From Chromobacterium haemolyticum DSM 19808 (GTDB lineage Bacteria > Pseudomonadota > Gammaproteobacteria > Burkholderiales > Chromobacteriaceae): a stretch of DNA of 64,000 nt. Below are positions 1 through 64,000 of this stretch, piece after piece; position 1 is the stretch's first letter; the number at the start of each line of letters is the position of its first letter. Below the pieces are notes generated by a model. It saw only the letters and a program-made list of their open reading frames with translations. It did no database searches and was not told the DNA's origin. Location: contig NZ_JONK01000016.1 in the NCBI RefSeq assembly GCF_000711885.1, positions 1 to 64,000 of the forward strand, written 5' to 3'. The translations under genes and the position numbers were made by a program.

Positions 1-80
1 TGACCTCCTCCCGGAAAAACGTAGCGGCGAAAAGTAGAGATTTCTGACAAATTTAAGCCCATCCGGGCAGGAGGTTTGTC

Positions 81-342
81 ATGAAAAAATCGAAGTTCAC
101 CGAAGAACAGATCGCCTTCGCATTGCGCCAGGCGGAATCCGGCACCACCGTCGCCGAGGTCTGCCGCAAGATGGGTGTCTCTGAAGCCACCTTCTACATC
201 TGAAGAAGAAATACGGCGGCCTGGGTGTCAGCGAGCTGCGCCGCCTGAAACAACTGGAAGAAGAGAACGCCCCAAGCGCATGGTCGCTGACCTGAGCCTG
301 GACAAGCAGATGCTGCAGGAAGTCATCCAAAAAAAGCTGTGA
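81..342 (+). pseudogene. IS3-family orfA (helix-turn-helix), broken by two small deletions
   Basis: ATG at 81 follows a strong AGGAGG ribosome site. The frame reads as a typical IS3 OrfA start (MKKSKFTEEQIAFALRQAES) with a helix-turn-helix up to TFYI, and then meets TGA near 200. The TGA arises where a TGG (Trp) codon would be expected, consistent with loss of one G. In the next frame the leucine-zipper part is readable (GVSELRRLKQLEEENA). Near 270-280 a further loss of about 4 bases shifts back to a frame reading KRMVADLSLDKQMLQEVIQKKL and stopping at 342. An A-rich run ending AAAAAAAG just before the stop fits the -1 programmed frameshift site usual in this family, since orfB lies in the -1 frame. 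The deletion sizes are inferred from the expected family sequence. Confidence 0.8.
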
Positions 343-1175
343 GGCCGGCCCGCAAACGCGAGTTGGCCAACTTCCTGATTGACGCGTACCGCGTCAGCAT
401 CCGTCGCGCCACCGCAGTCATTCAACTGCGGCAAGCTAGCTATTTTTATCGCCCTCACCCTCGAGACGATCGCGCGGAGCGGCAGCGGATCCGCGAGATC
501 GCCGCCACGCGTATTCGTTATGGCGCGCGCCGCATCCACGTCCTGCTACGACGTGAGAGCTGGCAGATCAATCACAAGAAGACCTACCGGATCTACTGCG
601 AGGAAGGTCTGAACCTGCGGCGCAAACGGCCCAAGCGGCGAGTGGCGGCCGCGCACCGGCAAGCCCGGCCGGCGGTCTCCAGTTTGAATGCCTGCTGGAG
701 CATGGATTTCGTCGCCGATCAGCTGTTCAACGGCCAGAAAATCTGGGCCTTAACTGTAGTGGATAATTTTAGCCGGGAGAGCCTGGCGATCACGGTGGAT
801 TTCGCGCTGAAAGCCGCGGACGTGGTTGCTACGATGCGGCATGTTCAAGTCTTGCGCGGGACACCACAACGGATTCAGGTCGACAATGGCAGCGAGTTTA
901 TATCGATGGCGCTGGATCAATGGGCATACCAACAAGGTGTCACGCTGGACTTCTCGCGGCCAGGAAAACCGACGGATAATGCTTTTATCGAGTCGTTTAA
1001 CGGCAGTCTGCGGGATGAGTGCCTGAATGTGCATTGGTTTCTGTCGCTGGATGACGCACGTGACAAAATCGAGCGTTGGCGACAGGATTACAACGAATTC
1101 AGGCCTCACAGTTCGCTGGGCGACCATATCCCAAGCGAGCTCCGACTTGCTCACCTTGAAGCCGGAAACCTCTAG
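339..1175 (+). CDS. IS3-family transposase OrfB, DDE integrase core
   Basis: This 278-residue protein has an N-terminal HTH_21-like region followed by an rve integrase core. The catalytic acids are visible: D in SMDFVAD, D in QVDNGSEF and E in NAFIESFNGSLRDECL. The C-terminus has the usual FRPHSSLGDHIP stretch. The frame opens with GTG at 339 and overlaps the end of orfA by four bases. In an intact element it would be made mainly as an OrfAB fusion by -1 frameshifting at the A-run just upstream. The ORF itself is undamaged, but without a working orfA it probably does not transpose on its own. Confidence 0.88.
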   Translation: MRPARKRELANFLIDAYRVSIRRATAVIQLRQASYFYRPHPRDDRAERQRIREIAATRIRYGARRIHVLLRRESWQINHKKTYRIYCEEGLNLRRKRPKRRVAAAHRQARPAVSSLNACWSMDFVADQLFNGQKIWALTVVDNFSRESLAITVDFALKAADVVATMRHVQVLRGTPQRIQVDNGSEFISMALDQWAYQQGVTLDFSRPGKPTDNAFIESFNGSLRDECLNVHWFLSLDDARDKIERWRQDYNEFRPHSSLGDHIPSELRLAHLEAGNL

Positions 1176-1235
1176 ACTAGACCGCTCGGTTAGTCGAGAG
1201 GAGGTCACCCAGTACCAAAAGGATTACCCTAATTT

Positions 1236-2711
1236 TTAGTAAGCACCATCCTTGCGCAAAACAACCAACACTGTTTTAAATAGAATAACAACATCATTCA
1301 TAAATGACCAATTCTTTGCGTAGTTAACATCAAATTCAACACGCTGATTATAACTGACATCATTTCGGCCGGAAACCTGCCAGAGCCCTGTCAGACCCGG
1401 CTTGGCTGCTAAGTAGAAGCCAACATTTTCACCGTATCTATCCAGTTCGTTGGTGACAATAGGACGCGGTCCAACGAGGCTCATCTCACCTTTAACGACG
1501 TTCCACAGTTGAGGCAATTCATCCAGGCTAGTCTTTCGGATAAAGTGACCAATCGTTGTGATACGTGGGTCATTTCGCAGCTTAAAGTCCTTATCCCACT
1601 CAGCTCGGGCCTGGGGGTCTGACTCCAAAAGTTGCTTCAAAACTTCATTCGAATTAATAATCATACTTCGAAATTTCAGGCATTTGAATTTCTTACCGGC
1701 CTGGCCAACTCGTTCATGTCCATACACTGCAGGGCCGCCATCCTTCCGAACCAGCAGTGTAATCCAGAGCATCAACGGGGATAATAGTAACAGGAGGATC
1801 AAAGAAACTACCATATCGAAGCCACGTTTGACATAGCGGTATGCCAAACCAGCCAGATTGTTAGGCAGATAGAGAGTCAATTTATCCTGTTCTTCCAGAT
1901 ATTGGGCGCGAGTTCTTCTATATTGAATGATTGGGGAATCTGACAATAGGATAAGGCTGCGGCAACTGAGTAAGAGTTCATCAACTAGCCCCTCCACTTC
2001 CGTCAAGTTCTGATTGCTGAATACTAGTGCAACAGTAGGGTAATTCAGCTCGTGCAGCGCAACAGTCAGCGCACTGCGCTGGAGCGAGACCACCGGGACA
2101 TTTACTTTTTCTTTTCTGATCCAATTATCGTTTTGCACTGGCACATTAGAGTTATAAACATGAATGATGTTATCAACATCATAATTGGCAATGGCATCCA
2201 TTTGTCGCTTGACTAGTCGTGACACACATCCATCAATAAAGATGACCGTAACCCCCCGCCCCCAAAGACCTAATCGATTCAAACAATGCTTGGCCAGTTG
2301 TTGTGCGCAAGGCGCCAAAAACAGTACCAACAGCCATGTAGTCGCCCATGTACTTTTGAATGGGGTTTGACCAGAGAAAAACAATATCAATCCCTGCGAG
2401 GCAGCTCCGACAAATACAAACCTCAACTCTTGACCAAGGTTAATCTTGCATGGCGAGCTTGCGTGGTATTTTAACTTCAATATTTTTATGGTTAATACAA
2501 CCATAGCAGCCAACATCATAGAAAGAAAAAGAAAATGACGGGCACTACCCACGTCCTTTTCGAAGCCCGCGCTGACTGCAATCAACATACACGCTGCCAT
2601 TATAAAAAGATCCAGAGCAACCAAAGCTATTGCTATTAGCATCCTGTTTGCCTTCGCGCCACTCTTACTTTTTGCGAGTACTAATCCAGTCAGTGCTTCT
2701 ATTGAAGACAT
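1236..2711 (-). CDS. wbaP: Undecaprenyl-phosphate galactose-1-phosphate transferase (WbaP-type)
   Basis: A 491-residue polyprenyl-phosphate hexose-1-phosphate transferase that starts repeat-unit synthesis on the inner membrane lipid carrier. The N-terminal half has several hydrophobic segments and a soluble CoA-binding-like middle domain. The C-terminal third is the bacterial sugar transferase domain: membrane re-entrant segment KRGFDMVVSLILLLLLSPLM, KFRSM, the KTSLDELPQLWNV motif with the catalytic Asp-Glu pair, and SLVGPRP. Length and full five-segment architecture match WbaP (about 476 residues) better than short PglC-like enzymes; the donor (UDP-galactose) is inferred from family. It is the last gene of the cluster, separated from the previous gene by about 1 kb. 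ATG at 2711 has an AGGTTATAGGT upstream. Confidence 0.85.
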   Translation of the reverse strand: MSSIEALTGLVLAKSKSGAKANRMLIAIALVALDLFIMAACMLIAVSAGFEKDVGSARHFLFLSMMLAAMVVLTIKILKLKYHASSPCKINLGQELRFVFVGAASQGLILFFSGQTPFKSTWATTWLLVLFLAPCAQQLAKHCLNRLGLWGRGVTVIFIDGCVSRLVKRQMDAIANYDVDNIIHVYNSNVPVQNDNWIRKEKVNVPVVSLQRSALTVALHELNYPTVALVFSNQNLTEVEGLVDELLLSCRSLILLSDSPIIQYRRTRAQYLEEQDKLTLYLPNNLAGLAYRYVKRGFDMVVSLILLLLLSPLMLWITLLVRKDGGPAVYGHERVGQAGKKFKCLKFRSMIINSNEVLKQLLESDPQARAEWDKDFKLRNDPRITTIGHFIRKTSLDELPQLWNVVKGEMSLVGPRPIVTNELDRYGENVGFYLAAKPGLTGLWQVSGRNDVSYNQRVEFDVNYAKNWSFMNDVVILFKTVLVVLRKDGAY

Positions 2712-3761
2712 ACCTATAACCTTTTATTGTTGATTGGCGCTTCTTGTGCCTGCCCTAAAGTTTAGATAAGTGGTTGTGCGTAACAAAGTTTGAATTCAAC
2801 ACCAACCTTGTCAAGCATCTTTCGTTACCTTGATTTTCAGCTCATGGGCACCTCAGATATTGAATCGCCACCAAAGATACTTAGACTACTTCCACAACAA
2901 CTCTACTAAGCTCAGCTCTGGACTTACGGTGAGAGCCATGATCAAGCAACCAAACATTGTTTTACAGGCTGCTGGTCGTATGCATCCTGCTGTTATCCAA
3001 AATAAGTAGAGCTCTTATTTTTCTCGACCGACCTCTTTAAAGTCCTTAACTTCCTATCTACGTACCGAATTTTCAAGCGCAACCTAAAGCGAACATTAAC
3101 TAGCACAAATACATTACAAATATTATTGTGTCGCCGTAGCTCCCGCTCATGTGTGCATATGGGTGGCCAACTCCGTTACACGTTCGGCAAGCTCGAAAAG
3201 CTTTTTTATCTATGAAAAGCAAATTGTTTTCCTGTGCCTGCCAATTGCTCGGCACATACTAAGCCTTACGAAAATCAGTCAAATACTGGCTAGCCCCTTT
3301 TATTAAGCGAATAGCGCACTTGCTTGTAGCTTAAACCCCACTCCTGTAATCTCGCTCTAGGCAATCCAGGGCAAGCACCGATGCATTTGGACGTTTTTGC
3401 CACATGCAAGCCCACATTATACCAAAGACATAACCATCTTCCGGGCTGCCTCTACTACAGCTTAGATTATCCGACAGTTTCTCAGGTCGTTTACCTGCAA
3501 GGCAAGGGCATTTAGACTGCCTGCCAAGTCTCTTTGCTTCCTTCCGAGACGTACCAGCCGTTCACAAGCAGTAAAGCAACGGTAGTTGCCCTGCTCCGCT
3601 CCTAGCGGTCTTGCCACTCATGCGTGATACCCTTCGGATACACATTTGCTATGTACTCAAGGGCACAGCATCTACTTCGGCTTGAGGTTGCGCACTCAAC
3701 CAAAGGCGGCAAAGATGCTATTCCCTAGCAGAAAAAACTGAGTTTAGTTGCGTAACACTAC
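2712..3761. other. Gene-free ~1.05 kb stretch inside the polysaccharide cluster
   Basis: No ORF with recognisable coding character spans this stretch, although both neighbours are on the minus strand and the rest of the cluster is tightly packed. Short minus-strand frames of 20-45 codons (about 3400-3660) look mildly protein-like but are broken by stops, and I cannot match them to a family. No terminator hairpin with a T-tract, ops/JUMPstart core (GGCGGTAG) or tRNA is visible. It may be the decayed remnant of a gene or of an insertion; it may also hold a promoter for wbaP. Confidence 0.55.
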
Positions 3762-4922
3762 TTATTCAAGACACCCTTCACTATCTCCTCTAAAATCATG
3801 GAAATCGGCCCAGCGCTGTTCAACATAACGAGCAAACTCAGCTCGAAAACGCTCGGCGGAAAATCTCTCAGCATTCGCACGACAAACGTGTGCGTCAATC
3901 TGCACTGGTAAAGACTCGAAGCGCTGGACAGCATGCACGATCGAATCTACATTCTGATGGTGGAACCAAATACCTGTTGCCTTATCGCTCTTGCCGCAGT
4001 CCATTACGGTTTCGAGCGAACCACCTTTTCCATAGGCGATCACCGGCGTTCCACAGGCCTGCGCCTCGACAGGGGTTATTCCAAAGTCTTCCTCCGCGGC
4101 AAAAATAAATGCCCTTGCATTTTGCATGTATCGCTTAAGCTCGGAAAACGGTTGGTAGCCTAGCAGAGTCACGTTCGGCGTCGCCAAAGTACGCAGTTTG
4201 GGAAAGTCTGGACCATCACCGATAACCACTAGCTTCCTGGTAGGCATCTGCGCAAATGCTTTGACAATGAGATCCATACGTTTGTAAGGCACCACCCGTG
4301 AGGCGGTAAGGTAATAATCTTGCTTGTCAGCACAGTATTCGAAGCTATTAACATCAACCGGGGGATAGATCACATCAGAGTTACGGCCATATATCTTGTG
4401 AATACGACGCCCAATGAAACGAGAATTGGCGACAAAATGATTCACGCCAGCGGCAGTTCTGTAGTCCCAAATCCTAACTTTATGCAGTAACCACTTAGCT
4501 AGCCAACCTTTTAGACCATGATCAAGCCCAGACTCACGTAGGTACTGGTGCTGCAAATCCCAAGCATAACGAATCGGCGAATGCACATAGCTGATATGCA
4601 ATTGATCCGGTCCCGTCAAAACACCTTTGGCTACTGCGTGCGAGCTCGAGATAACCACATCATAAGCAGACAAGTCTAACTGCTCAATAGCTAACGGCAT
4701 AAGCGGAAGGAAAGAGCGGTAACGCTTGCTTACTCCTGGCAGGCGTTGAATAAAACTTGTCGTCAACTTTCGATCACGCAAATAGTCTGCTTTCGCCACA
4801 GTTTGAGGATCAGCATAAACACAAAAAAGATCCGCATCCGGAAATACCATCAGCATCTGCTCCACAACCTTTTCTGATCCCGCAAGTGTGGTAAACCATT
4901 CGTGTACAACCGCAATTTTCAT
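3762..4922 (-). CDS. GT4 glycosyltransferase, WbaZ/mannosyltransferase-like
   Basis: A 386-residue GT-B fold retaining glycosyltransferase. The N-terminus MKIAVVHEWFTTLAGSEKV carries the glycine-containing acceptor loop, and the C-terminal half is a Glycos_transf_1 domain with the E-x7-E region read in AAEEDFGITPVEAQACGTPV. The sequence most resembles the WbaZ-like subgroup, several of which transfer mannose. This would fit the presence of manC, the GDP-mannose-forming gene, at the start of the cluster; donor and linkage remain inference. The start is four bases past the stop of the next upstream gene (4927), so it is translationally close-coupled. It has no membrane segment and should act at the cytoplasmic face. 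Confidence 0.85.
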   Translation of the reverse strand: MKIAVVHEWFTTLAGSEKVVEQMLMVFPDADLFCVYADPQTVAKADYLRDRKLTTSFIQRLPGVSKRYRSFLPLMPLAIEQLDLSAYDVVISSSHAVAKGVLTGPDQLHISYVHSPIRYAWDLQHQYLRESGLDHGLKGWLAKWLLHKVRIWDYRTAAGVNHFVANSRFIGRRIHKIYGRNSDVIYPPVDVNSFEYCADKQDYYLTASRVVPYKRMDLIVKAFAQMPTRKLVVIGDGPDFPKLRTLATPNVTLLGYQPFSELKRYMQNARAFIFAAEEDFGITPVEAQACGTPVIAYGKGGSLETVMDCGKSDKATGIWFHHQNVDSIVHAVQRFESLPVQIDAHVCRANAERFSAERFRAEFARYVEQRWADFHDFRGDSEGCLE

Positions 4923-4926
4923 TGAA

Positions 4927-6000
4927 TTAAGGTCTTTCGTTTGGTTGCAAACCGAGCATTTCGTTACAAATAAAATCAGCCAAAGCCTCGGAGCTTTTGT
5001 CCCAGTTAAACTTTTTAACTTGTTCAGAACCGCGAGCCTTCAACTCTATCTGCAAAAAATTATCACTGACTACACGATCGATGCACCCAGCAATCTCAGC
5101 AGGAGAAAAGGGGTTGAAATACAATGCCGCATCACCACATACTTCTGGTAGCGATGCTGTATTCGAGCACACGATAGGGGCACCCAACGCCATGGCTTCA
5201 AGCGCAGGTAAGCCAAAGCCTTCATACACGGAAGGTTGTGCAAACACAGCCGCGTTGCGATAAAGCGCACTCAACTCTACATCCGACACATAGCCCGCCA
5301 AAATAGTGCGCCCACTGGGCAAGACCACCCCACTTTTAAAGACCACGTTGTCGCCCCCCCCCACAATCACTAGACGAACTCCAGTTGTCACTTGGTCCAT
5401 CGCCAGAAGCAAACTCTTGAAGTTTTTCCCTTCTTGCAGGCTACCTACTGCTAGAACATATGGTTTTCCACGTAAGTCCAGTCGATCAAGAATGCGGTCA
5501 TCATCGCTCGGAGCGATGACATGATTGGCTCCATTTTGAAAGACACAAATGGAGCCCTCATCTATATGTAATGCCCTAGCGATTCGATTCCGTGAAAAAT
5601 AAGACACCGTACCGAGTCTATCACCCCTCCACTTAATCATACTCATGATGAGCTTAGAGAAAGCACGGTACTTACCTGAGTAATTTCCAGGCATATCGTA
5701 TACAGCAGCATCGTGAACCAAAACAAACTGCCTGCTCAGGGCAAGCACTGGCGCAGTGTTACACAGGTTTATTATCAGTGAATGACGAGCCCGAATAGGG
5801 AGAACGAGCTGTTCCCAAAGCGTTGCCCACAACGCACGCAATTTAGAAAAGCGCAAATTTTTCGGCGGGGCCAGAGTTGTGCATTGAACACCTCGTTCTT
5901 CCAGCCTGCGAATCAAACGCTCCGAGAGCTCGAAGCCAACCCGTTGCACCCCTGTTAGCTTCGCGGAGACAAATTTGTTATTAATTACTACCTTTTTCAA
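4927..6000 (-). CDS. GT4 glycosyltransferase, probable mannosyltransferase
   Basis: A 357-residue GT4 enzyme with N-terminal acceptor domain (VSAKLTGVQRVGFELSERL) and C-terminal nucleotide-sugar domain containing QPSVYEGFGLPALEAMALG, the conserved E-x7-E donor motif. Proteins of this type in O-antigen clusters often use GDP-mannose; the donor is not shown by sequence. The start codon is TTG at 6000, supported by an AGGGGGC ribosome site five to six bases upstream, and no better ATG exists near the N-terminus. The start is 11 bases after the stop of wzy. Confidence 0.85.
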   Translation of the reverse strand: MKKVVINNKFVSAKLTGVQRVGFELSERLIRRLEERGVQCTTLAPPKNLRFSKLRALWATLWEQLVLPIRARHSLIINLCNTAPVLALSRQFVLVHDAAVYDMPGNYSGKYRAFSKLIMSMIKWRGDRLGTVSYFSRNRIARALHIDEGSICVFQNGANHVIAPSDDDRILDRLDLRGKPYVLAVGSLQEGKNFKSLLLAMDQVTTGVRLVIVGGGDNVVFKSGVVLPSGRTILAGYVSDVELSALYRNAAVFAQPSVYEGFGLPALEAMALGAPIVCSNTASLPEVCGDAALYFNPFSPAEIAGCIDRVVSDNFLQIELKARGSEQVKKFNWDKSSEALADFICNEMLGLQPNERP

Positions 6001-6011
6001 AGCGCCCCCTA

Positions 6012-7421
6012 CTACGGACTTGTTGCAACGGGAATATCTAAACGTCGTTTTTCAGAGAAACCTGCCCCCAGAAAAACACCCAAACCAATTGAAAAGTAGA
6101 AGAACGATATAATATCAGGAACTGAAATCGAGAATGCAACCAGCCACCCAAATAGCATTGCCGCCACTGCCTGCTTCCCAACGGAGAGCTCAACTTCTTC
6201 CCGTCCAAAAATACGCCTTAAGACCAAAGCAATAATAACTAGAAAAAGAGAAGCCCCGAAAAGCCCCATTGTCGCGGCCACATTAATAAATGCTGAACTT
6301 GCACGAATAGAGCCAACACCAACGCCAAGCCCCCAACTTTCAAAGAATGCTCTAAGTGCAGTTACGTCCCAATAAAGGCGCTCAGCACCACTTGAAAAAT
6401 TTCCAGACTCAAATCCATCTGTATCAGAAAACTTCCCAAAAACATAAGATGAAAGGGTTTGCGAACTTACAAGCAAGCCTACGACAAGTGCACTTAAAAG
6501 GAGAACGCTAAGGAAAGCAACACCACGCCCCCCTCTGCTAACTCTATCCCGCCTCGTCATTGGAGCGAAGGCCACAACGATCAATACAATTGCAGCGCTA
6601 ATATACGCTGTCGTAGAAAAAGAAAGCAACAGTGAAGAAAAAATAATTAAAAATATTAATTTATCTTTGATTTTACGAGTACTTCGCATATAAATAAAGC
6701 TTGCTGCAGCAGTACCACTCATGAATGCAGAAAAATATGATGGTTCTCCAAACACCCCTTGTGCACGACGCAGAGGAAACCCGAAAATCCCTTCAAGAGC
6801 ATACCTGTCAGGTCTATACTCACCAAGTACCTCCCCCATTAAGAACCCGAAAATATCTACTCTTCCCAAAATGAGGTTTAGACCAAGATCTACAATAATT
6901 ACAACCCCAATCCAACAAGAAATAGTCACTAGTTTTCTTGAATACCCTTCAGAAAACATTCCATCTATTTTTGTTGCATGCACAGCAACAAATACCAATC
7001 CCGTTGCTACCGCAAGATAGGCTAACTGAGCAATGTTCGAAATTGAAAAATCAAGAGGAACAGCAAAACGGAAACCTTCACTCAAGAGTCCCGGACGAAC
7101 AACCTCAATGGCTCCACCCATTAGCCAAGGGACTGTAAGAGTTATCAATGCGGCATAAGAGAAAAGGCTTACTAACCAAACCCTTCCAGGAAATTGACCA
7201 ACACCAGGCTCAACCCTAACTAAACGTCTGAATAAATACCGAGCAATAAATGCAGTTGCAACTATCGGCCCCGGAAGCAATGAACGCCCCAAATCTTCAT
7301 TCAATACATACGTTCCAATGAGACTTGAAAATGCCACAACAAGCAAAGCCACTTGAATTCGACTAAACAGAGCAAGCCAGATGCAGAAAATTGTTACAGG
7401 TAAAGCTATGCCAAAGTTCAT
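6012..7421 (-). CDS. wzy: O-antigen polymerase Wzy
   Basis: A 469-residue polytopic membrane protein with about a dozen hydrophobic segments. A large polar loop near the middle contains GVFGEPSYFSAFMSG, the EPS-type motif seen in many Wzy polymerases. Composition is hydrophobic with no enzyme domain otherwise, and the gene lies between glycosyltransferases and six bases from the next GT2 gene, as expected for Wzy. WaaL-type ligase is the main alternative because both families look alike, but a ligase is rarely placed inside the repeat-unit cluster. The local DNA is markedly AT-rich compared with the flanking chromosome. Confidence 0.85.
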   Translation of the reverse strand: MNFGIALPVTIFCIWLALFSRIQVALLVVAFSSLIGTYVLNEDLGRSLLPGPIVATAFIARYLFRRLVRVEPGVGQFPGRVWLVSLFSYAALITLTVPWLMGGAIEVVRPGLLSEGFRFAVPLDFSISNIAQLAYLAVATGLVFVAVHATKIDGMFSEGYSRKLVTISCWIGVVIIVDLGLNLILGRVDIFGFLMGEVLGEYRPDRYALEGIFGFPLRRAQGVFGEPSYFSAFMSGTAAASFIYMRSTRKIKDKLIFLIIFSSLLLSFSTTAYISAAIVLIVVAFAPMTRRDRVSRGGRGVAFLSVLLLSALVVGLLVSSQTLSSYVFGKFSDTDGFESGNFSSGAERLYWDVTALRAFFESWGLGVGVGSIRASSAFINVAATMGLFGASLFLVIIALVLRRIFGREEVELSVGKQAVAAMLFGWLVAFSISVPDIISFFYFSIGLGVFLGAGFSEKRRLDIPVATSP

Positions 7422-7426
7422 CTCGA

Positions 7427-8395
7427 TTATGTACGCTTTGGGTTAAACCAGTCATGCATGACACGGACAATACTTTCAGGAATCATGCAAAAAATTAACG
7501 GAACGACAGTTTTGTAACCAAGTAGTTGTCTTACCTCAGTAGATTGAACAACTTTCCATGGCGTTCTCTGCCTGTACTTCTCTGATAAGACTCTTCGTAC
7601 AACTTCCTTAAAGAGTCGTATCTTGAAATATTTTTCTATTTCTGCCGATGAGAAGCCAATACTCTGTAGATGGCACGGCAAAAAGGCACAATATTTGACG
7701 CAAACATGAATCCAATAGTCATGCTGCAAATATCCATTATCAGCTGTTTGAATCAAAGGCTGTCCTGCCAAATATTGAATGGCGCGACCGGACGCAATTG
7801 CTTTATACATCAACAGGGCGTGAGCCAACTCGCCGATTTGATCAAGCTCGACAAACTCATCAGGTGAGATTTGATCGACAAATGTGCGATCGACGATGTT
7901 TGCGGAAATAAAACCGACAAGAGGGTCTAACAGCTGAACTATTCCTGAATCTTTTCCGAAGAATATAGTTCTGTCATCACCACCAATAGTGACGTCGTTG
8001 ATCTTGACACCATCCGGTCGAACTCGCGAGTAACTCAAAAGCACAGCTGCTGGTTGGCGCTGGAGAGCCTGAATCACTTTCCTGAAACCACCTTCAGCAA
8101 AATAGTCATCGTCGCCCATGACCCACAAGTACTTCCCTACACCGGCGAGATGGGCCTTGTGGATATTTGCAATGGGACCAATATTTTCAGTGTTACATTC
8201 GTAGTTGACACAGGCGTATCGTTGACAAAGGTTTTTGGCGACGGTGCTTGTTTCATCGGAACTACAATTATCGATGATATTAATTTCAATCAACTCGACG
8301 AATTCACGTATTTCCTGATCCATAGAATCAAATAGCACTTGGAGATACCCTGCTCGATTAAAGGTAGGAATGTTAATCGACAGTAACTTTTTCAT
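7427..8395 (-). CDS. GT2 family glycosyltransferase
   Basis: A 322-residue GT-A fold transferase. The N-terminus MKKLLSINIPTFNRAGYLQ is the typical GT2 opening; NCSSDETS gives the first nucleotide-binding Asp region, and VMGDDDYFAEGG provides the DxD-like metal site. I chose ATG at 8395 rather than the longer frame because it matches the family start and forms an ATGA overlap with the stop of the upstream GT2 gene. The upstream 43 codons of the open frame have no GT2 character. Donor and linkage are unknown. Confidence 0.85.
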   Translation of the reverse strand: MKKLLSINIPTFNRAGYLQVLFDSMDQEIREFVELIEINIIDNCSSDETSTVAKNLCQRYACVNYECNTENIGPIANIHKAHLAGVGKYLWVMGDDDYFAEGGFRKVIQALQRQPAAVLLSYSRVRPDGVKINDVTIGGDDRTIFFGKDSGIVQLLDPLVGFISANIVDRTFVDQISPDEFVELDQIGELAHALLMYKAIASGRAIQYLAGQPLIQTADNGYLQHDYWIHVCVKYCAFLPCHLQSIGFSSAEIEKYFKIRLFKEVVRRVLSEKYRQRTPWKVVQSTEVRQLLGYKTVVPLIFCMIPESIVRVMHDWFNPKRT

Positions 8396-9366
8396 GATTT
8401 CCTCGCTAGCCACATTTTCTTCATGATTGCAGCAGGCAGCAAATAGAATCCTATGCATTTGACTTTGGCTTTTGGGCCGTTCAACTTCCAAAGTTGGCCT
8501 AAAATACCCGTACCCTGCTTCCAACCTGTCATTTTTCTAGTTTTTATTTCACCAAGAACAATAGCATTGTTCTGGCCTTTGATAAGCCGGTCAACTAATC
8601 TCAGGGAATAGTCATTCTCGATAAGATAATTTCGTAAAATTGAGAGTCCCGCCCGCACTCGTGAAGAGTCAAGCCCTCTTGGCGACAATTCAATCCGGAT
8701 CACCACTATCTGTTCATCCAACTCGAGCAAGTCAGCAAAGTCGGTGCGTAACCCTTCATAGATCCAAGCGAGTTGCGAGTATCCCGAAGCAAAAAGCACG
8801 GGATTAACTTCACGGTAGTACTTTCGAATAAACTCTCTAGAAAATATTGTTTTTGTAAAGTTTCCAAGACCCAATCCATATGCAGAAAGAATTTCATCAT
8901 GGCTTGAGTAGCATTTTTTAACGGGTTCAGCGAAAAGACTGTCCGGTATAACCGCTGGAGCCAGCGGCATTCCCTCAAGATAGCGCTCTTCCAAGCCCTG
9001 CATTCTTAAGAAAGCTGGACGATGATCACACAAGGCTTCGCATACAAACTTCAGAGCCCCCTCACGTACATAGTCATCGTCTCCAAATACCCAAACATAG
9101 TCGCCAGTACTGCTGCGTAGCGCTTGATGGATATTGGGATCACCACCGATATTTGTGCTATGCCGTATAAGTTTAATAAGCGGAAATTCTTTGATGAGCT
9201 CGGCACAAATTTCAGGCGTTGAGTCTGTGCTTGCATTGTCGTAGATAGTAAGATCAACCTTTATATCAGTTGGTAGTATTGCCATTTGCAAGGCAACTGA
9301 TCTAACGGCCCGCCTCAAATAATTCGCACGGTTGTGCGTCGGGAAGATAATGTTTAAGATGATCAT
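8392..9366 (-). CDS. GT2 family glycosyltransferase
   Basis: A 324-residue GT2 enzyme beginning MIILNIIFPTHNRANYLRRA. It has the NASTDSTPE nucleotide-binding region and WVFGDDDYVREGA as metal-binding DxD region. The N-terminal half is visibly related to the adjacent GT2 product (same order of motifs and a shared NIGxxxNIHxA stretch), so the pair may be an old tandem duplication that has diverged in the acceptor half. It overlaps its downstream neighbour by four bases and begins seven bases past the wzx stop. Donor sugar unknown. Confidence 0.85.
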   Translation of the reverse strand: MIILNIIFPTHNRANYLRRAVRSVALQMAILPTDIKVDLTIYDNASTDSTPEICAELIKEFPLIKLIRHSTNIGGDPNIHQALRSSTGDYVWVFGDDDYVREGALKFVCEALCDHRPAFLRMQGLEERYLEGMPLAPAVIPDSLFAEPVKKCYSSHDEILSAYGLGLGNFTKTIFSREFIRKYYREVNPVLFASGYSQLAWIYEGLRTDFADLLELDEQIVVIRIELSPRGLDSSRVRAGLSILRNYLIENDYSLRLVDRLIKGQNNAIVLGEIKTRKMTGWKQGTGILGQLWKLNGPKAKVKCIGFYLLPAAIMKKMWLARKS

Positions 9367-9372
9367 ACAAGC

Positions 9373-10731
9373 CTACATAGGTACTGAGCGCAAAAAGTAC
9401 CGTTCTCTAACAATGAAAAGTGTCCAAGGTACGCTGAGAAAAATGCAGAGGGCAGAATAGCTCCACATAATCTCCCCTATCCCATACGGCACAGACAACA
9501 AAACCGCAACAAGCACTACACATGCCATTACAACAGATTGAAGCAACATCGGTTCCTCTTTGTGCGCACGCATGAACAATGCACAAGAAATAACGAAACA
9601 ATTTGCCACCGATGCGCAAGCAAGAGCGATCATAACACTCAATTCAGGCAACCTATCATGGATACGAGTGCTCCATGTACTCGCCAATTCCGCCCCCAAC
9701 ACAACTGCCACAGCCGCTACAAGAGAGAAGCTGACAGATACCTGAGCTAGCCTCTTAAACATCCTGCTTGCCTCATGGCGAGCACCAAGCGCCAATAACC
9801 GCGCTATAGCGGGGACTTTTGCTGACACCCAAGCAATCGAAACAGTCGTGACAGAGTTGAATACTGTAATGGCCAACCCGACTCTTCCCGATTCGACTGC
9901 ACCGTAGTTCTTAAAAATAATTGGAGTGAAAAGTTGAAAGATGAAAAAGCCACTGATCCAGCTAACAGCAATTTTCCACTGGAACGGAAGTATCTCTTTG
10001 AACCAAATACCAGGCACCCTGGCGACTCCTTTTGCGTTTTCGATCGTTCCCAGTATCTTAGCAATCTCTGAACGTGCCAGCCATATCGTGGTGCAAAATG
10101 CGGCTATGGTAGGTACTGCAGCTACAATCCACAGTTGGAATCCTGTAACCAACAGCACCCACATCAGTACAAATCCGATCGATGATTGACAAAGCCGCAA
10201 AATACCAATTTCTTTAACTAGCCCGAAACCCTCAAGAAATGATAGCCTCCAACTTAACCCCAGATTGTACGCCGTAGACAGACAAAGCAACATCCAGGGG
10301 AAAAGCCAGTTGTGCCACCGTAGCTCACTATCTTGAAAAAAACAAACACCGACAACATTTACACATAAAAAAAATAGAATACTCGCTATCCAATACCATT
10401 TTTTGAGCGTATTTGCCAGTGTGTGCAATCGATAAAAAGCCTGTCCGGACGGTGTGACCATGCCACCTTCCCGCTCAATCACAGCCTCCTCATGTGCAAC
10501 AAACTGGATGATCACCTGCCCGAAACCTAGTTCAAAGAATACTTGAAGTGCGAGAATACTTGCGAAGGTAAAGTAATATCCCTGCTCCACTGGTCCCATA
10601 AAAAGCGGGATCAAGATAAGGGTAACTCCTCCCGAAAGCACCCCCCAGAATCTAAAAATAAGCGTTGTGATAATTTGAGCATCTACGTGCAGCACCACCA
10701 TCGCACGTTCCATGAATGTAGTTTTTTTCAT
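9373..10731 (-). CDS. wzx: O-antigen flippase Wzx
   Basis: A polytopic membrane protein of about 452 residues with 10-14 hydrophobic segments and the loop patterns of the polysaccharide transporter (MATE/MOP) family, for example an FGFGQV-like segment read as ELGFGQVIIQFVAHEE near the N-terminus. It would flip the undecaprenyl-linked repeat unit to the periplasm before Wzy polymerisation. The start is uncertain: the frame opens with GTG at 10776, but ATG at 10731 (MKKTTFMERAM) is more natural. Neither has a clear Shine-Dalgarno, and ATG at 10713 is also possible. It is the first gene after a 0.5 kb gap that separates the assembly genes from the sugar-synthesis genes. Confidence 0.85.
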   Translation of the reverse strand: MKKTTFMERAMVVLHVDAQIITTLIFRFWGVLSGGVTLILIPLFMGPVEQGYYFTFASILALQVFFELGFGQVIIQFVAHEEAVIEREGGMVTPSGQAFYRLHTLANTLKKWYWIASILFFLCVNVVGVCFFQDSELRWHNWLFPWMLLCLSTAYNLGLSWRLSFLEGFGLVKEIGILRLCQSSIGFVLMWVLLVTGFQLWIVAAVPTIAAFCTTIWLARSEIAKILGTIENAKGVARVPGIWFKEILPFQWKIAVSWISGFFIFQLFTPIIFKNYGAVESGRVGLAITVFNSVTTVSIAWVSAKVPAIARLLALGARHEASRMFKRLAQVSVSFSLVAAVAVVLGAELASTWSTRIHDRLPELSVMIALACASVANCFVISCALFMRAHKEEPMLLQSVVMACVVLVAVLLSVPYGIGEIMWSYSALCIFLSVPWTLFIVRERYFLRSVPM

Positions 10732-11243
10732 CTTAAGTAGTTTCACATGAGCCAGTAGCTCCAACAGTCCCAACACTTTAGCATCTAAATAATTTTTATG
10801 CGGGTGTTATTAACCCTGCAAGCACCTCGATAATCTGCCTCCCTTTAACAGCCCTATACTCGGAACGAAAATCAAAAAAGGTCAAAAGGATTACTTCAAT
10901 ATATTTTTCGTGAAATTTAATGAAGATTAAGAAAAAATGGCAAGGAAAACAGTAGAAATGCAACCATTTAGCTCATTGCCTTGACAACAAGACTCTCATT
11001 CACAAGCTTACAACACAGCCGACGGGCCGGCTGATTCGAAAAGGTCGCGGCAATACTTTAGGAAAATTAAAGTACACTTTGACCTTGCCACCAGCTGGTA
11101 GGGGCGATGATGCAACACAGTCAGCCACCTCCGTGGATTCTATCCAATTCAAATTGGTCACTTTTTGTCAGCTCCGAAGGCTCCATGCTGAATTCTCAGT
11201 TCAGTCCATCAAATCTCGAAGTCAAGCAGCCAATCTCATTGTG
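10732..11243 (-). other. Intergenic gap between sugar-synthesis and assembly genes, possible internal promoter
   Basis: This ~0.5 kb AT-rich stretch divides the nucleotide-sugar genes from wzx and the transferases. On the minus strand a TTGACC (10880-10885) is followed by a TATAGG/AGTATA region (10853-10860), but the spacing is 18-21 bases depending on alignment, so the promoter is only a candidate. A short GGGTTAATAACACCC inverted repeat lies closer to wzx. No gene and no clear terminator are visible. Confidence 0.35.
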
Positions 11244-12323
11244 TTAATGACGCAGTCGACGAATCACCCCCAAACGACGGGCATGCCACAGCATCGCACG
11301 CTCAAGGGCCTCCTCTACATCGAAAGCCTCCTTCAAACCCAGTTTCGCTTGCACGTGACCTAAGTCAGGAAAGAAGTCGTGACAGCGGGCATTAGCAGTG
11401 GGTTGGCTCTTGTAAACAAGTGACGGAGTTGGCACAGTACGAGCGGCCACCATCTCCGCAACTACAGCGTGACTGGTAGGCCGAGCAGCACCGAGGTTGT
11501 AGATCTCTCCATCTTGGCCATCAACTAACATCCGCAAAAGCCAACATGCTGCGTCGCTTCCATAAAGATAGCTACGACGAGTGGCCCCATCCCCATGAAG
11601 ACGAATATCATTACCAGAAAGCGCATCGCGTATGAAATTATTGACCGCCCAAGGCGCATCTAATGACTGATACGGGCCAAGGAAGGTAAAAGCACGGGCA
11701 GTGCTAACGGGAATACGATACTGACTAGCGTAGATGCTCACCAAATTTTCGGCGGCGCGCCTCACCTCCGCATATACGTTATGTGCGCGGGTGAAATCCA
11801 AAACCCCGATATTTTCCTCACTCATGGCGAGATTCTGCATCTGTGTACCCAACACCAAGCCAGAGCTGATGTTCACGAAGCGCTGCAATAGCTCCAAGCG
11901 CGCGGAGGCAGCCAATGAGTATGCCATGCCATGTAGCGCAGTCTCGTGGACCCGTAGCGGTTCGGATGCATGTACGCGAGGATCGGCAATACCAGCCGCA
12001 AACAGCACCAACGTCGTATCCCGAGGAAGCTCAAAGGAGGAGCGCACATCTATGGCCTGTACTCGCACATCCTTTCGGCTGGCCAAGTGGGGATGATCTA
12101 GCTTCCAGGCTGTCGCCGAACGGCCAAGCAAATCTACACGAATTCGGTCACCCAACTTGTCGTTCAATGCAGCCACGGTCTCAGCGATCCACGTGCCAAT
12201 AAAGCCAGTCCCTCCTATAACGGCAATTCTATGCTCGGCCAAGCGCGCAGCCAAGCCCTCCTGGAGCTGCAGAGATACCAAGCAATCCTCACGTATACTC
12301 TGTTGTAAAACATCGTCATTCAT
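11244..12323 (-). CDS. NAD-dependent epimerase/dehydratase (extended SDR)
   Basis: A 359-residue extended short-chain dehydrogenase/reductase expected to modify a nucleotide-linked sugar. The cofactor loop IGGTGFIGTW is near residue 37 and the substrate part follows the Rossmann half. The active-site pair is unusual: where YxxxK is expected the sequence reads YAEVR, with Tyr184 and Arg188 (codon AGG at 11760-11762, one base from Lys AAG). I placed the start at ATG 12323 because CAGGAG lies seven bases upstream. The start overlaps the end of the aldolase gene (stop 12316-12318), indicating translational coupling. It probably reduces or epimerises a keto group of the branched sugar; exact role unknown. 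Confidence 0.8.
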   Translation of the reverse strand: MNDDVLQQSIREDCLVSLQLQEGLAARLAEHRIAVIGGTGFIGTWIAETVAALNDKLGDRIRVDLLGRSATAWKLDHPHLASRKDVRVQAIDVRSSFELPRDTTLVLFAAGIADPRVHASEPLRVHETALHGMAYSLAASARLELLQRFVNISSGLVLGTQMQNLAMSEENIGVLDFTRAHNVYAEVRRAAENLVSIYASQYRIPVSTARAFTFLGPYQSLDAPWAVNNFIRDALSGNDIRLHGDGATRRSYLYGSDAACWLLRMLVDGQDGEIYNLGAARPTSHAVVAEMVAARTVPTPSLVYKSQPTANARCHDFFPDLGHVQAKLGLKEAFDVEEALERAMLWHARRLGVIRRLRH

Positions 12324-13350
12324 CGCCATTCTCCTGCATGCTCGACTGCACTTCTTTGAGCGCCAGCGCCACTTCAAGAATCAAGCTCTCTTGGCCGGCC
12401 ACGGCTTTGCGGCGGCCCAACTCGAAAAAGATGTCACGCGGATCGACACCATGCTCGGCTCCGATACTGTTGACCTGTTTAATGAACCCCGAGAAGACGC
12501 CCGACATACCACTGGCAATGCTGGTCGATGAAATGTAAGGCATCGACTTCACCATCGTCTTCTCGGCTAGATCCGCTGCATCAAGCATTTTATATAGATC
12601 GATGCCTGTCTCGAATCCCATTTTCTGGAACACTGCCACAAGCACTTCAAGTTGGGCATTACCGGCCCCCGCTCCAAAACCACGTGCACTACCGTCGATA
12701 ATGGTTGCCCCGGCCTCCACAGCAGCGACCGAATTCGCGATGCCCATACCTAGGTTATTGTGCGCATGGAAGCCTACCGGAATGTTTAAAGCATCCACCA
12801 ATGTTGAAATACGGCGTGTCACGTCACCAGGGAGGTACGCTCCTGCTGAATCCATAATAATTAGCCCTTCTGCACCATAGGCTTCCATTTTTCGGGCCTC
12901 ATCCGCCAAGGTTTCTGGCGAAGCCATGTGACTCATCATCAGCACACCGTAGACTTCCTTACCGTGCTTACGCACATATTCAATGTGACGCTGGGTGATG
13001 TCCGCCTCGGTGCAATGAGAGGCAATACGGAAGACATCCACACCCAAATCCATCGCCATGGTTACATGGCGATGGATCGTGCAAAAGCCAGGGATCGCGT
13101 GAACAGCCATCTTGGAGCGTGTAAGATGCTCACGTGCGGTTTTCAGAATGATTTCATCGCTCAGAGCACACTCACCAACCAGCATTGATGAGGCTCCGAG
13201 TCCGTTGCCGTGCCCGACCTCGACAATTGGAACACCGGCGGCATTGGCTGCAGAGCAATATGTCGCAAACTGTTCTTGTGAGATCTGGTGACGTACAGCG
13301 TGGTTGCCATCGCGCAACGTCGGGTCGCTGATCAATATTTTCTTACTCAT
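12316..13350 (-). CDS. 4-hydroxy-2-oxovalerate aldolase-like (DmpG/MhpE family)
   Basis: A 344-residue class II pyruvate aldolase of the HMGL-like family. DPTLRDGNHAVRH gives the catalytic Arg13 and metal-binding Asp14, and GFHAHNNLGMG gives the metal ligands His195 and His197. In catabolism this enzyme splits 4-hydroxy-2-oxovalerate into pyruvate and acetaldehyde and works as a complex with the acylating aldehyde dehydrogenase encoded next door. Here the pair sits inside an O-antigen cluster with no aromatic-degradation genes, which suggests the reaction runs in the synthetic direction to supply a 2-oxo acid. ATG at 13350 has GGAG eight bases upstream. The gene is five bases after the dehydrogenase stop. 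Confidence 0.85.
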   Translation of the reverse strand: MSKKILISDPTLRDGNHAVRHQISQEQFATYCSAANAAGVPIVEVGHGNGLGASSMLVGECALSDEIILKTAREHLTRSKMAVHAIPGFCTIHRHVTMAMDLGVDVFRIASHCTEADITQRHIEYVRKHGKEVYGVLMMSHMASPETLADEARKMEAYGAEGLIIMDSAGAYLPGDVTRRISTLVDALNIPVGFHAHNNLGMGIANSVAAVEAGATIIDGSARGFGAGAGNAQLEVLVAVFQKMGFETGIDLYKMLDAADLAEKTMVKSMPYISSTSIASGMSGVFSGFIKQVNSIGAEHGVDPRDIFFELGRRKAVAGQESLILEVALALKEVQSSMQENGDE

Positions 13351-13355
13351 GCTAC

Positions 13356-14237
13356 TTACTCCCAGCGTTGGCGCGCGATACGTTCAGCAATACCAATAGC
13401 CGCGCAGTTGATAATGTCCAGGTTACCTGCATAACGAGGTAAATAATCACCATTACCCAGCACTTTGACCGTGGTCATGATCTTGCCACCCTCAAGCGTG
13501 GGAGGGACAATCAACTGGTAACCGGGCACATACTGCGTAATACGTTTCATCATCTCATCAACCGAAGCCCGGATTGCAGTCAAATCAGGGTTAGATATTT
13601 TCGCATAAATCGTGGTCTGCATATCGATGGGAGGATGCGCCGGATTCAGGATCAAAATTGCCTTGGTCTGACGTGCACGGCTAAACTTGACCAGAGCTTG
13701 TTCTGTTGTCTCGATATACTCGTCCAAATTGGCACGTGTAGCAGGACCTGCACTGCGAGAAGCAATGCTGGAGACGACCTCAATGTACTCGATATCATCC
13801 TGCACTGCTGCAATCGCATTAGCTATCGGCACCGACGCCTGCCCACCACAAGTGATCATATTGATATTCTGCGCGCGGCTGTCGATGATCTGCTCGGCAT
13901 TAATCGCTGGCACACACAGCTCACCTAACTTGGCTGGCGTCATATCCATGACGACCTTCCCGAGTTTTTTTAACACGGGCCAATGCTCCATATGTGCTGC
14001 TGCCGAGGTTGCATCGAACACGATGTCAATATCGTCAGCACGCTGGATAATAGCATCCAGGCCTCGATCTGAAATCGCCACCCCCAACTGACTCGCCTTT
14101 TGCATTCCATCGGAACGTAGATTACGTCCAACAAAGAGTACGCATTCCAATGCGTCCGAACGCATTGCCTTGATCAGCAAATCTGTGCCGATGTTGCCGG
14201 TGCCCAAGATGGCGACCCGGAGTTTTTGTTTTGCCAT
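13356..14237 (-). CDS. Acetaldehyde dehydrogenase, acylating (DmpF/MhpF family)
   Basis: A 293-residue CoA-acylating aldehyde dehydrogenase. The N-terminal Rossmann motif is AILGTGNIGTD and the catalytic cysteine is Cys130 in MITCGGQAS; the C-terminal half contains the conserved NPAHPPIDMQTT stretch. It is slightly shorter than catabolic DmpF/MhpF (about 304-316). The family interconverts aldehyde + CoA + NAD with acyl-CoA + NADH and channels the aldehyde to its partner aldolase. Its place directly upstream of the DmpG-like gene keeps the catabolic pairing, but all neighbours are nucleotide-sugar genes. I infer reduction of an acyl-CoA to an aldehyde that feeds the aldolase. Confidence 0.87.
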   Translation of the reverse strand: MAKQKLRVAILGTGNIGTDLLIKAMRSDALECVLFVGRNLRSDGMQKASQLGVAISDRGLDAIIQRADDIDIVFDATSAAAHMEHWPVLKKLGKVVMDMTPAKLGELCVPAINAEQIIDSRAQNINMITCGGQASVPIANAIAAVQDDIEYIEVVSSIASRSAGPATRANLDEYIETTEQALVKFSRARQTKAILILNPAHPPIDMQTTIYAKISNPDLTAIRASVDEMMKRITQYVPGYQLIVPPTLEGGKIMTTVKVLGNGDYLPRYAGNLDIINCAAIGIAERIARQRWE

Positions 14238-14264
14238 TGTAGTTTCCGTTACAAAAGAATGAGC

Positions 14265-15194
14265 TCAGGCAAGTAACGCGGCTGCCTCTTCGAGCACACC
14301 GGAAAGTGAGCAGTACGCTGGAACATATCCAAAAATTTCAGCCTTCCGGCTCAATGAGTAGTAATGAGGTTTCGCTCCGGTAGCGTTGATCGCCACACCA
14401 CTAGACGGAGGTGCGATTTCGTAGCGCAGCCCGAAACGCTCGTTCAGCGCCTGAAGCAGCGCTGGTTTGTCCACTGGCGCAGCAGTGTAACAGTCAATCC
14501 CAGTATTGGCAGGCGGAGCCTCTAGCACACGTTCAACCAGTTGATGGAAGTCTGCCGGGTGCAAATAATCACGCACCATGAAGTCAGAGGTCACGCGAAC
14601 CGTTTCACCGGTACGGATTGCGCGCAACAGGTCAGTGACGAAGAATCGCGCGGACAAATCCTGTGTACGGCTGAAATAATTAAAGACACGTAGGTCAACA
14701 ATCGCCTGATTGGTCAGCGCACGATGGCGCACTTCCGCATGCAACTTGGCCGTCGCATAGTACTCCTGTGGTGTGATCTGATTGATCGAAATGTGCGCCT
14801 CTGTGGAGTCACGGACCGGCTCGGCGAAGCTATTACCGTAAACAGCACCACTTGAGAGGAACAGGTAGCGACGTTGTGGATGCTTTTCCAATCCAGCCAA
14901 AATCATGTCGTCGAACTGACTGGTGATTCCGAAAATTGACGCCCCCATCTCGGCGGCACGACGCGGGTCACCAACACCAACGAAATTAATGACAACATCG
15001 TGCGGCACCTCGCCATAACGGTCATAAGTGTGCAGGGAACAAGCATCCTCCACCCCCTGAGCCTTCATCCATGCTGCCGTATCCGACAGATTGCGGGCGT
15101 ACAGTAATAGACTGGTGCGCCCCTGCTTTACGAACGATAGGATCAGATCCTTGGCAATCTGACTGCTCGCTCCGATGATGGCGATTGAACTCAT
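14265..15194 (-). CDS. NAD-dependent epimerase/reductase (SDR), YerF-like role possible
   Basis: A 309-residue extended SDR. The cofactor motif is IIGASSQIAKD (a GxxxxxG variant), the catalytic Ser region is LFLSSGAVYGN, and YYATAK supplies the Tyr-x3-Lys pair. I chose ATG 15194 because it makes an ATGA overlap with the stop of the ThDP-enzyme gene and has AAGGGG six bases upstream; the longer frame adds only seven residues. In yersiniose synthesis a reductase (YerF) reduces the ketone left by the ThDP enzyme YerE. By position and family this product is a candidate for an equivalent step, which the sequence alone does not prove. Confidence 0.82.
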   Translation of the reverse strand: MSSIAIIGASSQIAKDLILSFVKQGRTSLLLYARNLSDTAAWMKAQGVEDACSLHTYDRYGEVPHDVVINFVGVGDPRRAAEMGASIFGITSQFDDMILAGLEKHPQRRYLFLSSGAVYGNSFAEPVRDSTEAHISINQITPQEYYATAKLHAEVRHRALTNQAIVDLRVFNYFSRTQDLSARFFVTDLLRAIRTGETVRVTSDFMVRDYLHPADFHQLVERVLEAPPANTGIDCYTAAPVDKPALLQALNERFGLRYEIAPPSSGVAINATGAKPHYYSLSRKAEIFGYVPAYCSLSGVLEEAAALLA

Positions 15195-17020
15195 AGGATG
15201 CCCCTTTTTCCGCACAATGCCACTCCTTCAGCAGTAGCGCGAGCAAGCTCTTGTTGCAGAGCTTCTTCTGAGAGATGCGGGAACATATTATGCAGTGGCG
15301 AGGAACGCATACGACCGTCTGGCAACTTAACCGAGACGACGGTAGGGATTATTTTCTGGTTACGCATCGCTACGATCTCACAGACCACAGGACCATCGAT
15401 CGCAAGGGTCTTGCGGACCTGTTCATGAAGATCATCAGAGGTCTCGCAGCACACATAGGGCAGTTCGAAGGACTCCGTCAGCGCGCGTATCGAAGGAATA
15501 AACACACCACTATCCGAATCCGCGCCAACGTAATGGCCAGCGCAGAACTCACGTTGCGTGTTACGCATCGAGACATAGCCATCGTTGTTGACAACGAACA
15601 GCTTGAGATCCAGATTGTACTCTTTCATCGTCGCAAGCTCGTGAAGATTGGTCATAAGTGAGCCGTCGCCGGTGACGCAAACCGTGGTGCCTGGCAACCC
15701 AGTCGCAGCCGCACCATTGGCTGCGGGTAGGGCGAAGCCCATCGCGCCCAGTGAACCTGAGGAGATGAACCGCTGTCCCTGCTTCAGCCTCAGTGCCTGG
15801 CCCATGACATAGAATGCAGAGCCTGCATCGGTTACGACGCAGGCTCCTTCACCGAGATGCTGGCTAAGTACTTCGACAAACTCATAAAAATTTATCGCTC
15901 GCTCAGCCTTTTCATGCGGTTCGTTGGCTACTGAAAAACGCTCCTTCCACGACGCACAACATTTACGCCACTCCTTATTCACCTTGAGCTGCAGCGGCTG
16001 CATATACAGCGCATCAATAAACTCTCTTGCGCCAGCCTGGATCTTCAAGTTTACGCCCACTTGCTCACGAGCCAATATTGCCGCATCCAGTTCAACCTGA
16101 ACCTTAACCGCACTGGGTGCGAACAGTTCGAGTTCCCATCCTGTGGTCTGCGCGTGCAAGCTGCTACCGATACTCAGGATCAGGTCCGCCGTCTGGATCG
16201 CAAAGTTGCCAGGGCGGTCACCCTTAGGTCCAGGGTGGCCAACAAAGCAAGAATGCTCATAGGGCAATATGTCCTTGCCTAGCTGGGTAGTTACCACCGG
16301 AATATCTAGTCGATCCACTAAACGTCGAAATGTACCAACGGCACCAGCACAACGGACACCATGTCCCGCGAGAATCAGTGGTCTCTTTGCTCTCCCGAGC
16401 AAGAGTAACAGTTCTGCCATCTGATCTGGCGTTACCGTTGCTGCAACTTCCTTCTCAGGAACGAAGCTCTCCAGTTCGTCTGGTTCAATCTGCGCACCCT
16501 GGATGTCTAATGGTAGATCCAGTAATACCGGCCCTGGCCGACCACTAGTAGCCAAGAACAAAGCCTTCTCAAGGTGGTATCGGATGGTTTTGGGATCCTG
16601 CACCATCACGGCATACTTGGTTAGGGATCGGACAATCGGCACAATATCCACCTCAAAAGTTCCGAACTGGCGCAAGTCGTCGATACTGGAATGCTGGATA
16701 GTCTGGGTGCTCTTGCTCTGACCGGTCAGGAACAGTATCGGGGTACTGTCCTGCCACGCACCAGCAATGCCGGTGACGAGGTTAGTCGCGCCCGGCCCGC
16801 TGGTGGCATAGCAGACACCCAAATGACCACTCCGCCGCGCATAACCGTCGGCGGCCATCGCACTAGCTTGCTCATGGTGCTGAGCCATATACTCAAGTCC
16901 GCCCGGTCGTCCAAGGGTATCCACCAAATGCATCATCATGCCACCATTGAGCATGAAAACCTTGTGCACACCCTGCTGAAGCAGATAATCAGCGATGTAA
17001 TCAGCAACTCGTATTGTCAT
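15191..17020 (-). CDS. Thiamine-diphosphate-dependent enzyme, acetolactate-synthase/YerE-like
   Basis: A 609-residue ThDP enzyme with the three-domain acetolactate synthase layout. The catalytic glutamate is Glu50 in HHEQASAMAADGYAR, the central domain follows, and the C-terminal ThDP/Mg motif starts GDGS at residue 451 and ends VVNND at 480. No small regulatory subunit or ilv gene is nearby. In the yersiniose pathway a homologue (YerE) decarboxylates pyruvate and adds the acetyl unit to C4 of CDP-4-keto-3,6-dideoxyglucose; the ddhA-D genes beside this one make exactly that acceptor. The additional aldolases suggest a donor larger than pyruvate. Both ends overlap neighbours through ATGA, so it is translated as part of a coupled operon. 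Confidence 0.87.
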   Translation of the reverse strand: MTIRVADYIADYLLQQGVHKVFMLNGGMMMHLVDTLGRPGGLEYMAQHHEQASAMAADGYARRSGHLGVCYATSGPGATNLVTGIAGAWQDSTPILFLTGQSKSTQTIQHSSIDDLRQFGTFEVDIVPIVRSLTKYAVMVQDPKTIRYHLEKALFLATSGRPGPVLLDLPLDIQGAQIEPDELESFVPEKEVAATVTPDQMAELLLLLGRAKRPLILAGHGVRCAGAVGTFRRLVDRLDIPVVTTQLGKDILPYEHSCFVGHPGPKGDRPGNFAIQTADLILSIGSSLHAQTTGWELELFAPSAVKVQVELDAAILAREQVGVNLKIQAGAREFIDALYMQPLQLKVNKEWRKCCASWKERFSVANEPHEKAERAINFYEFVEVLSQHLGEGACVVTDAGSAFYVMGQALRLKQGQRFISSGSLGAMGFALPAANGAAATGLPGTTVCVTGDGSLMTNLHELATMKEYNLDLKLFVVNNDGYVSMRNTQREFCAGHYVGADSDSGVFIPSIRALTESFELPYVCCETSDDLHEQVRKTLAIDGPVVCEIVAMRNQKIIPTVVSVKLPDGRMRSSPLHNMFPHLSEEALQQELARATAEGVALCGKRGIL

Positions 17021-17850
17021 GTTGGGTCTCTCAGGGAAATACTCGCAGCAGATGCCTCCCGGTTGCGGATAGCTCGAACTAAGGAAGCTGCCCCCTCCTC
17101 AATAGCTTGTCGGATGAGAAAGGTATCAACGCCGTAAACTAGGACATTAGCCCCCAAGCTCAGGGCACGCTCGATGTCAGCCTCACTGCGTACCATCATC
17201 CCTGCTGCCTTGCCGGCCGCACGTATGCGCGCGATAGCCTCTTCAACAATCTGTACAACTTTAGGATGTCGGGTATCCCCATCGCACCCCAACGTGACAG
17301 CCAAGTCGTAGATACCCATATAGACAACATCAATGCCCGGAGTCGCGCAAATTTCTTCAAGGTCCATGAGGGCGCTACAAGACTCGATGATCACGGTAGT
17401 CAACGAAAAACCGTTATCGAGCTTGCCCGAACGATTGTCGGCTGGATTTGCATAATTCGCAGCGCGCGTAAATGGGTTGTACCCTCGTACCCCAGCTGGG
17501 GCGTACTTCGCCATACCCACGACAGCCTCTGCATCTTTAACATCACGAATCTGTGGCACAACAATCCCATGCGAACCAAGATCCAATGCCCATTGCGCTG
17601 CGGACGCATTCAACCCCGGAATCCGCACCAGTGGTGCGGACCCAGCACCTTCGACAGCACGCACACACGCATCTAACGAGGTCAGATCGAAGATCCCGTG
17701 TTCCATGTCCAAGATCACAAAATCAAGACCACTCAAGCCCATGATCTCTGCCACAACCGGCGAGGGGATGATCGACCAGATCCCGATTATCGGCTTGCCA
17801 TCGGCCAGCTTAGCCTTTAGCGGATTCGTCATCTGTAAACGCAGGCTCAT
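17017..17850 (-). CDS. HpcH/HpaI-family aldolase
   Basis: A 277-residue class II pyruvate aldolase of the HpcH/HpaI type (HpaI, GarL, RhmA, YfaU relatives). Family residues are present: the base His in LDMEHGIFD, the pyruvate-binding Arg in LVRIPG, AGVRGYN, and the metal ligands Glu in VIIESC and Asp in YMGIYDL. Such enzymes join pyruvate to an aldehyde to make a 4-hydroxy-2-oxo acid, or run in reverse. The gene overlaps the ThDP-enzyme start by ATGA, and the product is a plausible supplier of a longer 2-oxo acid to it. ATG 17850 is preceded by a GGGGAT site. The actual aldehyde partner is unknown. Confidence 0.85.
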   Translation of the reverse strand: MSLRLQMTNPLKAKLADGKPIIGIWSIIPSPVVAEIMGLSGLDFVILDMEHGIFDLTSLDACVRAVEGAGSAPLVRIPGLNASAAQWALDLGSHGIVVPQIRDVKDAEAVVGMAKYAPAGVRGYNPFTRAANYANPADNRSGKLDNGFSLTTVIIESCSALMDLEEICATPGIDVVYMGIYDLAVTLGCDGDTRHPKVVQIVEEAIARIRAAGKAAGMMVRSEADIERALSLGANVLVYGVDTFLIRQAIEEGAASLVRAIRNREASAASISLRDPT

Positions 17851-17865
17851 GTTATCCCCGTGTCT

Positions 17866-19221
17866 TCAAAAATTCAGCCCAAAAAACTCTTCCAACTTGC
17901 CCACAATGTAATCCAGCTGCTCCTGGCCCAATCCAGGGAAAGTACCCAGCCAAAAAGTTTGATTCATCACAACATCGGTATTAGTCAAATCACCACTGAC
18001 ACGGAAATTACGGCCTGACATATAAGGTTGCTTCGTCAGATTGCCTGCAAACAGCAAACGCGTACCGATTTTGTTTTCCTCTAGGAAGTTGATCAAATCG
18101 GCTCGCTTTACACCAGCACTATCCTTAACAATCAATGGAAAGCCAAACCAAGACGGCTCACTATTTGGAGTCGCTTCCGGCAGGTGCAGAAACTGCTCGA
18201 CACTGGCCAGACGGCTCTTCAGATAAGTAAAGTTGGCGCGGCGCTTGGCAATGAATTCCTCGACACGATCCATCTGCGCCAAAGCGCAGGCTGCCTGCAT
18301 GTCTGAGATCTTCAGGTTGTAGCCCAGGTGACTGTAGGTGTACTTGTGGTCATAGCCGTCCGGCAGATCGCCTCCCAAGTCTTTTTTCGTCCAGCAGAAT
18401 CGCTTATCGCAGGTATTGTCTTTGCCAGGAGCGCAGTAGCAGTCTCGACCCCAATCGCGGAAAGACTCTGCAATCAGCTTGAGATCGGCGTTGTTGGTAA
18501 AAACGGCACCACCCTCACCCATCGTGATATGGTGCGCCGGGTAGAAGCTCAGTGTCGCGATGTCACCAAAGGTGCCGACCAACTGGCCATTGTAGGTTGC
18601 GCCCAAGGCATCACAGCAATCTTCCACCAGCCAGAGATTGTATTTCTTGCACAGTGCTGTCACCACTTCCAGATTGAATGGGTTGCCCAAGCTATGGGCC
18701 AGCATAATGGCTTTGGTCTTTGGAGTGATAGCAGCTTCAATCTTGCTAGCGTCGATGTTATGCGTGGCGAGATCCACATCAACGAACACCGGGACGGCGC
18801 CAAACTGGAGGATGGGGTTAACCGTCGTAGGGAAACCGGCTGCCACACCGATGACTTCATCTCCCTGTTTGATGGCGCGATCACCCAACTTGGGGCTGGT
18901 CAGTGTAGAGAATGCCACCAGGTTAGCAGAGGAACCGGAGTTCACGGTAATCAGATACTTCACTCCCAGAAACTTCGCCAGCCGCTCTTCAAACATGGCA
19001 TTGAAGCGGCCCGTCGTCAGCCAGCCATCAAGTGAGGCATCCACCATCAACTGTAGTTCTTTAACACCGATGACCTTACCCGAAACCGGAACTACACTTT
19101 CGCCGGCTACAAAGGGCTTGGGCGCGTGGGCGATTTCAGCGTACTGCTGCACTAGTTCGCTAATTTGCGAGCGGAGTTTATCGAGTTGCGGCTGGAAATT
19201 AACGGCAGAAACTGTACTCAT
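17866..19221 (-). CDS. ddhC: CDP-4-keto-6-deoxyglucose 3-dehydratase DdhC (RfbH/E1)
   Basis: A 451-residue PMP- and [2Fe-2S]-dependent dehydratase that removes the C3 hydroxyl of CDP-4-keto-6-deoxyglucose together with reductase DdhD. The fold is that of aminotransferases, but the PLP-lysine is replaced by histidine (His230 in [14 protein letters not shown]), the hallmark of the 3-dehydrases. The iron-sulfur cysteines are visible as Cys261, Cys263, Cys271 and Cys276. Length is close to E. coli/Salmonella RfbH (about 437). The ATG overlaps the ddhB stop as ATGA. With DdhA, B and D it gives CDP-4-keto-3,6-dideoxyglucose. Confidence 0.94.
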
Positions 19222-20300
19222 TTTTGACTCTGATATTGTGTAATTTGTTCAAGGCAACAAGCGCGCATATCTGCGCCGGACAACCAGGCCTGATGCCAGT
19301 CAGTAATGCGGGAAAGCGCTGTTTGCAACGACCATCGTGGCGACCAACTCAGGCGTTGCCGTGCTTTGGAAATATCCAACTTAAGGTAGCTGGCCTCATG
19401 TGGGTGATCCCCCTCCTGTAAAGACCATGTCGCGCCCTGTCCCCAAGTTTCGCAGAGTTGCTCTACGATCCATTGAACGGGGCGTGCATCTTCATCGCAG
19501 GGACCGAAGTTCCAGCCCTCTGCATCGGCTTGACCATTTTCGTACAGCCGCTCCGCCAGCAGGAGGTAGCCCGACAGCGGCTCCAGCACATGCTGCCAAG
19601 GACGGATAGCGTGCGGATTGCGAATTTGAACGGGTTGCTGTTTTTCCAAAGCACGAAGAATGTCAGGCACAAGTCTATCCAGTGCCCAATCACCGCCGCC
19701 AATGACATTACCTGCTCGCGCCGTTGCCATGGCAATGCCTTCATTCTTGAGAAAGGACTTGCGATACGCACTACTCACCAGTTCCGCACAACCCTTGCTA
19801 TTCGAATACGGGTCATACCCCCCCATCGGCTCATCTTCTCGATAGCCCCAGAGCCATTCCTTATTCTCGTAGCATTTGTCAGTGGTGACATTGACGATTG
19901 CGCGAACACTGCCTGCCTTGCGTGCGGCCTCTAAAACATGCACGGTACCCATGACATTTGTGGCATAGGTTTCAACAGGTAGTTGATACGATAGACGAAC
20001 CAAAGGCTGTGCTGCCATATGGATCAGAATTTCGGGTTGAAAGTCTACAACTAACGCACAGATTTTTTCATAGTCGCGGATATCTGCGACCTGATGATTC
20101 ATACCCTCAGCCACTCGGGCTACATCAAACAGTGCGGGTGTCGTGGGCGGCTGAAGCGCGATGCCTCGCAATTCAGCTCCCATATCCTGAAGCCAGAGAG
20201 AGAGCCAGCTTCCTTTAAAGCCGGTATGTCCCGTCAACAGTACGCGTTTGTTACGCCAAAACTCCGGCCTGGTCTGCTGCGGTATCACTTCGAACCCCAT
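19218..20300 (-). CDS. ddhB: CDP-glucose 4,6-dehydratase DdhB (RfbG)
   Basis: A 360-residue extended SDR that converts CDP-glucose to CDP-4-keto-6-deoxyglucose. The cofactor loop is [13 protein letters not shown], the active-site region is [11 protein letters not shown] with YDPYSNSK providing Tyr-x3-Lys, and the C-terminal half has the substrate motif [11 protein letters not shown] placed the start at ATG 20300 (MGFEVIPQ), giving the family length; it overlaps the ddhA stop by 16 bases, and the upstream ten codons are ddhA sequence in another frame. It forms an ATGA overlap with ddhC. Confidence 0.92.
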
Positions 20301-21064
20301 TTTTTCCAGGGAGCCTTGCCACTCATCCACAGCTCTTCCAGCAAGTGCTTGTCTCTCAACGTATCCATAGGCTGCCAGAAACCTTGGTGCTCATAGGCCA
20401 TCAGTTGCCCATCCTCAGCCAGCCGCATCAACGGCTCCTGTTCCCAGACGGTGCTATCGCCTTTGATATATTCCAGCACTTTAGGACTCAGAACAAAGAA
20501 TCCCCCATTAATCATTGCACCATCACCCTTCGGCTTTTCCTTGAAGCTCATGACTTGATGACTCTGAATATCCAGCGCACCAAACCGTCCCGGCGGATAG
20601 GTGGCCGTTAATGTTGCGGCTTTTCCATGCTGGCGATGGAATTCAATGGTTGCTGAAATATCAATATCGCTGACGCCATCACCATAAGTTAAGCAGAAAG
20701 CTTCTTCATTTTTAACATAATCCGCGACCCGACCGAGGCGACCACCTGTCATAGAGTCATCCCCGGTATCAACCAGTGTCACCTTCCAGGGTTCGGCACG
20801 CTTTTCATGAACATCCATACTGTTAGCTTGCATATCGAACGTCACATCCGACATGTGCAAGAAGTAGTTCGCAAAATACTCCTTGATGAAATAGCCTTTA
20901 TAACCACAACAAATAATGAAATCGTTAATTCCGTGGTAAGAGTACATCTTCATGATGTGCCAAAGAATCGGCTTGCCCCCTACTTCTACCATCGGCTTGG
21001 GACGAACTGACGTCTCTTCACTCAGTCGCGTACCGAGTCCCCCTGCAAGAATCACTGCTTTCAT
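20285..21064 (-). CDS. ddhA: Glucose-1-phosphate cytidylyltransferase DdhA (RfbF)
   Basis: A 259-residue nucleotidyltransferase that makes CDP-glucose, the first step of the 3,6-dideoxyhexose route. The N-terminus [17 protein letters not shown] is the pyrophosphorylase signature, followed by [30 protein letters not shown] is typical of RfbF. ATG 21064 has AAAGGA six bases upstream and gives the usual length of about 257. Its 3' end overlaps ddhB. Confidence 0.94.
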
Positions 21065-21090
21065 TTCGATCCTTTCTATTCGATATTCAA

Positions 21091-22107
21091 TCAATTGCTT
21101 GCCGAGCACACAAAAGCATCGGAGTAGAACTGCTTGGCAGGCAAGCCAGCTTCTGTGAGTATTTTTCTTGCGCTATGAATCATGGCATCCGATCCACAGG
21201 CGTAGACAAACGCATTTTTCCAATCAGACACCAAATTGAGCATCACATGCTGTACATAGCCCGTCTCACCTGCCCAGTTTTTATGCGCACGAGACTGAAC
21301 CGGGATATAGTTGTACCCGGGCACAATGTTGGACACATCAAGATAAAAGTCACCAGGCTGGCGACCACCCCACAGTACGGTTACCGAACTGGGTTTTTTC
21401 TCAACCGGCAAGTGCGCGATGGATTCCAACATAGACTTGACCGGGGCAATCCCAGTACCCGTTGCGAGGAAGAACAAGTCAATATTCGCGGTGTCTCGTA
21501 ACCAAAAAGTACCAAGCGGACCATTGATACGCAGAAGATCGTCAACTTTGGCCTTATTGAACCAGTACTCACTCATCGCCCCTCCACCAACCTTGCGAAT
21601 ATGGAGCTCAAGTGTCTTTTCAGCACAGTGGGAATTCGCCAAGGAATAACTCCGACGCACGCCACCAACACCAATGACATCAATATACTGACCGGGAATA
21701 AATTCAAAATTAGCTGTCGGCGGAAGACGTAACACTACCTTGATTACATCTATGGCAATGTGTTCCAGAAAAGATATGCGACAAGGCAGGGTCTTGGGTA
21801 TGGGGATCGCAACATTACCAAGATCTTCCACGTCGAGTTCAACGTCCGATTGAATGGATCGTGAGCAGGTTAAAACCCACCCTTCATTCAGCTCCGTAGA
21901 GGTCAGCCCCACCTCATCCAACAGTGGGTATGTCGACCCATTCAGCACCTTTGCCTTACAAGTGCTACAACGCCCCGTCCGACAACTGTAAGGAAGCTTG
22001 ATTCCAGAAGCTGCTGCCGCATCCAATATGGAGGCATTCTCATTTACTTGAAATTGACGCCCGTCTGCTAGTTTAGCAATTGCCACGGCTTTAGCTTGCT
22101 CCACCAA
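21091..22107 (-). CDS. ddhD: CDP-6-deoxy-delta-3,4-glucoseen reductase DdhD (RfbI/AscD/E3)
   Basis: A 338-residue iron-sulfur flavoprotein that supplies electrons to DdhC for C3 deoxygenation. The N-terminal plant-type [2Fe-2S] ferredoxin domain carries CRTGRCSTC (with a further Cys in VLTCSR). The FAD domain has RRSYSLAN and the NAD domain has [13 protein letters not shown]. Length and order match the E3-type reductases. It stands 26 bases upstream of ddhA and 19 bases after manC. Confidence 0.93.
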
Positions 22108-22126
22108 TACATTTTTGGGTTTTCAT

Positions 22127-23572
22127 TTAAATAACTCTCCCATAACTATCTTCAAATCGAACAATGTCATCCTCCCCCAAATACCCCCCCGACTGCACTT
22201 CAATAATCTCTAACGGAACCGTCCCAGGATTGGACAACCGGTGGATCTCACCAAGAGGAATGTAAGTTGACTGATTTTCGGTCAAGAGGGTTATTTTTTC
22301 GCCATTAGTTATCTCAGCAGTCCCTTTAACAACGATCCAGTGCTCTGCCCTGTGGTGGTGTTTTTGCAAGCTCAGACTAGCTTTTGGCTTGACCTGAATC
22401 CGTTTGACCTTAAAGCGGACACCTTCGTCGATACTGTCGTACCACCCCCAAGGGCGGTGGACTTTGCGATGGAGGGTATGCTCTTCGCGGCTTTGCTTCT
22501 GAAGTCCATTTACGATGTGCTTAACATCCTGGCTGCATGATTTGTTCACAACCAGAACAGCGTCGGGGGTTTCTATGACGATAATATCCTCTACACCAAC
22601 CAGACTCACCAGTCGGCTGGTGGCATGGACAAGCGTATTGCGGCTGCCTGTGGTCAACACATCACCAATGTATGCATTGCCTCTTTCATCTTTTGGCAGC
22701 ACCTTCCAAACGGCATCCCAGGCCCCCAGGTCACTCCAGCCGGCATCCAGCGGCACCATCTTGATAGAAAAGCGACTACCCGGGCAGTGCTCTATCACTG
22801 CGTAATCAACAGATTCGGCGGGAATAGCCGCGAACTCGCTTTTATCGGGCCTAACGAATTGCTCATCAATTGATCGTTTAGCCCAGGCTGAGCGTGTCAC
22901 GGCCAAGATATCTGGACGGAATGTTTCAAGTGCTTGCAACCATGTGGAGGCTTTCAGCACAAACATGCCCGCATTCCAGAAATACCCTCCCTCTTCTAGG
23001 TAGATCTTGGCGGTGTTTTCATCAGGCTTTTCGACAAATCGCCGGACCGTCTGAGTCTTGATACCAACAGTTGCACTGTCGGTCTGGATATAGCCATAGC
23101 CCGTTTCTGGACGGTCAGGTGTCACCCCCAAGATCACAATCGTACCGTTTGCCGCTTCTTTAATCGCTGCATGCGTCGCCACGGCGAACGCTCCAGAATC
23201 GCTTACTGTCTGATCGGCAGAAGTCACCACAAGAACTGGGTCACGCCCCTCTTCCGTTGCCGCCAGTGCCGCCAAGGTGAGCGCAGGTGCGGTATTGCGG
23301 CCGGTCGGCTCTAGCAAAGCGCAGCCCAACTCAATACCAATTTCTCGCAATTGCTCCGCGGCCAGAAAGCGATGATCCTCGCCAGTCACGATCAACGGTG
23401 AGGCAAACTGCATATCAGCATTACCCAAACCTGATAAGCGTTGAGCAGCTTGCTGAAACAGGCTTTCGTTACCTGTCAGACACAGAAATTGTTTGGGGAA
23501 GCCGGTTCGAGACAACGGCCACAAGCGCGTCCCGGAGCCGCCACAAAGAATTACAGGAGTAACACTAATCAT
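22127..23572 (-). CDS. manC: Mannose-1-phosphate guanylyltransferase / mannose-6-phosphate isomerase
   Basis: A 481-residue bifunctional type II PMI-GMP (ManC/AlgA/XanB class). The N-terminal pyrophosphorylase signature is ILCGGSGTRLWPLSR, followed by FPKQFL and FVEKPDE. The C-terminal cupin isomerase domain carries RPWGWYDSID and the metal-site region QKHHHRAEHWIVVKG. It makes GDP-mannose. No phosphomannomutase (manB) or GDP-mannose-modifying gene (gmd, fcl, rmd) is in the window, so mannose itself is the likely sugar. It is the first gene of the cluster as transcribed. Confidence 0.93.
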   Translation of the reverse strand: MISVTPVILCGGSGTRLWPLSRTGFPKQFLCLTGNESLFQQAAQRLSGLGNADMQFASPLIVTGEDHRFLAAEQLREIGIELGCALLEPTGRNTAPALTLAALAATEEGRDPVLVVTSADQTVSDSGAFAVATHAAIKEAANGTIVILGVTPDRPETGYGYIQTDSATVGIKTQTVRRFVEKPDENTAKIYLEEGGYFWNAGMFVLKASTWLQALETFRPDILAVTRSAWAKRSIDEQFVRPDKSEFAAIPAESVDYAVIEHCPGSRFSIKMVPLDAGWSDLGAWDAVWKVLPKDERGNAYIGDVLTTGSRNTLVHATSRLVSLVGVEDIIVIETPDAVLVVNKSCSQDVKHIVNGLQKQSREEHTLHRKVHRPWGWYDSIDEGVRFKVKRIQVKPKASLSLQKHHHRAEHWIVVKGTAEITNGEKITLLTENQSTYIPLGEIHRLSNPGTVPLEIIEVQSGGYLGEDDIVRFEDSYGRVI

Positions 23573-24252
23573 GCGCTTTTGAATTCCTTCTCAACCAAGA
23601 CTTTTTATTTATAACCTGAGCACCTGAATTTCAGATTTTGGCGCCTCATAGTTCATCCATTTTTGTCACAAAATTACTGCAAAATGGCAGACCTATACTA
23701 CCATTTGGCTCATTGCAAGCCCATACGATGCACCCGAACTTGTCTTTAGGAGTGGGAGAAGGTTTTCGTATTTACCCCCTCTCAGCCTACACTTTAAGGC
23801 AGTAATTCAAGCCACTAGTACCCTGCTCCCAAAGAGTTCGCACTGAGTGACATCCGGATATTTTTGCAAGATATGCGTCATCCAGAAATAGGCATACTCC
23901 TGCAGCCGTGTTTAGTGGCTGGCCACAACACCCAGAGCACCACCTCGACATAACATATTATGGAGAAACATTCTAAACACACCACAACAAAAATTATAAA
24001 ACCGAATACAATAACATTAATCGCGACTCAAAATCACTTTATTTCGATAATAATTAGTACTTTGCACCTAATACCATGACAAGTGGTCTGCATCGTTAGG
24101 CTTACCTCTCAAATCTGCCAACTTCTACACCCATTAATCACTCACGTTCCTACACACTCTCTCAAAATTCACCTACAACACAAGGCAAGAGTGACTGGAA
24201 GCTAAGCTTATGGTAAAAGCAGTGCCTATCCCAAACACTCTGTTCTCGCCAT
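23573..24252 (-). promoter_or_regulatory. Upstream region of the polysaccharide cluster (promoter not resolved)
   Basis: This 680-base AT-rich, gene-free stretch lies between the gltD stop and the manC start, both on the minus strand, so it should hold the main promoter of the cluster. On the minus strand a perfect TATAAT is present (within TTTTATAATTTTTG, near 23990-24000), but no convincing -35 box is seen at 16-18 bases. A CTGAAATTCAG palindrome lies about 50-60 bases before manC. No ops/JUMPstart core is seen. The base composition changes from GC-rich to AT-rich around the gltD end. Confidence 0.4.
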
Positions 24253-25767
<1,515 letters not shown>

Positions 25768-28700
25768 TTAGTCCTTGAGCAGGCTGTCGAGCTTGGCCGC
25801 CTTGGGTTTGATCAGCCAGAAGTAATCGACGTAATCGTCGAAGTTCTCCAGCATCGCCTTGGCCGTCTCGGAGCCGGTCAATTCAACGTGCTTGGCGATC
25901 TTTTCCAATAGATAAGCGCGGTACATGCCCATGGCCTCGCCGTTGATCAGGTGGATATCGATCAGCTCGTTGTTGTAGCGATAAGCGAATTTCTCATTCG
26001 GGTCGTAGACGAAGGCGAAGCCGCCTGTCATGCCGGCGCCAAAGTTGTAGCCGGTTTCGCCGAGCACGATGACCGTGCCGCCGGTCATGTATTCGCAGCA
26101 ATGGTCGCCGGCGCCTTCGATGACGGCCAGCGCGCCGGAGTTGCGCACCCCGAAACGCTCTCCCGCCACGCCTGCGGCGAACAATTGCCCACCGGTAGCC
26201 CCGTAGAGACAGGTATTGCCAATGATGATGGACTCGCCTGCCCGATATCCCGCGCCCTTGGGCGGATAGATGGTCACTCGGCCGCCGGCCATGCCTTTGC
26301 CTACATAGTCGTTGGCGTCGCCTTCCAGCTCCAGGTGCAAGCCGGATGCGTTCCACACGCCGAAGCTTTGCCCGGCACTGCCGCTGAACTTGATCTTGAG
26401 GCAGCCGAACGGCAAGCCAGCGGCTCCGTGAACGCGGGCGATCTCGCCGGACAAGCGCGCGCCGATGGAACGGTGGGTGTTCTCGATGGGGTAGCTCAGT
26501 TCCAGCATCTGCTTATTGTGGATGGCGGATATGGCGTCCTGCAGAATGGCTTCCGCCAATTCGCCCTTGTCAAAGGAAGGGTTGCTGGCGCTGACGCAGA
26601 AACGCGGCTCGCTGTCCGGCACCCGGCCTTGCGACAACAAGGGCGACAGGTCCAGCTTCTGCTGCTTGTCGGTATCTCCGGCCGCCAGGCTCAGCAAGTC
26701 CATCCGACCGATCAGCTCTTCCATATTGCGCACGCCCAGCTTGGCCATCCACTCGCGGGTTTCACGCGCGATGAACAGGAAATAGTTCATCACCATTTCC
26801 GGCAAGCCGGTGAAGTATTTGGAGCGCAGCTTGATTTCCTGGGTAGCCACGCCGGTGGCGCAGTTGTTCAGATGGCAGATGCGCAAGTATTTGCAGCCCA
26901 GCGCCACCATCGGGCCGGTGCCGAAGCCAAAGCTTTCCGCGCCCATCATCGCCGCCTTGATCACATCCAGGCCGGTCTTCAAGCCGCCGTCGGTCTGTAC
27001 CCGCACCCGGCCCCGCAGGCCATTGGCGCGCAGCACTTGCTGCGCCTCAGACAAGCCCAGCTCCCATGGGGAGCCTGCGTATTTGACCGAGGTCAGCGGC
27101 GAGGCGCCGGTGCCGCCGTCGTAGCCGGAAATAGTGATCAGGTCAGCGTAGGCCTTGGCCACGCCGGCGGCGATGGTTCCGACGCCGGGCTCGGCCACCA
27201 GCTTGACCGACACCAGCGCGGACGGATTGACCTGCTTGAGGTCGAAAATCAGTTGCGCCAAGTCTTCGATAGAGTAGATGTCATGATGCGGCGGCGGCGA
27301 GATCAGGCTGATGCCTTCCTTGGCATGGCGCAGCCGCGCAATCAGGCCGGACACCTTGTCGCCCGGCAGCTGGCCGCCCTCGCCCGGCTTGGCGCCTTGC
27401 GCCACTTTGATCTGCAGCACTTCGGCATTGACCAGGTAATGCGGCGTAACGCCGAAGCGCCCCGAAGCCACCTGCTTGATCTTGGACATTTTCTCTGTGC
27501 CGTAACGCGCGGCGTCCTCGCCCCCTTCGCCAGAGTTGGAGCGGCCGCCCAGGCGGTTCATCGCGATCCCCAGCGCTTCATGCGCCTCCGGCGACAAAGC
27601 GCCCAGGGACATGCCCGCGGAGTCGAAACGCTTGAGGATGGCTTCCACCGGCTCCACTTCGTCGATAGAGATGGGCTCGCCCAATGGCTGCACCTGCATC
27701 AGATCTCGCAGCATCGCCACCGGGCGTTGGTTCACCGCCTCGGCGTACTGCTGATAGGCCTGGTAGTCGTCGTTCTGCACCGCCTTTTGCAGCAAGGTCA
27801 CCACATCGGGGTTGTAAGCGTGGTATTCCTCGCCGTGCACGTACTTGAGCAAGCCGCCCTGTGAGATCGGCCGCATCGGGTTGAAGGCGAAACGCGCCAG
27901 CTTTCGTTGATCGTCCTCGAAGTCGGCAAAACCCGCGCCGGACACTCGCGACACCGTGCCCTTCAGGCACAGCTCCACCACCTCTTCATGGATGCCCACT
28001 GCTTCGAACAGCTGTGCGCCGCGATAGGAGGCGATGGTGGAGATACCCATCTTGGACAGTACTTTGAGCAAACCTTTGTTGATGCCCTTGCGATAGTGCT
28101 GCAAGGCTTCGTTGAGCTTGAGTTTGACCTCGCCGCTCTGTACCAACTCGATGATGCTCTGGTAAGCCAGATAGGGATAGACCGCGGTGGCCCCGTAGCC
28201 GATGATGCAGGCCATCTGGTGCGCGTCGCGCACTGTGCCGGTTTCCACCAGAATATTGGTCTTGCAGCGCAAACCACTGTCGATCAATGCGTGATGCACC
28301 GCGCCGGTGGCGAACAAGGCCGGGATGGGCAGGCGTTGCGCCGTCACATGGCGGTCGGACAGCACCACGATGACCGTGCCCTCCCGGACCGCATCCACAA
28401 CATGCCGGGTCAGCGTTTCCAATGCCTGGCGCAAATCGGTTTCGGTGGGGTCGTAGCACAGGTCGAAAGTCGTCGCCTTCAGATAAGGCTCCGGCCGCGT
28501 GGTCACGCGGGTGAATTTCTCGTGCGACAGCACCGGAGAGCGCACTTCCAGCCGCTTGGCGTGCTCGGCGCTCTCTTCGAACATATTGCGTTCCGGCCCA
28601 AACACCGTATTCAGCGACATCACCACCGCTTCGCGGATGGGGTCGATAGGCGGGTTGGTCACCTGGGCGAATTGCTGGCGCAGATAATCAAACGGCGAGC

Positions 28701-30216
28701 GCACTTTCCGGCTCAACACCGCCATCGGGGTGTCGTCTCCCATTGAGCCCACCGCCTCCTGGCCGTCTTCGGCCAGTACACGCAGGATTTGGTCTCGCTC
28801 TTCAAAGCTGATATTGAACAGCTTCTGCAAACGCGCCAGTTCGTCCTTGGACAAAGGCTCGACTCCGGCATCGTCCTCGATCGACAGCTCCAGGTATTTG
28901 GCGCTGTCCTTAATCCATTGCCGATACGGCTTGGCGCTCTTGAGCTGGGCGTCGATCTCCTCCGGCAACAACAGCTCGCCGGTGGCCAGGTCCGCGGCGA
29001 ACAGCTGGCCCGGCTTGACCCGGCCCTTGCGCACCACATTTTCGGGCTGGTAGTCCCACACCCCCACTTCGGAGGCGATGGTCAGGATATTGTCGCGTGT
29101 CAGCACCCAACGCGCCGGCCGCAGGCCATTGCGATCCAACATACAGGCGGCGTAGCGACCGTCGGTGAGCACGATGCCGGCCGGGCCGTCCCACGGTTCC
29201 ATATGCATGGAGTTGAATTCGTAAAAGGCGCGCAAATCCTTATCGGTCGAATCGACATTCTGCCAAGCCGGCGGCACCAGCAGGCGCAGCGCGCGGAACA
29301 GCGGAATGCCCCCCATCAGCAGGCCTTCCAGCATATTGTCCAGCGACATCGAGTCGGAGCCGTCGGTCTGCACGATGGGACGCACCGCGTCCATGTCCAG
29401 ATGCGGAGATGCCATGATGCGCTCGCGCGCTCGCGCCCAATGACGATTGCCCTGCACAGTGTTGATTTCGCCGTTGTGAGCGAGAAAACGGAAAGGCTGC
29501 GCCAGCTTCCATTGCGGCCAGGTATTCGTGGAGAAGCGCTGGTGGAACACGGCCAGGCTGGACTCGAAACGGGAGTCGTTCAAATCCAGGAAAAATTTGG
29601 GCAGGTTCTCCGGCGTGACCAAGCCTTTGTAGGACAGGGTGTGCGGCGACAAAGTCGGCAGATAAAAAAACGGGTCGTCTGCCTTATTGGCTTTCTCAGC
29701 CTGGCGACGACCCATATACAAACGGCGCTGGAACATTAATTCGTCCATGCCGAATGGACAGTTAACAAAGACCTGGACCATGGCGGGCAGAGATGCCAAG
29801 GCCGCCTCCCCACAGGCGCTGTTGTCGGTGGGAACCTGTCGGAAACCCGCCACCTCCAAGCCTTGAGACTCCAGAAACTCGCGCAGACGCCGCAAGCTGC
29901 GCTCCCCCTGCTCCGGATCGGGATGGTGGAACACCAGCCCTGCGGCGTACACTGGCTTCAGCGTCAAGCCGGCCTCCGCGGCGACTTCGCGCAAAAACCC
30001 GTCCGGCTTGCGAAACAGCAGACCACAGCCGTCGCCGGACTTGCCGTCGGCGGCCACAGCCCCGCGATGAGTCAGCTTGGCCAGCGAGGAAATGGCGGTA
30101 TTCACCAGCCAGTGACTGGGTTTATCGTCAAGCTGGGCGATCAAGCCGAAACCGCAGCTGTCTTGTTCGAAGTCCGGATGGTACAGGGTGCCCTGTAGCC
30201 AGCGTTGTCTGTCCAT
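25768..30216 (-). CDS. gltB: Glutamate synthase (NADPH) large subunit
   Basis: A 1482-residue GltB, the usual length. An N-terminal glutamine amidotransferase domain begins after a short propeptide, with the N-terminal-nucleophile Cys in [11 protein letters not shown]. The central and FMN-binding synthase domains include [18 protein letters not shown]-type sequence and the [13 protein letters not shown] loop. The [3Fe-4S] cysteines lie in [19 protein letters not shown], and a C-terminal GXGXG beta-helix domain has repeated glycines ([19 protein letters not shown]). I chose ATG 30216 because AGCAGGA lies six to seven bases upstream and the family begins here; the longer open frame is unlikely to be coding. 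It is divergent from the phospholipase D gene. Confidence 0.95.
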
Positions 30217-30498
30217 AGCTTTGTCCTGCTTATAATGTGAAACGAATGTTTCGATTCTAAGGGCAAGGAGCTTGACCCTGCAACCGGTTTTTGTGCACCG
30301 CATTAGACTATAAAAATCATTATGTTACATCGTGTTTTTTAATTTTTCGATGTCGAAAAATCGTATTTTTACGACGGATTAATTGTGATTTTGTGACGCG
30401 GACGTTCAATAAAACGACTGTCAAGCTACCTTGTCAAGGACATCCAAAATGGCCATTTCAATCAAAACAAGTATATTGTCAAACAATAGCCAATAATA
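30217..30498. promoter_or_regulatory. Divergent promoter region gltB / phospholipase D-like gene, with inverted repeats
   Basis: This AT-rich 282-base divergent region carries two adjacent perfect inverted repeats: TTTTTCGA-TG-TCGAAAAA at 30343-30360 and TCGTA-TTTT-TACGA at 30361-30374. GTCAAG is repeated near 30420-30440. These are possible operators or stem-loops; no regulator gene is adjacent. Several TATA-like hexamers exist on both strands, but I cannot fix a promoter. Confidence 0.4.
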
Positions 30499-32019
30499 AT
30501 GCCCATCCTGTCTCCCCATCCCGCCAATCAGGAGCTGATCCGCCACTTGGCCGAGCAGGCGTTTTCACGTTCCGCCGGCGCCCCGCTGGTGGGCGGCAAT
30601 CACCTGGAACTGCTCTACGACAGCGTGGAAAATTTCCCGGCATGGGAACAAGCCATCGCCGATAGCCGGGAATCGGTATTCATAGAGATGTATATCTTCG
30701 CCAACGACGCATTTGGCCTGCGAATCCGGGATCTACTGACTGAACAGGCCCGCGCCGGAGTGAAGGTCTGCGTGCTGTACGACTGGCTGGGCAGCTGGAA
30801 AACGCATCTGGGCAGTTTCTTCACCCCGCTGCAGGCCGCGGGAGCGGAACTACGCGCCTACAATCCGCCATCGCTGACCGCAGGCCTCAGCATGCTGGGC
30901 CGCAATCATCGCAAATTGATCGTGATTGATCGCCGAACCGTCTTTGTGTCCGGCCTGTGTATCAGTTCCAGTTGGGAAGGTCGCCCGGAGCGCGGCCAAG
31001 AGCCCTGGCGCGATACCGGCGTCAAATTCAGCGGACCGCTGGCGGCCGACGCTCTGGCCGCCTTCGCCGACAGCTGGGCCAGCTGCGGCAGCCCGCTGCC
31101 CGCGGAATGGCTAACCCCGCCGCCGGCGGAGAACTGCGGCGGGGTAGCGGCGCGTCTGATCGCCACCACGCCGGCTACCGCGCAAATGATGCGGCTGGAT
31201 TTGCTGATCGCCTGCTTCGCCCGGCGCACCTTGTGGCTGACCGACGCCTATTTCATGGGCACCAGCATGTATCTGACCGCGCTGAAACAGGCCGCGCGCG
31301 ACGGCGTCGATGTCCGCTTGCTGGTGCCGCGTTCCAGCGACATCGGCTGGATCGCCACTGTATCGCGCACCCAATACCGCCCGCTGCTTGAAGCCGGCGT
31401 TCGCGTTTTCGAATGGGACGGCCCGATGATCCACGCCAAGACCGCGGTGGCGGATGGACGTTGGGCGCGTATCGGCTCCACCAATCTCAACCTCTCCAGT
31501 TGGCTCGCCAACCGAGAACTGGACGTGGCGGTGGAAGACCAGACTTTGGCGGAAAAGCTGGCCGAGCAATTCCTGCGGGATCTGGACCACGCCACCGAGG
31601 TGATTCTGGCCGGGCAACGCCGCCGACCGACGCTGACCAAGCCCCGCCCCAAGGACTATCACGGCCTGCAGCTGCCGCCGCATACCGCCGCCCTCAGCGG
31701 CGCTAGCGCCGCCGCGCGGCAGGCGGCGCGGATTGGCGACGCGCTGGACGTGGTGGTGCGCGGCACCCGCAATGTCGACGCCAGCGAAGCGTCCGCCTTC
31801 CTGACCATAGGCATGGCCCTGCTGATCTTCGCCAGCCTGATCGCTTTCTTTCCCTGGCTGGTGGCGGCACCCTTGCTCTTTTTGCTACTGCTCAGCGGCG
31901 GGGCCATCGTCGCCAAGGCCTTGGGCTTGTACTGGGCCAGACGTGGCAAAAAACAACAGCCGCCGCCGGCTGCGCCGGCAAGCGCTCAAGATGGCGCGCC
32001 CCAGGACAAATGCGATTAA
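30499..32019 (+). CDS. Phospholipase D-like / cardiolipin synthase family protein
   Basis: A 506-residue PLD-superfamily protein with two HKD motifs: HRKLIVID in the first half and HAKTAVAD followed by RIGSTNLN in the second. Two or three hydrophobic segments form a C-terminal membrane region before a charged Pro-rich tail. This suggests phosphatidyl transfer at the inner membrane, with ClsB-type cardiolipin synthase the nearest idea. It lacks the two N-terminal membrane segments of ClsA. The membrane part at the C-terminus is unusual. No clear ribosome site precedes ATG 30499, so the start is uncertain. Confidence 0.82.
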   Translation: MPILSPHPANQELIRHLAEQAFSRSAGAPLVGGNHLELLYDSVENFPAWEQAIADSRESVFIEMYIFANDAFGLRIRDLLTEQARAGVKVCVLYDWLGSWKTHLGSFFTPLQAAGAELRAYNPPSLTAGLSMLGRNHRKLIVIDRRTVFVSGLCISSSWEGRPERGQEPWRDTGVKFSGPLAADALAAFADSWASCGSPLPAEWLTPPPAENCGGVAARLIATTPATAQMMRLDLLIACFARRTLWLTDAYFMGTSMYLTALKQAARDGVDVRLLVPRSSDIGWIATVSRTQYRPLLEAGVRVFEWDGPMIHAKTAVADGRWARIGSTNLNLSSWLANRELDVAVEDQTLAEKLAEQFLRDLDHATEVILAGQRRRPTLTKPRPKDYHGLQLPPHTAALSGASAAARQAARIGDALDVVVRGTRNVDASEASAFLTIGMALLIFASLIAFFPWLVAAPLLFLLLLSGGAIVAKALGLYWARRGKKQQPPPAAPASAQDGAPQDKCD

Positions 32020-32455
32020 AAACAAATCCTTGACCTAGGTCGAGGTCTTCAATACATCCCCGCCGCCCCACGAGAGGCCGCCGCCAGCCGCTTTTTTCTG
32101 GGAAAAGTTTTTGCTGCGCAACAACATGACAAGCAAAAGGTCTAAAATGCGCGCTTTCTTGGGATGTTCTCCAGGCCGGCAGACGTGAAGCGCGCGCAAA
32201 CTGAATGAGATGCGTGCCAGCTACGGACCGCGGCGCAAAGCGCCCTGTTTTTATTCGCGCCTCAAGGCCAGCCTCCATGGCGGCGGCGGACCTCGCGTCT
32301 GCCCGTGCGTACAGAACTGCGCCCCAACGCGCACCGAGTGACACCGCAAAGGGTTACAGGTGCCCGCGGCCCCGGATCCGCCTACGGCGAACCGGCGGCC
32401 TCCCCGCGTCCCGCCCGCCGCGCGTGTCCGAGTTACAGCAACTGAGGGCTCAGGT
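32020..32455 (+). promoter_or_regulatory. Long upstream region of the decarboxylase gene; candidate promoter and leader
   Basis: Right after the phospholipase D stop, TTGACC (32030-32035) is followed 17 bases later by TACATC (32053-32058), a weak but well-spaced sigma-70-like pair. The -35 box overlaps a perfect GACCTAGGTC palindrome. The remainder is a ~390-base GC-rich leader before ATG 32456. It contains a small open frame from 32210 to 32341 (43 codons, Cys- and Arg-rich, no ribosome site) that could be chance. No terminator with a T-tract was found here. Confidence 0.35.
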
Positions 32456-34711
32456 ATGCGTTTTCATTTCCCCATCGTAATCATCGACGAGGACTTCCGC
32501 TCGGAAAACACCAGCGGCTCCGGCATCCGCGAACTCGCCGCCGCCATGGAGGCGGAAGGCATGAGCGTGATCGGCTACACCAGCTACGGCGATCTGACCT
32601 CCTTCGCCCAGCAACAAAGCCGCGCGGCCGGCTTCATCCTGTCGATAGACGACGAGGAATTCCACACCGAAGACGCGGCGCAGGAAGCGCTGGGCAAACT
32701 CTACGGCTTCGTCGCGGAAATCCGCCGCCGCAACCCGGACATCCCTGTCTACCTGTACGGCGAAACCCGCACCGCGCGCCATATCCCCAACGATATCCTG
32801 CGCGAGCTGCACGGCTTCATCCACATGCACGAGGACACGCCGGAGTTTGTCGCCCGCCACATCATCCGCGAAGCCAAAAGCTATCTGGATAGCCTGGCTC
32901 CACCATTCTTCCGCGCGCTGGTGGACTACGCCCACGACGGCTCTTACTCCTGGCACTGCCCCGGCCACTCTGGCGGCGTCGCCTTCCTGAAGAGCCCAGT
33001 GGGCCAAATGTTCCACCAATTCTTCGGCGAAAACATGCTGCGCGCCGACGTCTGCAACGCGGTGGACGAACTGGGCCAGTTGCTGGACCACACCGGCCCC
33101 ATCGCCGCCTCCGAGCGCAACGCCGCGCGCATCTTCAACGCCGACCACCTGTTCTTCGTCACCAACGGCACCTCTACCTCCAACAAGATCGTCTGGCACA
33201 GCTGCGTGGCGGCCGGGGACATCGTGCTGGTGGACCGCAACTGCCACAAATCCAATCTGCACGCCATCATGATGACCGGGGCGATTCCGGTGTTCCTGAT
33301 GCCGACTCGCAACCACTACGGCATCATCGGCCCGATTCCGAAATCCGAATTTCAGCTCGACAATATCAAGAAGAAAATTCAGGCCAATCCCTTCGCCCGC
33401 GACGCGCTGGCCAAGAACCCGCAGACCAAGCCGCGTATCCTGACGCTGACTCAGTCCACCTACGACGGCATTCTCTACAATGTCGAGGAGATCAAGCACC
33501 TGCTGGACGGCGAGGTCGACACCCTGCACTTCGACGAGGCCTGGCTGCCGCACGCCGGCTTCCATGATTTCTACGGAGACTTCCACGCCATCGGCGAAGG
33601 GCGGCCGCGCTGCAAGGACAGCCTGATCTTCTCCACCCAGTCCACGCACAAGCTGCTGGCCGGCATCAGCCAGGCCTCGCAGATTCTGGTGCAAGACCCG
33701 GAACAACGTCAGCTGGACACCGCCTGGTTCAACGAGGCCTATCTGATGCACACCTCCACCAGCCCGCAATACTCCATCATCGCCAGTTGCGATGTGGCGG
33801 CGGCGATGATGGAACAGCCGGGCGGACAGGCGCTGGTGGAAGAATCGCTGGTGGAGGCGCTGGACTTCCGCCGCGCCATGCGCAAAGTGGACGAAGAATA
33901 CGGCCGCGACTGGTGGTTCAGCGTCTGGGGACCGGACGACCTATCCGACGACGGCATCTGCGACCCGGCCGAGTGGCAACTGCGGCCGGATGAGCGCTGG
34001 CACGGCTTCGCCGGCATCGAGGACAGCTTCAATATGCTGGACCCGATCAAGGCCACGGTACTGACGCCGGGCCTGGATGTGGACGGCAGCTTCGAAGAGA
34101 TGGGCATTCCCGCCGCCATCGTCACCAAGTATCTGACCGAGCACGGCGTGGTGGTGGAAAAAACCGGCTTGTACAGCTTCTTCATCATGTTCACCATCGG
34201 CATCACCAAAGGCCGCTGGAATACGCTGATCTCCCTACTGCAGCAGTTCAAGGACGACTTCGACAAGAACCAGCCGATGTGGCGGGTCATGCCGGAGTTC
34301 ATCGCCAAATACCCGCAATACGAGCGCGTCGGCCTGCGCGATCTGTGCCAGCGCGTCCACCTGCTCTACAGCAAGCACGACGTGGCCCGCATCACCACCG
34401 AGATCTACCTGTCGGAAATGGAGCCGGCCATGCGCCCTGCCGATGCCTTCGCCAAGATGGCCCACCGCGAGATCGAACGCGTGCCGGTGGAACAGTTGGA
34501 GGGCCGCGTCACCGCGGTGCTGCTGACACCCTATCCGCCGGGCATCCCCTTGCTGATTCCCGGCGAGCGTTTCAACAAAACCATCGTTGACTACTTGCGC
34601 TTCGCTCAGGACTTCAACCGCGAGCTGCCCGGTTTCGAGACCGATGTGCATGGGTTGGTGGCGACGGACCTTAACGGCCGCAAGGTCTACTGTGTCGACT
34701 GCGTGAAATGA
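32456..34711 (+). CDS. Orn/Lys/Arg decarboxylase (arginine decarboxylase AdiA-like)
   Basis: A 751-residue fold-type I PLP decarboxylase. It begins with a response-regulator-like wing domain (FPIVIIDEDFRSENTSGSGI). The PLP domain carries the Schiff-base lysine Lys399 in STQSTHKLLAG, and the C-terminal domain follows. Length fits inducible-type arginine decarboxylase (AdiA about 755) better than lysine or ornithine decarboxylases (about 711-730), but substrate is not certain. I chose ATG 32456 because the family starts here; the longer frame adds a low-complexity Pro/Arg-rich stretch. No antiporter (adiC, cadB or potE type) is adjacent. Confidence 0.88.
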   Translation: MRFHFPIVIIDEDFRSENTSGSGIRELAAAMEAEGMSVIGYTSYGDLTSFAQQQSRAAGFILSIDDEEFHTEDAAQEALGKLYGFVAEIRRRNPDIPVYLYGETRTARHIPNDILRELHGFIHMHEDTPEFVARHIIREAKSYLDSLAPPFFRALVDYAHDGSYSWHCPGHSGGVAFLKSPVGQMFHQFFGENMLRADVCNAVDELGQLLDHTGPIAASERNAARIFNADHLFFVTNGTSTSNKIVWHSCVAAGDIVLVDRNCHKSNLHAIMMTGAIPVFLMPTRNHYGIIGPIPKSEFQLDNIKKKIQANPFARDALAKNPQTKPRILTLTQSTYDGILYNVEEIKHLLDGEVDTLHFDEAWLPHAGFHDFYGDFHAIGEGRPRCKDSLIFSTQSTHKLLAGISQASQILVQDPEQRQLDTAWFNEAYLMHTSTSPQYSIIASCDVAAAMMEQPGGQALVEESLVEALDFRRAMRKVDEEYGRDWWFSVWGPDDLSDDGICDPAEWQLRPDERWHGFAGIEDSFNMLDPIKATVLTPGLDVDGSFEEMGIPAAIVTKYLTEHGVVVEKTGLYSFFIMFTIGITKGRWNTLISLLQQFKDDFDKNQPMWRVMPEFIAKYPQYERVGLRDLCQRVHLLYSKHDVARITTEIYLSEMEPAMRPADAFAKMAHREIERVPVEQLEGRVTAVLLTPYPPGIPLLIPGERFNKTIVDYLRFAQDFNRELPGFETDVHGLVATDLNGRKVYCVDCVK

Positions 34712-34817
34712 GGCACGGCGGCGGTGCTCCGCCAGCGCGCCGCCGCCACAATTTCTACACAATAATCTTTAACACACCAGGCTGGCGCGCTCGCGGCAGC
34801 GTGCGATAATCGCCGTC

Positions 34818-36251
34818 ATGATGTCATTGGACCGCCGTTACGCCCTCATCGCCTGGCTCTTGCTCAGCCTGGCCGGCTGCCTATGGCTGGGCTGGCGCCA
34901 GTTTGGCGAATTGGAGCAGCGCTTCCGCCAGGAATCCTTTATCGCCCTGCGTCTGCTAAGCCAGAAAGCCTCGCAACACGACGCGGTTCTGGCCACCTTG
35001 GCCGCCTCGGAACAAAGCCGTTTGCCGGCCGACATGCTCAAGCGCCTGCAAACCGCCATGCCTCAGCTCAGCGCGGTGGGTTACTGGCGGCAACAACAAT
35101 GGCATGGCGACCCCGGCGGTCTCCGCCCGCCGCTGGCCTTGTTATGGCAGGCCCAGCAACAAGGCCAGACCGTCCTCGGCTTCGACGCTCAACAGCGCTA
35201 CTGGCTGCAAAGTCCCGACGGCTGGGCGCTGCTGATCGACCCGCTGCGCATGCTGGTCCAAGCCGAACTGCCTGAACCGCTGGAAAACATCTCCCTGCAA
35301 TTGCGCGGCCACCGTATCGAATTGCTGCAACGCAAGGCCGGCGCGCCGGTCAATGACTGGGACCTGAGCCTGGACCGCAAACTGCCCAGCGCCAGCCAGC
35401 CCTTCCGTCTATCCAGCCGCACAGCCTTGAGTTGGAACAGTTTGCCCTGGATGGAAATCCTGCTATGGAACGCGCTGCTCGCAGCCGTTGCCGTCGCCTT
35501 GTACGCCAGACATCGCCAACGCGCCTCTCAACAGCGCCAGCAGCAGCAGGACCGGCTGGCCGCTCAAGCCCGGCTCAACACCCTGAATGAAATGATGGCC
35601 GGGCTGGCGCAGGAGTTGAACCCGCCGCTCACCGCCATCATCGCCAACACCCGCCAGCTGGAGCGGACGCTGGACGAACCCTCTCAGCGCGAAACCGTGC
35701 GCGACACGCTGCTGGCCACCGGCGCGCAAGCGCGTCGCGCCGCCGCCTTGATCAGTCGGCTCAGCCGCCTGCTGGCCCATCCCAAAGCCACTGAAACCAC
35801 GCCGCTGGACCCAGACGCCCTGGTGAATTCCCTGCTGTTCCTACGTCAGGCCGAACTGGCCAACCAAAACATCACCCTGGAATGGCATAACTTAAGCCCA
35901 GACGAATGGCCCCGCGCGGAACGCACCGCGCTGGAACAGATCCTGCACAATCTGGTGCAAAACGCCTGCGACGCGCTACAAGAACAAGGCGGCCGCATCG
36001 TGATCAGCGGCGAAAGCGACGGGCACAACTATCGCTTCAAGGTCATAGACAACGGCCCAGGGATTCCCGACGCCATCCTGCCCAAGATCTTCCTCCCCTT
36101 CTTCACCACTCGCTCCCGCGGCATGGGCCTGGGTTTACCGCTATGCGAAACCCTGGCTCGGGCACAAGGCGGCAAGCTGCACGTGCAAAACGCCGCCAAC
36201 GGCGGCGTCATCGCCCAGCTGATATTGCCCTGGGCCAAACGCGGCGCCTAG
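34818..36251 (+). CDS. Orphan membrane sensor kinase-like protein lacking the phospho-acceptor His
   Basis: A 477-residue protein with two membrane segments (about residues 8-26 and 213-230) around a periplasmic sensor, a short helical linker, a HisKA-like dimerisation domain and a HATPase_c domain. The ATP-binding boxes look intact: ILHNLVQNACDAL (N), DNGPGIPD (G1), PFFTTRSRGMGLGLPL (F/G2). In the H-box, where HELNxPL is expected, the sequence is AQELNPPLT with Gln265 (CAG at 35610-35612) instead of His. It can bind ATP but cannot autophosphorylate at this site. No response regulator gene is adjacent. It may act as a phosphatase, a heterodimer partner or a degenerate kinase. Confidence 0.85.
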   Translation: MMSLDRRYALIAWLLLSLAGCLWLGWRQFGELEQRFRQESFIALRLLSQKASQHDAVLATLAASEQSRLPADMLKRLQTAMPQLSAVGYWRQQQWHGDPGGLRPPLALLWQAQQQGQTVLGFDAQQRYWLQSPDGWALLIDPLRMLVQAELPEPLENISLQLRGHRIELLQRKAGAPVNDWDLSLDRKLPSASQPFRLSSRTALSWNSLPWMEILLWNALLAAVAVALYARHRQRASQQRQQQQDRLAAQARLNTLNEMMAGLAQELNPPLTAIIANTRQLERTLDEPSQRETVRDTLLATGAQARRAAALISRLSRLLAHPKATETTPLDPDALVNSLLFLRQAELANQNITLEWHNLSPDEWPRAERTALEQILHNLVQNACDALQEQGGRIVISGESDGHNYRFKVIDNGPGIPDAILPKIFLPFFTTRSRGMGLGLPLCETLARAQGGKLHVQNAANGGVIAQLILPWAKRGA

Positions 36252-36280
36252 AGCGGCTGACAAGCCCCTGATGCCGCGTT

Positions 36281-36472
36281 GCGCCGACTTGCCGTATACA
36301 AGTACTGCCTGCGTCGGTGCGCCTTGCCTCAGAACCTGTTTACGATCTGCTGCGCATCGGCGATACAGCGTTGAAAACCGCGTCGAAATGCTCATGTACC
36401 GTGTGTACACTCCGCTTTCTCAGCGGTTTTCGCCTTGTTTCACCTTAGCTCGCGAGATCGTAAGCACGTTCT
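36281..36472. repeat. Dispersed inverted-repeat element, copy 1
   Basis: The core at 36331-36472 begins AGAACCTGTTTACGATCTGC and ends GCGAGATCGTAAGCACGTTCT, which are near-perfect inverted repeats. The interior holds AATGCTCATGTACCGTGTG followed by TACACTCCGCTTT. The same element occurs at 54990-55134. Here an extra imperfect inverted repeat (GCGCCGAC at 36281 and GTCGGTGC at 36313) precedes the core. It lies between the 3' ends of the convergent sensor kinase and LysE genes. Confidence 0.8.
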
Positions 36473-36511
36473 CAGGCGTGAAACTGATTTTTGTCAGTCG
36501 CTCGTAACGCC

Positions 36512-37150
36512 TCAGTCCTTGCTCGCCAGCGCCAGCCGCAAAGCCAGCCCGCCAAACACAGACGCCAGCAGCCATTGCGGCAGCCGGCTGCTTCCCAGTT
36601 TGTCGCCAAGCGCGCGCCCGAAACGGCTGGCCGCCAAGATGATCGCGCCGTTGATCAGCAGGCCGATCGCGTTCAACACAGTTGCCAACACCATGATCTG
36701 CAGGGAAACCGGCCCAGCTGACGGGTGAACGAATTGGGGGAACAAAGCCAACACGAAAAGCGCCATCTTGGGGTTGAGCAAGTTGGTGATCAGACCTTGG
36801 GCCACGATGCGCGGCATCGACTGCGCGTCCGCCGCGCCGGGGACGCTCAACACACTGCCGCTACGCAGCGTGGTCCAAGCGAGGTAGAACAGGTAGGCGG
36901 CGCCGGCGATGCGCACCGCATCGTAGGCCATCGGCGCATGCGCGAACAACTGCGCCAAGCCGAAGGCCGCCGCCAGAGCATGGCAGTAAGTCCCCATCTG
37001 AATACCCGCCAAGGTGGCGAAACCGGCCTTGCAACCCTGGCTGGCGCTGCGGCTGGCGATCAACAGCATATCCGGGCCCGGCGTCGCCGCGAGCGCAACG
37101 CAGGCGAGACTGAACAACAATAGCGTAGACAAATCAGGCATGGCGGACAT
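36512..37150 (-). CDS. LysE/RhtB-family amino-acid exporter
   Basis: A protein of about 212 residues with six hydrophobic segments, matching the LysE/RhtB export family. The N-terminal signature is LACVALAATPGPDMLLIASRS, and GFATLAGIQMG and LNPKMALFVLALFPQFVHP follow. The likely role is efflux of an amino acid or a homoserine-lactone-like compound across the inner membrane; substrate unknown. Start ATG 37150 and ATG 37141 are both possible; neither has a strong ribosome site. Confidence 0.85.
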   Translation of the reverse strand: MSAMPDLSTLLLFSLACVALAATPGPDMLLIASRSASQGCKAGFATLAGIQMGTYCHALAAAFGLAQLFAHAPMAYDAVRIAGAAYLFYLAWTTLRSGSVLSVPGAADAQSMPRIVAQGLITNLLNPKMALFVLALFPQFVHPSAGPVSLQIMVLATVLNAIGLLINGAIILAASRFGRALGDKLGSSRLPQWLLASVFGGLALRLALASKD

Positions 37151-37203
37151 TCCGAATAGATACAAATTGCCATGATACAAGCCGGCCCGACGGAATCAAA
37201 GCC

Positions 37204-37590
37204 TCAATCCAGCGCCGCGCCGCGTTCCCGCAGCAAAGCTCGCAGCACCGAACGGTGGCAGCGCGCCTCGTCCTGACAGTAACAGCCGATGGAAAAGTGG
37301 CTGCCGTGCGACAGCGCCGCCAGCAAATCCAGCTCGCGGCTTTGCGCCGGCGCCTTCATCTCCGCGCGATACGCCCGCTCGAAAGCCTGCCATTCAGCGG
37401 GACCCTGCGCGGCCTGCGCCTGTTTTACCAGCTCCGCGCTAGGCGCCAGGTTGGGAAACCACACGTCGTACCAATCACCGCTGGCAAACGCCTCCTTGGG
37501 TACACCGCGCGGCGGCCTCCGCACCGTACCGATGCGCGTGCCCTCCTGCGGGTGACGCGGACTGCCCAATTGCACGACGCGTATCGTCAT
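37204..37590 (-). CDS. DUF488-family protein
   Basis: A 128-residue small cytoplasmic protein of the DUF488 family. It has an N-terminal VVQLGSPR region and a C-terminal cysteine pair in IGCYCQDEARCHRSVL, a conserved motif of this family. The biochemical role is not established. ATG 37590 is chosen because GGAG lies about eight bases upstream; the longer frame adds 18 unlikely residues. It is transcribed toward the LysE gene, 53 bases away. Confidence 0.8.
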   Translation of the reverse strand: MTIRVVQLGSPRHPQEGTRIGTVRRPPRGVPKEAFASGDWYDVWFPNLAPSAELVKQAQAAQGPAEWQAFERAYRAEMKAPAQSRELDLLAALSHGSHFSIGCYCQDEARCHRSVLRALLRERGAALD

Positions 37591-37697
37591 AGCTCGCTCT
37601 CCGAAACAGCGCAGCCGGTGCGCCGCGCGGAACAACATTGTCATCGATGGCGAACCCTGCGTAGACTAAGGGCCTGCCCCCAACCAGAACAATCCTC

Positions 37698-38309
37698 ATG
37701 CAACACTATCCGCTTTATCTACTGATGGCGGCGGCCACCGTGCTCAGCCCCGGCCCCGGCATTTTGATGACCCTGACCAATTCTCTGCGCTTCGGCCTGC
37801 GCGGCACCATGGGCGGCATTCTCGGCACCGCCTGCGGCTCCTTCATCGTCGCCGGCGTGTCGGCTACCAGCCTGGGCCTATTGCTGGCGGCCTCGGCGCT
37901 AGCCTTCACCGTGATGAAATGGATAGGCGCCGCTTATCTGTTTTATCTGGGCGTCAAACTACTGCGCGCGCCGGCTTTCCGCTTCGATGAGATTCAAACC
38001 CAGCCGCGCGGTTTTGCCCGACGCTTTGGAGAAGGCATGGCGGTACAGCTGACCAACCCCAAGTCCATCTTCTTCTTTCTATCCATTTTCCCGCAGTTCA
38101 TCGACACTCAAGGCGCTTACGCGCCGCAATTTCTGCTACTGGTCGGCACTTTCAGCAGCCTGATCATCCTGATTCACACCGTGTACGCGTTGACCGCCCA
38201 GCGCGCGCGGCGCTGGCTGGCCAGCGAGCGCGGAGGCAAATGGGTGAACAAGGCCGGCGGCATGACATTTCTGCTATTCGGCGCTCTGCTCGCCAACGCC
38301 AACAAGTAA
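37698..38309 (+). CDS. LysE/RhtB-family amino-acid exporter
   Basis: A 203-residue six-segment membrane protein of the LysE/RhtB family. The signature is AATVLSPGPGILMTLTNSLR, with a Ser in place of the usual Thr before PGP; it is followed by GAAYLFYLGVKLLR and LTNPKSIFFFLSIFPQFID. It is a second exporter only distantly similar to the one at 36.5 kb, on the opposite strand. A GNAT acetyltransferase gene follows after seven bases and is probably cotranscribed. Substrate unknown. Confidence 0.87.
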   Translation: MQHYPLYLLMAAATVLSPGPGILMTLTNSLRFGLRGTMGGILGTACGSFIVAGVSATSLGLLLAASALAFTVMKWIGAAYLFYLGVKLLRAPAFRFDEIQTQPRGFARRFGEGMAVQLTNPKSIFFFLSIFPQFIDTQGAYAPQFLLLVGTFSSLIILIHTVYALTAQRARRWLASERGGKWVNKAGGMTFLLFGALLANANK

Positions 38310-38316
38310 AAACGCC

Positions 38317-38766
38317 ATGAATCTGCAATTGGAATCTCCGCGGCAACACGATGTGTTAGAGCTAATCCGCCAACTGGACGAATATCAGGCCGCCCTCTAC
38401 CCGGCGGAAAGCAACCACTTGATGGACCCCTCTGCGCTGGAGCGGCCCCAGGTGCGCTTCATTGTTGCCCGCGACGAGAAGGGTGCCGCCGCCGGCTGTG
38501 CCGCACTGGTGCGGCATGAGGATTACGGCGAGATCAAACGCATGTTCGTGGCGCCGTCCCAACGCGGCAAGGGGGTAGCGCAGGCACTACTGGGGCGCTT
38601 AGAGGAAGAAGCCCGCGCCGCCGGCCTACCCGCGCTGAAACTGGAAACCGGCGTGTCCCAGCCAGAAGCCATCGGCCTGTACCAACGCGCCGGCTTCAGC
38701 CCCTGCCCTCCATTCGGCGCCTACGCCCCCGATCCGCTCAGCCTGTTCATGAGCAAAGCATTGTAG
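38317..38766 (+). CDS. GNAT-family N-acetyltransferase
   Basis: A 149-residue single-domain GNAT acetyltransferase. The acetyl-CoA loop is VAPSQRGKGVAQALL (motif A), preceded by EIKRMF and followed by KLETGVSQPEAIGLYQRAGF (motif B). The product is expected to be cytoplasmic, and the acceptor is unknown. It begins seven bases after the LysE exporter stop, so the two may act on the same small amine or amino acid; this link is inference from position. Confidence 0.87.
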   Translation: MNLQLESPRQHDVLELIRQLDEYQAALYPAESNHLMDPSALERPQVRFIVARDEKGAAAGCAALVRHEDYGEIKRMFVAPSQRGKGVAQALLGRLEEEARAAGLPALKLETGVSQPEAIGLYQRAGFSPCPPFGAYAPDPLSLFMSKAL

Positions 38767-38785
38767 GCCTGTTGGAGCGTAACGA

Positions 38786-39568
38786 CTACCAGCCGTTCTC
38801 CAATACCAGGTGGCCGGGCGCGCTTTGCCGGCTCATCCGGTAGCCCATCTTCATCAATTGCCTATGGGTGTCCTCCACCATGGCCGGGTTGCCACAGATC
38901 ATGAAACGCGAGTCTTCCGGCGACATCGACAGCCCAGCCGCCCGCTCCAAACGTCCATTGGCCAGCAAGGCCGGTATACGTTCGTCCAACAGGCCGTCCG
39001 GCGCGTCGCGCGTCACGATGGGCAGGTATTGCAGTTTATGGCCGTGCTCTTCCCACAACGGATGCTCGCATAAAGCAGCGATGAAATCCTGGTAGCTGAG
39101 CTCCTCGGCGCGTCGCACGCAGTGCGCCAGCACGATGTGCTCGAAACGCCGCCACTGCCCCGGATCCTGCAGAATCGACAAATACGGCGCCAAGCCGGTG
39201 CCAGTAGCCAGCAGCCACAGATCCTTACCCGCCGGCAGCCGGTCCGCCAAGAAGAAGCCCATCGCCTTCTTGTCCAACATCACTTCTGCGCCCACTTGCA
39301 ACTGCGCCAGGCGCGAACTGAACTGGCCTTCCGGCACCACGATGGAATAGAACTCCAGATACTCGTCGGTCACCGCCGAACACATCGAGTACGCCCGCCA
39401 AACTTGGCCGCCATGATCGCCCAGCGGCAGGCCCAAGCGCGCAAACTGCCCTGGCTCAAAACGATAGGCGTCCGGCCGCCGCAAGCGGAAGCTGAGCAGA
39501 TTGTCCGCCCAACGCCGCAACCATAAAATGGGTTGAACCGTGTATTTCTCTTCGATCGCTGTATCCAT
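38786..39568 (-). CDS. fpr: Ferredoxin--NADP(+) reductase
   Basis: A 260-residue FAD/NADP oxidoreductase of the bacterial Fpr class. The FAD motif is RAYSMCSA, the NADP domain has LLATGTGLAPYLSILQDP, and the C-terminus ends ...SAPGHLVLENGW. It exchanges electrons between NADPH and ferredoxin/flavodoxin and is often linked to oxidative-stress defence. ATG 39568 is used because the longer frame would need a TTG start and exceeds the usual length of about 258. Confidence 0.92.
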   Translation of the reverse strand: MDTAIEEKYTVQPILWLRRWADNLLSFRLRRPDAYRFEPGQFARLGLPLGDHGGQVWRAYSMCSAVTDEYLEFYSIVVPEGQFSSRLAQLQVGAEVMLDKKAMGFFLADRLPAGKDLWLLATGTGLAPYLSILQDPGQWRRFEHIVLAHCVRRAEELSYQDFIAALCEHPLWEEHGHKLQYLPIVTRDAPDGLLDERIPALLANGRLERAAGLSMSPEDSRFMICGNPAMVEDTHRQLMKMGYRMSRQSAPGHLVLENGW

Positions 39569-39648
39569 TGCTCGCCAATACCCAAGTAAATCACTCAAGT
39601 ATTGTCCTCCAGATCGGCTACGGCTTCAAGCCGGCGTCACAGAGGCGC

Positions 39649-40704
39649 TCAACGATAGGCGGCCAGCCATTCCTCATGCAGCGTGGCGACTAGTTGCCCC
39701 GCCGGCAGCTCCCGGCCGGCGGCCACGTTTTCGCCAGCCCACAAGGATAGAAAATCAGACAGTTCTGCCTTGGCCGCCGCGGCTCGCAAGGGCCCGGTCA
39801 AGGCGTTCATCACAGGATAAGCCGGCACCAGGTCTTCCTTGTCGGCCATCAATTCCATATAACGGTTGCTCAGGCCGCGCGCGTGGCGCCCGGAAAACGC
39901 GCGGGTCAAACGGGTGCCGCCGGGCGCGGCCTTGGCCAGCTCGCTTTTCCACAAGGCGGAAATACCGGACTCCGGGCAACGCAAGAACGCGGTGCCCAGC
40001 TGGCACGCCTGGGCGCCGTGACGCATCGCGGCGGCGATGTCGCGCCCATGCATGATGCCGCCGGCGGCGATCACCGGCAGCGGTTGGTTCTGCGCCAATT
40101 CGTAAACCAGCGACAGCGTCGGCCGCAGGCTGTCCTGCGGCCGGCCTATGAAAGTGCCGCGATGGCCACCCGCTTCCCGGCCCTGCGCGCAGATCGCGTC
40201 AGCGCCCAGTTCGGCCCAGGCCAACCCTTCCGCCATATTGGTGGCGGTGCCGATCACGTCTATCTTGGCCTGCTTCAACAATTTGAGCTGATTGCGGTTG
40301 AGGATGCCGAAGGTGAAGCTGGCCACCGCCGGCTTAGCCTCCAGCAACGCTTCGAACTGACGTGCGAACGGCTCACAGAAGCGCTCCGGGATTTGCGGCG
40401 CCGGCAGTCCCAGCTCACGGTGCAGCGGCGCCAGCCACTCCAGCGCCTGTTCCAAGGCTTCCCTGCCGGGAACGGGATCCTCCTGCACAAATAGATTGAT
40501 GCCGAAAGGCTTGTCCGTGAGGCGGCGCACCGCAGCGGCTTCGCTGAGTAGGCGTTCCGGCGGCAGCAGCGCCGCCGCCAGGAAACCCAGGCCGCCGGCC
40601 TGGCTGACCGAGGCCACCAAGGTAGGGGTAGTGGCGCCGCCCGCCATCGGCGCCTGAATCAAAGGGGTGTGCAACTGCCAGCGACGACACAAAGCGGAAG
40701 CCAT
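39649..40704 (-). CDS. Nitronate monooxygenase (2-nitropropane dioxygenase family)
   Basis: A 351-residue FMN-dependent TIM-barrel enzyme. It begins with LIQAPMAGGATTPTLVASVS (FMN site), carries the proposed catalytic His in GREAGGHRGTF, and has the phosphate-binding AAGGIMHGRDI and GTAFLRCPES. It resembles class I nitronate monooxygenases that oxidise propionate-3-nitronate and similar toxic nitronates. The physiological substrate is not shown. ATG 40704. Confidence 0.88.
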   Translation of the reverse strand: MASALCRRWQLHTPLIQAPMAGGATTPTLVASVSQAGGLGFLAAALLPPERLLSEAAAVRRLTDKPFGINLFVQEDPVPGREALEQALEWLAPLHRELGLPAPQIPERFCEPFARQFEALLEAKPAVASFTFGILNRNQLKLLKQAKIDVIGTATNMAEGLAWAELGADAICAQGREAGGHRGTFIGRPQDSLRPTLSLVYELAQNQPLPVIAAGGIMHGRDIAAAMRHGAQACQLGTAFLRCPESGISALWKSELAKAAPGGTRLTRAFSGRHARGLSNRYMELMADKEDLVPAYPVMNALTGPLRAAAAKAELSDFLSLWAGENVAAGRELPAGQLVATLHEEWLAAYR

Positions 40705-40771
40705 ATTTATCCTCAGATTACGCCCGCGCGGGCGTCGGTTGAAAGACTGCGCTATCAGACGCGCTCTTCAA

Positions 40772-41917
40772 TCAGTCCGCCAAAGCCTGCTCCAGATCAG
40801 CCAGGATGTCCTCGATGTCTTCTATGCCTATCGACAGTCTCACCCCTCCTTCGCGGATCCCCAACCGGGCCTTCTGCTCGGGCGGCATGCCGCCGTGCGA
40901 CATCGTATAGCTGTGATTGATCAACGACTCGACTCCACCCAGCGACTCCGCCAACGCGAACAAGCGCAGCCGCTCCGCCAATCTGCTGGCCGCCTCGCGG
41001 CTATCGTCCTTAAGCCAGATGCTGACGATGCCGCCGAAGCGACGCATCTGTCGGCGGGCCAAATCATGCCCCGGATGCTCAGGCAGCCCCGGGAAGAACA
41101 CCCGCTCCACCTTGGGGTGCGATTGCAGGTAATTCGCCACCCGCTCCGCGTTATCGCAATGGCGATCCATGCGCAGATGCAGGGTCTTGATGCCGCGCAG
41201 GGTCAGGAAGCAATCCTGAGGTCCCGGCACCGCGCCGGCCGCGTTCTGGATGAATTTGATTTCGCGATGCAAGGCATCGTCGTTGACCGCCGCCAGGCCC
41301 AGCAAGACGTCGGAGTGACCGGCCAGATACTTGGTGGCGGAATGCACAACGATGTCGGCGCCCAAATCGAGCGGATTCTGTAAATAAGGCGTGGCGAAAG
41401 TGCTGTCCACCGCCACTCGCGAGCCATGAGCATGCGCGATCTTGGACAACGCCGCGATGTCCACCATGCCCAACAACGGATTAGTGGGCGACTCCAGCCA
41501 CAGAAGCTTGGTCCGCGTGCTTATTAGCGCAGACAGGCTCCGACTATCGCCCAAATCCGCGAAAGTGACTTTGACGCCAGCCGGCTCCATCACCTTGCTC
41601 AGCAAGCGGTAAGCGCCGCCATAAAGATCCGCCACCGCGATCACCTCGTCGCCCGGCTTCAGGCAAGCGCGCAGCACCGCGTCTATGGCCGCCATGCCGC
41701 TGGCAAAGGCCAGGCCGTGGCGGGCGTTTTCCAGGCTGGCCAGGCAAGCCTCCAGCGCCGCCCGCGTGGGATTGCCGGTGCGGGCATAAACAAAGGGCAT
41801 GGCTTCACCGACATGCCCGTATTCGAACACCGAAGTCTGGTACACCGGCGGCATCACTGCCTTGCCATGATCTGCGTTGTCATAGCCGGCATGAATGGAT
41901 CTGGTTGCAAATTTCAC
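40772..41917 (-). CDS. Cystathionine gamma-synthase/lyase-family PLP enzyme
   Basis: A 381-residue trans-sulfuration enzyme. The PLP lysine is in VVHSATKYLAGHSDV, AFASGMAAIDAVL forms the phosphate loop, YARTGNPTR lies near the N-terminus, and ESLGGVESLINHSYTMSHG near the C-terminus. Sequence features do not separate gamma-synthase (MetB), beta-lyase (MetC) and gamma-lyase. It takes part in methionine/cysteine interconversion in the cytoplasm. It is divergent from the acyl-CoA synthetase across 234 bases. Confidence 0.87.
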   Translation of the reverse strand: MKFATRSIHAGYDNADHGKAVMPPVYQTSVFEYGHVGEAMPFVYARTGNPTRAALEACLASLENARHGLAFASGMAAIDAVLRACLKPGDEVIAVADLYGGAYRLLSKVMEPAGVKVTFADLGDSRSLSALISTRTKLLWLESPTNPLLGMVDIAALSKIAHAHGSRVAVDSTFATPYLQNPLDLGADIVVHSATKYLAGHSDVLLGLAAVNDDALHREIKFIQNAAGAVPGPQDCFLTLRGIKTLHLRMDRHCDNAERVANYLQSHPKVERVFFPGLPEHPGHDLARRQMRRFGGIVSIWLKDDSREAASRLAERLRLFALAESLGGVESLINHSYTMSHGGMPPEQKARLGIREGGVRLSIGIEDIEDILADLEQALAD

Positions 41918-42151
41918 GGGTTTTCCTCAAAAAATCATTTACTTGCCTACATTGTCCGACAAACAGACCGCAATCAAGCTCCTAGCGCGCCGCGTCCATG
42001 ACTCTTTCATCATTTTTCGAAAACTTCAAGGAAACCACCACAAAAATGGCGGCAACTCCCTTGATCTTGACTAAATTTTTAGCAGCTTTGGCTTTACATC
42101 CACGCGCTTTAGGACTATTTTGCAGCGTTTCGCATTCAAACAATTGTACGA

Positions 42152-43906
42152 ATGAAGCTAGAACGCGTATTTGACATCCTGCCCCGCCAACTCGAACGCC
42201 ACCCACGCACTGACTGTCTCGCCGCGAAGTCCGGCAAGGAATGGCGCAGGCTGTCCACCGAGGAAGTTGCGGACAGCGTCAACCGCTTCAGTTTGGGTCT
42301 CTTGGAGTTGGGCATCGCCAGCGGCGACAAAGTCGCCATCGCCGCCGATAACTCCATCGAATGGGTGCTAGCCGATCTGGCGTTGCAACAAATCGGCGCC
42401 GTCAGCGTGCCGCTCTATCCCACCATGACCCTTGATGATGCACGCTATATCCTGACTCATGCCGAGGTCAAGCTCGCTTTCGTCGGCAATGCCGCATTGC
42501 AACGCAAATTGCATGAGGCGCTGGGCAAATTCAGCTGTCCGATCTATGGTCTGGCACAGATCGAAGGCTGCCCATCCTGGACCGAGATCCTGGCCCTTGC
42601 CAATCCGGAGCGGCAAGCCGAGCTGGAGCGCCGCCGTGACGCAATCCAACCGGACGATGTCTACACCATCATTTACACCTCCGGCACCACTGGACGCTCC
42701 AAAGGCGTGATGCTGTCGCACCGCAACGTGCTCAGCACCGTCATCGCCACCGCGGAGTTCACTCGTCTGCCGCACGGAGAGTGTCGCGCGCTGAGCTTTT
42801 TGCCGCTGTCGCACATCTTCGAGCGCGCCGGGGTGTTCTACTATATGTACAGCAGCGCCGGGATCTATTTCTCCAGCGTGGAATGCCTGTCCTCCGCCCT
42901 TGCCGACATTCGTCCGCATACCTTCAGTGCAGTGCCTCGCGTGCTGGAGAAAGTGCACGACAAGCTGGTGGGCAAGGCGCGCGAATTCAGCGGCCTCAAA
43001 CGTCGCCTATATCTGTGGGCGGTGGAACGGGCAGAGCGCTTCGACCCCAATGCGCGGCGCTCCCCCCTGGAAGCCGCCAAACACGCGCTGGCCGACAAGC
43101 TGGTTTACCGCAAATGGCGGGCGGCCATGGGCGGCGAACTCAAATGGATCAATGTCGGATCCGCCGCGCTGCAGCCGCGTCTGGCGCGCCTGTTCTGGGC
43201 CTGCGGCGTTTCTGTGGCGGAAGGTTACGGCATGACCGAGTCCGCCCCGGTGATCTCCGCTAACCCATTCAATGCCCGGGACACCCGGATCGGCAGCGTG
43301 GGCCTGCCCCTGCCCGGCGTGGAGGTGCGCCTGGCCGACGATGGCGAAATCCTGGTGCGCGGCGACAATGTCATGCTCGGCTATTACAAGGAACCCGAAC
43401 TCACCGCCGAAGCGCTGAAAAACGGCTGGCTGCACACGGGCGACATCGGCGTGCTGGAACATGGCTACCTGCGCATCACCGATCGCAAAAAAGAAATGTT
43501 CAAGACCAGCAACGGCAAATACATTGCGCCGCAAGCGCTGGAGAACAAACTGAAGGAATCCGCCTTTATCGATCAGATCATGGTAGTGGGCGATGGTCAG
43601 AAATACGCGGCGGCGCTGATTGTCCCGCTCTTCGAGAAACTGAAGGAGTGGTGCGCCGAGCACGGCATCGCCTACACCACCGACAGCGAGATGAGCAGCC
43701 ACCCCAAGATCGTCGAGTTGATAGACCGCGAGATCAAACGCTTCAACCGCTACTTCGGCAACTGGGAACACATCAAGAAATTCACGCTGATCGACAAGCC
43801 CTGGTGCGTTGACGCCGGCGAATTGGCGCCCACGCTGAAGCTGCGCCGCAAGGTCATTGCCGAACGCTGCCGCGCAATGATAGAAAGCCTCTACGCCCCG
43901 GCCTGA
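42152..43906 (+). CDS. Long-chain acyl-CoA synthetase (AMP-forming)
   Basis: A 584-residue ANL-superfamily ligase. The P-loop is YTSGTTGRSKGVMLSHRN, the A5 motif is EGYGMTESAP, the A7 region is WLHTGDIGVL, and the hinge DRKKEMFKTSNGKYIAPQ precedes the C-terminal lid. The last Lys region is present (APTLKLRRKV). It resembles the FadD15-like long-chain group, which activates fatty acids with ATP and CoA. It is monocistronic, ending in a strong terminator. Confidence 0.9.
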   Translation: MKLERVFDILPRQLERHPRTDCLAAKSGKEWRRLSTEEVADSVNRFSLGLLELGIASGDKVAIAADNSIEWVLADLALQQIGAVSVPLYPTMTLDDARYILTHAEVKLAFVGNAALQRKLHEALGKFSCPIYGLAQIEGCPSWTEILALANPERQAELERRRDAIQPDDVYTIIYTSGTTGRSKGVMLSHRNVLSTVIATAEFTRLPHGECRALSFLPLSHIFERAGVFYYMYSSAGIYFSSVECLSSALADIRPHTFSAVPRVLEKVHDKLVGKAREFSGLKRRLYLWAVERAERFDPNARRSPLEAAKHALADKLVYRKWRAAMGGELKWINVGSAALQPRLARLFWACGVSVAEGYGMTESAPVISANPFNARDTRIGSVGLPLPGVEVRLADDGEILVRGDNVMLGYYKEPELTAEALKNGWLHTGDIGVLEHGYLRITDRKKEMFKTSNGKYIAPQALENKLKESAFIDQIMVVGDGQKYAAALIVPLFEKLKEWCAEHGIAYTTDSEMSSHPKIVELIDREIKRFNRYFGNWEHIKKFTLIDKPWCVDAGELAPTLKLRRKVIAERCRAMIESLYAPA

Positions 43907-43916
43907 GCGCTACGCG

Positions 43917-43942
43917 AAAAGCCCCGCAACGCGGGGTTTTTT
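43917..43942. terminator. Bidirectional rho-independent terminator
   Basis: CCCCGC-AA-GCGGGG stem with AAAA upstream and a six-T run downstream. It lies between the convergent acyl-CoA synthetase and ABC permease genes and can serve both strands. Confidence 0.9.
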
Positions 43943-43954
43943 ATTGCGAGACGG

Positions 43955-44617
43955 TCAGCGCTTATGCGCTAACTCCAAGCGCCGCTCCACATAGCGCTGC
44001 ACTCGCTCGAAGCTGGCGCTCAACACCCAGTAGATCCCCGCCGCAGCCAGATACAGCGGCAAGGGCTGGAAAGTCTGGGCAATCACTTCCTTGGTCGCCA
44101 GCATCAGCTCGGTCACCGTGATCACCGACACCAGCGAAGTGTCCTTGATCAGGCTGATCAGCGAATTGGACAAGCTGGGCACCGACAAGCGCAGCGCCTG
44201 CGGGACGATGATGTGACACATGGTCTGCCACCAGCTCAAGCCCAAGGACAAGCCGGCGTCCCACTGTCCCCGGTGCACGCCGGCAATGCCGCCGCGCAGG
44301 CTTTCCGACAAGTAGGCGGCCACGTTCAGGGTCAAGGCCAGAATGCCCGCCGTCACCGGCCCCAATTCAATCCCCACGCCGGGCAGACCGTAATAAATGA
44401 CGAAAATCTGCACCAAAAGCGGGGTGCCGCGCATTGCGCTGACATAGAAAGCCGCCGCCTGCGCCAGCAAAGGCACCCTGGCTACGCGCAGGAAGGCCAC
44501 GATAAAGCCCAGCGCCAGCCCCAGCACCATCGCGACCACAGCGAACATCAAGGTATAGCCCGCGCCTTGCAATAACACCGGCAGCGCCGATTCGAACAGG
44601 ACAATCCAGTCAGTCAT
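43955..44617 (-). CDS. Polar amino-acid ABC transporter permease
   Basis: A 220-residue His/Glu/Gln/Arg-type permease with about five membrane segments. RGTPLLVQIFVIYYGLPG is the conserved periplasmic-side loop, and the EAA-like ESLRGGIAGVHRGQWDAGLS contacts the ATPase. It works with the binding protein encoded 75 bases upstream. No ATPase gene of this system is in the window. Confidence 0.9.
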   Translation of the reverse strand: MTDWIVLFESALPVLLQGAGYTLMFAVVAMVLGLALGFIVAFLRVARVPLLAQAAAFYVSAMRGTPLLVQIFVIYYGLPGVGIELGPVTAGILALTLNVAAYLSESLRGGIAGVHRGQWDAGLSLGLSWWQTMCHIIVPQALRLSVPSLSNSLISLIKDTSLVSVITVTELMLATKEVIAQTFQPLPLYLAAAGIYWVLSASFERVQRYVERRLELAHKR

Positions 44618-44636
44618 TCACGTTTTTCCAAAAACC

Positions 44637-44662
44637 GACGCCCCCGCTCAAGCAGGGGCGTC
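44637..44662 (-). terminator. Intercistronic stem-loop, partial terminator
   Basis: A perfect GACGCCCC/GGGGCGTC stem with a 10-base loop, followed on the minus strand by GGTTTTTGG. It lies between the binding-protein gene and the permease gene, a usual place for a hairpin that protects the upstream message and reduces downstream expression. Confidence 0.65.
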
Positions 44663-44692
44663 TTGCCCTATTCACTCAAAAAGGAGCGCCGC

Positions 44693-45475
44693 TTATTTCT
44701 TGGCCGCCGGCACTTTCGACACGTCGATGCCGAACCACTTGACTGAGATCTTCTTGAAGCTGCCGTCGGTCTTCATATCGCCCAGAGCTTTGTCAATCGC
44801 CGCCTTGAACTGCGGATTGTTCTTGGCGAACGGGATAGCCATCGTTGCCACGTCGCCCACCGGGGCGCCGGCCTTCAACGGCAGCTTCGCCTGCTTGATG
44901 GCAAAGGGAATCAGTAAACTGTCGTTCAGCGCCGCGTCCACACGGCCGCTGGCCAGATCCTGCAGATATTCAGGCGCGCCGGGATACGTTTTCACCTCGA
45001 TGCCGGGCACGGCCTTGGCCATATCGGCGTAATTGCTGCCCTGTCCCACGCCCAACTTCTTGCCTTTCAGATCCGCCAGGCTCTTGAATACGCGGGCCTC
45101 GTTCTTGCGTACAATCAATTGCGCGCTGGAGTAAGTATAAGGCTGGGAAAAGTCGAACACTTCCTTGCGCTTGTCGGTTACGCCCACTTGGTTAACCACG
45201 ATGTCGAACTTGCCGGCCTGCAAACCCGCCAGCAGACCGCTCCACTCTGCGGTGGTGAACTCCGGCTTTACTTTCAGGCGCTTGGCGATTTCGGTGGCAA
45301 TCTCGACATCAAAACCAGTCAATTGCTGCTTGGCGTCCTTGAAGTTGAACGGCGGATACGTGCCTTCCAAAGCGATTTTCAAACTGCCGCGCTGCTTGAC
45401 CGTATCCAGCAAGTCCGCCGCAAACGCTTGGCCAGCCAAGCCTGCCACTACAAGAACCGTCATCAGCTTGCGCAT
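44693..45475 (-). CDS. Amino-acid ABC transporter substrate-binding protein
   Basis: A 260-residue periplasmic binding protein (SBP_bac_3). The signal peptide MRKLMTVLVVAGLAGQAFA has a cleavage site after AFA. The ligand-contact stretches are EGTYPPFNFKD, GFDVEIATEIAKRL, WSGLLAGLQAGKFD and VGQGSNYADM. It belongs with polar amino-acid receptors (cystine/glutamine/arginine type); ligand not determined. A sigma-70-like promoter lies just upstream at 45523-45551. Confidence 0.9.
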   Translation of the reverse strand: MRKLMTVLVVAGLAGQAFAADLLDTVKQRGSLKIALEGTYPPFNFKDAKQQLTGFDVEIATEIAKRLKVKPEFTTAEWSGLLAGLQAGKFDIVVNQVGVTDKRKEVFDFSQPYTYSSAQLIVRKNEARVFKSLADLKGKKLGVGQGSNYADMAKAVPGIEVKTYPGAPEYLQDLASGRVDAALNDSLLIPFAIKQAKLPLKAGAPVGDVATMAIPFAKNNPQFKAAIDKALGDMKTDGSFKKISVKWFGIDVSKVPAAKK

Positions 45476-45522
45476 ATCAATATAACCTTTTGGAATTTTG
45501 AATTCATAATGTGCAAAAATTC

Positions 45523-45551
45523 AGAATATCATTGCACACAGCTACTGACAA
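45523..45551 (-). promoter_or_regulatory. Candidate sigma-70 promoter of the binding-protein gene
   Basis: On the minus strand TTGTCA (-35) and TATTCT (-10) are separated by exactly 17 bases, about 50 bases before ATG 45475. They match consensus at 5/6 and 4/6 positions. Confidence 0.5.
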
Positions 45552-45566
45552 GTTCCAGATAGAACA

Positions 45567-45586
45567 AAGGCCGCTAGAGCGGCCTT
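45567..45586 (-). terminator. Terminator after the Wzz gene
   Basis: A perfect AAGGCCGCT-AGAGCGGCCTT inverted repeat begins four bases after the wzz stop on the minus strand, followed only by TTTG/TTC, so its T-tract is weak. Confidence 0.6.
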
Positions 45587-45590
45587 ATCA

Positions 45591-46565
45591 TCAAGCAAGT
45601 TGTTGCAGCCGCCTCAGCGAAGAGCTAAGCACATTGCGTCCTATGCCAATCAATATCGCTAAGCCCAATCCCAACAAACCAGCCAACCCCACCACTAACG
45701 CACGCCTCGGGCCCGCCTTTTCCAAAGGGGGGCTGGCCGGCAATACCACTTGCACTTCTTGCGACACTAATGCCTTGCCCACCAAAGCCTGTTTTTGCAA
45801 CTCCTCCAGGGCCGCCCGATAGAAGAAAAAATTCCTCAACATCGCCAACTGCTGCGAAGAGATCGACTTGGCCTGCGGATTCGACCGTTCCAGTTCCGCT
45901 CGCAATTGCAGCAAAGACGATTGCAGCGGACTACTCCCCTCCATCTGCTGCGTATTCATTTGCACTTCAAGCCGGGCAAATCCATCGACGATCCGCGCCA
46001 ACTCACTGTTCAACAACGCCTCTCCGCCGCCCTGCTGGTTCAACTGACCTTGTGCCACAGACAGTTGTTGCTGTGTCGCCTTGATCTTTTCTTGCAGTAC
46101 CAGATACTTTTTACTTTGCTCAGTGACATGCAGATCCAAAATTCTCTGCCTGGCCTGCTCCACCAGATAATTAGCCAGCTTTGCAGCGAATAAGGCATCC
46201 CCATCACTGACCGAGACCTCAAGCAAGCCATCCTTGCCCGCACCCACCTTCAGATTATCCAACAAATTCAACTTAGTCTTATCTGCTGAGCTTAGTTCAT
46301 AATGCTTGGCCAATTCAAAATCAGTAACGACGCGGTCCAGCATCGCACTGTCCTTCAACACACTTGCGCCCCCCTGGGGGCCAAGCGGTGCCGGCACCAA
46401 TAGCAAGGAAGTCGCCGTATAACGGGGTGGCATATTCATCACAATGACAACCGCCAATATCACCGCGACCACAGGCAACATCACCATCAAGCGCCACTGC
46501 TTTCTACAGAACAAAATAATATCGACCAAGCTGATCTCATCTGAAACTTCGCGCTGCTGTTCCAA
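45591..46565 (-). CDS. wzz: Wzz-type O-antigen chain-length regulator
   Basis: A 324-residue PCP-family protein. The N-terminal membrane segment is about residues 30-48 (VMLPVVAVILAVVIVM) following the cytoplasmic DEISLVDI start. A periplasmic domain contains long coiled-coil helices (about 155-260). A C-terminal membrane segment ([20 protein letters not shown]) is preceded by the Pro-rich LPASPPLEKAGPRR motif of Wzz proteins. There is no tyrosine-kinase domain, so it fits LPS O-antigen rather than capsule. The start codon is TTG at 46565, with AAAGGA nine bases upstream; the first in-frame ATG would cut into the membrane segment. It stands alone, 22 kb from the O-antigen cluster. Confidence 0.85.
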   Translation of the reverse strand: MEQQREVSDEISLVDIILFCRKQWRLMVMLPVVAVILAVVIVMNMPPRYTATSLLLVPAPLGPQGGASVLKDSAMLDRVVTDFELAKHYELSSADKTKLNLLDNLKVGAGKDGLLEVSVSDGDALFAAKLANYLVEQARQRILDLHVTEQSKKYLVLQEKIKATQQQLSVAQGQLNQQGGGEALLNSELARIVDGFARLEVQMNTQQMEGSSPLQSSLLQLRAELERSNPQAKSISSQQLAMLRNFFFYRAALEELQKQALVGKALVSQEVQVVLPASPPLEKAGPRRALVVGLAGLLGLGLAILIGIGRNVLSSSLRRLQQLA

Positions 46566-46630
46566 CTGTCATTTTCCTTTTGCCGATTTTTGTCCATGAA
46601 TGATGCGCCATCCCTACTCATTTTACTTAC

Positions 46631-46665
46631 AAAAAAAAGGCATGCGCCAGAGCCACATGCCTTTT
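46631..46665 (-). terminator. Rho-independent terminator of ychF
   Basis: A perfect AAAAGGCATG/CATGCCTTTT stem with an 11-base loop. On the minus strand it is followed by a run of eight T. It lies 23 bases past the ychF stop and ends the housekeeping transcript. Confidence 0.88.
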
Positions 46666-46687
46666 CTTCAGTTAATTATTATTATGA

Positions 46688-47779
46688 TTAAACATTAAAT
46701 AAGAAGTTCATAACATCGCCGTCTTGCACCACATAATCCTTGCCTTCGGCCCGCATCTTGCCGGCCTCCTTGGCCTTGGCCTCGCCGCCCAGCGCAATGA
46801 AGTCAGTATAGGCAATGGTCTGCGCACGGATGAAGCCGCGCTCGAAATCGGTGTGAATCACGCCGGCCGCCTGCGGCGCGGTGTCGCCGATGTGAATGGT
46901 CCAAGCGCGCACTTCCTTAACGCCGGCGGTAAAGTACGTTTGCAGGCCCAACAGCTTGTAGCCGGCGCGAATCAGGCGATCCAGACCCGGCTCTTCCAAG
47001 CCCAAGGTTTCCAGGAACTCGGCCTTGTCGGCATCCTCCAGCTCCGCGATTTCGGACTCGATCGCCGCGCATAGCGCCACTACCGGCGCGCCTTCTTTAT
47101 CCGCCAGCTGCTGCACTCGCTCCAGCAACGGATTGTTGCTGAAGCCGTCTTCCGCCACATTGGCCACATACATCGCCGGCTTGATCGTCAGCAGACACAA
47201 CGGCTTGACCAAGACCCTCTCCTCCGGGCTCAGGTCCAGCGAGCGCGCCGGCAAGCCTTGATCCAGATGCGGCACCAGCTTTTCCAGCACCGCGATCAAG
47301 GCGCGCGCATCCTTGTCGCCGGATTTCGCCTTCTTGCCCTCGCGGTTCATCGCCTTTTCCACCGCGGACAGATCGGCCAACGCCAGCTCAGTGCCTATGG
47401 TTTCGATATCGGCGATAGGGTCCACCTTGCCGGCGACGTGAACGATATTCTCATCCTCGAAGCAGCGCACCACGTTGACGATGGCGTCGGTCTCGCGAAT
47501 ATTGGCCAGGAACTGGTTGCCCAGGCCTTCACCCTTGGAAGCGCCCGCCACCAGGCCGGCGATGTCGACGAATTCGACGATGGCCGGCTGGATACGTTGC
47601 GGGTTGATGATCTTGGCCAGCTCGGCCAGACGCTGGTCCGGTACTTCCACGATGCCGACATTGGGCTCGATGGTGCAGAACGGATAGTTGGCGGCCTCGA
47701 TGCCAGCCTTGGTCAGCGCATTGAACAGGGTGGACTTGCCCACATTGGGCAGGCCGACGATACCGCATTTCAGACTCAT
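46688..47779 (-). CDS. ychF: Redox-regulated ATPase YchF (OLA1 family)
   Basis: A 363-residue Obg-related P-loop ATPase. The G1 motif is [32 protein letters not shown] covers G3, and a C-terminal TGS-like domain ends in [21 protein letters not shown]-type sequence and VMNFLFNV. It associates with ribosomes and prefers ATP. It is downstream of pth, the common bacterial pairing, and ends the transcription unit. Confidence 0.95.
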
Positions 47780-47855
47780 GTCCGCATTCCTTCGAATTCT
47801 TGAAAAATCTTGTTCTGCCGCAGCATAGCCGCAAGCCGGCGGTTTGCCCAGCCGC

Positions 47856-48437
47856 TCATTTGGCCGCGGTGTGCAATTCCTTCATCGCCGCCGCCATCTT
47901 GCCGCCGATGGCCGCAGGCAATTGTCGTAAAGCCTGTTCGATCGCCTCGTCCAGCCCCTGCTGTTCCTCGGCGCGCGGCTTTTTCAACACGAAATTGGCG
48001 ACTTCGTTGCGGTCTCCCGGATGGCCAATGCCCAAACGCAAGCGCCAGAAAGCCGGCGAGCCCAAGCGGGCGGCTATGTCCTTCAAGCCATTGTGGCCGC
48101 CATGGCCGCCGCCCTGCTTGAAGCGGGCCGCGCCCGGAGGCAGATCCAGTTCGTCGTGCACGACGAGAATCTGATCCGGCAGAATCTTGTAAAAATGAGC
48201 CAGCGCCAACACCGCCTGCCCGGACAGATTCATATAGGTCATCGGTTTGAGCAGCCAGACGTCCTGTCCCTCGATATCCACGCGGGCGATATCGCCGTGA
48301 AACTTGCCGTCCGTGCGCCAATTTCCCTTATAGCGCCAGCACAACTCATCCAACAGCCAGAAACCGGCGTTATGGCGCGTTCTATCGTATTCAGGGCCGG
48401 GGTTGCCCAAGCCCACTATCAGGCGAATGCCGGACAT
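47856..48437 (-). CDS. pth: Peptidyl-tRNA hydrolase
   Basis: A 193-residue Pth. The N-terminus [20 protein letters not shown] carries the catalytic His and conserved Asn; [10 protein letters not shown] and [11 protein letters not shown] complete the active site, and [12 protein letters not shown] follows. It recycles peptidyl-tRNA released by stalled ribosomes. ATG 48437 gives the family start; the open frame extends five codons to a TTG, which is unlikely. It follows rplY after a terminator-like hairpin. Confidence 0.95.
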
Positions 48438-48456
48438 ATTCTCTTGTTCCAAATGA

Positions 48457-48495
48457 AAAAGCTCGTTGCGGGCCGACGGCTAGCAACGAGCTTTT
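48457..48495 (-). terminator. Hairpin between rplY and pth
   Basis: A perfect 13-base inverted repeat AAAAGCTCGTTGC/GCAACGAGCTTTT with a 13-base loop, followed by TTTTT on the minus strand. It ends about 20 bases before the pth start, so it terminates most rplY transcripts or acts as an attenuator for pth. Confidence 0.8.
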
Positions 48496-48528
48496 CAACC
48501 GTTACCGTCAGACGGCACGGCAGCTAGA

Positions 48529-48816
48529 TTACACGCGAGCGAAGTCGATGTGCATTACTTGCTGTTTGTACGGGTGCATTTGGAACGCAGCCACTTTAAC
48601 TTGTTCTTTCTGGCCGTCGATCACCAGATCCAGAACGGAAGTGTGGAACGCTTCATTCTTCAGCGCGTAGTACATGGTGTTGTGGTCCAGAACGATGGAT
48701 ACGGCTTCTTTGGAAGCGCCGTAAACAACGGCCGGAACCTGGCCGGCGTGACGCAGGCGGCGGCTCGCACTCGTACCCGACTCTTCACGCTTGCTGGCGG
48801 TATATTCAAAAGACAT
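48529..48816 (-). CDS. rplY: 50S ribosomal protein L25
   Basis: A 95-residue short-form L25 that binds 5S rRNA. The N-terminal ASKREESGTSASRRLRHAGQVPAVVYG stretch is characteristic (seen here as separate short motifs SASRRLR and VPAVVYG), and the protein ends QQVMHIDFARV. It lacks the CTC-type C-terminal extension found in many other proteobacteria of this order. It lies between prs and pth, the standard arrangement. Confidence 0.93.
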   Translation of the reverse strand: MSFEYTASKREESGTSASRRLRHAGQVPAVVYGASKEAVSIVLDHNTMYYALKNEAFHTSVLDLVIDGQKEQVKVAAFQMHPYKQQVMHIDFARV

Positions 48817-48848
48817 GGCAAAACTCCAGTTTCAGATTAAAAGCACCC

Positions 48849-48870
48849 GGCCCGCCGCGACCAGCGGGCC
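48849..48870 (-). terminator. GC-rich hairpin between prs and rplY
   Basis: A GGCCCGC/GCGGGCC seven-base stem, with TTTTAA some six bases later on the minus strand. It is probably a weak or partial terminator in the prs-rplY gap. Confidence 0.45.
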
Positions 48871-48876
48871 CGATGT

Positions 48877-49860
48877 TCACGGCAGGCAGGCGCCCGCCGC
48901 AACCAGTTCCTCATTGAAGAGGTAAGACACCGATTCTTCGTTGTTGATCCGGCGCAGCGTCTCGGCCAGCAGGCCGGCGATGGAGGCCACCCGGATGTTC
49001 GGGCAGGCTTTGGCCTCGGCGGTCAACGGGATGGTGTCGGTCACCACCACCATATCGATGTCGGAATTCTTGATGCGATCAATCGCCTGACCGGAGAAGA
49101 TCGGGTGAGTCGCATAAGCCAGCACGCGCTGGGCGCCGCGCTCCTTGAGAGCGCTGGCCGCCTTGCACAGGGTGTTGGCGGTGTCGATCATGTCGTCGAC
49201 GATCAGGCAAGTGCGGCCGGACACGTCGCCGATGATATTCATCACCTCGGCCACATTGGCTTTGGGGCGACGCTTGTCGATGATGGCCAGATCGGTGTTC
49301 AAGGCCTTGGCCATCGCGCGGGCGCGCACCACGCCGCCCACGTCGGGGCTGACCACGATCAGGTCTTCGATGCGCTGGGAGCGGATGTCCTTCAGCAACA
49401 CCGGCGTCGCGTAAACGTTGTCCACCGGGATATCGAAGAAGCCCTGAATCTGGTCGGCGTGCAGGTCCACGGTCAGCACGCGGTCGATGCCGGCGCTGGT
49501 CAGCATATTGGCCACCAGCTTGGCGGAGATCGGTACGCGAGCGGAACGCGGACGGCGGTCCTGGCGCGCATAGCCGAAGTACGGGATCGCCGCGGTAATA
49601 CGACCGGCCGAAGCGCGTTTCAGCGCATCGGCCATAGTCAGGATTTCCATCAGATTGTCATTGGTCGGCGCACAGGTCGACTGCAGAATGAACACGTCGC
49701 GTCCACGGACGTTTTCCAGCAGCTCCACCGCCACTTCGCCGTCGCTGAACTTGCCGACGTCGGCGCGTCCCAACGAGATATCCAGATGTTTGACTACGTT
49801 TTGGGCCAGTTCCGGGTTCGCGGTCCCGGTGAATACCATCAAACTGTCGTATGCCGCCAT
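48877..49860 (-). CDS. prs: Ribose-phosphate pyrophosphokinase (PRPP synthetase)
   Basis: A 327-residue PRPP synthetase. The ATP-binding flexible loop region includes [21 protein letters not shown] is the metal/regulatory segment, and the PRPP-binding signature is [13 protein letters not shown]. It makes PRPP from ribose-5-phosphate and ATP for nucleotide, His and Trp synthesis. The C-terminal extension makes it slightly longer than E. coli Prs (315). It follows tRNA-Gln and its terminator. Confidence 0.96.
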
Positions 49861-49886
49861 GATTCGTGTGCCTTAGCTAGATAAAG

Positions 49887-49920
49887 AAAAAGCGTGTAAG
49901 GGATTCTTACACGCTTTTTT
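49887..49920 (-). terminator. Terminator after tRNA-Gln, before prs
   Basis: AAAAAGCGTGTAAG/CTTACACGCTTTTT stem with a short loop. On the minus strand a T-run follows. It separates the ispE-tRNA transcript from prs and may be an attenuator, since no other clear prs promoter is visible. Confidence 0.85.
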
Positions 49921-49948
49921 CATGCTCTCTCTTATTGAGAGAAAGTCT

Positions 49949-50023
49949 TGGCTGGGGAGGTAGGGATCGAACCTACGAATGCCGGAATCAAAATCCGGTG
50001 CCTTACCACTTGGCGACTCCCCA
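49949..50023 (-). tRNA. tRNA-Gln (anticodon UUG)
   Basis: On the minus strand the 75-base gene begins TGGGGAGTCGCCAAGTGG and ends in an encoded CCA. The seven-base acceptor stem TGGGGAG/CTCCCCA pairs fully. The anticodon arm CCGGA-TTTTGAT-TCCGG gives anticodon TTG, and the T-arm has GTTCGATCC. It lies seven bases past the ispE stop, so it is cotranscribed with ispE, a common betaproteobacterial arrangement. Confidence 0.96.
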
Positions 50024-50030
50024 GTAACCT

Positions 50031-50888
50031 TTATTCAGCGTTGTCGATCAAGGGATGGACATCGAGTCCTTTTGCTAAAAATCCCTTATATTTTATCGAC
50101 ACCGCCTGATAAACTTTATCGGCTTCGTCTTTAGACTGGCACTCCAGAAACACACAGGAACCGGAACCAGTCATCAGCGGCGAACCATATTTTCTTAATT
50201 CGGTCAGCACTTCATTCACCGCTGGGTACATATTCGAAACAACGTTTTGCAGATCGTTTCGTCGTTGCTGCGTTGTTTCGAGGATTCGCATTATGCCGAC
50301 GCCCCCTACCTCTGTCAACACCTCTTGCGAGAAATTTTGAAATATTTTGCTGGTGGGCACATGCACCTGAGGGTGAATTACCACATACCATGCCGGCTTC
50401 AATTTGATTTCATTCAGGTTTTCGCCAACGCCGGTAGCCAGCGCGCTGCGACCAAAAATAAACACCGGAACGTCCGCGCCCAGCTTCAAGCCCAGTTCCT
50501 GCAACACCGCCCGTGGCAGATTCAGTCCCCACATGCGGTTAAGGGCCAGCAAAACGGTGGCGGCGTCGGAGCTGCCGCCGCCCAAACCGCCGCCCATCGG
50601 TATCTTTTTATCCAGGCGAATGGACACGCCCAGCCCACACGCAGTATGGGCTTGCAATAGACGCGCCGCGCGCACGGTCAGGTCCTGCTCCGGATCCACG
50701 CCGGCAATCGGCGTCTCCAGCACGACACGGCCGTCGTCGCGCAGGGCCAACGACACGGTGTCGCTCAAGTCGACAAAACGGAACACCGTCTCAAGCAAAT
50801 GGTAGCCGTCCGGACGCTTGCCGACGACGTGCAACAAGAGGTTGAGTTTGGCCGGAGCCGGGAAGTCTTGGAATACGGGAGAACTCAT
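50031..50888 (-). CDS. ispE: 4-diphosphocytidyl-2-C-methyl-D-erythritol kinase
   Basis: A 285-residue GHMP kinase of the MEP isoprenoid pathway that phosphorylates CDP-ME at the 2-OH. The N-terminus PAPAKLNLLLHVVGKRPDGYH is diagnostic, and the ATP loop is PMGGGLGGGSSDAATVLL. I placed the start at ATG 50888 (MSSPVFQ); the longer frame is not family-like. No strong ribosome site is visible. It lies between lolB and tRNA-Gln. Confidence 0.93.
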   Translation of the reverse strand: MSSPVFQDFPAPAKLNLLLHVVGKRPDGYHLLETVFRFVDLSDTVSLALRDDGRVVLETPIAGVDPEQDLTVRAARLLQAHTACGLGVSIRLDKKIPMGGGLGGGSSDAATVLLALNRMWGLNLPRAVLQELGLKLGADVPVFIFGRSALATGVGENLNEIKLKPAWYVVIHPQVHVPTSKIFQNFSQEVLTEVGGVGIMRILETTQQRRNDLQNVVSNMYPAVNEVLTELRKYGSPLMTGSGSCVFLECQSKDEADKVYQAVSIKYKGFLAKGLDVHPLIDNAE

Positions 50889-50938
50889 CAACAGAACACC
50901 ATGGCAATCATTGAAATAACACGTATGTGGCGATGCGG

Positions 50939-51481
50939 TCAGCGCCAATCGCGGGCCACCACCCTTACCGTCAATCCATCTCGGACCAGGTCCACGCGCT
51001 TGGGGTAGCGCTCGCCGGACTCAGCCTCGCGCACGAAGCGGATACGCCACCCCTGCTGCAAAAGCTCACCGTCGGGACGGATCTCTTTAGCCTCGCCCGG
51101 CACCGGCATGCCGCGGATCCACCAGGCCAAACCGGACAGAGGCAGCGGCCACCCCAGGGTTTTCTCGGTCAGACTTTCCACATCCGGCGCCTGCCAGGCC
51201 TTGCCGTCCGCCAGCAAGGTGACGCCGCCTGCGTCCCGGATCACTTCGGCCACGGTATTGCCCAACGGTGAATTGATCGCCAGCTGGTCGCGCTCGGGCT
51301 GGTGCCGCCAATCGAAGTTGGCGACATGCCCCTTGCCGTCCAGATTGATAGACAAGCGCCCGCTGACCGCGAACGGTTGGTCCGCGGACTGCGTCGCGGA
51401 GGGCATGAACACCGCATCCCTCGTCGCGCAGCCTGTCACAACAAGAGACAAAGCCAGAATCAGACCGCCCCACCTCATCAA
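50939..51481 (-). CDS. lolB: Outer-membrane lipoprotein insertase LolB
   Basis: A 180-residue lipoprotein with a lipobox at LVVTGC (Cys18). LolB features include FAVSGRLSIN, HVANFDWRH near the start of the beta-half-barrel and LAWWIRGMPVPG. It receives lipoproteins from LolA and inserts them in the outer membrane. Its start overlaps the stop of the TPR lipoprotein gene by ATGA, and ispE follows 50 bases downstream. Confidence 0.9.
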   Translation of the reverse strand: MMRWGGLILALSLVVTGCATRDAVFMPSATQSADQPFAVSGRLSINLDGKGHVANFDWRHQPERDQLAINSPLGNTVAEVIRDAGGVTLLADGKAWQAPDVESLTEKTLGWPLPLSGLAWWIRGMPVPGEAKEIRPDGELLQQGWRIRFVREAESGERYPKRVDLVRDGLTVRVVARDWR

Positions 51482-53235
51482 TGCGCCCCCAGACGGCGCA
51501 TGGTATCGCGCAGCACGTCATGTTCCGGGCTAGCCTCCAGCGCCTTGTTCCACACCGCCAGCGCCTCCTCTTTCTTGCCCAGCTTCCATAGCACTTCGCC
51601 CAGATGGGCCGCCAGCTCCGCGTCCGGCAACAAGGCGTAGGCCTTCTGCAGCGTTTTCAAAGCCGCGTCCAGGCGGCCCAGCTTGTATTGCGCCCAACCC
51701 AGGCTGTCCAGAATGGTGGGGTTGTCCGGCTCGCTCTTCAGCGCCTTCTCGATATAGCCGAGCGCCTCCTGATGCCGGTTGGTGCGGTTGGTCAGGGTAT
51801 ACCCCAGCGCGTTGAGCGCTTGAGCGTCACCCGGCTTTTCCTTCAGTACTTGCTTGAGATCCCGCTCCGCGTTGCCGACATTGCCCAGGCTGTCCGACAC
51901 CAGCGCCCGCTCGTACAACAGCTCCGGCGCCTTGGGCATGCGCAGCAGCGCCTTGCTCAACAAATCGTGAGCCTTGCCCGGCTGCTTAGCCTCGCGCGCC
52001 AATTGCGACTGCAGCAAAGCCAAGGTGATTTTCTCCTGGTCGTTGCCGCCCAAGGGCGCGAGACGCGCCAGGGCCAGTTCCAGCTTGCCGTCGCCCGCCT
52101 CCATCACCGCCAGCCGGCCTTGCGCCGGCAGGAATTGCGGCCCGGCGCCCACCATCTCGTACCAGCCCTTGGCCGCGCCGACGTCCTGGCGCTCCTCTGC
52201 GATCTGCCCCAGGGTGTAACGAATGAAATTAGTCTCCGGATGACCGGCTGCCAGCGCTTGGCGCAAATGCCGCTCCGCAGCAGACAGATCGCGCATCTGG
52301 TAAGCCATCAAGCCGGAAGCGTAGAGCAGGTCCGGATTATTGGGATTGCCGGGCAGGAGTTGATCGAAAGCCTGGCGCGCCTCGGCGAAGCGCTTGGCGC
52401 CCACCAGCAAGCGCGGCTTGGCCAGCTTCAGCTCCAGGCCGGCGTTCGGCCGCCGCGCCAACTCTCGCTGCAGAAAGTCGATCGCCTGATCCAACTGCTC
52501 ACGGCGAAGCCGGTCGACTTGCCAGGCTACCGGCAAATCCCAGGCGGGCGCGATCTGAGCCAGCCTGTCGAACTCGCGATTCATGGTAGCCTGATCGCCG
52601 GCTTCGGCCGCCACGGCCAAGAGCGCGAAGCGGGCCTCGGCCAGGTCCGGATAACGGGAGGCGAACTGCTTGACCAAGTCGTAAGCGGCCTGTTTGTCGC
52701 TCTGACGCGAGGTCAGCCTCGCCAATTGGACGAAGATGGCCGGCGCCCGTTCCGGCTCTTTCTGCAGCAACGCCTCGATCAGCGGCTTGCTTTCCGCCAG
52801 TTTGCCGGCGCGCAGCAGGGTGATGAACAACTGCTCTCTCGCCGGCACCGAATCCGGCGCCAGCTCCATCCACAGGGTCAAGGCTTCCGAGGTTTCCTTA
52901 AGCAGCCCTGCGAACATAGAAAACTCGGCGGCTCGTTGCGCCAGCCGCGGATCCCGCGTTTGTCGCGCCAGTTCCAGATAGGTCACGGCGGACGCACCCA
53001 CCGAGCCGCGCTGGGCGGCGATTTCGCCAGCCACCACGCCATAGAGAATTTCCGGCGTCAGCTCCGCCTTGGGCAGTTGGCTTTCGTCCTCTTTCTGCGT
53101 TATCGCCGCCTCGTCGCCGGCCGGTTTACCGGCATCGACCGGCTTTGCCGCGCCCGGGTGCTTGAAATTGGCGCATGCCGACAGCAGCGCGACCATCAGC
53201 AAAGGGAGTGTTTTTTTCAGCCGTTGCATTCGCAT
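51478..53235 (-). CDS. Tetratricopeptide-repeat lipoprotein
   Basis: A 585-residue protein with a lipoprotein signal (LLSAC, Cys21), an Ala/Lys-rich linker and then many TPR-like helical hairpins. Clear repeats lie near the C-terminus, for example DAQALNALGYTLTNRTNRHQ and PTILDSLGWAQYKLGRLDAA. It is translationally coupled to lolB and is a common neighbour of it in betaproteobacteria. It is probably an outer-membrane-anchored periplasmic scaffold; partner unknown. Confidence 0.85.
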   Translation of the reverse strand: MRMQRLKKTLPLLMVALLSACANFKHPGAAKPVDAGKPAGDEAAITQKEDESQLPKAELTPEILYGVVAGEIAAQRGSVGASAVTYLELARQTRDPRLAQRAAEFSMFAGLLKETSEALTLWMELAPDSVPAREQLFITLLRAGKLAESKPLIEALLQKEPERAPAIFVQLARLTSRQSDKQAAYDLVKQFASRYPDLAEARFALLAVAAEAGDQATMNREFDRLAQIAPAWDLPVAWQVDRLRREQLDQAIDFLQRELARRPNAGLELKLAKPRLLVGAKRFAEARQAFDQLLPGNPNNPDLLYASGLMAYQMRDLSAAERHLRQALAAGHPETNFIRYTLGQIAEERQDVGAAKGWYEMVGAGPQFLPAQGRLAVMEAGDGKLELALARLAPLGGNDQEKITLALLQSQLAREAKQPGKAHDLLSKALLRMPKAPELLYERALVSDSLGNVGNAERDLKQVLKEKPGDAQALNALGYTLTNRTNRHQEALGYIEKALKSEPDNPTILDSLGWAQYKLGRLDAALKTLQKAYALLPDAELAAHLGEVLWKLGKKEEALAVWNKALEASPEHDVLRDTMRRLGAH

Positions 53236-53312
53236 GGAGTCAGAGACCTGCTTATAAACCTATGAATGCGTAGAATAGCATGACCTGTTTTTATCTTCGC
53301 GCCATTCTACCC

Positions 53313-54128
53313 ATGCCTGAACTGCCAGAAGTCGAAACCACCCGCCGCGGGATTCTGCCCCATCTATTGAACGCCAAACTGGATGGCGCCGTGGTCCGCC
53401 ACGCCGGCCTGCGCTGGCCGGTGCCGCCGGAGCTGCATGCCACCCTGCGCGGGCTGACGATACGTTCCGTCGACCGCCGCGCCAAATATCTGCTGCTGGG
53501 CACCGACGCCGGCACCCTGATCATCCATCTGGGCATGTCCGGCAGCCTGCGTTTCCTGCCTGCGGACACTCCGCCGGAGAAACACGACCACGTCGATCTG
53601 CTGTTGGGCTCCAATGTGCTGCGCTACCGCGATCCGCGCCGCTTCGGCGCGGTGCTGTGGCATGTCGGCGCCATCGAGCACCACCCCTTGCTGCAAGCGC
53701 TGGGGCCCGAGCCGCTGTCCGACGGCTTTGACGGCGACACGCTGATCCGGGCCGCGCAACGCCGCGGCAGCGCGGTCAAGCTGATGCTGATGGACAACCA
53801 CGTGGTGGTCGGAGTCGGCAACATCTACGCCAACGAAGCGCTGTTTCACGCAGGCATCCATCCCGCACGCGCAGCCAACACGGTGCGCGACGGCGAATAC
53901 CGTCGGCTGGCCGAGGAAATCCGCGGCGTGCTGAACCGCGCCATACAGGCCGGAGGCAGCACGCTGCGCGACTTCGTGCACAGTGACGGCAAGCCCGGCT
54001 ATTTCCAGCAAACTTATATGGTGTACGGCCGGCAGGACCAGCCCTGCCGACAATGCGGCACGCCGATCCGGCATTTGCGCCAGGGCCAACGCAGTTCCTA
54101 CTATTGTCCGCTATGCCAGCCATGCTAG
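53313..54128 (+). CDS. mutM: Formamidopyrimidine-DNA glycosylase
   Basis: A 271-residue Fpg. After Met removal the catalytic Pro and Glu are exposed ([13 protein letters not shown]). The H2TH region includes [15 protein letters not shown], and the C-terminal zinc finger has [10 protein letters not shown] and YYCPLC. It removes 8-oxoguanine and has AP-lyase activity. ATG 53313 is fixed by the obligate N-terminal Pro; the upstream in-frame ATG at 53280 would block activity. It is divergent from the TPR gene. Confidence 0.96.
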
Positions 54129-54216
54129 AGTTACGGCCTCAACCTTGCGTACCGAGCCTCAAAGCATCTTGAAGTCAACCGCCACAACCTCTTCGCTCAC
54201 CCGGATAGGACGCATC

Positions 54217-54990
54217 GTGCGCCTGTTCGGCCACTTGGCCATCGGTGTCTTCATCCTGGCCACTCGTTATTCTCGGCTAGCCCACGCCGAACGCGCCGTC
54301 GTCACCCGGCGCTGGGCCGCCCACGCGCTGAAAATTCTGGGCATCAGCGTGCGGATCAACGGCGTCAATCCCGGCTTTTACCCGCCCAACACCTTGCTGG
54401 TGGCCAACCACATTTCCTGGCTGGACATCTTCGTGCTCAATAGCTGCACAGTGTCCCGCTTCGTCGCCAAACGAGAGATTCGCTCCTGGCCGGTGCTGGG
54501 CTGGCTGGCGCACCTGGGCGGCACTCTGTTCATCGATCGCAGCAAGCGCAAGGACGCCAGCCGCGTCTACAAGGCGTTGGCGCATGCGATGGAGCACGGC
54601 GCGTGCATGGCGGTGTTTCCCGAGTCCACCACCTCGGACGGCCTGAATCTCCTGCCGTTCAAGGCCTCGTTGTTCGAAGCCGCCTTGCTGTCGCGCGGCA
54701 CCGTGCAGCCGGTGGGCTTGCGCTATTACGGCGCGGACGGACAACAAACGCTGGAGCCCGCCTTTATCGGCGATCTGACTTTTCTGCAAAGCGTGCGCAA
54801 AGTGCTGGCGATGCCGGCGATGGAGGTGGAAGTCAGCTACGGCCAGCCGCTGAAAGCCTGGGAAAACGGACTGGAAACCCGCTTTGCGCTGGCAGAGCGG
54901 GCACAGCAGGAAGTGGCGCGCGCGCTGCGTCTGAGCCCGCCCCCGGCCACGGAGAGCGTGCCGGAGCCGGACACGGCACGACAGGTTTAA
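54217..54990 (+). CDS. Lysophospholipid acyltransferase (PlsC family)
   Basis: A protein of about 257 residues with an N-terminal membrane segment. It has the acyltransferase HxxxxD motif (NHISWLDIFVLN), FIDRSKRKD, and a variant of the third block in VFPESTTSDGLNLLPFK. It probably acylates a 1-acyl-glycerol-phosphate or related lipid at the inner membrane. The open frame starts far upstream inside mutM but has no ATG there; GTG 54217 with AGGA seven bases upstream is my choice. The stop codon is the first base triplet of the dispersed repeat copy 2. Confidence 0.85.
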   Translation: MRLFGHLAIGVFILATRYSRLAHAERAVVTRRWAAHALKILGISVRINGVNPGFYPPNTLLVANHISWLDIFVLNSCTVSRFVAKREIRSWPVLGWLAHLGGTLFIDRSKRKDASRVYKALAHAMEHGACMAVFPESTTSDGLNLLPFKASLFEAALLSRGTVQPVGLRYYGADGQQTLEPAFIGDLTFLQSVRKVLAMPAMEVEVSYGQPLKAWENGLETRFALAERAQQEVARALRLSPPPATESVPEPDTARQV

Positions 54991-55134
54991 GAACCTGTTT
55001 ACGATCTGCTCCGCGTCGTGAAACGTGGCTCGGTGAGTGCACCTTCAAAATGCTCATGTACCGTGTGTACACTCCGCTTTTTCAGCCGTTTTCGCCTTGC
55101 CTCGCCCTTGCTCGCGAGATCGTAAACAGCTTCT
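54990..55134. repeat. Dispersed inverted-repeat element, copy 2
   Basis: 145 bases starting AGAACCTGTTTACGATCTGC and ending GCGAGATCGTAAACAGCTTCT as an inverted repeat. The inner sequence AAATGCTCATGTACCGTGTG plus TACACTCCGCTTT is identical to copy 1 at 36331-36472. It starts on the last base of the PlsC stop codon and lies between convergent gene ends. Confidence 0.82.
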
Positions 55135-55162
55135 AAATATCTGAGCAAAACCTCTTCAACGC

Positions 55163-55185
55163 AAAGCCCCCGTCAGGGGGCTTTT
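55163..55185. terminator. Bidirectional rho-independent terminator
   Basis: AAAGCCCCC-GTCA-GGGGGCTTTT type stem-loop between the PlsC gene and the SGNH hydrolase gene, usable on both strands. Confidence 0.85.
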
Positions 55186-55207
55186 CTTAATCCATCGCCG
55201 GCCACGC

Positions 55208-56362
55208 TCACAGGCTGAGCCGCGCCATCAGGTTATCGAATAAATCGTCGGCCAACTTGGCATAGCCTTGCTGCGAGAAGTGCACCATGTCCGGCCGCGC
55301 TAGCTGCTGCGCTTGCCAACGCTTCATGCTGCAAGGGCCGCCCATCGCCTGCTCCCAATCCCAATACAGCACATGGCTGTCGCGCGCGACTTTCTGTTGA
55401 ATCCGCTTGACCGCGGCCAGTTGCAAGGGACGACCCGGCGCGCACTCCTTGCTGGCCGCGCCACGCTTGCGCGCGGCATCCTGCGCGCCCAGCATCAGGA
55501 TAGCCGCCTGCGGCAGATCCCGGCGTATGGTGTTGATAGCCGCCTGCAGATTGAGCTGATACTCGATCAGGTCCAGACGATCGTCAAAGGCTTCGTTGAC
55601 GCCGTAGGCCAAGATCACCAGATCGCTGCCGCGCTCCGCCAGCTGCGCGCTCCAGCTCTTGCCCCAGCGCTGCCAGATAGAAAGCTGAGCGCCGTTGCTG
55701 CCGATGCTGTCCAGCACCACGCCGGGCGCCAGCCGCTCCAGCTCTATCCCGCCCAGCTCTACCGCCGGCAGCGCGCCGGCACGCACCACGAAGGGGAAAT
55801 ACAGCTTCTGCTCCACCGTCTGCCAGCCTCTACCCGGTTCTGGCGGATTCAATTTGCGGCTGCCGTGACCATCGTCCACGTCCAGCGCGCCGGCCCCGTC
55901 CTGGGCCGCTCGTACGCGGAAACGCACCCGCCACAAGCCTTCCAGCGGATTACGCGGCAACAGGCTGATGGCAGCGCCCGGCCTCTGGGCTTGGGCAATA
56001 TAGCCGCCCAGCGGGAAGTCCGGATCGCCGTCCTTGCGGCTATTGGTCAAGGCCCAACCCTCGCTGCGCTCGATCACCAGGGCGTGGCGCTGGCCGGGCA
56101 CGGCCATCGGCGGCGTCCAGCCGATACCGGCGTCGCCGAATTTGGCCTGGAAACGCTCGCGCAACGTGCCGGTCAGATAATCCGCCGCGGTGTGCGAATC
56201 CCCCAGTTGGGTGACTCGCACCGGTTGCACTGCTGTGGAGATCGCCTTCAACCGCGACGCCAGCCTCGGCAGGTTGATCTCGCCGAAATCCTGCACCGGC
56301 GCGGCCAACGCCGATGCCGCCGCCAGCCAGCCGACCCATGCCGCGCTGATTCTCAACTTCAT
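55208..56362 (-). CDS. SGNH hydrolase, O-acetylpeptidoglycan esterase (Ape1)-like
   Basis: A 384-residue exported protein with signal peptide (cleavage after ASALA near residue 21). SGNH motifs are TQLGDSHTAADYLTG (Ser nucleophile), Gly in IGSNGAQLS, Asn in ILAYGVNEAFDD, and Asp/His in RPDMVHFSQQGY. The GDSHTAAD form resembles PatB/Ape1-type enzymes acting on O-acetylated peptidoglycan. It is third in an MBOAT-SGNH-SGNH operon and overlaps the preceding gene by four bases, the gene order of the Neisseria O-acetylation locus. Substrate (murein or a secreted polysaccharide) is inferred. Confidence 0.78.
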   Translation of the reverse strand: MKLRISAAWVGWLAAASALAAPVQDFGEINLPRLASRLKAISTAVQPVRVTQLGDSHTAADYLTGTLRERFQAKFGDAGIGWTPPMAVPGQRHALVIERSEGWALTNSRKDGDPDFPLGGYIAQAQRPGAAISLLPRNPLEGLWRVRFRVRAAQDGAGALDVDDGHGSRKLNPPEPGRGWQTVEQKLYFPFVVRAGALPAVELGGIELERLAPGVVLDSIGSNGAQLSIWQRWGKSWSAQLAERGSDLVILAYGVNEAFDDRLDLIEYQLNLQAAINTIRRDLPQAAILMLGAQDAARKRGAASKECAPGRPLQLAAVKRIQQKVARDSHVLYWDWEQAMGGPCSMKRWQAQQLARPDMVHFSQQGYAKLADDLFDNLMARLSL

Positions 56363-57396
56363 TCAAACCTCAATTCTGCCAACACGCGCCGCGCCAGCAA
56401 TACCTGGCCCTGGCGAGTGAAATGAATGCCATCGGCGGTGCGTACCGCCACTTCGCCCTGATCGGGCAGCGTCATGAACTTGGTGAACGCCTCGTCCACG
56501 CTCCCCAGGGCTTCGCGGGTGGACAAATAACGCTGGCCTGCGCCTTCAACTTCCTCCCGGAAGATGCCGTTGATGTAATGCACCCCGCGATTGAGCTTGT
56601 CCTTGCCCATGTTCGGCGCGCCCAACCACAGCAGTTGCGTCCGGTGCTTGCGAGCCGAAGCCAGGATGGCGCGGATGCGCTCGCGGTAGCGCTGCTCCCA
56701 CTCCTCGGAGGCAAAGCGGATGTAGCGGCTGCCGCCCACCATGTCCCAAGTATCGTTGGCGCCCAAGAAAACCACCACGAGGCCGGTGTCCGGATTCGCC
56801 GCCAACTGTCGTTCTATCGTATCCGGCCAATTGAAAAAGTCGGGATAGGTCAGCCCCGTGCTCTGCTTGCTGAGGTCCAGCGCCTTGATCTGGTGCAGCT
56901 TGAACAAGGGCCGCAGCAAATGCGGCGCCACCCCCTGCATCATGGAATCGCCGGCCAGCAACACCTTGCTCCCCGGCCGCAGCAAGATGCGGGGATCTTT
57001 GGCCGCCGCTTGCGGCGGCGGAGCCGACGGCGACGGCAATGGCTGCAGCGGGCGCGCGCTGGGCACTACCGCCGTTGTCCGCGCCGCGGCGGGCTCCGCC
57101 GGCGCCGCTTCCGGCGACAAAGCCGGTCGCAGGCAGCAGGCGTTGAAATAGGCGATCATCTCGTCGTCCCACCGATCCAGCCTGGTCAACAGCCCTCGGC
57201 TCTGATCCCGGAACTCCCGCCCCAACTCCGCTCCTAGACGCCAGACGCTCAACTCGGACAAGGCCTCCAGCTGGCTGGGGCGGTGAAAGGTCTGCCGCCA
57301 ATAGGCGTTGATTGAGGTCTGCTCAATCCAGCACAGCAGCAACATGCTGCTGCCGAGGATGGCCAGGGCCTGACGGATGGCGGAACGGGCGATCAT
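56359..57396 (-). CDS. SGNH/DUF459-type periplasmic O-acetyltransferase partner (PacB/PatB-like)
   Basis: A 345-residue protein with an N-terminal membrane anchor (about residues 8-24), a Pro/Ala-rich linker and a C-terminal SGNH domain. SGNH motifs are LLAGDSMMQGVAP (Ser), VVVFLGANDTWDM (Asn) and ADGIHFTRQGQ (Asp/His). By position between an MBOAT protein and an Ape1-like esterase it should take acetyl groups from the MBOAT channel and place them on glycan in the periplasm. It overlaps the downstream gene by ATGA and follows the MBOAT gene by 68 bases. Confidence 0.75.
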   Translation of the reverse strand: MIARSAIRQALAILGSSMLLLCWIEQTSINAYWRQTFHRPSQLEALSELSVWRLGAELGREFRDQSRGLLTRLDRWDDEMIAYFNACCLRPALSPEAAPAEPAAARTTAVVPSARPLQPLPSPSAPPPQAAAKDPRILLRPGSKVLLAGDSMMQGVAPHLLRPLFKLHQIKALDLSKQSTGLTYPDFFNWPDTIERQLAANPDTGLVVVFLGANDTWDMVGGSRYIRFASEEWEQRYRERIRAILASARKHRTQLLWLGAPNMGKDKLNRGVHYINGIFREEVEGAGQRYLSTREALGSVDEAFTKFMTLPDQGEVAVRTADGIHFTRQGQVLLARRVLAELRFE

Positions 57397-57464
57397 TTGA
57401 CGCTTGCCTCAATGCGGTAAGAAACGAAAAGCGCGACAGCGGAGATGCCATCGCGCCGATACGG

Positions 57465-58865
57465 CTAAAACTGGTAATAAATAAAGCCCGGAATGCCCGG
57501 CGGCGACACCACGATGATCAGCAAGGCGCAGCCGGCCAGCAAGCTGGGCTTGCCCCACCACGGCAGGCGGCCCAATTGGGCGATGCCGCGTTCGCAAGCC
57601 GCGCCCAGATAGGGCAGCGCGGCAAACGCCGCGGCGCTCAGCGCCAGGAAGCCCGGCGCGTTCAGCGTCAGTTCCTGATCGGTGCCGGCCATGGCTTCCA
57701 AGAAACTCCAGGCGTCTTCCAGCGACGCGGCGCGGAAAAACACCCAGGCCAGACAAACGTAATGGAAGGTCAGTAGGCGCGCCAGCCAGGTCAGCCGCCG
57801 CGACACAGCCTCCTTGCCAAGCAGCTTGTCTCCCAGATTCAAACCCACCACGCCCAAACCGTGCATGCCGCCCCACGCCAGGTATTTCAGGCTGGCGCCG
57901 TGCCACAGGCCGGACAACACCATGGCAAGCAGTAAATTGAGCTGGGCGCGGGCAAAGCCCAGCCTGTTGCCGCCCAAGGGAATATAGATGTAATCGCGAA
58001 TCCAACTGGACAGCGACATATGCCAGCGCCGCCAGAAATCGCGTAGATTGTGGGCCAGATACGGCGCGTCGAAATTGCGTGGCAACTGGATGCCCAGCAA
58101 CAACGCCAAGGCGGTGACCAGATCGGTATAGCCGGAGAAATCCAGATAGATCTGGAAGGCGTAGGCGTAGAACGCCGCCCAGACCTCCAGCGCGTGGTAG
58201 GTTTCCGGCGCGCTGAACACCGGGTCCACCCAGGCGCTGGCCAGCCAGCCGGCCAGCCACAGTTTTTTGGCCAGGGCCAGCACGATCAGCCCCAACGCGC
58301 GGTCCAGTTGCAAGATGTGGCGGCGTTCGCCGCTGCGCAACTGCTCCAGCAGACCGGTGGCCCGGCAGATAGGCCCGGCCAACAAAGTGGGGAAGAAAGC
58401 CAGGAACAGCCCCAGTTCCCTGGCCCGGGCGAAACGCAACTCGCCGCGGTACAAGGACACCAGATAACTGACCGATTGAAAAGTGTAAAAGGAGATGCCC
58501 ACCGGCATCAGGAAATCCACCGCCGGCAATATCGCCGCAATACCCAGCGCATGCAAAGCCGCTTGCGCGCTTTCACGGAAGAAGTCGAAATATTTGAATA
58601 CCGCCAGATTGCCCACCGCCATCAGCAGCCCCATGCGCAACCAGCGCTTGGGACGGACGGAATCAAGCATCCGCGACGATATCAGGGTCAATAACAGGGT
58701 ATAAACGGCCAGAATCAGCGCAAAACGCCAATCTAGCTTGGCATAAAAGGCGTAACTGCCCAATAACAGCAAACCATTCTGCCAATCCGTGCGCTTGCGG
58801 CACAGCCAATACAGGGCGAAAAAGGCGAGGAATGCCAGTGCGAACTCAATCGAAAGGTAACTCAT
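57465..58865 (-). CDS. MBOAT-family O-acetyltransferase (PacA/PatA/AlgI-like)
   Basis: A 466-residue multi-pass membrane O-acyltransferase. The conserved regions are PVGISFYTFQSVSYLV, YRGE, the RRWHMSLSSWIRDYIYIPLG motif and the catalytic-His segment LSGLWHGASLKYLAWGGMHG. It moves acetyl groups across the inner membrane for glycan O-acetylation. The start MSYLSIEF at 58865 matches family N-termini, but it stands only seven bases after the T-run of an upstream hairpin and has no ribosome site. The frame continues upstream to a TTG within the hairpin. Confidence 0.85.
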   Translation of the reverse strand: MSYLSIEFALAFLAFFALYWLCRKRTDWQNGLLLLGSYAFYAKLDWRFALILAVYTLLLTLISSRMLDSVRPKRWLRMGLLMAVGNLAVFKYFDFFRESAQAALHALGIAAILPAVDFLMPVGISFYTFQSVSYLVSLYRGELRFARARELGLFLAFFPTLLAGPICRATGLLEQLRSGERRHILQLDRALGLIVLALAKKLWLAGWLASAWVDPVFSAPETYHALEVWAAFYAYAFQIYLDFSGYTDLVTALALLLGIQLPRNFDAPYLAHNLRDFWRRWHMSLSSWIRDYIYIPLGGNRLGFARAQLNLLLAMVLSGLWHGASLKYLAWGGMHGLGVVGLNLGDKLLGKEAVSRRLTWLARLLTFHYVCLAWVFFRAASLEDAWSFLEAMAGTDQELTLNAPGFLALSAAAFAALPYLGAACERGIAQLGRLPWWGKPSLLAGCALLIIVVSPPGIPGFIYYQF

Positions 58866-58871
58866 ACAAAT

Positions 58872-58895
58872 AAAAAACGGCTCTGGCAAGAGCCG
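58872..58895 (-). terminator. Terminator after apaH, abutting the MBOAT start
   Basis: CGGCTCT-TGCC-AGAGCCG stem followed by a six-T run on the minus strand. It ends apaH transcription, but its T-run finishes within seven bases of the MBOAT ATG. Confidence 0.78.
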
Positions 58896-58970
58896 AGATT
58901 ATGACAGCCATAGGGCCCGGCTGACTATGGCTTGCCAATATTTTATTTACAGCGCCGCCGCCAATATTCT

Positions 58971-59792
58971 TTACGCGGTTATTTCGCGATATGCGGAACA
59001 CGGCAAGGAAAATAAAGCTTGGTCGCCCAAACGCATCGCGGTCAGGCTGCCGCCCCACAAACAACCGGAGTCGATAGCCGCCACATCGTCGGTGATATGC
59101 ACGCCCAGCGCAGACCAATGGCCGCAGATAATGGGCATCTCGCCTTGCCAGCGTCCCGGCGCCTCGAACCAGGGCGTCAGGCCGGCCGGTGCGTTCTCCA
59201 GCTCGCCCTTATAATTAAGATCGATCTCTCCGTCGCGGTTCAAGAAACGCATCCGGGTCATCGCGTTGACGATCACGCGCAAACGGTCCGAACCGCGCAG
59301 CTCCTCGTTCCAGCGCGTCGGCCGGTTGCCGTACAAACGCGACAGGAATTCACGATGCCTGGGACCGGACAGCCCGGCTTCCACTTCCTCCGCCAGGTCC
59401 AGCGCGCGATCTATGCTCCACTCCGGCAGCAGCCCAGCGTGCACCATCGCGTAGCCCTGGCCGGCTATCATCATTGGCTGACAGCGCAGCCAATCCAGCA
59501 GGACCTTGCCATCGGCGGCGTTGAGGATGTCCAGCACCGTATCGCTGCGGTGCAGTTTGCCGAAGCCCTCGGACACCGCCAGCAAATGCAGATCGTGGTT
59601 GCCCAACACGATCTCGACATGATCCTGATGCTGGAACACCCAGCGCAGGACTTCCAGCGACTGCGGCCCGCGATTGACCAAATCTCCCGTCAACCACAAA
59701 GTATCCTTGCCGGGATTGAAATCGATTTGCCGCAGCAACTGCTGAAACGGCTGGAAACACCCTTGAATGTCGCCAATAGCGTAGATGGCCAT
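58971..59792 (-). CDS. apaH: Bis(5'-nucleosyl)-tetraphosphatase, symmetrical
   Basis: A 273-residue calcineurin-like phosphoesterase. MAIYAIGDIQGC, LWLTGDLVNRGPQS and VLGNHDLHLLA are the metal-binding motifs. It splits Ap4A into two ADP and decaps Np4-capped RNA. ATG 59792 is used because it matches the family start and has GGGGTG upstream. It is divergent from rep. Confidence 0.95.
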   Translation of the reverse strand: MAIYAIGDIQGCFQPFQQLLRQIDFNPGKDTLWLTGDLVNRGPQSLEVLRWVFQHQDHVEIVLGNHDLHLLAVSEGFGKLHRSDTVLDILNAADGKVLLDWLRCQPMMIAGQGYAMVHAGLLPEWSIDRALDLAEEVEAGLSGPRHREFLSRLYGNRPTRWNEELRGSDRLRVIVNAMTRMRFLNRDGEIDLNYKGELENAPAGLTPWFEAPGRWQGEMPIICGHWSALGVHITDDVAAIDSGCLWGGSLTAMRLGDQALFSLPCSAYREITA

Positions 59793-59921
59793 ATGCACCC
59801 CATAAGTGGCGGATCGATCTGAGATGTCATCCGCGGATAGCGCCATGATACCGCATGCTACAATGCACTGGCTGAGTTACCGATTTACTGCGCCCTGCCG
59901 GGCCCCTTCCCCCATACCGCC

Positions 59922-61937
59922 ATGTCCGCTCCCTTGCTCAATCCGCCGCAACGCGCGGCGATCCAGTATCTTGACGGCGCCTTGCTGGTGCTTGCCGGCG
60001 CAGGTTCCGGCAAAACCCGAGTCATCACCTTCAAGATTTCGCACCTGATCCGCGAAGGCGGCATCAATGCGCGCAATATCGCCGCCATCACCTTCACCAA
60101 CAAGGCCGCGCGCGAGATGCTGGAACGGGTGGGCAAACTGATGACGCCGGCGGAAATCCGCGGCATCACCGTATCCACTTTCCACTCTCTGGGCATGCAA
60201 ATGCTGCGCCAGGAAGCGCCGCACCTGGGCTATAAACCGCAATTCTCCATTCTCGACGCCTTTGACGCCGGCAAGATCATCTCCGACATTCTGAAAACCA
60301 CCTCAAAGGATGAGGTGCGCAAGGTGCAGAGCCAGATCTCACTATGGAAGAACGATCTGAAAACACCGGACCAGATGCTGCTGGAGGCTCAGGGCGAATG
60401 GGAAAGCATATGCGCCACCACGTATGTGGCCTATCAAGACACTTTGAGCGCCTACCAGGCGATGGACTTCGACGACCTGATCCGCCTGCCGGTGCAACTG
60501 TTCCAGAGTAATGAAGAAGTGCTGCAGAAGTGGCAGCACAAGCTGCGCTACCTGCTGATAGACGAATACCAGGACACCAACACCTGCCAATACCAGCTGG
60601 TCAAGCTGCTGACCGGCCTGCGCGGCATGTTCACCGCGGTGGGCGACGACGACCAGTCCATCTACGCTTGGCGCGGCGCCAATATGGAAAACCTGAGGCT
60701 GCTGCAAAGCGACTTCCCCAAGCTCAAGGTCATCAAGCTGGAGCAGAACTACCGCTCCACCGCCCGGATCCTGCGCGCGGCCAACTCGGTGATCTCCAAC
60801 AACCCCAAGCTGTTCGAGAAACAACTGTGGAGCGAACTGGGCCTGGGCGAACCCATCCACGTGGTTCAATGCAAGGACGAAGAGCACGAGGCTGAGACCG
60901 TGGTGCAAAGGCTGTTGGCGCATAAATTCGAATACCGCACCGAGTTCAAGGACTACGCCATCCTCTATCGCGGCAACTACCAGGCGCGCATCTTCGAACA
61001 AGCCTTGCGCAACCAACGCATTCCTTACCAGATGGCCGGCGGCCAGAGTTTTTTCGACAAGCCGGAAATCAAAGACATGCTGGCTTATATGCGCTTGATC
61101 GCCAATCCCAACGACGACCCGGCCTTCATCCGCGCGCTGACCACGCCCAAGCGCGGCGTAGGCGCCACCACGCTGGAACGTCTGGGCGCCTGGGCCGGCG
61201 AACGCGGCAAGAGCCTGTTCGCCTGCGCCCATGAAGAGGGTTTCCGCCTGCAAGTGCAAAAAGCCCAACTCGAGCCGTTGGAACAGTTCTGCGACTTCAT
61301 CGCCAACCTGCAATACCGCGCCACCCGAGAGGACGGCGGCCCGCTGGCGATGGAGATGATGCAGGCCATAGGCTACGAAGCCTGGCTTTACGATAGCGAG
61401 GACAGCCCGCGCATCGCCGAAACCAAGTGGAAAAACATCCTGGAAATGGTGAGCTGGCTCAGCCGCAAAGGCGAGGACAGCGGCAAGAATCTGGTGGAGC
61501 TGACCCAGACCATCGCGCTGATCACCATGCTGGAAGGCCGCGAGGAAGGCGAGGTGGACGCGGTGAAGATGTCCACGCTGCACGCGTCCAAGGGCCTGGA
61601 ATACCCTTACGTGTTCCTGGTAGGCACCGAGGAAGGCATCCTGCCCCACAGCGAATCGGTGGACAACGGCATGGTGGAGGAAGAGCGCCGGCTGATGTAC
61701 GTCGGCATCACCCGCGCACAGCGCATGCTGACGCTCACCTATTGCGTCAAGCGCAAACGCGCCGGCGAATGGCAGTTTGTCGAGCCGTCGCGCTTTATCT
61801 CCGAGATCAACGGCGATGATCTGCGCCACTTCGGCAAACCCGGCGCCGAACCCATCGTCAGCAAAACCGAGGGCAAATCGCGGTTGGCCAGCCTCAGCGC
61901 CATGCTGGCCAACAAGGAGAAACCGGCGGATTCATGA
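59922..61937 (+). CDS. rep: ATP-dependent DNA helicase Rep
   Basis: A 671-residue UvrD/Rep superfamily 1A helicase of typical Rep length. Motif I is LAGAGSGKTRVITF, motif Ia is AITFTNKAAREM, motif II is LLIDEYQDTN, motif III is VGDDDQSIYAWRGA, motif IV is EQNYRSTARIL and motif VI is YVGITRAQ. It helps forks pass protein obstacles. The start ATG 59922 has no strong ribosome site. Confidence 0.95.
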   Translation: MSAPLLNPPQRAAIQYLDGALLVLAGAGSGKTRVITFKISHLIREGGINARNIAAITFTNKAAREMLERVGKLMTPAEIRGITVSTFHSLGMQMLRQEAPHLGYKPQFSILDAFDAGKIISDILKTTSKDEVRKVQSQISLWKNDLKTPDQMLLEAQGEWESICATTYVAYQDTLSAYQAMDFDDLIRLPVQLFQSNEEVLQKWQHKLRYLLIDEYQDTNTCQYQLVKLLTGLRGMFTAVGDDDQSIYAWRGANMENLRLLQSDFPKLKVIKLEQNYRSTARILRAANSVISNNPKLFEKQLWSELGLGEPIHVVQCKDEEHEAETVVQRLLAHKFEYRTEFKDYAILYRGNYQARIFEQALRNQRIPYQMAGGQSFFDKPEIKDMLAYMRLIANPNDDPAFIRALTTPKRGVGATTLERLGAWAGERGKSLFACAHEEGFRLQVQKAQLEPLEQFCDFIANLQYRATREDGGPLAMEMMQAIGYEAWLYDSEDSPRIAETKWKNILEMVSWLSRKGEDSGKNLVELTQTIALITMLEGREEGEVDAVKMSTLHASKGLEYPYVFLVGTEEGILPHSESVDNGMVEEERRLMYVGITRAQRMLTLTYCVKRKRAGEWQFVEPSRFISEINGDDLRHFGKPGAEPIVSKTEGKSRLASLSAMLANKEKPADS

Positions 61938-62257
61938 AGGCGCCGGCGACGCAGGCGAGAACTTGCTTCCGCGCCGACGGTCTATACCGGCCGCCAAAAA
62001 GAAAATGGCGCCAGCGGCGCCATATGAAGAATGAGGAACATCTCTGGGTGAAGCGAAAGTGGAAGCCCACTGAATCCCCACACCAAGCCGCGAAGCGCCT
62101 GACGCTTCACGACCTAAACAGATGAAGCCATCATGCACTATGCGCCTCCGAAGGGCACCTGTCCCTTCTTACAGCGGGGTTTTGTTGACATAGCACATTG
62201 CCATTTCATCCGGCAGAAATTTCCCAAAAAACATAGAAATCCTCGCTTTTAGGCGAT
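61938..62257. other. Gene-free region after rep
   Basis: No recognisable gene. A TGGCGCCAGCGGCGCCA hairpin is near 62007-62023 without a T-run. A 63-codon plus-strand frame starting at 61934 overlaps the rep stop by ATGA but has no family resemblance. The last part is AT-richer, and a strong terminator follows at 62258. Confidence 0.5.
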
Positions 62258-62291
62258 AAAAAACGCCTTGCGGTATTGCAAGGCGTTTTTT
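62258..62291. terminator. Bidirectional rho-independent terminator
   Basis: AAAAAACGCCTTGC/GCAAGGCGTTTTTT stem with a six-base loop. It lies between rep and the convergent cytochrome c gene and fits both strands. Confidence 0.9.
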
Positions 62292-62309
62292 GCTGCGCTG
62301 ATCAGCCGA

Positions 62310-63053
62310 TTATTTGGAATTATTCACCATGTACTCGACAGCAGAGCGGAACTCGGCGTCGCTGCCGGTGTAACCGCCTTTGGCCGGCATCGCGTTCAAG
62401 CCCTTGATGCCGATCTTGACCACTTCGTCCAGGCCCGGCTTCAGACGCACGGCCCAGGCCGCCTTGTCGCCGAACTTAGGCGCGCCGGCGATGCCTGCCG
62501 CGTGGCAGGCCATGCACACGCTGTCGTAGATCTTCTTGCCCACCACGGCCGGATCGGCCGCCGCGGCCGCGCCGCCAGCGCCGCCCACCGGCGGCTCAGT
62601 GAACTTTCCGCCCGCGGAGTTGCCCATATAGGCTACCGCGCGCTTCACTTCGTCATCGCTCAAGTCGGTTGCGCCGCCCTTGGCCGGCATCGCGTTGAAG
62701 CCCTGCAGCGCGTGCTGGGTCAACATGTCCCAGCCTTTGGCGATGCGCGAGCCCCAAGCGGCGGTGTCGCCAAACTTGGGCGAGCCGGCGAGGCCGGTGC
62801 CGTGACAGGAGATACAGATGCCTTTATATACCTGTTCGCCAGTGCGCATTCCCGGAGGCGCGTCGCTGGCCTTGGCTTCGCCGACCGGTTTCAGGCGAGA
62901 CGCGACGGCCTCCTTGGTCATTACTTCGGCATCCACGTTGTAACCGCTGGTGGCCAGCTTGGCCAGAAGCCAAATTGCCACCACAAGAAAGACAACGACG
63001 CCAACCAGCACTTTGATGACCTGGCCGGGAGCCATTCCGTTCTCATTACTCAT
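62310..63053 (-). CDS. Membrane-anchored dihaem cytochrome c (c5-type)
   Basis: A 247-residue cytochrome with one N-terminal membrane anchor (about residues 12-32) and two class I haem domains. The haem sites are CISCH (Cys80, Cys83, His84) and CMACH (Cys180, Cys183, His184). Each domain has its own axial-Met motif NAMPAKGG. The two domains are joined by a Gly/Ala-rich linker and look like an internal duplication. It should carry electrons in the periplasm toward a terminal oxidase or reductase. A good promoter lies upstream. Confidence 0.92.
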   Translation of the reverse strand: MSNENGMAPGQVIKVLVGVVVFLVVAIWLLAKLATSGYNVDAEVMTKEAVASRLKPVGEAKASDAPPGMRTGEQVYKGICISCHGTGLAGSPKFGDTAAWGSRIAKGWDMLTQHALQGFNAMPAKGGATDLSDDEVKRAVAYMGNSAGGKFTEPPVGGAGGAAAAADPAVVGKKIYDSVCMACHAAGIAGAPKFGDKAAWAVRLKPGLDEVVKIGIKGLNAMPAKGGYTGSDAEFRSAVEYMVNNSK

Positions 63054-63094
63054 TACGAGCCTCGCCTGGAATTAATGACATTTAAAATAGGATA

Positions 63095-63123
63095 ATTATA
63101 CGGTAAGCCTGAAGGCAAGGCAA
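63095..63123 (-). promoter_or_regulatory. Sigma-70 promoter of the cytochrome c gene
   Basis: On the minus strand TTGCCT and a perfect TATAAT are separated by 17 bases, about 40 bases before ATG 63053. Confidence 0.6.
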
Positions 63124-63133
63124 AACCATACAC

Positions 63134-63163
63134 TGGACTCGGGTAAGGAAGTTGCGCTATGAT
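63134..63163 (+). promoter_or_regulatory. Candidate promoter of tRNA-Arg
   Basis: TGGACT and TATGAT are separated by 18 bases. The -10 box is followed by a GC-rich discriminator (GCGGGCC), typical of stringently controlled tRNA promoters, about 28 bases before the tRNA. Confidence 0.5.
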
Positions 63164-63190
63164 GCGGGCCTGCCTCAAAGCAAGCACAGC

Positions 63191-63267
63191 GCACCCGTAG
63201 CTCAGTTGGATAGAGTGTCAGTTTCCGAAGCTGAAGGTCACAGGTTCGATCCCTGTCGGGTGCGCCA
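63191..63267 (+). tRNA. tRNA-Arg (anticodon CCG)
   Basis: A 77-base gene starting GCACCCGTAGCTCAGTTGG and ending in encoded CCA. The acceptor stem GCACCCG/CGGGTGC pairs fully. The anticodon arm TCAGT-TTCCGAA-GCTGA gives anticodon CCG (reads CGG), and the T-arm has GTTCGATCC. Confidence 0.96.
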
Positions 63268-63436
63268 CAACTCCTCGAATTTTTCTGTTTTTCCCGCTTT
63301 TCCCTATTATTTCCCACGCTTAACGTCAAAACCATGTTTTCGTCGAAACACGTCCTGCGCGGCCATGCTGCTCTAGCGTCGCCGCAATGAAAAAGCGGGC
63401 CGCCCACGCGTCCCGCTTCGCTCCATTCGTCTAGCC

Positions 63437-64000
63437 TCAGGCCAACGTGGCCATCGGCTCGGCGGCATCGTCGTCCTCTTCGCCGAGAAAGCCTCCGCTC
63501 TGGTGCGCCCACAGCCTCGAATACAACCCGCCCTTGGCCAACAGGCTGCGGTGATCGCCCTCTTCCACGATGCGCCCCTTGTCCAGCACGATCAGCCGGT
63601 CCATCGCCGCGATGGTGGACAAGCGGTGAGCGATAGCCACCACGGTTTTGCCTTCCATCAGCCGGTACAAGCTGCGCTGGATCGCAGCCTCCACTTCCGA
63701 ATCCAGCGCGCTGGTGGCTTCATCCAGCAACAGGATGGGCGCATCCTTCAACATCACCCTGGCGATGGCGATGCGCTGGCGCTGCCCGCCGGACAGCTTG
63801 ACCCCCCGCTCTCCTACATGGGCATCGTAAGCGCTGCGACCTTTCGGATCGGTCAAGGTCAGGATGAAGTCATGCGCCTCGGCGCGGCGCGCGGCCGCCT
63901 CCATCTCGGCGTCGCCGGCGTCCGGCCTGCCGTAGAGCAGGTTGTCGCGCACAGAGCGGTGCAACAAGGAAGTATCCTGCGTCACCATCCCCACCTGGGC
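63437..64000 (-). CDS. ABC exporter, C-terminal ATPase part (truncated by window end)
   Basis: The visible 188 or so residues are the end of an exporter ATPase domain: Q-loop in [10 protein letters not shown], signature [16 protein letters not shown], Walker [13 protein letters not shown], and switch His in AIAHRLSTI. The acidic tail [10 protein letters not shown] is unusual. The Walker A motif and any fused membrane domain lie beyond base 64000. The type resembles lipid/multidrug exporters of the MsbA class; substrate unknown. Confidence 0.9.

What the first reader, a model, noticed from the sequence alone, without database searches (positions are those of the whole stretch)
11244..22107. 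Putative pathway for a branched higher-carbon CDP-sugar inside an O-antigen cluster
ddhA-D are complete and should give CDP-4-keto-3,6-dideoxyglucose, yet no abequose/paratose/tyvelose/ascarylose finishing enzyme is seen. The next six genes are a HpaI-type pyruvate aldolase, an acetolactate-synthase-like ThDP enzyme, an SDR, an acylating aldehyde dehydrogenase, a DmpG-type aldolase and a second SDR. They are closely spaced, in part by ATGA overlaps. Known family knowledge: in yersiniose synthesis, YerE (ThDP) adds a two-carbon unit from pyruvate to C4 of the same CDP-sugar and YerF reduces the product; that needs only two genes. Inference: here the aldehyde dehydrogenase and aldolases first make a 4-hydroxy-2-oxo acid, the ThDP enzyme decarboxylates it and adds a C4-or-longer acyl unit to the sugar, and the SDRs reduce the ketones. 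The result would be a sugar of ten or more carbons, of the general kind of caryophyllose.
Basis: partly seen in the sequence, partly recalled or inferred. Interest (0 to 1): 0.9.

Follow-up and report, generated by a model that had tools for sequence, protein, structure and literature searches.

The report
Erwiniose-type branched-sugar gene cassette
A bacterium's surface-sugar gene cluster carries a ten-gene cassette that most likely builds erwiniose or a close relative, a rare ten-carbon branched sugar known from potato soft-rot bacteria; one of its enzymes carries changes that should make it build the mirror form of the usual intermediate.

Summary
ddhD-A-B-C and, in the same direction, an HpaI-type aldolase, a YerE-like ThDP enzyme, an SDR, an acylating acetaldehyde dehydrogenase (AcDH), a DmpG-type aldolase (HOA) and a second SDR form one tight operon. 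The ThDP clade spans three phyla. New to my knowledge: the ten HOAs I compared from ThDP clusters form one clade; ten of ten lack Tyr290 and nine of nine readable lack Leu87, the two BphI positions whose double change switched stereospecificity from 4S to 4R. 4R fits erwiniose (name recalled). Around related ThDP genes the donor-making gene is swapped: DmpG-type, HMGL-like or NeuB in 40 of 79 loci. The role of HpaI stays open. No biochemistry was done.

The parts
21091..22107 (-). ddhD-like 2Fe-2S/FAD/NAD(P) reductase (electron donor for ddhC)
   Evidence: PF00111, PF00970, PF00175; 36-37% to the first gene of the same cassette in L155/L159
20285..21109 (-). ddhA, glucose-1-phosphate cytidylyltransferase
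   Evidence: TIGR02623 483 bits, cut-off 300; 79% in L155
19218..20330 (-). ddhB, CDP-glucose 4,6-dehydratase
   Evidence: TIGR02622 512 bits, cut-off 278; 64% in L155
17866..19221 (-). ddhC (RfbH), CDP-6-deoxy-4-keto-glucose 3-dehydrase
   Evidence: PRK15407 739 bits, cut-off 423; 69% in L155
17017..17850 (-). HpaI/GarL/YfaU-type class II pyruvate aldolase, catalytic residues kept, substrate unknown
   Evidence: PF03328; best solved relative GarL 1dxe; alignment; 54% in L155
15191..17020 (-). YerE-like ThDP carboligase, predicted to take 4-hydroxy-2-oxopentanoate (ErwE-type)
   Evidence: best solved relative JanthE 8rph, E 5e-105; 60% in L155; clade with L155/L159/L042/L043; HEQ and GDG...NN motifs
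14265..15194 (-). SDR1, extended short-chain dehydrogenase/reductase, predicted ketoreductase of the branch (ORF open to 15215)
   Evidence: PF01370; 54% in L155; alignment of 7 sequences
13356..14237 (-). acylating acetaldehyde dehydrogenase (acetyl-CoA to acetaldehyde)
   Evidence: TIGR03215 401 bits, cut-off 282; only PF09290 match found in the genome; 66% in L155
12316..13350 (-). DmpG-type 4-hydroxy-2-oxopentanoate aldolase with His84 and Phe286 in place of BphI Leu87 and Tyr290, predicted 4R product
   Evidence: TIGR03217 381 bits, cut-off 286; residues; tree
11244..12329 (-). SDR2, extended SDR, predicted second reductase/epimerase of the CDP-sugar (ORF open to 12377)
   Evidence: PF01370; no curated model at its cut-off; 43% in L155
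9373..10776 (-). putative Wzx-type flippase (position, length and hydrophobic make-up only)
   Evidence: no Pfam family at 0.001; position after SDR2
22127..23572 (-). manC, GDP-mannose synthesis; neighbour, not part of the cassette
   Evidence: TIGR01479 630 bits, cut-off 373

Best explanation
The operon makes a CDP-activated 10-carbon branched sugar, erwiniose or a close variant, for the O-antigen. DdhA-D make CDP-4-keto-3,6-dideoxyglucose. AcDH reduces acetyl-CoA to acetaldehyde; the DmpG-type aldolase joins it to pyruvate, predicted to give (4R)-4-hydroxy-2-oxopentanoate because its two stereo-determining positions are changed (His84/Phe286 for Leu87/Tyr290 of BphI). The YerE-like ThDP enzyme decarboxylates this acid and adds the 3-hydroxybutanoyl unit to C4 of the sugar; one SDR reduces the new ketone, giving a 3,6-dideoxy-4-C-(1,3-dihydroxybutyl)-hexose. 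The HpaI-type aldolase and the other SDR have a conserved but unassigned part. Shown: gene content, order, families, motif residues, phylogeny. Inferred: every catalytic step here, the stereochemistry and the product.
For: [quoted passage not shown] P. atrosepticum polysaccharide is Gal-Man-Rha with erwiniose side chains (PMC8657720, passage), and its island ECA1420-ECA1441 (22 locus numbers, 24,265 bp) is annotated 'rfb, nah' (PMC2718846, passages); nahM/nahO are, as I recall, names of HOA/AcDH genes. G833 and G1112, of one genus with 25 genomes searched, have ddhD-A-B-C-HpaI-ThDP-SDR1-AcDH-HOA-SDR2 in identical order, with manC by tblastn and wza-wzb-wzc-, manB-, rml- and galF-like genes by my reading of protein starts. 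ThDP clade window+L155+L159 (SH-aLRT 99), then Paenibacillus L042 (92) and Pedobacter L043 (97), all with HpaI, AcDH and HOA. AcDH and HOA are the only such genes found in the genome (PF09290, E 1e-60), so an aromatic-degradation role is unlikely. HOA: Tyr290 absent in 10 of 10 cluster HOAs, present in 18 of 18 others; one clade 97/98. ThDP pocket changed: Gln122 (JanthE) to Phe in 5 of 5 against 0 of 84.
Against: No enzyme was assayed and no polysaccharide of this organism is known. Only 3 of 25 genomes of that genus hold a ThDP match at E 1e-100 or better, and one of the three (G1101) has a NeuB-type pair instead. Erwiniose needs one aldol step, yet an intact HpaI-type aldolase is kept directly upstream of the ThDP gene. 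The R configuration of erwiniose C7 rests on a recalled name (D-gulo); only the caryophyllose name was read. SDR2 is only 41-43% identical to its counterparts, so a reduced centre could differ. The BphI double variants carried Asn or Trp at 87, not His, and were shown for cleavage.
Confidence: 0.82

Rival explanations
1. A longer, 12-carbon sugar: HOA makes 4-hydroxy-2-oxopentanoate, the ThDP enzyme or another decarboxylase frees 3-hydroxybutanal, HpaI adds a second pyruvate, and the resulting C7 acid is grafted on the sugar (a deoxy-caryophyllose).
For: HpaI lies within about 20 bases of ThDP in the window, L155, L159 and in 6 of the 7 HpaI loci (109 bases in the seventh), always with a DmpG-type (4) or HMGL-like (3) gene; its catalytic residues are kept in 10 of 10. 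Caryophyllose, with a C6 branch, exists (passages).
Against: The same gene order occurs in what is very probably the erwiniose producer, whose sugar has 10 carbons. I know of no free-aldehyde step in this family.
Confidence: 0.07
2. Plain yersiniose: the ThDP enzyme uses pyruvate as YerE does and the aldolase/AcDH genes serve another purpose.
For: Same acceptor sugar and enzyme family; JanthE accepts pyruvate as well as longer acids (PMC12188165, passages).
Against: AcDH and HOA are the only copies found in the genome and lie inside the operon; the closest ThDP relatives L155, L159, L042 and L043 all have them; yersiniose needs only yerE and yerF (known pathway).
Confidence: 0.05
3. The sugar has another branch: HOA or HpaI uses a different aldehyde (formaldehyde, propanal, lactaldehyde) so that the product is a homologue of erwiniose.
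For: ErwE itself accepts 4-hydroxy-2-oxo acids of 4 to 6 carbons; HpaI-type aldolases take many aldehydes (PMC8560999, passages).
Against: AcDH here passes the acetylating equivalog cut-off by 119 bits, which points to acetaldehyde.
Confidence: 0.06

Closest known systems
Erwiniose pathway / ErwE of Pectobacterium atrosepticum
   Same: Acceptor CDP-sugar genes, YerE-like ThDP enzyme, hydroxy-2-oxo-acid donor logic; the ten-gene order is identical in the presumed Pectobacterium genomes G833 and G1112
   Different: Different host (probably Chromobacterium), 36-79% protein identity gene by gene, different neighbouring genes
Caryophyllose pathway (Burkholderia caryophylli LPS, Mycobacterium marinum LOS, MMAR_2332)
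   Same: YerE-like enzyme with a hydroxy-2-oxo acid donor; C4-branched sugar with a deoxy position beside the new carbinol
   Different: C6 branch, 12 carbons; its donor-making genes were not examined here
Yersiniose pathway (YerE/YerF)
   Same: CDP-4-keto-3,6-dideoxyglucose acceptor and YerE-like enzyme
   Different: Donor is pyruvate, two-carbon branch, no aldolase/AcDH genes (and known pathway)
JanthE (8rph), solved YerE-like enzyme
   Same: Closest solved relative of the window's ThDP enzyme by sequence, E 5e-105
   Different: CDG instead of GDG motif; its five docking hot-spot columns read otherwise in the window; natural substrates unknown
DmpFG / BphIJ / MhpEF aldolase-dehydrogenase pair of aromatic catabolism
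   Same: Same two protein families, adjacent genes
   Different: Separate clade; Leu87/Tyr290 replaced; run here presumably in the synthetic direction

Membership tests
Erwiniose-type (ErwE) cassette | ddhA-D genes for CDP-4-keto-3,6-dideoxyglucose | tested here: met
   ddhD by domains only
Erwiniose-type (ErwE) cassette | ThDP enzyme in the same clade as that of the presumed Pectobacterium cluster | tested here: met
   SH-aLRT 99; 60-61% identity
Erwiniose-type (ErwE) cassette | Same gene order of the ten genes | tested here: met
   two of two such clusters fetched
Erwiniose-type (ErwE) cassette | The comparison genomes are Pectobacterium and are erwiniose producers | tested here: inconclusive
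   Genomes unnamed; inferred from genus size, wza...galF-like setting, sugar genes, and 22 genes in 23.6-24.3 kb, by the ends I chose, against ECA1420-1441 of 24,265 bp
Erwiniose-type (ErwE) cassette | ThDP enzyme uses 4-hydroxy-2-oxo acids and not pyruvate | not testable with these tools
   needs assay
Erwiniose-type (ErwE) cassette | Erwiniose in the polysaccharide | not testable with these tools
   needs NMR/GC-MS
YerE-like ThDP lyases | Catalytic Glu and ThDP motif (GDG...N) kept; nearer to a YerE-like enzyme than to acetolactate synthases | tested here: met
   three acetolactate-synthase-like outgroup rows fall apart at 100
Yersiniose pathway | Two-gene branch module without donor-making genes | tested here: not met
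   AcDH, HOA, HpaI in the operon
Catabolic DmpG/MhpE aldolases | Leu87 and Tyr290 (BphI numbering), 4S product | tested here: not met
   residues only; product not tested
Abequose/paratose/tyvelose/ascarylose clusters | Recognisable C4 reductase or epimerase of these sugars | tested here: inconclusive
   No curated model at its cut-off for either SDR; no named reference enzymes were compared

The most novel reading that the evidence does not exclude
YerE-like enzymes are the fixed core of a mix-and-match system for grafting carbon branches on CDP-4-keto-3,6-dideoxyglucose, in which unrelated donor-making modules (DmpG+AcDH, HMGL-like, NeuB-type PEP-dependent synthases, with or without HpaI) set the branch; and the DmpG-type aldolases recruited to it form one clade that evolved inverted, 4R stereochemistry by the same pair of positions that engineers changed in BphI. 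The NeuB version would fuse a sialic-acid-like 2-keto-3-deoxy acid, minus its carboxylate, on to another sugar.
Probability: 0.5. Interest if true: 0.7.

Novelty: new member of a known kind. Interest (0 to 1): 0.5.

Why it matters
It takes a rare higher-carbon sugar pathway, reported from Pectobacterium, to hosts in other phyla, gives a full parts list for making the donor acid, and predicts that a clade of pyruvate aldolases has the opposite stereochemistry to the textbook DmpG/BphI enzymes. The last point is directly testable with a purified enzyme and would be of use in making (4R)-hydroxy acids. The swap of donor modules around one carboligase gives a way to predict unknown branched sugars from sequence.

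Tried and rejected
Considered and rejected: aromatic catabolism (no second HOA or AcDH found in the genome; no hydratase or ring-cleavage family among the ten proteins scanned); plain yersiniose; a first idea that HpaI supplies the 4R acid because DmpG-type enzymes give 4S (weakened once the HOA residues were read). Plasmid search for the ThDP enzyme at 1e-80: no match. Ten paper searches ran. None asked exactly for the stereochemistry of HOAs in sugar clusters, the library is open-access only, and the ErwE and YerE-survey papers (anie.202113405 = PMC9306805, anie.202404045, anie.202403535) and PMC2742863 are not held; so 'new' is only to my knowledge. Passages seen in other papers: PMC6963963 says the EPS/O-antigen island of P. 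atrosepticum is only partly conserved in the genus (figure and table section); PMC12227328 describes other Pectobacterium EPS clusters with no hit for erwiniose or acetolactate; PMC4509608 (yersiniose genes in Pseudomonas), PMC9912281, PMC8125463 and PMC9671505 added little.

Limits and dropped rows: locus L056 was lost to my overlap filter, so counts are of 79, not 80; hits are tblastn at 1e-5, weak ddh hits included, and short contigs hide neighbours. 'HMGL-like' rests on weak hits to the HOA (22-31%) or to two 570-residue proteins, of which only that of L061 was confirmed by Pfam. One search lists only the best hit per place. In one search L048 cannot be read at position 87. The 18 comparison HOAs were E. 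coli MhpE, DmpG (1nvm) and 16 from one order (15 of 200 genomes with a match at 1e-60, the window's own included); 8 of those 16 have a hydratase-like gene in the short flank, the rest are assumed catabolic. The ThDP tree is a quick one and its JanthE branch very long. Lys268, Thr567 and Tyr297, as in the window clade, also occur in other rows.
Full report
What is there. On the - strand the window holds, in order of transcription, manC, ddhD, ddhA, ddhB, ddhC, an HpaI-type aldolase, a ThDP enzyme, SDR1, an acylating acetaldehyde dehydrogenase (AcDH), a DmpG-type aldolase (HOA), SDR2, a probable flippase, transferases, a weak O-antigen-ligase/polymerase match and an initiating-transferase-like protein (the last by reading only). 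The 2-kb steps from 2001 to 24000 are at 42-53% G+C, those from 26001 on at 56-65% (cassette 52.3%, rest 61.0%). HpaI/ThDP, ThDP/SDR1 and HOA/SDR2 overlap; AcDH and HOA are 5 bases apart. The finding is right as an observation.

Where it sits. The assembly (5.03 Mb, 63 contigs) belongs to a genus of which 19 genomes were searched; 14 of the 19, the own genome included, have a ThDP match at E 1e-100 or better. One congener contig has the same length and layout as a Chromobacterium vaccinii contig found by name, so the genus is very probably Chromobacterium. The congeners' ThDP enzymes are 37-42% identical to the window's. In the 14 stretches fetched (13 congeners and one genome of the same family) the best hits per place, at 1e-8, list no HpaI, AcDH or HOA; four checked congener loci have a NeuB-family protein near the ThDP gene. 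The window's cassette is thus another version than that of its kin.

Known counterpart. A 2025 review, of which I read section 2.1 whole, states that ErwE of P. atrosepticum couples hydroxy-functionalised 2-oxo acids (4-hydroxy-2-oxobutanoate, -pentanoate, -hexanoate), not pyruvate, to CDP-4-keto-3,6-dideoxyglucose to form erwiniose, that MMAR_2332 is the caryophyllose counterpart, and that over 200 YerE-like enzymes had been listed in silico (PMC12247030). Erwiniose is a 10-carbon branched sugar in the side chains of a Gal-Man-Rha polymer of P. atrosepticum (PMC8657720, one passage).

Orthologous cluster. A search of 394 genomes of one order, reached by way of an E. coli rpoB hit, had as its best match genome G833, with a ThDP enzyme 59% identical to the window's; the next best was at 37%. 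Its genus gave a second, G1112, at 60%; 3 of the 25 genomes had a match at 1e-100 or better. G833 and G1112 both have ddhD, A, B, C, HpaI, ThDP, SDR1, AcDH, HOA, SDR2 in exactly the window's order (36-79% identity), with manC further on (45-46%) and wza-wzb-wzc-, manB-, rml- and galF-like genes by my reading of the protein starts. The published P. atrosepticum island ECA1420-ECA1441, 24,265 bp, is annotated 'rfb, nah' (PMC2718846, passages); 22 genes of G833 span 23.6 or 24.3 kb, by the ends I choose. I take G833 and G1112 to be Pectobacterium at about 0.9.

How the family is built. Of the 79 that my script scored, within 6 kb of the ThDP gene 7 have a DmpG-type HOA, 6 AcDH, 7 HpaI, 15 an HMGL-like protein, 18 a NeuB, and 39, 40 and 44 a ddhA, ddhB and ddhC hit, weak ones included. 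DmpG-type, HMGL-like and NeuB never occur together, so 40 of 79 have one of them; 39 show none, some on short contigs. Eight NeuB genes are within 20 bases of the ThDP gene. All 7 HpaI genes accompany a DmpG-type (4) or HMGL-like (3) gene. AcDH+HOA without HpaI are in L069, L077 and L086. In a tree of 93 rows the window's ThDP enzyme groups with G833/G1112 (99), then L042 (92) and L043 (97); the other five DmpG-type loci lie elsewhere, and the three module labels together need 5 changes against a shuffled mean of 21.0.

The aldolase. Wild-type BphI uses or makes only the 4S acid; its L87N/Y290F and L87W/Y290F variants cleaved the 4R and not the 4S acid (PMC3962088, passages); E. coli HpaI gives both (PMC8560999, passages). 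The window's HOA has His84 and Phe286 at these places (1nvm chain 88 and 291, which I take as BphI 87 and 290). Of ten HOAs from ThDP clusters, ten lack Tyr290 (Phe in nine, Val in L069) and nine of nine readable lack Leu87 (His in seven, Phe in L077 and L086). Of 18 others, 18 have Tyr290 and 17 Leu87. The ten form one clade, 97/98. The acid made should then be 4R. As I recall, erwiniose is 3,6,8-trideoxy-4-C-[(R)-1-hydroxyethyl]-D-gulo-octose, whose C7 is R by my working; the related caryophyllose is named as a D-gulo-decose in print (PMC9026286, passage). This agreement is the most useful new point, but it rests on residues and a recalled name.

The ThDP pocket. At the five positions named as hot-spots in JanthE (PMC12188165, passages) the window clade of five reads Thr/Asn, Lys/Arg, Gln/Thr, Trp/Tyr and Thr/Ala, and next to the first one Phe replaces Gln in 5 of 5 against 0 of 84 other rows (I shifted JanthE numbers by one from the chain). 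This fits a changed substrate but proves nothing, and some of these residues occur outside the clade.

What is open. The HpaI-type protein keeps the aligned His, Arg, Glu and Asp of this fold in 10 of 10 sequences and has its own motif (GxYD, RG[YF][NS]P; roles of the residues recalled, the metal ligands Glu and Asp and the Arg also in PMC8560999). It is well kept next to the ThDP gene, yet erwiniose as published needs one aldol step. It may be a second, backup or proof-reading aldolase, or act on another aldehyde.

Verdict.

Noticed in passing
L015 10135-12393, L023 6343-7218, L024 5546-6670, L026 8267-9319: In four other genomes of the genus the ThDP locus has a NeuB-family (PF03102) protein, with methyltransferase and radical SAM genes in L015; a predicted longer-branched sugar.
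   Followed up: partly
L026 11121-15690: One congener has NeuB-ThDP beside FabA-like, LuxC acyl-CoA reductase, LuxE and AMP-binding genes, as if an aldehyde were made from a fatty-acid-type precursor for the branch.
   Followed up: no
L161 7681-10521: In G1101, of the same genus as the erwiniose-type G833, a NeuB-ThDP pair lies in a 19-kb stretch with no ddhA or ddhB hit (one weak ddhC-like hit); it may serve another glycan.
   Followed up: no
L068, L111, L117: Two ThDP genes in tandem, their starts about 1.8 kb apart.
   Followed up: no
L083, L102: Methanobacteriaceae (archaeal) contigs with ddhA-C hits and a YerE-like ThDP gene.
   Followed up: no
L061 1304-5516 (similar layout in L065, L067): HpaI-ThDP with a 570-residue HMGL-like protein and, in L061, a HAD-family and an LdpA_C-type Fe-S protein upstream; a further donor module with unknown chemistry.
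   Followed up: partly
window 339-1175: Transposase with rve and HTH_21 domains, IS3-type by my reading, at the far end of the O-antigen cluster.
   Followed up: no
window 24253-30303: Glutamate synthase genes (gltD- and gltB-like) flank the cluster on the other side.
   Followed up: no
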